Positions 1 to 25,869 of a DNA stretch of 25,869 nucleotides are shown piece after piece (position 1 is the stretch's first letter; each line of letters begins with the position of its first letter). The position numbers and the translations under genes are program-made. The stretch comes from a virus. The stretch spans positions 1-25,869 of the IMG/VR virus record IMGVR_UViG_3300021087_000070; one strand, 5' to 3'. The notes below the pieces were generated by a model, which saw only the letters and a list, made by a program, of their open reading frames with translations, was not told the origin of the DNA and searched no databases.

Positions 1-231
1 GTAATCTTTACCATATAAAAGTCGTGCGGCTACGGTTGAAGATTGAGGTGTATAAGTTATAGGTGTGGTTGCGCCTGCGTTGCCATAAATAGTATTATAA
101 GACTGACTGGGAGAAGATACCGTGACTATTGCGTCTTTGTAAACTGTGACGTCTCGTGCGAAGGTATCGTGCAGATCGTCCATTGCGTTATTACAGGTTG
201 TTTTTTCTGCATCTGTTAAAAGGCTTGCCAT
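1..231 (-). CDS. Partial minus-strand gene, unrecognised (possible virion connector/completion protein)
   Basis: Reading the minus strand from an ATG at 231-229 gives 77 codons with no stop to the left edge, so the gene is 5'-complete and 3'-truncated by the window. The product begins MASLLTDAEKTTCNNAMDD, has an acidic N-terminal helix-like stretch, then a short beta-like segment around FARDVTVYKDAIVTV and a Ser/Thr/Tyr-rich part. There is no cysteine cluster, signal peptide or membrane segment. It is divergent from the tail genes, and its upstream region carries TATAAATA (minus strand, 241-234) and the AAAAGTGTATA word. No Shine-Dalgarno site is visible. The pattern resembles small head-tail connector or neck proteins of marine phages, but this is only an impression. 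Function is unknown; the open frame and start are well supported. Confidence 0.6.
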   Translation of the reverse strand, partial: MASLLTDAEKTTCNNAMDDLHDTFARDVTVYKDAIVTVSSPSQSYNTIYGNAGATTPITYTPQSSTVAARLLYGKDY

Positions 232-298
232 ACTATTTATATACACTTTTTAATTTTTTTTTAGAAAAAACTTATTTTAAAAGCATAATTTATAAGAT
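232..298. promoter_or_regulatory. Divergent AT-rich intergenic region
   Basis: These 67 bases separate the minus-strand gene from the first plus-strand tail gene. On the minus strand they hold AAAAAGTGTATA (251-240) running into TATAAATA (241-234), an exact match to the T4-type late promoter core, only three bases before the ATG. On the plus side ATTTATAAGAT directly precedes the ATG at 299. A T9-AG-A6 stretch could fold weakly. Divergent promoters are inferred from layout; neither gene has a clear Shine-Dalgarno site. Confidence 0.4.
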
Positions 299-1051
299 AT
301 GAAGTCTATTTATAGTTTCACGGTCAATACTACTGAAGAAGTAGAGGAAAAGACTAAAGAAAAGCGAGAAAACAAACAGACAGGGGTTGAGGAAGAGATA
401 GAAGTATCCACAAAAGTCGAAAAAGAAATTCCCCACGAAATAGTTATCAAGCAACCTAGCCGCCGTCAGCTTGAAGAGGCGGATATGGAATATTCTATTG
501 AAATTAGCCGATGTATTAAAAAGGGGATTTTGACTAAAGCTATGCTGGCTAAGAAATATTCTGATACAGGGGGGATTTTGACCGAGAAAGATGCTGAGCG
601 CCTAGTTGATCTTTATAGTGAGTTAGCGGATTTGGAGATGGAGATAGCTAAAAGCGGGGCTCATCCCAGTGACGCTGAAAAGGGTAAAAAAGGATTAGGG
701 GGCAAGCTAGCTATGACAAGGCGAGAGATTGTCAATTTAGAATCAGCTTATCAAAGTCTTTTTAATCATACTGCTGATATTAAGGCCCAAAACAGAGTTA
801 TTTTGTGGTATATGGTTACCTTGGCTCATATTAAAAAAGAAGGAGCAGAGAATCCCACTCCGCTCTTTGAGGGAAAAGAATTCGAGGATCGTATAAATTC
901 TTATTATGATCAGGATGAAAAAGAGGATAAGATTTTTAGTGCATTTTCTTCTAAGTTGGCCGCTATCACCAGCTATTGGTATTTTAGCGAAAAGCCAACC
1001 CAAAAAGAATTTGATGATATAATTGATGACCTCAGCTCCAGTCAAAGTTAA
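299..1051 (+). CDS. Putative tail assembly chaperone (first of pair), lambda gpG position
   Basis: A 250-residue soluble protein. Residues 1-50 are very charged (many Glu and Lys) and probably disordered. From about residue 55 there is a mostly helical region with IKQPSRRQLEEADMEYSIE and LTKAMLAKKYSDTGG, then a second helical part with aromatic residues. There are no membrane segments. Identification rests on position: it is the first of two overlapping genes directly before the tape measure gene, where siphoviruses encode the chaperones that coat the tape measure before tube polymerisation. I have the impression that the RRQLEEAD...AKKYSDTGG region recurs in marine phages at this place, but cannot verify it. 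The start ATG at 299 has no clear Shine-Dalgarno site. The 3' end overlaps the next gene by 26 bases in a different frame, suggesting coupled translation. Confidence 0.5.
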   Translation: MKSIYSFTVNTTEEVEEKTKEKRENKQTGVEEEIEVSTKVEKEIPHEIVIKQPSRRQLEEADMEYSIEISRCIKKGILTKAMLAKKYSDTGGILTEKDAERLVDLYSELADLEMEIAKSGAHPSDAEKGKKGLGGKLAMTRREIVNLESAYQSLFNHTADIKAQNRVILWYMVTLAHIKKEGAENPTPLFEGKEFEDRINSYYDQDEKEDKIFSAFSSKLAAITSYWYFSEKPTQKEFDDIIDDLSSSQS

Positions 1052-2015
1052 TTTTAGGTATTTATTTAAGGATATTGTTTACGGTTTTTCTGAAGTAGAG
1101 TTTGCGGGGAGTACCTTTTATGTCAAGCACCTTTCCTCTTTAGATCAAGTTGATTTAGAGGAGCTTGAGGAGGGTTTTTTTCAGGAGGCTAAAAAACGGG
1201 GACTCCCTACCGAAAAAGAAATTTTAACACGACTTCGTGATGAGGAGATGTGGACCACTGCTGATGACGCGGAAATTACCAAAGCAGAAGCTTACATAGA
1301 GAGTCTAGAAAACACACGAAAACAACTCTATCTTAAAACACAAATAGAGGACAATGTTGTCGAACGAGACAAAGCCCACATAAGACTAAATCAATTGTTG
1401 TCAGTTAAAAGCAATTTAATTGGCAAAAGCTGTGAAACGCACGCTAAAAGCCGCACTAGCGACCATTATATTTTAAAGTCTTTTTACGAAGACCGAGAGC
1501 TCGAAAATCCCTATTTTTCAGAAGAAAAGATTGATGAGCTCAGTAAGGATGAGTTGTTAGAAATTGTTATAAGTTATAACAATAAAATTTTATGTCTAAA
1601 CGATGATAATATTCAGCGCATTGTATTGCAAGATTTTTATAGTGCTTATTTTCCTTTTTCAGATAATGTGATGAATTTTTATGACAAACCATTATTTGAG
1701 CTTTCTCTTAATCAAGTTAAGCTGATTGTTTTTACCCGTATGTTTAAGAATATATTTGAAGGCTACCCAAAAATGCCTGATACTCTTAAAAAAGATCCTC
1801 AAAAAATTATTGATTATGTCAATGCTCAGGACAAAGCTAAAGATGTAACGGATACTTTAGACAAAGATGGCGCTTCGACCATTATGGGCGCTAAAGAGGA
1901 GGACTACGAGTACTTAGGATATAAGCAAAATCCAGAAGGGCGGTCGTTGAGCGATATGCTAAAGGCAAAAGGCGGCCGAATGGACATGAAAGATTTGATG
2001 GAAACCATGACATAA
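1026..2015 (+). CDS. Putative second tail assembly chaperone, lambda gpT position
   Basis: A 329-residue soluble protein starting at ATG 1026. A TTG lies three bases upstream at 1023, and a stop (1020-1022) closes the frame before it. The first 60 residues are beta-like with aromatic residues (VNFRYLFKDIVYGFSEVEF). Residues about 75-140 are strongly helical and charged, likely coiled coil (from AEITKAEAYIESLENTRKQ through IRLNQLL). The C-terminal half is helical and ends in a charged tail containing DMLKAKGGRMDMKDLMETM. It overlaps the previous gene and precedes the tape measure, the slot of the frameshifted gpT in lambda, but here it has its own start. The relative frame is +1 (or -2) and I see no convincing slippery heptamer in the 29-base window. 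The chaperone role is inferred from synteny only. Confidence 0.45.
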   Translation: MTSAPVKVNFRYLFKDIVYGFSEVEFAGSTFYVKHLSSLDQVDLEELEEGFFQEAKKRGLPTEKEILTRLRDEEMWTTADDAEITKAEAYIESLENTRKQLYLKTQIEDNVVERDKAHIRLNQLLSVKSNLIGKSCETHAKSRTSDHYILKSFYEDRELENPYFSEEKIDELSKDELLEIVISYNNKILCLNDDNIQRIVLQDFYSAYFPFSDNVMNFYDKPLFELSLNQVKLIVFTRMFKNIFEGYPKMPDTLKKDPQKIIDYVNAQDKAKDVTDTLDKDGASTIMGAKEEDYEYLGYKQNPEGRSLSDMLKAKGGRMDMKDLMETMT

Positions 2016-2032
2016 GCCGAACAAACATTTGA

Positions 2033-2044
2033 AAAAAGTGTATA
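2033..2044 (+). promoter_or_regulatory. AAAAAGTGTATA element upstream of the tape measure gene
   Basis: In the 48-base gap before the tape measure gene the sequence AAAAAGTGTATA is followed by TTTTATTAAATAG and then the ATG at 2064. The same word occurs before two other genes (near 240-251 on the minus strand and at 20254-20264). TATATT at 2041-2046 could be a -10 box, but no -35 is evident at normal spacing. A phage-specific promoter is possible; this is inferred from recurrence and location. Confidence 0.35.
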
Positions 2045-2063
2045 TTTTATTAAATAGCGCACT

Positions 2064-5000
2064 ATGATCAAACTCGATGCCATCATCAATGACAAGAAGC
2101 TTCTGGCTTCTATACAAAAAGGAGTAGATACTTTTAATAGGTCCACTGCGGGTAAGGCGAAGTTAAATCTTAAAATAAATGAAAAGGGGTTTCGTCAGCC
2201 ACTAGGTCGCATCACGGGGGATTTGGATAAATTTGAATCCGCGCTTGCGGCATCCAATGCTCGTGTTATTGCGTTTGGTGCTTCTACTGCCGTTATCGGA
2301 GGGATGACAAAAGCGTTCAAGGAGCTTGCATCCACAACCATCAATGTACAAAAACAATTTGCTGATATCAACCGTATTCTAAACGTTAGCAATAAAGAGT
2401 TTGAGAAATTTTCAGGAAGCCTATTTAATATAGGTAAAAAAACAGCTACAACCTTTGACGACGCAGCCAAAGCTGCTTTAGAATTTGCTCGTCAAGGTTT
2501 GGGAATGAACGAGACCTTGAAGCGTACGGCGGATGCGTTAACGTTGGTTCGTTTGACAGGTGTTAATGCCGAAAAGGCTGTAAGTTCTCTGACGGCAACG
2601 GTGAACGCTTTTCAGCAAAGCTCCCTGACTACCACAGAAGCGCTTAATAAGTTTGTGGCGGTGGAAACAAAATTTGCCGTGTCAGCCAAAGATTTGATGG
2701 AAGGTTTGGGTCGTGTCGGATCTGCTGCGGTGGACGCAAAGGTAGACTTTGATGAGCTGAATGCCATGATTGCAGCCGTTCAGCAACAAACGGGTCGAGG
2801 TGGCGCTGTTATTGGTAACGCCCTTAAAACTATTTTTACCCGCTTACAGCGGCGAGACACATTGACAGCATTAGAGCAATTTAATGTTCAGGTGCAAGAT
2901 ATGCAGGGGAATATTTTGCCAGCCATGAATATTTTGCAAAACTTTGCTAAAACATATAAGACTTTAAGCGACGCTAACAAAGGCTATCTTCGCGAGCAAG
3001 TGGCGGGTGTTTTTCAGGCTAACATTTTGTCTGCTATAGTTAAAGACATCAATAGCGACTTTCAGGTTTATAACCGTGCGTTAACAACTTCTACCGAGGC
3101 CACCAATGAGGCCGCTAACGCCAACGCCCGCTTAAACCAAACAATAAGCGCTCTATTATCACAAACAGGAACCGAGTTAATTCGATTGCAAGAAAATATT
3201 GGCAAGGTAACTTTTGAGCCTATAGCTCGTGCCATTCTAGGGCCTTTTAAAGATATTGTTTCTAGCATTAATTCCCTTCTTGACGGTGAGGGCGTAGGGA
3301 GCGATTTTGCGAACGGGTTACTTAAAGGGATTAGAAATATTGTAGCTGGCCCGGGCCTTGTTGCAGCCATCGCGGTAATTGGAAAAATTTTTATTACTAC
3401 CGCAAGCTATATTACAAAAGCGATACCCACCCTCATAGGTATTACAACCGAAACGCAAAAACAAGCAAATTTACAAGCAACTATAGAGGCTTTGCTTCGA
3501 AGCGATGCGGGCCTATCTAAGTTAATTGCCCAAAACGAAGGCAACGCTGCTAAGCAGGCCGGTATACTGGCGGGTCATGCGAAAGCACAAGAAAAGGCGT
3601 TCAAGGCGTCTGTGACTTCTACTAGCTTGATTGCTAGCAATTTGCGGATGGCTGGCATGACCACAAATAAATCCGGGGCTATTGTTCCCAATCGTCGAGG
3701 TGCGCGGGGTTATGTGCCCGGTTTCGCCGGAGAGGCGGCGGATGTTCGCAAGGGGGTAGGCGGTGTAAGCTCTTCAGCTCGCCCGGTGCACATTCCTAAT
3801 TTTGCTTTTGGTGGAGGTCAGCATGGTAGCATGGTGGCCAATACTGGAGAGTATATGGTTCCTAATTTCCGCGGTGGTGGTTCCGCTATATTTAATCCAG
3901 CGATGGTGAGGGCTAATGGTGGACTTCCTCAAGGTGCTAAAAAAATAACTGCAGCGCAGGGATATGTTCCTAATTTTGCACTGCAAAGCCCCTCTGCTTT
4001 TCTTAAGGGGGGAGGTAATCTTTCAGGTTTATACAGCGGAGTTAAGGGGGGTAGTATTAGTGCAGTTCAGGTTCAAAAGGGTGCTGGTGGAAGATCGGCC
4101 GCTCAAGTAAATGCTCTTACATCTCGAGCCAAACGGGAAGGTTCAAGAAAAACCAAGGGAGGTATGGAGTTTTCCATGCCAGCTAAAGATATAAAAATCG
4201 GGGCCATTGTGGGCATGCAAAGCGGAGGAAAAAAAGGTTACAACCCTTCTACTGGGTTTGGCCTACTTGCGAAAGAAAAAATTCCCAACAAGGGGTTAGC
4301 CCAGTTAGTAAGAAGCCCCGCCTATCAGGGGGCTAAATTTAAGATAAGTAATATTCCAGTAGGAGGGATAAATAAGATTGGTAAGGGTACAGAGAAAAAA
4401 AGCGCTAAAGAAGTGATGCGCGAAGACTTTACTGCGCAGATGAATGATATTATGGTGCCTGCATTAGGTAGGTATTCATCTTCAATATTTTCGGGCCTTT
4501 TCGGTGATGACGGAAAGTCTTTTGCTAGTTCTTTGACCGCTACAAGAGGAAAAAGGGTATTTTCTACAAGTGTTGAAGGCGGGATCATGGAGTCCGCATT
4601 ACAATTTGCGGGGCAGGAGGGTTCGAAGTTCGGTGGCGACGATAGCGCTCGTTTTGATTTTGAAGAGTCAGGTAAGATCAGTAAACCGTTGTTAGATACT
4701 TTTTTTAAAGGGAAGACTGCTCAGGTAGATCGGGCGGATGCTAAAAGATCAGATTCTGCCCCGAACATTAAAAGCTTGATTGGGAAATCGTTTGGCACGG
4801 CATTGACCGCAAACCGCATAGCAAGATATGGCCCGATAGCTACGGCTATCAAGGGGTTGACAGCGAAAAAAGCTGCTGCTGGTTATATTCCTAATTTTGC
4901 AGGAGGAGGACTTGGTGCTGCTATTGGTCGAGAAAAAGCAGCGGGTATTCCTTCGTCTGCTATTCGTATTAATAGTTCGCCTCGTTTTCAATCACCATGG

Positions 5001-8000
5001 AATCCGGCAGGATTGGCGGTTACCAATAAAATGGATGAGCCTCGTGGCTTGAGAGATGTTCCTAATTTTGCTGATACTGATATTGTAGCAAGATCCGGAG
5101 GGCAGGCTGCATTGTTGGGGGTGCCGGGATTAGACAAAAGAGGAAAATGGGCTGCTTCTTTTAATAAAGTGCTCGCTGGAGCTGCTGACGATTGGGCGAA
5201 CAACCGAACCACCACAAAAGAATTTACTAAGACACTTGGAAGTTTAAGCACTCAATATGGTGTCACCGGAGACGCACAAAAGAAAGTTATCGCAAATACT
5301 AAAGCTTTAGGAAAACAATTAAGACCGGGAGGTGGTATGGCGGGTATGATGGCTATGATGATGGTACCTATGGCGGGAGGTATGATTGAACAAGGGGTAG
5401 GAGGTCAAGCAGGTTCAGCTATTAGCGGAGGGTTAACTGGAGGCGTGACGGGGGGATGGTTGGGCAGTATGGCAGGAGGCGCTTTGGCTGCTAAATTTGG
5501 GGCGGGTGGCGCGGTTGCGGGCGGACCCCCGGGCGCTTTAATCGGAGCTTCAATAGGAGTATTGATTGGTGCAACAGCAGGGGTCATGACCTCATTGGAT
5601 GCTACTGCTGACAGTGCAGCGTCAGTGACAGCTGAGCTACAAGCCTTAGCCGGAGGCCTTAAAAGCAATGCAACAGCTGCTATACAATTTATTCAAGCAC
5701 AAAAGGATTTAGCGCTTGCAGCCACTGAAGACGAGTTGACCGCAGCCACAAACAGGGCTACGGTAGCTCTTGAGTCCATATCCGATACAGATTTGGCGGA
5801 GTCGTTTGCCGAGGCTGGAACTAACGTCAAAACATTAACAGATAATCTTGAGTTGTGGAGCGGCAAACAGGGTATCAAAATAAAAATGAAGGCAGCTCAA
5901 GCGGCCCTTTTGAGTCCTGCAGGACAAACAACAGAGGACGAAATAGAGAGACTGCAAGCCGTAGGGGATCAAAAGGCAATAAAGAGAAAAATGCGGGGGT
6001 TTTCCCGACCCTTAGCTAAGCTTTTTATGGATCCTGCACTTTTTGGGCGAACAGGAAAAGACGATAGAGGTGCGGAACCTGAGGAAGTGGGGGCATTTTT
6101 TAAAGACGCGGCGTCTATGAGGGAGTGGGGTCTCAATCTTACGGGACAATTTAGTGAGGCAGATTTCAGGGGACTCCTTAAGAAACATTTTGGGGAAAAA
6201 GAAGGGGTGGTAGGTGGGATGACAGGTGAGGTGATAGCAGAGATGGCTCATGTCCTTGAGTCTCTTGATCCGGGGTGGAATATATATCAGGCCGAAGATG
6301 AGTTCAAAAAACACTTTGACCAAGGGTTATTTTCTGAACTTTATAGCGAAATGTTTAGCGCCCAAGGCAAAGGACTAATAAAAACCGCGAAAACTCAGCT
6401 TCAAGGGGCCAATTATACTCGTGATTTTGAGGCCCTTTTAAAAAGCATTAATAATTCTGTTCTGACTTATACGGAAGATTTAGCTATTATATCCCAAGAG
6501 ACAGCTGTTCGTAACGCCACTCTTACTGCGCGCAAGGGGTTCCTTGGATTTCGGGGGCGTGCTGCTAATTTAGGGGAAGCAAGAGGAGTTAGCGCTGCAA
6601 ATTTTGCCGGAAAACGACAAGCAGTCGACCGTAATATCTTTAACCAAAATCAGGCCTCAATAATATCTAACTTAAAAAGTGTCTTCAAAACTCCCGAAGG
6701 AGTTCGAGGTGGTTTTCAGGACGTCTTTTTTGGTCAGGGAGGTTTTACTCAGCGAGGGGCTGCGGGAGGAATTGCCAAACTCAAGGAAGCGAGAGCTCTA
6801 GCTGCCGGGGGTAAAACTGGTAAAATTGAGGATGCTATAGCGCCCGATGCGGTGGCGGGCATGACAACCCTTATCACAAAGTTAGAAGCGGCTTATGGCA
6901 AGCAAATGGCAGCTATTCTGAAAGATGAAAAAGTTCAAGAGCTGAAATTCAAGGCTGAAGAGTTAAGGGCGCGTATCACAACAGAGCAATTTCGTTTAGC
7001 TGTTCTCGAATCTAAAAATCTTCATGCCGAAAACATGAACATGGCTAAAGCTCGTGGAGAGTTCGATCTCTATAAGATGCGTCAGGAGAGGTCCGTTCAA
7101 GCGCCCGAGGCAATGTTCGGGCTCACCCCAATGCAGCAGGTTCTCAAAAAACAAGGAGCCTCAACTAATATTTTTAATAAGGGAAGAGAACTGCAGCAAA
7201 AGGAGCGGTTGAGTGACGCGCGCCAAAAATTTATTGAAACAAAAACTCAGGTAGAATTAAATACTACCACCGGCAAGTTGGTAGATGCTAACCTCAAACT
7301 AAGGGATGCTGTTGATGCCCTCAACTCTACCTTGAATGGAACCCCAACAGCGCCAGCGGGGCTTAGCCCCGCAAGCTCACATAAAGGGCCTGCGTTCCAA
7401 GACTCTCTAACAAAGGCGGACATAGGTATCCGTATGGGGCCGCTGGAGTCCATAGCGAAAGGGGTTTCAAGCGCTGTGAGCGACTTTATGGGGGGAGATC
7501 CGCAACTACGCCTTCAAAAGTTTGCTCTCAAAGACAAAGAATCACAAGCAACTAATTTACAAAAAAATAGAGCCCAACTTGATAAAATAGACAAAAAGAA
7601 TATATCGAGTGCTTATGACACCCCGGGCGACATGTGGAATGAATTTGACAAGATGACTCCCGAGCAACGAAAAACAGGCGCAAAAAAGGTAGCTGCTCAG
7701 AGGTGGCATGGCGAGGAAAGGAATGCTAGGGTTACTCAATATCTGAAGGACGAAGCTAGGCTCGAGGAACTAGAGAAGGAAATATCACACTTAAAAATCA
7801 TGATCATTCGCGACACCGCAGTTAGCCCCGAGCAAAAGGCGACTAGGACAACGCGACAGGGACTTCTAAAAGGGCTCAAGGCAGAACGGAGCGCAATAGC
7901 GGGGGGAGCCCCGGCCAGTCAACCGGATCTACAAGCCTCATTTAGGACGGCAATGACTAGTCGAGGAGCTCCTCTTTTGGATCAAACGGATACTACAGGC

Positions 8001-9380
8001 TATCATCCTCTTTTGTCGGCACAAGTGGGAGCGGGATTCAATGTTGAAAACTACAAGTTAACCAGCGACGAGCTTAAGTTTATTAATCAGCAGACACAGG
8101 ATATAAATCAAGCTGTCATGGCGGGAAATGAAAGCGGAGCAATAGCCTTGGCCCGTACAAGACAAAGCGCGGCTGCGGTATTTGATTTAGGTAACCAAAC
8201 TGATAAAGCGGCAGATAGCACCAAAGAACTAGCAGATAACTGGGAACGCGTTGACGCAGCCGCGTCAACAAAGTTTACAGCAGGGCTCAGAAAGGGATTC
8301 GATGATGTTGCACAGCAATCTCATTTTATCTATAGGGAACTAGGAGAAAAGCTTCCTACGCAGTTTAGGGATAATATGGTAGGTGCGATCGGAGCAGCGA
8401 TGGATAAAACCTCTAGTTTAGGGGACGCTCTTGATGGGGTCGCATTAGCATTTTTAAGTACCATGCGTCAGGCTTTTTTGCAGAGCGCGGTAAGCAGTAT
8501 GATGGGTGCGGGCAAGACGTTGTGGGACAATAGGCAGCGAGGAGGTGCGATCCGCGCACAAAATGGCATGTTTGTAGGGGGATCGAGTACTGGAGATAAG
8601 CACCCAGCTCTATTGGAAAGCGGCGAATATGTTTTGAATCGTAATGCTGTCGGGGCTTTGGGTGGGCCTGATGCTTTGAACTCAGTTAATTTTGGTATGG
8701 CTCCTCGTTTCCAAAAAGGTGGAGGGCACCTGATGAAACTTGCAGAGAAAATCCCAAGTTCTCGTTTTAGTGGTCTCTTCTTGCAACAGGGGAATCCGGA
8801 GTATGCTGAATATGCTGACGCTGCATCCGCAAAACAGCAGGCGGCGATGGCGAAACACCAAAAGAAAGAACAAAAGAAGGCTATGATTCTGAGCACCATA
8901 ATATCTGGTGTAATGGCCGCAGGAGCCGGATGGGCTGGCAGTAAATGGGGCAATAAGCCACCAACCGGAACCACACAAGGATTTGATCAGTATGGTCAAG
9001 CCGTAAGTATAGCGCCCGGCGGTATCCAGCGTGGAGGTTTCATTGGTCGTCAAGCTGGTGGTTCAATCGGAGGTAGTGTCGCCCGTCGTTATGGGTTGTT
9101 CCAAGGAGGCGGTACCGTACCTGTTTCTTCAGGGGCTCCTTCTTTAGGCGGATCTACTAACACTAATAATATTAGTATAAATATTGGCTTAGGAGGCGAC
9201 AATGAGTCCCCGGGTAGTGGGGCTAGCCAAACAGCAACAGGAAACACAGGGGCACCCTCTAAGGCCAATACAGCGGACGCCAAGGCTTTGAGCGAAAAGA
9301 TAAAAAGCCAAGTCTTGAAAATTTTAACAGAAGAGCAGAGAGTAGGTGGCTCATTGAGTCCTTCAGCTAGGAGACCATAA
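2064..9380 (+). CDS. Tail tape measure protein, 2438 residues, with embedded nuclease-like domain
   Basis: Sets tail length, lines the tail tube and typically takes part in DNA entry. Residues about 20-430 form the helical TP901-type tape measure core (ASNARVIAFGASTAVIGG, ALEFARQGLGMNETLKRTAD, QQTGRGGAVIGNALKTIF). A hydrophobic stretch lies near 430-465. Residues 549-1005 carry one PGF and five PNF motifs, mostly as GY(I/V)PNFA. Between the fourth and fifth PNF, E843, D865 and D892-A-K894 resemble a PD-(D/E)XK active site. Residues about 1090-1175 hold a Met-rich then glycine-zipper membrane-like segment; long helical segments follow to about 2140. The C-terminus has GDKHPALLESGEYVLNRN (about 2175), a hydrophobic segment near 2275, a Gly-rich part, and a helical end with EEQRVGGSLS. 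No Shine-Dalgarno site is visible before ATG 2064. The tape measure call is secure; the nuclease-like domain is inferred. Confidence 0.93.
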   Translation: MIKLDAIINDKKLLASIQKGVDTFNRSTAGKAKLNLKINEKGFRQPLGRITGDLDKFESALAASNARVIAFGASTAVIGGMTKAFKELASTTINVQKQFADINRILNVSNKEFEKFSGSLFNIGKKTATTFDDAAKAALEFARQGLGMNETLKRTADALTLVRLTGVNAEKAVSSLTATVNAFQQSSLTTTEALNKFVAVETKFAVSAKDLMEGLGRVGSAAVDAKVDFDELNAMIAAVQQQTGRGGAVIGNALKTIFTRLQRRDTLTALEQFNVQVQDMQGNILPAMNILQNFAKTYKTLSDANKGYLREQVAGVFQANILSAIVKDINSDFQVYNRALTTSTEATNEAANANARLNQTISALLSQTGTELIRLQENIGKVTFEPIARAILGPFKDIVSSINSLLDGEGVGSDFANGLLKGIRNIVAGPGLVAAIAVIGKIFITTASYITKAIPTLIGITTETQKQANLQATIEALLRSDAGLSKLIAQNEGNAAKQAGILAGHAKAQEKAFKASVTSTSLIASNLRMAGMTTNKSGAIVPNRRGARGYVPGFAGEAADVRKGVGGVSSSARPVHIPNFAFGGGQHGSMVANTGEYMVPNFRGGGSAIFNPAMVRANGGLPQGAKKITAAQGYVPNFALQSPSAFLKGGGNLSGLYSGVKGGSISAVQVQKGAGGRSAAQVNALTSRAKREGSRKTKGGMEFSMPAKDIKIGAIVGMQSGGKKGYNPSTGFGLLAKEKIPNKGLAQLVRSPAYQGAKFKISNIPVGGINKIGKGTEKKSAKEVMREDFTAQMNDIMVPALGRYSSSIFSGLFGDDGKSFASSLTATRGKRVFSTSVEGGIMESALQFAGQEGSKFGGDDSARFDFEESGKISKPLLDTFFKGKTAQVDRADAKRSDSAPNIKSLIGKSFGTALTANRIARYGPIATAIKGLTAKKAAAGYIPNFAGGGLGAAIGREKAAGIPSSAIRINSSPRFQSPWNPAGLAVTNKMDEPRGLRDVPNFADTDIVARSGGQAALLGVPGLDKRGKWAASFNKVLAGAADDWANNRTTTKEFTKTLGSLSTQYGVTGDAQKKVIANTKALGKQLRPGGGMAGMMAMMMVPMAGGMIEQGVGGQAGSAISGGLTGGVTGGWLGSMAGGALAAKFGAGGAVAGGPPGALIGASIGVLIGATAGVMTSLDATADSAASVTAELQALAGGLKSNATAAIQFIQAQKDLALAATEDELTAATNRATVALESISDTDLAESFAEAGTNVKTLTDNLELWSGKQGIKIKMKAAQAALLSPAGQTTEDEIERLQAVGDQKAIKRKMRGFSRPLAKLFMDPALFGRTGKDDRGAEPEEVGAFFKDAASMREWGLNLTGQFSEADFRGLLKKHFGEKEGVVGGMTGEVIAEMAHVLESLDPGWNIYQAEDEFKKHFDQGLFSELYSEMFSAQGKGLIKTAKTQLQGANYTRDFEALLKSINNSVLTYTEDLAIISQETAVRNATLTARKGFLGFRGRAANLGEARGVSAANFAGKRQAVDRNIFNQNQASIISNLKSVFKTPEGVRGGFQDVFFGQGGFTQRGAAGGIAKLKEARALAAGGKTGKIEDAIAPDAVAGMTTLITKLEAAYGKQMAAILKDEKVQELKFKAEELRARITTEQFRLAVLESKNLHAENMNMAKARGEFDLYKMRQERSVQAPEAMFGLTPMQQVLKKQGASTNIFNKGRELQQKERLSDARQKFIETKTQVELNTTTGKLVDANLKLRDAVDALNSTLNGTPTAPAGLSPASSHKGPAFQDSLTKADIGIRMGPLESIAKGVSSAVSDFMGGDPQLRLQKFALKDKESQATNLQKNRAQLDKIDKKNISSAYDTPGDMWNEFDKMTPEQRKTGAKKVAAQRWHGEERNARVTQYLKDEARLEELEKEISHLKIMIIRDTAVSPEQKATRTTRQGLLKGLKAERSAIAGGAPASQPDLQASFRTAMTSRGAPLLDQTDTTGYHPLLSAQVGAGFNVENYKLTSDELKFINQQTQDINQAVMAGNESGAIALARTRQSAAAVFDLGNQTDKAADSTKELADNWERVDAAASTKFTAGLRKGFDDVAQQSHFIYRELGEKLPTQFRDNMVGAIGAAMDKTSSLGDALDGVALAFLSTMRQAFLQSAVSSMMGAGKTLWDNRQRGGAIRAQNGMFVGGSSTGDKHPALLESGEYVLNRNAVGALGGPDALNSVNFGMAPRFQKGGGHLMKLAEKIPSSRFSGLFLQQGNPEYAEYADAASAKQQAAMAKHQKKEQKKAMILSTIISGVMAAGAGWAGSKWGNKPPTGTTQGFDQYGQAVSIAPGGIQRGGFIGRQAGGSIGGSVARRYGLFQGGGTVPVSSGAPSLGGSTNTNNISINIGLGGDNESPGSGASQTATGNTGAPSKANTADAKALSEKIKSQVLKILTEEQRVGGSLSPSARRP
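9369..9373 (+). promoter_or_regulatory. Shine-Dalgarno AGGAG for the 9380 gene
   Basis: AGGAG lies six bases before the ATG at 9380, inside the last codons of the tape measure gene. The stop and start overlap as TAATG, so translation is probably coupled. It supports 9380 as the start of the downstream gene. Confidence 0.6.
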
Positions 9381-10387
9381 TGCCTAAAAACGCGGTACCA
9401 AGTTACGAATCTCAGTTTTTCCTTCGTAGTGATCCTAGGGATGCATCTCCTGCGATGTATGGAGTGTCTGGTATTCGTGATTGGAGCGCCAGCTATAGTA
9501 TCCCTGAGACCACGATCAACGTCTTGGGCGCTGGTTTTGTGCGCAATATTTACGATGGCCCCTTACAGGGACAGCTTTCTTTAACGCGAGATCTTATTTT
9601 AAACGATGATCCTGTTTTAACTTATACTGGAGAAGATTCTTTTTCTGGTACATTAATTTATGATACTTATATAGGAGATGGAGGCGAAAAAGTTTTTGGC
9701 TTTAATTCTGGCTATTTAACTAATTACTCTGTAAGTTGTGGCGTTGGAGGCGTTCCTACTGTGGATTCGTCTTTTGTAACTTTTGGCAGATTTGGCAGTG
9801 GCATTCGTCATGGAGATTTAGACTATTCTGGGAACTCCCCACTAGAGGGATCTATGGGTATGAGGGTGCGGCCGGTACCAAATCAAGGTTCTATTTGGTG
9901 TGGTTTTGGGCAATCTGGCACTAACCGGGTTACGCAAGTCACTCAAAACTATGAAATTGACAGAGAGCCTATTTATGATCTTAGCCAAAAAACAGCTTCA
10001 GATTTAACAGGTGGCGCAGGCTTTGTGCCAGCAGAAGTTATTACTAATTATCCTATAGAAGTTACAACAAATATGACAGTTGAAGTAGACGATTACGAAA
10101 CCGCCAATATTATGGATACTATACGTAGCGGTCACCATGAAACAATTAGCTTGACAATGTATCAAAGCGCTCTAACCAATGAGAGTCTTTCAGGGCCAAA
10201 TGAAGTAGGAGGCACTACTAGCTTAGAAGATGATGACTCGCTGGCTTTAGAAGATAACGGCTACAGAACAGTATATAGGTTTAATAGCGTAACGGGACAA
10301 CTCGTATCTCAAAGTGTAAAGACATCAATAGATGGAACATTAAGTGTAGACTTAGAATTTAAAGACTTTTTAAATAGGAACTTATAA
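9380..10387 (+). CDS. Beta-rich tail structural protein, paralogue A
   Basis: A 335-residue beta-rich protein without membrane segments. Recognisable stretches are IRDWSASYSIPETTINVLG, GPLQGQLSLTRDLILNDDP, FGFNSGYLTNYSVSCGVGG and, at the end, GQLVSQSVKTSIDGTLSV. The same order of motifs occurs in the 271-residue protein at 12167-12982 (APLKGTLSFSHYLTG, SGYIRSLEFSVSP, GQVHSQSISASEGSSM), so the two are paralogues. This copy has an extra middle section (residues about 155-225) and an acidic loop near residue 280 (LEDDDSLALEDNG). It sits directly after the tape measure with a one-base overlap. By position and fold impression it may form a ring or tube-like layer at the distal tail, perhaps a Dit-like or tube-fold protein. 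The structural role is likely; the exact one is not known. Confidence 0.6.
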   Translation: MPKNAVPSYESQFFLRSDPRDASPAMYGVSGIRDWSASYSIPETTINVLGAGFVRNIYDGPLQGQLSLTRDLILNDDPVLTYTGEDSFSGTLIYDTYIGDGGEKVFGFNSGYLTNYSVSCGVGGVPTVDSSFVTFGRFGSGIRHGDLDYSGNSPLEGSMGMRVRPVPNQGSIWCGFGQSGTNRVTQVTQNYEIDREPIYDLSQKTASDLTGGAGFVPAEVITNYPIEVTTNMTVEVDDYETANIMDTIRSGHHETISLTMYQSALTNESLSGPNEVGGTTSLEDDDSLALEDNGYRTVYRFNSVTGQLVSQSVKTSIDGTLSVDLEFKDFLNRNL

Positions 10388-10388
10388 A

Positions 10389-12167
10389 ATGGGAAAAATA
10401 AATGAATATTCGGCTTTGTCGTTGCCTGCGAGCGACGATCTGCTTTTTATAGGCGACACAAGCGCAACTCCGGCCTATGAAATCAAAAACATTACAGTTG
10501 CTAATTTACATAAAGTGGCCAATGTAGCAGCGGAGGGCCCCAGTGGGTTGAGCCTTAAAGATGATGGTACCAACTATGGTATTTTTATCAAAGATGGTGG
10601 AAACGTAGGTATTGGCACTGGCGCAGGTAGCCCTAATACTTTCTTAGAGTTAAATTCAGGCGCCCGAACAGCCACTTTCGTCGCAGGCACCCCTTCTACG
10701 TGGACCAATATGCTTTTATTAAATCCCACAGACACAAATACTGCTGCGGTAGGTATTAATTTTCAAGTCGACAATGCTTTTGATTCAGGCAGTGGGGCAG
10801 GAATCGTGGGAATTAAAAGTCATGCCACTAATGCTCAAATGGACTTAGCTTTTATTACTGATCCGTCAGGAGCGGGTTCGGCTGAAGCGATGAGGATACT
10901 GCATGATGGTAACGTGGGAGTGGGAACTGCAACGCCGGGCGATAAGGTTGAAATTAAATACGACACCTCCGGCTCAAACAGGGCTTTGCAATTAAATTTT
11001 GCTAGTGATACTGCAGGGGTTGGAATGAAGTTTGCATATGCGGGAGCCTCGAAAGCTTATATTCAGTTTATTGGGTCCAATTATACAACGGCTGCACGTA
11101 GGAATAAGTTAGAGATTCTAGGGACAGATGGGATAACTTTTTGGCCAGATGGTGCTACAGCAGACGTCGTAATCAACACCGCTGGGAATCTAGGAGTGGG
11201 CACGACGACCCCAACGGCGCTTGTACATATTGACTCCGCTGTAGATAATGCCCTATACATACACTCTACGGACGTTAGCAAAAACGCGCGAATTAAAATG
11301 GCGCTCACAAGCAGTGGTGCGGGGTATATAGAAGATTCTCCGAATTATATAGCTATTTCTGGGAGTAGTACCCCTGCAGCCAATAATTGTTTACAAATTA
11401 GCAAAGGGGGAACCACAAGCGGGGGGTACATTAACATCGGTGGTACGCTAGGATCATTTGATTATGCTATAACAACCGCCTCGAACACACCTACCCAAGC
11501 ATCCTTTGCTAATACAAATGGCAGTAGGGGTTATATTTATATTACTAATACGACTAGCATAAATGCTCAAACCGCCGTAATATTTGGCAATGAGTCGCAA
11601 ACAAATTCGCCACGCTGGATGGCAGGTCAATTTTGGACGGGCTCACCTTCTGAGAATTATTTTTCATGGAATTATTTGGGCGGTACTGCTTTGGCGAGTA
11701 ATAGCCCCGATAGTGCTACCTTTAGCCCGAGTTCAAGTGCATTAGAAAGTAATACCGCTTACTGTTCTCAGAAAGGCGGTTTAACCTCCGAAAACACAAG
11801 TGTTGCGTTTGGCCATATCCGAACGGATGGGACCAGTAGCACCACAATTTTAGAGAGCACTTACAATATAGAGAGTCCAGTGGCTTTAAATTCTAGCGGA
11901 GTGGCTACTATTACATTTAATAAGACTTTAACGTCTGACAAATACACAGTTATAGCAAATGGGTGGGACGGAACACGGCCTCTGGTGGGATATGCCAGCA
12001 CTAAAAACGATACAGATGTTGCAATTACATTTTATCGTTTAGATACTGGCGCAGTTATTGATTTGACAGCTACTAGTGCTATTCATTTAGATTTTGTAGT
12101 ATATGGCGGTACAAAATCTGGGGTGGGTGGGGATGTTATGCTCCAAACGAGATTAGAAAAAGCTTAA
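10389..12167 (+). CDS. Tail fibre-like protein with GNVGIGT repeats
   Basis: A 592-residue fibre-type protein. The N-terminus (LPASDDLLFIGDTSATPAYE, then IKNITVANLHK) matches the usual attachment/trimerisation lead of marine and gut phage fibres. Three repeats of the GNVGIGT...P...LEI type are centred near residues 71, 173 and 265 (GGNVGIGTGAGSP, DGNVGVGTATP, AGNLGVGTTTP), each followed by a hydrophobic beta strand. This is typical of trimeric beta-rich shafts. The middle is Ser/Thr/Asn-rich. The last 100 residues (VALNSSGVATITFNKTLTSD, then YTVIANGWDG) look like a compact beta-sandwich receptor-binding tip. No S74-type self-cleaving chaperone domain is present. It begins one base after the previous stop and ends overlapping the next ATG by one base. 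A receptor-binding fibre or decoration role is inferred. Confidence 0.72.
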   Translation: MGKINEYSALSLPASDDLLFIGDTSATPAYEIKNITVANLHKVANVAAEGPSGLSLKDDGTNYGIFIKDGGNVGIGTGAGSPNTFLELNSGARTATFVAGTPSTWTNMLLLNPTDTNTAAVGINFQVDNAFDSGSGAGIVGIKSHATNAQMDLAFITDPSGAGSAEAMRILHDGNVGVGTATPGDKVEIKYDTSGSNRALQLNFASDTAGVGMKFAYAGASKAYIQFIGSNYTTAARRNKLEILGTDGITFWPDGATADVVINTAGNLGVGTTTPTALVHIDSAVDNALYIHSTDVSKNARIKMALTSSGAGYIEDSPNYIAISGSSTPAANNCLQISKGGTTSGGYINIGGTLGSFDYAITTASNTPTQASFANTNGSRGYIYITNTTSINAQTAVIFGNESQTNSPRWMAGQFWTGSPSENYFSWNYLGGTALASNSPDSATFSPSSSALESNTAYCSQKGGLTSENTSVAFGHIRTDGTSSTTILESTYNIESPVALNSSGVATITFNKTLTSDKYTVIANGWDGTRPLVGYASTKNDTDVAITFYRLDTGAVIDLTATSAIHLDFVVYGGTKSGVGGDVMLQTRLEKA

Positions 12168-12982
12168 TGGCTAAGTTCATAAAATATGAGAAAGCATTAC
12201 TGGAGATCGAAAGCCACAGTATTTTGGCTGAAAGTGCGGAGCTGGGTATAGAAGCGTCACTTACCCCCATAGAAAATATAACTGGAAGTGTTATGCGTTA
12301 TGTGGCAGGGGCTCCGCTAAAAGGTACCCTTTCTTTTAGTCATTATTTAACAGGGTCTCTTCATGAGTTCCTTAATCCTTTGACAAACGTAGAAAGGACA
12401 GGTGAGCCCTTGCGCGGCAATTTAGGGGGGGTTGAGTTTGCTAGCGGATATATCAGGAGCCTTGAGTTTTCAGTGTCTCCTATGGCTCCTGTTTTAGTGC
12501 GTTCTTCGATGGATATTTATGGAGAACTTAGCGTGTTAGATACGCAAGGGCGTAGTGATGAGGCAATGAGGGGGATACAGGAGGATCCACGTGCTATCAG
12601 CCATGGAGCTCAAACTTATTTGGCTGGAAATGATTTTGGAATAAATAATAAATTAGGCTTTTCTTATTCTGTTACATGCGAGCGCAATCCAATGACAGTT
12701 ATAGGGAGTGGTTTGCCTAGTCGGGTTACAAAAGAAAACGTACAAATTAATATGACCGTGCGTGGAGAGGATTTGGGCACCGTATTGACCACTACTGGAT
12801 ACGCAGCTGTAGCAGATGTTTATGTTTATGGTGTTTATGCAGATGCTGGGTCCTCCGCAATGGGTCGTTTTGGCTGTACGGGACAAGTTCATTCACAGAG
12901 TATTTCTGCATCCGAAGGGTCTTCTATGGCTGGAGAGATTTCGTTGTCTCAAGATTATTTAACTGGAAAGCAAGTTATATGA
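12167..12982 (+). CDS. Beta-rich tail structural protein, paralogue B
   Basis: A 271-residue protein paralogous to the product of 9380-10387. Shared segments in the same order are APLKGTLSFSHYLTG versus GPLQGQLSLTRDL, SGYIRSLEFSVSP versus SGYLTNYSVSCG, INMTVRGED versus TNMTVEVDD, and GQVHSQSISASEGSSM versus GQLVSQSVKTSIDGTL. It is shorter because it lacks the long middle section of copy A. No signal peptide or membrane segment is visible. It overlaps the fibre gene by one base (TAATG) and the following M-fusion gene by four bases (ATGA), so it belongs to the same translational chain. Being placed between a fibre and the gpM-like protein suggests a distal tail ring or fibre-docking component. 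Alternatives include a tail-tube-fold protein; no enzymatic motif is seen. Confidence 0.6.
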   Translation: MAKFIKYEKALLEIESHSILAESAELGIEASLTPIENITGSVMRYVAGAPLKGTLSFSHYLTGSLHEFLNPLTNVERTGEPLRGNLGGVEFASGYIRSLEFSVSPMAPVLVRSSMDIYGELSVLDTQGRSDEAMRGIQEDPRAISHGAQTYLAGNDFGINNKLGFSYSVTCERNPMTVIGSGLPSRVTKENVQINMTVRGEDLGTVLTTTGYAAVADVYVYGVYADAGSSAMGRFGCTGQVHSQSISASEGSSMAGEISLSQDYLTGKQVI

Positions 12983-15900
12983 TAATTAATTCTGGAGTAA
13001 CTAATATAGCAAGAGTGCTGCCATTCGAGGTGGGCAACGAGTATAAGAAGTACGATGTTGTCTATTATAGCGGTTACACAAATCCGAGTCCTACCCCTCC
13101 CACGCTTCACCCGTGTCTGCAATCTGAATCCGGCCATTGCTATTATACGGGCGATAGCATTACAACCTCAACAATTACTAATAGGCCTTACGGAGCGGAC
13201 ACCGAATGGACTACCGGCTTTTTTGCAGATGTGTCTTATGGGGCTACTGTTGATTATGAAGCCCTTAATTATACAACAGAGTTTGGTGATGGTTATTATA
13301 ATGTTTTAAATAAAAGTGAAAATGCGGTGCGCGCCACCTTTTCAACGAACTTTGCTAAAAGAACTGATCAGGAGACAAAAGCTATTGTTCATATATTAGA
13401 AGATTCTTTTAACCGAGGAAATTATCCCAGTGGGGGTTATAGTGGTATTCCATGGACACCTTTTGCCCCTTATAATCAAAGTGGTGCGTTTTTTGTAGAA
13501 AGTTTTACGCAGGGCTACGAGTCTCCCGACGTTAATAATGTTTCAACTACTTTTTTTCGAGAAACAGCATCTACCACCGACTGGAAAACCTTGTACATTC
13601 CTTTTGAAAACACGAGAGAAGATTATACGAATAACAAAGCTTATTTTCAGCATGACGCAACGTTTTTGCGGCAACTTCCCGACCAAGCAGACTTAACGCC
13701 CTCCCAAACAGGATGGTATTATTTTACAGGGGAAAAAGATGACGACTACACTCCGCAAACTGGAATTTTAGGGACAGAGTACAACTCGCCAACGGGAGAG
13801 TACCCTTTATGGACGAAAGATAATTTTTATTTTGATCTAAACCAAAACATCAGTATACCTCAAAACCCTCGTTTTACCAAACAAGACTTGGATAATGGTT
13901 TTACCATGAGGTTTAACGAAGGGATCAATAAAAATTTGCTTGCCTTTCCGGTCGAGCTAAAGGGGCGAACCGACAAAGAAGCTCTCGCAATCGTTCACTT
14001 TCTTGAGCATCATGCGGGAGTTCATCTTTTTCAATTTACGCCTCCGGCTCCTTACGACTTTACAAACAAGGTGTTTTTGGCTTCTAGTTGGAGCCATACT
14101 ATTAACTTCAAGGATAATAATGATATCACGGTTAATATGCGTGAGTTTCCTATTGATTATTTAAATCTATCTACAGAGTTTAGGTCTTTAGTAACAGTAG
14201 TTAATCGACCCTTAAAAAATCTGGCAGCTTATTGGAGTTGGCCAACAGAAGGAAATGCAAGTGGGCCAGTCAGCATAAATCGATACGCTGGATCTAAATC
14301 CACCATAGAAAGAATAGAAAATACAGATTTTATATCAAATACTGGTATGAAAGTTTTTGCTATAACAGGACAAAGCATTAGAACGGGATTCTATTTGACA
14401 AACAGCGGGAATACGGCCTTAAACACTTACATAGGTTATGATACTCCTTATCAAGCTTTTGATTTTCCTTCAGGTCATTCGCACAACCCTGTGGTTACGG
14501 CGCCGGGGAGTTCTAGTTTTATCCCTTTTTACTTTAAGGGCTTTAATGATAACATAACTGCCCCAGAGGTAACAACTGGTCCCGAATCAAGCGGCGTATA
14601 TACCGCAACGCTAACATTAAGAAACAAGTCTAATTTGGACAACACTTATGACCCGAGCGGCTTAATTACTTTTGGTATTACGGGTTATGTCACAGGGTTT
14701 GATGCGGCCGCTGGGTTGCCCGCTACCTGCGCTAATCCTTATAGGGGTAATGATGGCCAAACCCCCAATCATCCGGCTCGTTTTTTAATTCAAACGGGTT
14801 ACTATGACGCTTCAGGAGCGCCTATGAATGTATTAGCATGGCAACATCCCGCTACCGGTCATGATTTAAACCGTTATTCTGTTCAATATACTCAAGATAG
14901 TAGTTGGGTTGAGGTTTCGGGGGTCCCTTTCACGGATGATACTTCCATAAGAAATATTAATGGGATTGCTGGTACGGGATTCGAAATCAATCGCAAATAT
15001 ATTCAATCTTATGGTTTAGGTTTTGCTAATACTGCTGGATATGTTGAGACTAATTTTTATAGTGGAATTTTAGTTCCGTCAAGTTTGGCTGGGGACCCTC
15101 AGATACCTGAAGGGCTGAGAAATCTTCCAGACCCTCAAAACACAGGTATACATCAAGATTCATATTTTATACATAAAGAACTCTCTCAAGATCAAAATTA
15201 TTATTATAGAATGAGATCAGAGTATGTGCAATCTAATAATAGCTCTACCTCTGATATTGTGGGTTCCATGTATGTATACGCCAGCGGAACCTCAGATTTT
15301 AGCACCGATGTTTCTCATCAAGTGTCTACGGGCTTGAGTGATAGCTCAACTCAGTTTACTGATGCCCGAACAGTGATACCTACGAGCCCCAAGCCTGCTT
15401 TTAGGGTGCATTTGGACCATGGTTCTTCAAATATTAATTTAAGCGGGGTGTTTATAAAAGCTTTGGTAGACCGCGGATTAGTAAAACAAGAGAATGGGCT
15501 TGATCTAGCTATTGGCTCGAACCCTACGGCTGCAGATTATCTTGCCATTGCCAATACGGGAGCCTATGCTGATAATTATACTGGGGTACAATTTATATTA
15601 CGCCCGGATTCTATAGTGGGTGCTGAAGGGGGGGCTTATCCGGCAGGAGATCCTGATGCAGGTATGGTGATCCCTGCTGTAAGGACAGGCTACCAGCTAT
15701 TAACTGGTGTGGTCCAACCAGCGGACGCAGGCCCAACTAACGCCAACACTCAAAAGCCTTTAGCAGAAACACCATCTGTGTTGGTTATGCAAAACAGTTC
15801 TTTGATTGTAGGTCAAGGTGGAGGAGGAGGCGACGGAGGCATAACAACGATTGGGCAGGACGACATAGGAGAATGGGGGACCACCAAGGGAGCTCAAAGT

Positions 15901-18024
15901 GATACGAGCAAAGATGCTCAATACACTTTGACATTAGATATTCAGTATGAAAAAGATTCTACGGTGGGAGCGGGCGCAGGTGATGCAATTTATATTTCAC
16001 ATCCTAGTATTGATAAGTTTTCTATTCGTAAGGATTATAACGCCAAAATCTATGGGGGCGGAGGAGGCGGTGGGGGCGGAGATCGCTTTTTAGCTGAAAA
16101 GATATTTTCCATTAAATCTAAGGGTGTCTCGAAGGAATGGATGCTTAATGCACGAGGATCAAAGGGGACCTACGATAAGGGCTATGGGGTGGGATGGCAC
16201 TATGGCGGTAACTGGACACCGGCACAAAAAATTGAAATCAGTGACGAGGGAAACATTTTAGTTAACTTAGGTTCGAAATTTGGAGATACAATATCATCTG
16301 CGCACGATTATATCCCTACGCACGGGGGTGATATAATTTTTAGAGCTATAGATTTTGTAGGGATCCATAGGGGGGGAGCCGGGGGTGGAGGAGCTGGCTT
16401 TAGGACTGTTAAAGGCGGCACCCAGTTTTCAGACAAAGGTTTAAAAGATTATATCAGCGATCTTTCTAATGGGGGGTATGGCTTCGCTGGAATAGGAAAT
16501 CTCAAGGGAAGGCATAATCGAGCAGATACGTCAGATGCACATAAACACGCTTTTGGGGGGAATGGTGGAGATTATGGTGAGCCGGGAAGTATAGGACAAA
16601 CATTTAGTGAACAAACTATGGGAATACCTTTTCTATTGGATGAGGAAAGTAAATCAGGAAAAGCTGGAGGGGCTGCAGGTAAAGCTATTCGCGTTATTAG
16701 CACTAACACTAATTATACTGTGAGTAATTATCGTGGTAAACTTTTATCTATCACTCCATCTATAACGCCCATCACAGACATCCCCGGTTTGGTGGGATAT
16801 TTTGAAGCAGGCAATAAAAGTTATAACACAGGAACAACAGAAGCCACTGCTACAGAAACAGTAGAAAAATGGGTATCCACAAATGACGCCAACGTTTATT
16901 TAGAGCAAACCACCGCAGATAATAAGCCCACTTTACAAGATGCTAATAAAGAAGATCAAACAGTCGGGGAAGGCCTAAGTTTAACTCGATCAGGAATAGT
17001 AACTGTCCGTCATGAATTTTTTAATAATCAAAAATATATTTATTTTAGTCCTACTCTAAGCACTAAAATTAATTATATGAAGCTTTATGGGGCCACTTCA
17101 AATGTGGATTACGATGGAGATATACAGATCCATAATGTTGGGCAAAGTTATGCGGCGGCAACAGGCATTACTATCGCCATACAACCTGTAGCTTTTTCAA
17201 TTGCAGCAGGAACTGTAATTACCTTTCGTGGGGGCTCTGTTTTCACAGTGACTTCAGCGGCCACTTATGCTTCGCCAGATAAGATTACTTCATTGACAGG
17301 AAACCTATCTGGCCCTGATTTACAAAATGCTGTTCGGGGCTATTACCGCTTATCTTCTCTGGCTAATGGCTTTGACATCTTTTATGTTATATATCCAAAC
17401 AGGTGGTTTACCGCGTCGGGTAACTTTACCGCAGATACCTCCCGCAATGACAATCAAGTAGGAAAAGATGCCGATTATCAAACAGGCTGGAGCGAGTTCT
17501 CCTCAACGCAGAAAACGCCTTCTGTTTTTTATAATCGCAAGAGTGGTCGAGTTACAGATAATACTGGGCTCGGAAATCTAGAAGAACAGTTTTCTTTTGC
17601 TGATCGGGGATCTACGCGAAGCATAGTGGGCAATTATCCTCGTCGGTCGTGGGTATACAATTTAAGTGGGAGCTCTACGGGAGGAAAGTTGTATTTGAAT
17701 GCGCAAAACGATGGAAATGCAGTAGGAAGTAATATTTACAAGGGTGATAGTTTTATTTTTAATTCATCAGGCAGCGTTTATGTAGGGGGAAGTAAAACGA
17801 AAGGTAGTGGCGCTGTGGACCTTGGCTTCCGAGGTGCAATCGCTGCAATTGTAATTTTTAATCGACGCCTAACCTCGCGAGAAAACCGTAAGGTTTTAGG
17901 TGTTTTGTTTAACAAATATTTAAGAACTAAGGCTGCAAACGCAACAACGCAGGTAGGCCTCGAATATCAAAACAAACGGTCGGATCTCACCGGAATAGCG
18001 GGTCAAATATACTTTACTCCATAA
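12979..18024 (+). CDS. Giant tail-tip protein: tandem gpM-like domains fused to Fn3-like, Gly-rich and lectin-like regions
   Basis: A 1681-residue protein. Residues about 85-195 (EFGDGYYNV, RTDQETKAIVHILEDSF) and 290-395 (GRTDKEALAIVHFLEHHAG, FQFTPPAPYDF) each resemble the 109-residue lambda minor tail protein M (FGDGY...FLEEHGG...WTPPYEW). A stretch at about 615-780 looks Fn3-like (LAWQHP, YSVQYTQDSSWVEVSGVPF, YYYRMRSEYV). Residues about 945-1240 are a glycine-rich region with poly-Gly runs ending in GGAAGKAI, as in phage adhesin tips. Residues about 1265-1660 resemble a LamG/concanavalin lectin domain (GLVGYFEAGN, WVSTNDANVYLEQ, FRGAIAAIVIFNRRLT), interrupted near 1394-1454 by a short beta module also found in the gpL-like protein. 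The start overlaps the previous gene by four bases (ATGA) after GGAAAG. It lies between the tape measure and L, where M belongs. Adhesin function is inferred. Confidence 0.75.
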   Translation: MIINSGVTNIARVLPFEVGNEYKKYDVVYYSGYTNPSPTPPTLHPCLQSESGHCYYTGDSITTSTITNRPYGADTEWTTGFFADVSYGATVDYEALNYTTEFGDGYYNVLNKSENAVRATFSTNFAKRTDQETKAIVHILEDSFNRGNYPSGGYSGIPWTPFAPYNQSGAFFVESFTQGYESPDVNNVSTTFFRETASTTDWKTLYIPFENTREDYTNNKAYFQHDATFLRQLPDQADLTPSQTGWYYFTGEKDDDYTPQTGILGTEYNSPTGEYPLWTKDNFYFDLNQNISIPQNPRFTKQDLDNGFTMRFNEGINKNLLAFPVELKGRTDKEALAIVHFLEHHAGVHLFQFTPPAPYDFTNKVFLASSWSHTINFKDNNDITVNMREFPIDYLNLSTEFRSLVTVVNRPLKNLAAYWSWPTEGNASGPVSINRYAGSKSTIERIENTDFISNTGMKVFAITGQSIRTGFYLTNSGNTALNTYIGYDTPYQAFDFPSGHSHNPVVTAPGSSSFIPFYFKGFNDNITAPEVTTGPESSGVYTATLTLRNKSNLDNTYDPSGLITFGITGYVTGFDAAAGLPATCANPYRGNDGQTPNHPARFLIQTGYYDASGAPMNVLAWQHPATGHDLNRYSVQYTQDSSWVEVSGVPFTDDTSIRNINGIAGTGFEINRKYIQSYGLGFANTAGYVETNFYSGILVPSSLAGDPQIPEGLRNLPDPQNTGIHQDSYFIHKELSQDQNYYYRMRSEYVQSNNSSTSDIVGSMYVYASGTSDFSTDVSHQVSTGLSDSSTQFTDARTVIPTSPKPAFRVHLDHGSSNINLSGVFIKALVDRGLVKQENGLDLAIGSNPTAADYLAIANTGAYADNYTGVQFILRPDSIVGAEGGAYPAGDPDAGMVIPAVRTGYQLLTGVVQPADAGPTNANTQKPLAETPSVLVMQNSSLIVGQGGGGGDGGITTIGQDDIGEWGTTKGAQSDTSKDAQYTLTLDIQYEKDSTVGAGAGDAIYISHPSIDKFSIRKDYNAKIYGGGGGGGGGDRFLAEKIFSIKSKGVSKEWMLNARGSKGTYDKGYGVGWHYGGNWTPAQKIEISDEGNILVNLGSKFGDTISSAHDYIPTHGGDIIFRAIDFVGIHRGGAGGGGAGFRTVKGGTQFSDKGLKDYISDLSNGGYGFAGIGNLKGRHNRADTSDAHKHAFGGNGGDYGEPGSIGQTFSEQTMGIPFLLDEESKSGKAGGAAGKAIRVISTNTNYTVSNYRGKLLSITPSITPITDIPGLVGYFEAGNKSYNTGTTEATATETVEKWVSTNDANVYLEQTTADNKPTLQDANKEDQTVGEGLSLTRSGIVTVRHEFFNNQKYIYFSPTLSTKINYMKLYGATSNVDYDGDIQIHNVGQSYAAATGITIAIQPVAFSIAAGTVITFRGGSVFTVTSAATYASPDKITSLTGNLSGPDLQNAVRGYYRLSSLANGFDIFYVIYPNRWFTASGNFTADTSRNDNQVGKDADYQTGWSEFSSTQKTPSVFYNRKSGRVTDNTGLGNLEEQFSFADRGSTRSIVGNYPRRSWVYNLSGSSTGGKLYLNAQNDGNAVGSNIYKGDSFIFNSSGSVYVGGSKTKGSGAVDLGFRGAIAAIVIFNRRLTSRENRKVLGVLFNKYLRTKAANATTQVGLEYQNKRSDLTGIAGQIYFTP

Positions 18025-18028
18025 AACC

Positions 18029-19918
18029 ATGGCAACAGAAGCACATAATAAATCAATAACGGACCTTCTTCCAGATACACTGATAGAGTTGTTTGAGATT
18101 CAGGTGGGAGAGGGCAGAGGTGTAAAAAGATTTCATCCCGGTAAAATTATTGATAAAGATATTGTATTAAATAAAAAAACGTATTATTGTCTTCCTCTCG
18201 AAGCTACAGGATTCGAGTCTAAAGGCGACGGAGCCCTCCCGCGCCCAAAATTGATAATAGCGAACCCTGACGGATTAATTTCTGATCTGATAAAAAGGGA
18301 GGATGATATGATTGGCCACACGTTTAAAAGAATTAGAATATTTTTAAAATTTTTGGACGAGGTTAATTTTCCCGAAAAGGTTAATCCATTTGGCAATTCT
18401 GATCCTGAGTCTCGTTTCGATGACGATTTGTATGTTTTTAATCGTAAAATATCAGAGAATAAATATTTTATAGAGTTCGAGCTGGTCTCACCACTAGAGG
18501 TGGAGAACTACAAATTGCCAGCACGCATTATGATCGCAAATTATTGTCCGTGGAAATACCGTGGAATAGGGTGCCGTTATGGAGGTAGAGGCGACTATAC
18601 GGGACCTAAAACAAATTTAACTGCTCCAGACGGCGTGAATAAGTTACAATCAGTTGATTTTTTTCCGCAAAAAGAGTCGCAGTTGATAACGGTAACCAAA
18701 ACCGGAGGGGCTACATCAGATGGGGCTCATTCGGATGGGGCGACATCGATGGCTGTGGATGCGTTGCCTGTGGTGCTGCGTAGCGGAAACAAGTTGAATT
18801 TTGGAGCCACTGGAGCAGTTTTTACTTTAGACGCTAATGCTGCGGCAGGCGCTACAACTATCTCAGGCGCTTTAGTCGGGGATGTAGCTGATAATGCGGT
18901 TGGTACATTGAGTTATCCTGTGGGAAATTATTCTTCCTCTACTGGTATTATTGTGGAAGAGTTGTCGCTTTCTCTTAGTTTTGGGGAAACAATTCGTTTT
19001 GCGAACGGTGGGCGTTTTAAATTAGACGCTGAGGCAGCTGTTGATGATACGGAAGTTTTTGGTGATTTAACAATGGCAGCTGTAGAGGCAGCAGAGGGAG
19101 GGAGAATAGTATTGAGTTCAGACCCTCGTATACAAGGGGTTCCTGTAGCAGACGAGAAAGACAAAAGATTTGATGACCCTAATAGCGGCTTTAATCTTCA
19201 GGGGATGAGGTGGGTTTATGAATATAATCCCACTTTGTTTAGTATCGCGCTCAGTGCCTCAACGAATGCCGCGCCTGCGGTTGTGTTATCCGTAGATAAT
19301 ATTCCTCAAAATATTAACCCTAATCGTACAATCACCTTATCGGACAGCGGTGGCGCTGAAATAGGTACCTTTTATGTGACAGCTTTAGCTCGCAAAACAG
19401 TTACCGTTGAGTTAACGGCCGCAGCGGCCAATGCTGCGACCACAATAACTGTAAAGCCAGTTAACGCTACCTTAAAAAAAGGAGAAACAATTACCTTTAG
19501 CGCTACAGAAAGCGTGTTGCTAACAAAAGACGTCACCAATGGCGATCAAGTTTTAGATGGAACAGTTAGTACGAGCGGAAGTCCTATTGCTCTCGGAAGC
19601 TCGGGTACCTTACGAACTAAAATTTCAGGAAATTTAGTTTTAAGTACGGGAAGCTCCGCCCCGGCAACAGCAACAGGAATAGTAGGATATGTTAAGGGAG
19701 ATGTGGTGTCAATCACCTCTTTAGATGGCGATCCTCCTGCTCTTTTTGTATGTATCCAAGATCATACTTCAGTCCAAGATCCTCGTTTCAAGAAAGAGTA
19801 TTGGGTAGAAGATCAGTGCAGTAAAACCTTAGATGGTTGTAAGATGCGCTTTAGCGACCATACTCATCTTCCTTTCGGAGGCTTTCCTTCCATTGAGGCT
19901 TATAGATATACCAATTAA
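18029..19918 (+). CDS. L: Minor tail protein L, putative Fe-S tail-tip protein with large insertion
   Basis: A 629-residue lambda gpL homologue (lambda gpL is about 230 residues). The N-terminal part follows gpL closely (ATGFESKGDGALPRPKL, RIFLKFLDEVNF, LPARIMIANYCPWKYRGIGC). Lambda gpL binds a [4Fe-4S] cluster through four cysteines. Here C173-X8-C182 and C597-X6-C604 (DQCSKTLDGC) are kept in the same sequence context, and the protein ends FGGFPSIEAYRYTN like the lambda FGGFLSI end. The extra middle cysteine of lambda (CSKCLSGC) is Thr here. About 414 residues separate the two pairs, where lambda has about 20. The insert has at least three copies of a beta module with the pattern TIxVxPVxxxLKxGExITF. 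The gene starts five bases after the M-fusion stop. It acts at the tail tip and probably links the gpM ring to gpJ. Confidence 0.9.
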   Translation: MATEAHNKSITDLLPDTLIELFEIQVGEGRGVKRFHPGKIIDKDIVLNKKTYYCLPLEATGFESKGDGALPRPKLIIANPDGLISDLIKREDDMIGHTFKRIRIFLKFLDEVNFPEKVNPFGNSDPESRFDDDLYVFNRKISENKYFIEFELVSPLEVENYKLPARIMIANYCPWKYRGIGCRYGGRGDYTGPKTNLTAPDGVNKLQSVDFFPQKESQLITVTKTGGATSDGAHSDGATSMAVDALPVVLRSGNKLNFGATGAVFTLDANAAAGATTISGALVGDVADNAVGTLSYPVGNYSSSTGIIVEELSLSLSFGETIRFANGGRFKLDAEAAVDDTEVFGDLTMAAVEAAEGGRIVLSSDPRIQGVPVADEKDKRFDDPNSGFNLQGMRWVYEYNPTLFSIALSASTNAAPAVVLSVDNIPQNINPNRTITLSDSGGAEIGTFYVTALARKTVTVELTAAAANAATTITVKPVNATLKKGETITFSATESVLLTKDVTNGDQVLDGTVSTSGSPIALGSSGTLRTKISGNLVLSTGSSAPATATGIVGYVKGDVVSITSLDGDPPALFVCIQDHTSVQDPRFKKEYWVEDQCSKTLDGCKMRFSDHTHLPFGGFPSIEAYRYTN

Positions 19919-20255
19919 AAGTGCTTTTTTGAGCTATATAAAACGAATTTCTTCTTTTTATCAAGAAGAGATATGTGGACTTATTGCTGGCAATGATTTA
20001 TTTTTTGTTAAAAATATTTCTCCAGATCCTTTTAGTACTTTTTATATTGACCCAGTTAAGCATTTAGAGGCTTCTAAGTCTAAAAATATAGATTTTTGCT
20101 TTCATTCTCACCCCGGGACTTCATGTAAGCCAAGTTCAGCGGACATTGAGTTGGCGAATAATGCTTTGATTTCTTTTTTGATTTTTTCTCCATTAGAAGA
20201 TAGGTTTGCTATATACGATCCTAAAAATGAAGAAACCATTTATTTTTCTATTTAA
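19893..20255 (+). CDS. K: Tail-tip JAMM metallopeptidase, lambda gpK N-terminal half only
   Basis: Contains a complete JAMM zinc-peptidase signature: the catalytic Glu in YQEEICGLIAGND, then HSHPGTSCKPSSAD (H-x-H-P-x6-S-x-x-D), as in lambda gpK. The product is about 120 residues and stops right after the JAMM fold, so the C-terminal NlpC/P60 cell-wall peptidase domain of lambda gpK is absent. It lies between L and I, the lambda order. The start is uncertain. TTG at 19893, 11 bases after GGAGG (19877-19881), gives MRLIDIPIKSAFLSY and overlaps L by 26 bases. TTG at 19929 removes the overlap but lacks a Shine-Dalgarno site, and ATG at 19833 needs an 86-base overlap. The likely substrate is the neighbouring ubiquitin-like gpI proteins (inferred). 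Identity is well supported, start moderately. Confidence 0.85.
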   Translation: MRLIDIPIKSAFLSYIKRISSFYQEEICGLIAGNDLFFVKNISPDPFSTFYIDPVKHLEASKSKNIDFCFHSHPGTSCKPSSADIELANNALISFLIFSPLEDRFAIYDPKNEETIYFSI

Positions 20256-20264
20256 AAGTGTATA
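20254..20264 (+). promoter_or_regulatory. AAAAGTGTATA element with TATAAT before the first I gene
   Basis: The K stop codon is followed by AAGTGTATAATGTAGGT and then the ATG at 20273. AAAAGTGTATA (20254-20264) repeats the word found near 240-251 and at 2033-2044. TATAAT at 20261-20266 matches a -10 box, but the -35 position reads ATTTAT, so a sigma70 promoter is unconvincing. It may be a phage-specific element; this rests on recurrence only. Confidence 0.3.
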
Positions 20265-20272
20265 ATGTAGGT

Positions 20273-20980
20273 ATGATATCCGTTTCTATTGAAGGTCGCG
20301 CTGGGCAAGCATTAGGCCCTAAGTGGAAGCTTCATGTAGGTACGGTTGGAGAGGCGTTAAGGGCTTTACGTGCAAACGCTGGAAGTGTTTTTGAAAAGGC
20401 TTTAGGCTTGTCTAAGGGATATGTGCTGGTGATAGACGGGGTTCCGGCAGAGTCTTCTGGTTGTTTTTTAAAAAAAATTAAAAAAAGCTTATGTTTTATT
20501 CCTGTTTTGGCAGGAGGGCTTGTGACTTTTTGGTATGCGGTTTTTTCCCAAGTATTGCTGATAGCCCCCGGCTTGAGTTATGCTGCGGCTTCAGTTATAG
20601 CAACAATAGTAGTTGTGGCGGCGGTGGCTCTCATCGCTTATGGGATTTATACTCTTGTTTCTATGTTGACGGCGGATGCTGGTCCTGATGTTGAGGGTGA
20701 GGGGACCAACAGTTTTGCTTTTCGGGGACCTGAAAACGTGAGTGAACAGGGTCAAGTGGTTCCTGTGGGTTATGGTAGATTGATGAGCGGTAGTCGCGTT
20801 ATTTCGGTATCCTCGAGTAATGTGGACAGGCAGGTATGGGAGCATAATAACATGAAGGTATTTGGAGGCATGAAGTCCGTTTATACCCCAAGCCCAAGAG
20901 TTGGAGTAGGGGGAGGATTGGGAGGCGGAGGGGCTTGGATGTACTCACTACTGAATGAACCTATGGCTATGAGACCTTAA
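20273..20980 (+). CDS. I: Tail assembly protein I, first copy (ubiquitin-like)
   Basis: A 235-residue gpI family protein. ATG 20273 was chosen over GTG 20258 because the product (MISVSIEG) then aligns with the second copy (MTNISIEG). Residues 1-82 fit the ubiquitin-like beta-grasp domain known in gpI and end with IPVLAGG (G81-G82). A hydrophobic, Ala/Val-rich segment (about 84-140) may be membrane-spanning. The C-terminal part has FRGPENVSEQGQVVPVGYGR, matching lambda FSSLDNMVAQGNVLPVLYGE, and then SGSRVISVSSSNVD. The last part is nearly identical at DNA level to copy two. The gene contains T6-A8-TT-A7 (20464-20486) with an in-frame UUUAAAA. In lambda, gpI acts in tail-tip assembly and is thought to leave before completion. 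Family assignment is strong. Confidence 0.88.
   Translation: MISVSIEGRAGQALGPKWKLHVGTVGEALRALRANAGSVFEKALGLSKGYVLVIDGVPAESSGCFLKKIKKSLCFIPVLAGGLVTFWYAVFSQVLLIAPGLSYAAASVIATIVVVAAVALIAYGIYTLVSMLTADAGPDVEGEGTNSFAFRGPENVSEQGQVVPVGYGRLMSGSRVISVSSSNVDRQVWEHNNMKVFGGMKSVYTPSPRVGVGGGLGGGGAWMYSLLNEPMAMRP
20798..20910 (+). repeat. 113-base direct repeat, copy 1 (3' part of first I gene)
   Basis: Bases 20798-20910 match 21492-21604 with about seven mismatches by eye (roughly 94 percent). They encode the conserved stretch from VISVSSSNVDRQVWE to SPRVGVG. The 5' parts of the two genes are far more diverged, so this block was either duplicated recently or homogenised by gene conversion. Confidence 0.85.
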
Positions 20981-20981
20981 T

Positions 20982-21680
20982 ATGACGAATATATCTATAG
21001 AAGGGCATTTAGGTGAAGTTGTAGGGTCTTCGTGGACTCTTAAGGTTAAAAATTTTAGGGAGCTGTTTAATGCCCTAGAGGCAAATACCAACAAGCTGCG
21101 GAATTATTTTAATGCTCGTCGCAAGCAGTATTGGGCTATCTTCGTTGACGATGAGAGAGTGGATGCTGAAAAGTTTATGTTTCAGAATATTGAAAATAAA
21201 CACGTTAGAATCATTCCTTTATTGGCAGGAGGGGCGAGCACGTTAGCGGCAGCTATTGTTGCTGCTATTGGTGTGGAGGGAACCGCGGCTTTGATTTTAG
21301 AGTTTGTTATATCTGCGATCATTTCTATGGCTATTTCTTTTGGGTTAAGCATGCTGATGGCTAAATTAATGAAAAGTGATGACCCTGAAGCTGCCAATAC
21401 TACTTCTCATGTTTTTTCTTCCCCCGAAAATGTAAGCCAACAGGGAGAGGTGGTGCCTGTTGGGTATGGGAGGGTAAAGGTGGGAAGCACTGTTATTTCG
21501 GTTTCCTCCAGTAATGTGGACAGGCAGGTATGGGAGCAGAACAACATGAAGGTATTTGGGGGCATGAAGTCCGTTTATACCCCAAGCCCCAGAGTTGGGG
21601 TAGGTGGCGCAGGCGGTGGGCTCCGCGGAGGGATCATGCGGTCTATTGATGAGAGAATGGTAGGTGTAATACAGAATTAA
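20982..21680 (+). CDS. I: Tail assembly protein I, second copy (ubiquitin-like)
   Basis: A 232-residue gpI paralogue starting one base after the first copy's stop (TAATATG). The ubiquitin-like N-terminus (MTNISIEGHLGEVVGSSWTL) ends in IPLLAGG at G83-G84, equivalent to copy one. A hydrophobic region follows (about 85-135: TLAAAIVAAIGVEG and LILEFVISAIISMAISFGL), with two probable helices. Then come FSSPENVSQQGEVVPVGYGR and GSTVISVSSSNVDRQVWE, shared with lambda gpI and copy one. The extreme C-terminus differs (GGLRGGIMRSIDERMVGVIQN against GGGGAWMYSLLNEPMAMRP). Lambda has a single I gene; two tandem copies are unusual. They may act as a heteromeric pair, or each may serve a distinct stage of tip assembly. 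Family assignment is strong; the division of labour is unknown. Confidence 0.87.
   Translation: MTNISIEGHLGEVVGSSWTLKVKNFRELFNALEANTNKLRNYFNARRKQYWAIFVDDERVDAEKFMFQNIENKHVRIIPLLAGGASTLAAAIVAAIGVEGTAALILEFVISAIISMAISFGLSMLMAKLMKSDDPEAANTTSHVFSSPENVSQQGEVVPVGYGRVKVGSTVISVSSSNVDRQVWEQNNMKVFGGMKSVYTPSPRVGVGGAGGGLRGGIMRSIDERMVGVIQN
21492..21604 (+). repeat. 113-base direct repeat, copy 2 (3' part of second I gene)
   Basis: Partner of 20798-20910. Differences are scattered single bases, most silent; one pair changes VWEHNN to VWEQNN. Confidence 0.85.
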
Positions 21681-21700
21681 AATGACAAATAGAAAACATT

Positions 21701-24700
21701 ATGGATTACCAATTTGATAACGCATCTCACTTAGGGGGGGCTGGTACCAACGGCACCGGAGCTGAGGGTGGTCAAGCCTATGAGACCGATAAGGTTGACG
21801 TGGGTGTGGATGATCGAATGCCGCCTCCAACCCAAGTGGATCCAACACCCGCCCCAGATATAACCACCCCTCAGACTCCTACTGGACCCCCGGGAGATGT
21901 TACGCCCCCGGGAAAGGAAGGGACGGATACCGTCACAGAAACAGTCGGTACCAACACAGAGGAGACAAAAAATAAGAATTTAGAGAGAGATATTGGTAAA
22001 CAGGGAGCAGCAATCGGCCCATTAGATAATTCGTCTTCCGACACCCGTGCCCTAGCAGGTACAATTAAAGTATCGAACCCCCTGATAGGAAGAAAAACTA
22101 ATGCTGATATTTTAACTATACTAGATAATTTGGGTCAGAGTGACATCTCTCCTTTTATCGATAACTTAAATGTGCTCAAACCAAAAGACCATAAACCGGC
22201 AAAGTTAGAATCGGTAGGTATCTATAAGACTATCGATCTTATATCAGAAGGCCCAATAGCGGGGCTATGCGATGCTCACGGAAATTTAATCCCTTTGGTG
22301 GATGGGGCGGATACATTAAATGAAGACGGTTTGAAAGGGATATATCTGAATGACGTTCCCGTTAAAAACAGCAGAGGTGGGACGCTCAATTACCAAAGAA
22401 TTCTTTCTGAGATTAAATATGGTACCTTAGACCAAGGGTTGATGAAAGACAACGAACAAAAGGCGCTTTCTTTTTTAAGGTCATCTCAAACTTTTAATGT
22501 GGCGCTGAAGTTGCCGGGCCTTACTCGCCCTCAAGCTCAAACTTTTGCGGGAGACGAGCAAGTAACAGACACTGGTGGGGGCGCCTCTTTTACTCCTCAC
22601 CTATATAAATCTGGTCCCAAAATTGAGATCGACGGCGTGTTGCAGCCCCCTCTATATGAAACCGACATCTGGAGCGACGAAAAGGCCCCGAAAGAAGACG
22701 GCACCGGTCGTAAGTCGGTTCTATTTCAAATAGTTACGGTGGGGGAGGAAGCCAATCTTCCTTCTATTTTTGCGCGAGCACCGAGCAATGATCTGGCCTC
22801 GCATGATATGGTGAAGCGTATGAGGCAAGTTTTTGCTATCCAGCCAGTGGTATACCATCATACTATTACAAATGACAATGTTACTGATGTAGAAATTAAT
22901 TTATTTGTAGATCAACTTTTTTTGCGAGACGTTAATCCAGAAAAAGCCAAAGATCCTTTAAATAATACAGCGTTTTTTCTGATAAAAATTGGATACGAAG
23001 ATAGCGATCGCCTACTTGGTGACGGTGGCGACACGTTTTATACCTTTGTTCCTATCTCTGGGCTGTGCACTTCAAGGTATGAGCGCTCATATACTTTCCC
23101 GTTGCCGGTGGTAGCGGCAGATAGAGATCGGCGTATTTCTATTTGTTTAGCTCACGAAGAGCCGTTTCCAGATGCGGTAGCCGTAGGAGCCATTCAGCGT
23201 CAAGCAGGAGTGGCTACTGTGACGGAGATTGTTGAGTCTCCTTTGGTGTACCCTCATTCTGCTATTATGGCCACTCTGATTGATGCTAGATCATTTGGGA
23301 GGGTGCCCAAGCGTACTTTTGACATGAAGTTGCTTAAAATAAAAATACCGGCCAACTATGACAGCGAGAACAGGGAGTATAGTGGTAATTGGACGGGGCA
23401 GTGGGCAAAATACAAGCAATGGAGTAATAATCCAGCGTGGGTTTTTTACGACATGATGACAAGCAAGAGGTACGGTTTGGCTAAATATGGTTTTGGTGAT
23501 GATATTGTTGATAAGTGGAATTTATATTCTATAGGAAAATATTGTGACGAATTAGTAGAAACAGGTTATCGTCCAGCTAATTTGCCTCTTCACTTTTCAA
23601 TTCATTCGAACGGTGCGGTGGTGTTTATTAATGACAAGGGTAGCAAGCAAGATGGAAGCGCGTTGGGGGAAGAGGTTCTTAGGGATATGTTTCCAGAAGG
23701 CGAAACGGTAGCTCTTTATAAGTTGAAAGACGAAAGCGGAACTGCCCTAAACCGGGGGTTTCGTAGGCGCATAGGACAGTCTTTTTATGATATACATGCT
23801 GAGGGCGGCCCCACGTTTAGTTTTAATATCCATAAAATTATTAACTCAGAATATATTTTTATGCTTTATGAGGATCTTGAGCAACAATATGTTGATTACA
23901 ACGACACTTTTGACGCCGCAAAACAAAAAAATAAAATAACCCCTAACACGTGGATAGCTAACTACTTAACTACAAAGTCTGCCGAAGGAGTCACTTCCGA
24001 TGTAGTTAAGGACTATATGGCTGGTTATACTTTGGGCTCATCTGTAAGAACGGGGCGTGTGGTAGTGGAAAAGGATTTGTACAAGCCTGTTTTAGAGCCT
24101 CGTTTTTCAACTAATATTTATTTAGACAGGGAGCAGGACGCTTATAATTGTTTGAATGATTTGGCCGCTATTTTTAGAGGGATGGTTTATTGGAATAATG
24201 GCTTTGTGTTTATTTCAAACGATCAGTCGCGGGACGCTGTTATGGTTTTTACTAATTCTAACGTCCAATCTGGTGTTTTTACTTATACGGGCAGCTCAAA
24301 GTCTACTAGATTTACTTCCGTACTGGTTAGATATAATGATGCTCAGGACAGCTACAAGCCAAAAGTTGAATATATTGAAGATGCGGCTTCTATTCGCAAG
24401 TATGGATATTTAGAAAAGAAAATTATAGCCCTTGGCACCACCTCTCGCTCTCAGGCTTACAGGCTTGGTAAATGGTTTTTATATACTAATCAACTTGAAA
24501 CGGATTTAATTCAATTTAAAACTGGGATCGAAGCTACCTATCTACGGCCCGGAGATGTTATAAAAATTCAAGATAGTTTAAAAAACACAAAGAGATACGG
24601 AGGAAGGATTAAGGCTATTGATCCTGCTAATTATCAGCTTACGCTGGATCAAGGGGTTTATGAGGATGTGGTGGGGCAAAAAATTACCTTAATAGTTCCA

Positions 24701-25603
24701 CAATCTTCTAAAGCCGTAACCCAACTTAACGCCGCCGCTAAAGAAAAACTTCACAAACAAGATCTGACGGGGGTGGCGCAAAGCGAAATTGATGAGACTC
24801 GTGCAACTCAAATTCAACAGTTTACTGTTACAGCGGTCAGCGGAAGTGATGCTAATTCAGGGGGAGCTCAAAACGATTTAATCACAGTAGAGGCTGCTGA
24901 AGCTTTTGGCGAAGTGGCCGTAGGCACTATTTGGTCTATGCAAAATACCGCAGCAGACTATAAAATCAAAGAGGTAGAATACCGTATCTTAAGTGTTACA
25001 GAGGAAACTGCGGGAGAGTATGCGGTTACAGGCATGATGTACGCAGGTTCTAAATTTGGGGCAATTGATGAATCACGAGATTTAGTTGCAACGCAGCAAT
25101 CGGCTTCTATGCTTAATTCGCAAGGAGCGGTTGAGGAGCCGGATTGGGAAGCCACCGAGAACAGCACTAAGGTAATTGTCGTTGATAATAAGTCTGTTGG
25201 ACAAGGAAATAAAAGACCGGAGTTGGGGGGCAATATGGAGTTTGATGAGGGTGGCTTTGATCCAGCAGATGGTGGCATGATAACTTTGGAAGTTAATTTT
25301 TGTGAGCAGTTGCAATCTATGGCTGAACATCAACCAGTAGGAGCAACAAAGGAAATCTTCGAATTTTACATTACATTTAACGTAGATGGGGTTGACTTGC
25401 CCAAACGAACAGTACCGGGAGGGTACGGTTCTGGGGGGCCGTCTACTGATACGTGTCAGATGCAACTGGAGGTTCCACGAGGAACTCACACCGTATACTG
25501 GTCTTTGTCTTATCTCCAATCCTTCCAGTTTGACGGTGCGCCTTTCGCGACAGAGAATACCGTCAGTTCTGACATATTTTACGCACTTGGGGGAGGAGAA
25601 TAA
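21701..25603 (+). CDS. J: Tail-tip central fibre / host specificity protein J
   Basis: A 1300-residue gpJ family protein (lambda J is 1132). Residues 1-110 are a Pro/Thr/Gly/Asp-rich, apparently disordered extension not typical of lambda J (DPTPAPDITTPQTPTGPPGD). Family hallmarks begin near 167: SVGIYKTIDLISEGPIAGLC, GIYLNDVPVKN. Further matches are LNDLAAIFRGMVYWNNGFVF, RYNDAQDSYKP, TSRSQAYRLGKWFLYTNQLE and LRPGDVIKIQD (about 815-955), which follow the lambda J core. The last about 115 residues form a separate beta-rich domain (EIFEFYITFNVDGVDLP, GTHTVYWSLSYLQSF). There is no extended C-terminal fibre stalk. J caps the tail, contacts the receptor and starts tail assembly in lambda. Here receptor recognition may be shared with the fibre and M-fusion proteins. 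It starts 20 bases after the second I gene with only AGAAAA as a weak ribosome site. Confidence 0.9.
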   Translation: MDYQFDNASHLGGAGTNGTGAEGGQAYETDKVDVGVDDRMPPPTQVDPTPAPDITTPQTPTGPPGDVTPPGKEGTDTVTETVGTNTEETKNKNLERDIGKQGAAIGPLDNSSSDTRALAGTIKVSNPLIGRKTNADILTILDNLGQSDISPFIDNLNVLKPKDHKPAKLESVGIYKTIDLISEGPIAGLCDAHGNLIPLVDGADTLNEDGLKGIYLNDVPVKNSRGGTLNYQRILSEIKYGTLDQGLMKDNEQKALSFLRSSQTFNVALKLPGLTRPQAQTFAGDEQVTDTGGGASFTPHLYKSGPKIEIDGVLQPPLYETDIWSDEKAPKEDGTGRKSVLFQIVTVGEEANLPSIFARAPSNDLASHDMVKRMRQVFAIQPVVYHHTITNDNVTDVEINLFVDQLFLRDVNPEKAKDPLNNTAFFLIKIGYEDSDRLLGDGGDTFYTFVPISGLCTSRYERSYTFPLPVVAADRDRRISICLAHEEPFPDAVAVGAIQRQAGVATVTEIVESPLVYPHSAIMATLIDARSFGRVPKRTFDMKLLKIKIPANYDSENREYSGNWTGQWAKYKQWSNNPAWVFYDMMTSKRYGLAKYGFGDDIVDKWNLYSIGKYCDELVETGYRPANLPLHFSIHSNGAVVFINDKGSKQDGSALGEEVLRDMFPEGETVALYKLKDESGTALNRGFRRRIGQSFYDIHAEGGPTFSFNIHKIINSEYIFMLYEDLEQQYVDYNDTFDAAKQKNKITPNTWIANYLTTKSAEGVTSDVVKDYMAGYTLGSSVRTGRVVVEKDLYKPVLEPRFSTNIYLDREQDAYNCLNDLAAIFRGMVYWNNGFVFISNDQSRDAVMVFTNSNVQSGVFTYTGSSKSTRFTSVLVRYNDAQDSYKPKVEYIEDAASIRKYGYLEKKIIALGTTSRSQAYRLGKWFLYTNQLETDLIQFKTGIEATYLRPGDVIKIQDSLKNTKRYGGRIKAIDPANYQLTLDQGVYEDVVGQKITLIVPQSSKAVTQLNAAAKEKLHKQDLTGVAQSEIDETRATQIQQFTVTAVSGSDANSGGAQNDLITVEAAEAFGEVAVGTIWSMQNTAADYKIKEVEYRILSVTEETAGEYAVTGMMYAGSKFGAIDESRDLVATQQSASMLNSQGAVEEPDWEATENSTKVIVVDNKSVGQGNKRPELGGNMEFDEGGFDPADGGMITLEVNFCEQLQSMAEHQPVGATKEIFEFYITFNVDGVDLPKRTVPGGYGSGGPSTDTCQMQLEVPRGTHTVYWSLSYLQSFQFDGAPFATENTVSSDIFYALGGGE
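25589..25598 (+). promoter_or_regulatory. Strong Shine-Dalgarno site GGGGGAGGAG
   Basis: GGGAGGAG lies at the end of the J gene, seven bases before the ATG at 25606. It is the strongest ribosome site in the window and supports the start of the right-edge gene. Confidence 0.7.
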
Positions 25604-25605
25604 GA

Positions 25606-25869
25606 ATGCCTAGATTCATTACATTCGAAAATGATGCTGTTTTTCCGGACTTAGGCCAAGCCCTAAAGGTTTCCGGTTTTTCTGTAGCCAATGAGCCTAC
25701 AGGACTTCCACTTCAAGAACCTTTTGCGTGGGACCCTGCTTTGGCGCCTTTTTCGGGAGTTTCTGGAATTTCTTATTTTGCGGAAGCTGCGAGTGGGCAA
25801 TTTATTTCTACAGCCCCGAAGATTACATGGAACTTGCTTAACCCTATAACAGAAAGACCTTTTACTCCT
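25606..25869 (+). CDS. Partial gene downstream of J, unrecognised
   Basis: An ATG three bases after the J stop codon opens 88 codons that run off the right edge without a stop. The product starts MPRFITFENDAVFPDLGQAL and continues with PLQEPFAWDPALAPFSGVSG and a beta-like aromatic stretch (ISYFAEAASGQFIST). It is Pro/Phe/Ala-rich with no signal peptide and no membrane segment. Spacing and the strong ribosome site make it part of the same unit. Position after J would fit a tail fibre, tip accessory or small virion protein, but I do not recognise the family. Confidence 0.65.
   Translation, partial: MPRFITFENDAVFPDLGQALKVSGFSVANEPTGLPLQEPFAWDPALAPFSGVSGISYFAEAASGQFISTAPKITWNLLNPITERPFTP

Follow-up and report, generated by a model that had tools for sequence, protein, structure and literature searches.

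The window analysed here, a stretch of 25,869 nt that comprises positions 1 to 25,869 of the IMG/VR record IMGVR_UViG_3300021087_000070, encodes a 1681-aa protein in which two gpM-like tail-ring domains are followed by a glycine-rich domain that most likely represents a gp38-type (polyglycine-II sandwich) adhesin, as predicted from its structural model, and by a lectin-fold domain (Table 1). We consider it probable that this tandem ring protein forms a trimer, adapting a six-fold tube to a three-fold hub and carrying the fused adhesin beside the J protein. Trimeric tandem ring proteins (gp49 of JBD30), evolved Dits and hub-borne gp38 domains (phage LSH1) are known; a tandem ring protein and a gp38-type adhesin in one chain were described in none of the papers we found, nor did any of them join tandem M to an adhesin.

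The ORF is ATG-initiated and contains no internal stop codon. Structure models were built for residues 1-960 (mean pLDDT 59) and 780-1681 (mean pLDDT 69); in the hypervariable loops, pLDDT falls under 50. The M, Fn3, glycine-rich and LamG-like parts listed in the initial annotation were all recovered, and to these we add a module of about 75 aa ahead of each M and an Ig-like domain before Fn3, which had been missed. The gene order, H-x-x-x-M-L-K-I-I-J, is conserved, with the fused M gene located between gpL and the tape-measure position, from which three more genes separate it. Two genes upstream of the fused ORF is P0006, a fibre-like gene. Downstream come the genes for gpL, K, I and J, in that order, and, given that a gpJ-like gene is present, the adhesin is additional to J, not part of a receptor-binding layout alternative to J as had been suggested.

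Table 1 Domains and motifs of the fused chain and neighbouring tail genes (positions in the window)
Feature	Residues	Position	Strand	Basis
Fused tail-ring/adhesin protein	1681 aa	12979..18024	+	orthologous fused ORF in L002-L007, L009-L011, L018, L019
Module 1, small beta module ahead of M1	1-80	12979..13218	+	hhalign to module 2, E 9.4e-11; predicted strands
M1, first gpM-like ring domain	81-196	13219..13566	+	PF05939 at 85-192; profile 3e-32; strand/helix order as M2; dN/dS 0.02-0.03
Module 2	197-280	13567..13818	+	homology to module 1
M2, second gpM-like ring domain	281-392	13819..14154	+	PF05939 E 1.6e-14; 8iyk_E Z 10.3; gpM profile match E 2.6e-6
Flexible linker	393-455	14155..14343	+	pLDDT about 25-30; gene boundary of split relatives (junctions L012, L020, L021)
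HYDIN/MSP-like Ig domain	456-575	14344..14703	+	9ijj_C Z 9.9 over 456-572; weak PF22544 in L012 adhesin
Fn3 domain with insertion	593-805	14755..15393	+	many Fn3 chains, Z 9.4-10.8
Predicted gp38-type polyglycine adhesin domain	~926-1270	15754..16788	+	6f45_D Z 17.1 (212 aligned); 9v85_A Z 17.1 (209 aligned); co-linear glycine motifs
Glycine motif GQGGGGGDGG	945-954	15811..15840	+	glycines invariant in 14 sequences
Glycine motif GGGGGGGGGD	1026-1035	16054..16083	+	14-sequence alignment
Hypervariable segment 1	1038-1126	16090..16356	+	dN/dS 0.32-0.48
Glycine motif GGAGGGGAGF..GG	1131-1147	16369..16419	+	14-sequence alignment
Hypervariable segment 2	1176-1191	16504..16551	+	dN/dS 0.8-1.5, from just 16 codons
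Glycine motif GGNGGDYGEPGSIG	1192-1206	16552..16596	+	S16 gp38 counterpart AGNGGDVGNPGSA
Glycine motif GKAGGAAGKAI	1228-1238	16660..16692	+	S16 gp38 counterpart GGGAAGRAV
Concanavalin A/LamG-like lectin-fold domain with small inserted beta module	~1260-1673	16756..17995	+	Z 15-18 to tailspike 9vyh and other ConA-like domains
Long protein in tape-measure position	2438 aa	2064..9380	+	size and place
gpL-like hub protein		18029..19918	+	PF05100 E 6e-39; phrog_18
gpI-like protein, copy 1		20258..20980	+	phrog_32; 43% identical to copy 2
gpI-like protein, copy 2		20982..21680	+	phrog_32
gpJ-like central fibre/hub		21701..25603	+	PF13550 E 6e-25; phrog_31 1e-118

Tandem M domains and their duplication

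Searching the whole protein produced a match to PF05939 (gpM) at residues 282-388 (E 1.6e-14, 54.6 bits against a cut-off of 39). M1 searched alone matched the same family at 85-192 with 20 bits, below the cut-off (E 7e-4 to 1e-3), and an iterated profile covered both domains, at 81-192 (3e-32) and 283-389 (2e-36). Superposition of the M2 model (280-392) and lambda gpM (8iyk_E) gave a TM-score of 0.77 (Z 10.3, 3.0 Å, 103 residues). For M1, the gpM fold follows from the topology common with M2 and from a joint match over both domains, residues 51-395 superposing on the distal tail protein of phage JBD30 (8rk3_D; Z 10.0, 217 residues). The two M-like segments are thus gpM domains, as initially annotated, by both profile search and structure prediction.

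When the profiles of unit 1 (14-200) and unit 2 (200-398) were compared, they matched with E 1e-25 and a probability of 99.7% over 158 columns, so that the repeat unit consists of the module of about 75 aa together with M. Two M domains are also present in more than 60 other contigs, and a relative with a single unit exists (L042). In the tree, M1 and M2 fall into distinct clades (bootstrap 99), with M2 grouping with the single Ms and M1 representing a diverged class. The pair is the product of one old duplication of the [module + M] unit; tandem M is widespread and older than the fusion, and the duplication is not specific to adhesin-bearing chains. The dN/dS of the M domains is 0.02-0.04, M1 being constrained as strongly as M2. 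Among cultured phages, a search with the whole chain yielded just single-domain gpM matches, and a 318-aa tandem M query had zero matches at tblastn sensitivity, that is, the tandem type was not found.

Fused and split relatives

The fused ORF is kept in eleven other contigs, which bears out the original description of a single chain; in one of them, L005, the ORF runs off the contig, and a further contig, L008, starts within the ORF. The fused chains make up a monophyletic clade (bootstrap 96). All the data come from metagenomic contigs, so that an assembly or sequencing artefact could be invoked, but the fused frame is common to twelve contigs, with purifying selection extending through the junction, which makes this explanation extremely improbable.

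In five relatives (L012, L020, L021, L103 and L104), the M-M gene adjoins a separate, homologous adhesin gene, so the fusion is not needed to encode an adhesin beside the ring protein. The two genes are out of frame in L021, L020, L103 and L104; in L012, they are in frame, and a stop codon plus nine bases lie between them. These relatives appear to trace a route from out-of-frame genes, through in-frame genes separated by the stop and nine bases, to the fused gene, and the adhesin fusion is, by this comparison, a derived step that came after the M duplication. Scanning genome contigs, we found no prophage relative.

Given that split relatives exist, covalent attachment is dispensable for function. 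The adhesin might even be cleaved or released from the ring part, the fusion merely coupling expression and stoichiometry, a scenario compatible with the linker, which is disordered over about 60 residues where the two genes once met, and with split relatives functioning with two proteins; the linker sequence is nevertheless conserved (dN/dS 0.07-0.21), and we find release quite improbable. The availability of fused and split relatives allows one to ask what covalent tethering of the adhesin changes.

Glycine-rich and lectin-fold domains

The model of the glycine-rich part matches T-even gp38 (6f45_D) with a Z-score of 17.1, 212 of 248 residues being aligned, and is followed by the ConA/LamG-like fold, in agreement with the glycine-rich adhesin and LamG-like part of the initial annotation. 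The glycine motifs are co-linear with those of S16 gp38. In six comparisons, alignment scores to gp38 exceeded those of composition shuffles, with z of 3.5-4.5 in four and of 0.9-1.7 in the other two. In the local alignment of the window chain with S16 gp38, the first half is out of register, and therefore the likeness to gp38 rests on the fold match and the motif order. When PDB sequences were searched with a profile of the glycine domain, gp38 was not recovered, and the domain had no tblastn match and no PHROG; composition filters may account for these negative results.

Glycine occupies 34 of the 42 invariant columns among 14 sequences. The glycines are invariant and the intervening segments hypervariable, with dN/dS of 0.3-1.5 compared to 0.02-0.04 in M; in the first of these segments, chains with 92-97% identity in their M domains are 45-60% identical. 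The predicted polyglycine-II sandwich, the motif order and the placement of hypervariable segments between motifs are all features of T-even gp38 (S16, 6f45_D; PP01, 9v85), which, however, is a separate protein capping the trimeric gp37 fibre, whereas here the domain is part of a tail-ring chain, between Fn3 and the lectin fold.

This combination of a gp38-like fold and a glycine/hypervariable pattern, the signature of a receptor-contact domain, with a lectin fold next to it, argues against the C-terminal part being chiefly structural, a spacer or a docking piece for side fibres that does not bind the host. Distal tail proteins of JBD30 do make docking sites for tail fibres (PMC11445458), and a fibre-like gene lies upstream, but we assign this reading a low probability and retain that of an adhesin.

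The fold list for the lectin-fold domain includes neurotoxin and sialidase rows; we rejected these functions, as such rows reflect the common jelly-roll fold. Neither Pfam nor the fold search of the chain reported a galectin domain.

Proposed ring and adhesin display

In lambda, six gpM subunits in two conformers make a three-fold ring (PMC10721106). The protein described here has the same ring domain fold, belongs to the same PF05939 family and is encoded at the same place, between the tape measure and L, but unlike the single undecorated 109-aa domain of lambda gpM (8iyk), it comprises two [module + M] units and about 1290 additional aa. The two alternating conformers of gpM are in keeping with two fixed domain types in the tandem chain. 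For the halved chain number put forward initially, there is a solved precedent in JBD30 gp49, whose chains each contain two tube-like beta-sandwiches and assemble as a trimer, which converts six-fold to three-fold symmetry (PMC11445458). The two proteins are alike in having two tube-like domains per chain, in the fold match over both and in similar gene order; the decorations of gp49 are its own, namely, inserted oligosaccharide-binding domains, without a C-terminal adhesin. Searched unfiltered against gp49 alone, the M profile did not detect it (E 0.11), so the link between the two is by fold only.

We propose that the protein is the subunit from which a lambda-like siphophage builds its distal tail ring (gpM/Dit type), with the M1-M2 chain originating from the duplication of the [module + M] unit. 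The ring would most likely consist of three chains, each M1-M2 pair standing for two gpM subunits, and M1 and M2 would alternate like the two conformers of lambda gpM, so that a single covalent chain would match the six-fold tube to the three-fold L/I/J hub. In the fused clade, the neighbouring adhesin gene was later joined in frame to the ring gene. Past the flexible linker and the Ig-Fn3 arm, each chain would expose outward a polyglycine-II adhesin of gp38 type, with hypervariable loops that may touch the receptor, and the C-terminal lectin-fold domain may bind sugar. The virion would thus bear three covalently tethered adhesins round the tail tip, besides J.

Alternatively, six chains per virion could be present, with M2 as the usual hexameric ring and M1 either stacked on it as a second ring or decorating it laterally; six adhesins would then be displayed. 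The clustering of M2 with single Ms, M1 being the diverged class, would suit this arrangement, as would the second Dit hexamer suggested for phage 1358 (PMC7291167). However, in the solved tandem protein of JBD30, both domains lie side by side in one ring, our model fits that protein across both domains in a single superposition, and M1 is under constraint equal to that of M2, so we regard six chains as unlikely and favour the ring of three.

In a further-reaching version, to which we give some credence but which we doubt on the whole, the duplicated ring protein hard-wires the two conformers of lambda as a covalent symmetry adaptor, the ring has become the main modular receptor-binding platform of these siphophages, with domains attached to tandem M at the C-terminus (in the fused clade), at the N-terminus or between M1 and M2, the gp38-type adhesin was captured by gene fusion, and host range is determined by the three tethered adhesins, in place of J or ahead of it.

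Evolved Dits of phages of Gram-positive bacteria (PMC7291167) combine host-binding domains with a ring protein in one chain, as the domain content predicts for the protein described here, but contain one ring domain per chain and galectin-borne CBM insertions, as opposed to the gp38-type adhesin and lambda-type hub in the present case. Gp25 of Alishewanella phage LSH1 (PMC13243795) is, likewise, a siphophage tail-tip protein with a fused gp38-type domain; in LSH1, this domain is on the hub, and here, on the tandem ring protein. For gp24, the ring protein of LSH1, a single tube fold and a six-fold ring are described (PMC13243795).

The predicted arrangement places a gp38-type host-range domain on a siphophage tail ring and offers a natural case of a six-fold tube meeting a three-fold hub. 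It also suggests that host-range prediction in uncultured phages should check the M/Dit gene and the gene next to it, besides J and side fibres.

Extra domains occur on other tandem M proteins as well, N-terminally in L022, L024 and L068, and between M1 and M2 in L070.

Tandem gpM domains and their duplication

The initial annotation held that two gpM-like segments lead the 1681-aa fused protein and are followed by Fn3-like, glycine-rich and LamG-like parts, an observation that is confirmed as a whole. The second domain (M2) matches PF05939 (gpM) at residues 282-388 in a Pfam search (E 1.6e-14), the first (M1) matches this family at residues 85-192 when the segment is searched alone (E about 1e-3), and both are unambiguous with an iterated profile; in the predicted model (mean pLDDT 59), residues 280-392 superpose on lambda gpM (Z 10.3, TM 0.77). 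The modules of about 75 aa ahead of M1 and M2 match each other in a profile comparison (E 9e-11), as do residues 14-200 and 200-398 in a profile-profile comparison (E 1e-25, 158 columns), so that the duplicated unit is module plus M; L042, of 180 aa, is a single such unit, standing alone. In fold searches of the predicted models, M2 is followed by Ig-like and Fn3 domains (Z 10.8 for the latter), after which come the glycine-rich and lectin-fold domains.

IMG/VR searches detected the fused ORF in eleven other contigs (the L005 copy is cut at its end) and in one further contig, L008, that starts inside it, along with more than 60 contigs carrying tandem M in other settings. By the M profile, nearly all of these contigs have exactly two M domains, although this sample, collected by similarity to the tandem, gives no frequency of two-M proteins. 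A tree of 123 M domains places all 61 M1 on one side and the 59 M2, together with three single Ms (lambda, L042 and L061), on the other (bootstrap 99). This split of the sequences indicates that M2 is the canonical M type and that the duplication predates the adhesin fusion.

The probable adhesin and the likely origin of the fusion

For residues 780-1681, the predicted structure (mean pLDDT 69, pTM 0.68) resembles gp38 of S16 (6f45_D; Z 17.1, 212 residues) and of PP01 (9v85_A; Z 17.1, 209 residues), and the window protein and gp38 share the motif order GxGGxGG, GGxAI-type turn, eight/nine-glycine run, GGxGGGG, GNGGDxGxPG, GGAAGxA. In an alignment of 14 sequences, glycine occupies 34 of the 42 invariant columns. 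Pairwise dN/dS estimates for the window against L004, L011 and L009, some with dS close to saturation, are 0.02-0.04 for M1 and M2, 0.32-0.48 for hypervariable segment 1 (aa 1038-1126) and 0.8-1.5 for segment 2 (aa 1176-1191), which spans only 16 codons. Because sequence profiles alone did not recover gp38 for the glycine-rich domain, its assignment as a probable gp38-type adhesin is based on the predicted fold together with the order of the motifs and the variability.

The C-terminal approximately 400 residues are predicted to adopt a concanavalin A/LamG-like fold (Z 15-18). Within this region, at about 17086-17343, lies a small beta module (like AGTVITFRGGSVFTVTSAATY) that is repeated, in varying copy number, in the C-terminal half of the gpL-like protein (18029-19918) and is an additional insertion in L004, L009 and L011; it is apparently a mobile insertion domain.

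In L012, L020, L021, L103 and L104, separate neighbouring genes encode an M-M protein of 395-420 aa and an adhesin of 995-1130 aa. Profiles of the window protein's middle and glycine-rich parts match all these adhesins, and the lectin-part profile matches all except that of L020. Phylogenetically, the fused sequences make up a single clade (bootstrap 96), below which the three split lineages tested branch, so that, judging from the branching order, gene fusion is the simplest reading. In L012, the sister of the fused clade, the two genes share a frame, with a stop codon plus nine bases between them, a step represented by one contig; in L020 and L021, the reading frames differ and the gene ends almost touch.

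A proposed ring model and the probable role beside J

Lambda fits its tube to the three-fold hub with a three-fold ring of six gpM in two conformers (PMC10721106), and JBD30 does so with a trimer containing two beta-sandwiches per subunit (PMC11445458). Given these precedents and the match of the predicted model to the JBD30 distal tail protein over residues 51-395, the ring is most likely a trimer of M1-M2, from which three adhesins would hang by the linker and Ig-Fn3 arm, with the C-terminus inferred to point outward. The earlier interpretation is partly supported: an adhesin carried on the ring stands as the likely arrangement, but its proposed role as an alternative to J does not, because J is still encoded in the window; most likely, the adhesin contributes a further contact, early or in parallel.

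Every component is already known singly, namely, ring proteins that bear host-binding domains (evolved Dits; PMC7291167), a tandem trimeric ring protein (JBD30; PMC11445458) and a gp38-type domain at the hub of a siphophage (LSH1; PMC13243795). In the literature searched, no tandem M combined with a gp38-type adhesin was found, nor was a visible fusion route between ring and adhesin genes.

Gene order and other decorated tandem-M proteins

The window spans a complete IMG/VR virus record (25,869 bases), and its + strand encodes a lambda-like siphophage tail module.

Features of the window in gene order
Feature	Position	Strand	Remarks
2438-aa protein	2064-9380	+	tape-measure position
P0005, P0006, P0007		+	three genes between tape-measure position and fused gene, given singly in the next three rows
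335-aa protein	9380-10387		conserved
592-aa protein	10389-12167		tail-fibre-like (phrog_18345, E 2e-12)
271-aa protein	12167-12982		conserved
Fused protein	12979-18024	+	1681 aa
gpL		+	PF05100; next after fused gene
K-like protein		+	JAB domain; after gpL
Two gpI-like proteins	20258-20980, 20982-21680	+	after K-like protein; 43% identical to one another
gpJ		+	PF13550; after gpI-like pair

The 335-aa and 271-aa proteins have no convincing match to any family; nearly all relatives encode a similar pair, or one of the two, upstream of the tandem M. Two gpI-like genes are apparently present also in relatives, e.g. L002, L006, L012 and L021.

Extra domains occur elsewhere in tandem-M proteins. About 300-1100 residues precede M1 in L022, L023, L025, L024 and L068, including a C-type lectin match in L024 (8192-11296); in L070 (7484-10357), M1 and M2 are separated by a LamG domain; and long stretches follow M2 in L094-L099. 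By eye, the post-M genes of L022, L023 and L025 have N-termini resembling the separate adhesins, without the glycine motifs. These varied sequence decorations before, between and after the M domains suggest that additional domains are commonly carried on the tandem ring.

In J position, L095 (12252-17018) and L101 (12647-17314) encode proteins of about 1560-1590 aa with a gpI-like start, suggestive of a putative I-J fusion. In L003 (17411-19822) and L007 (16644-19070), the post-J gene apparently enters collagen-like Gly-X-Y repeats, judged from proline/glutamate-rich antisense frames.
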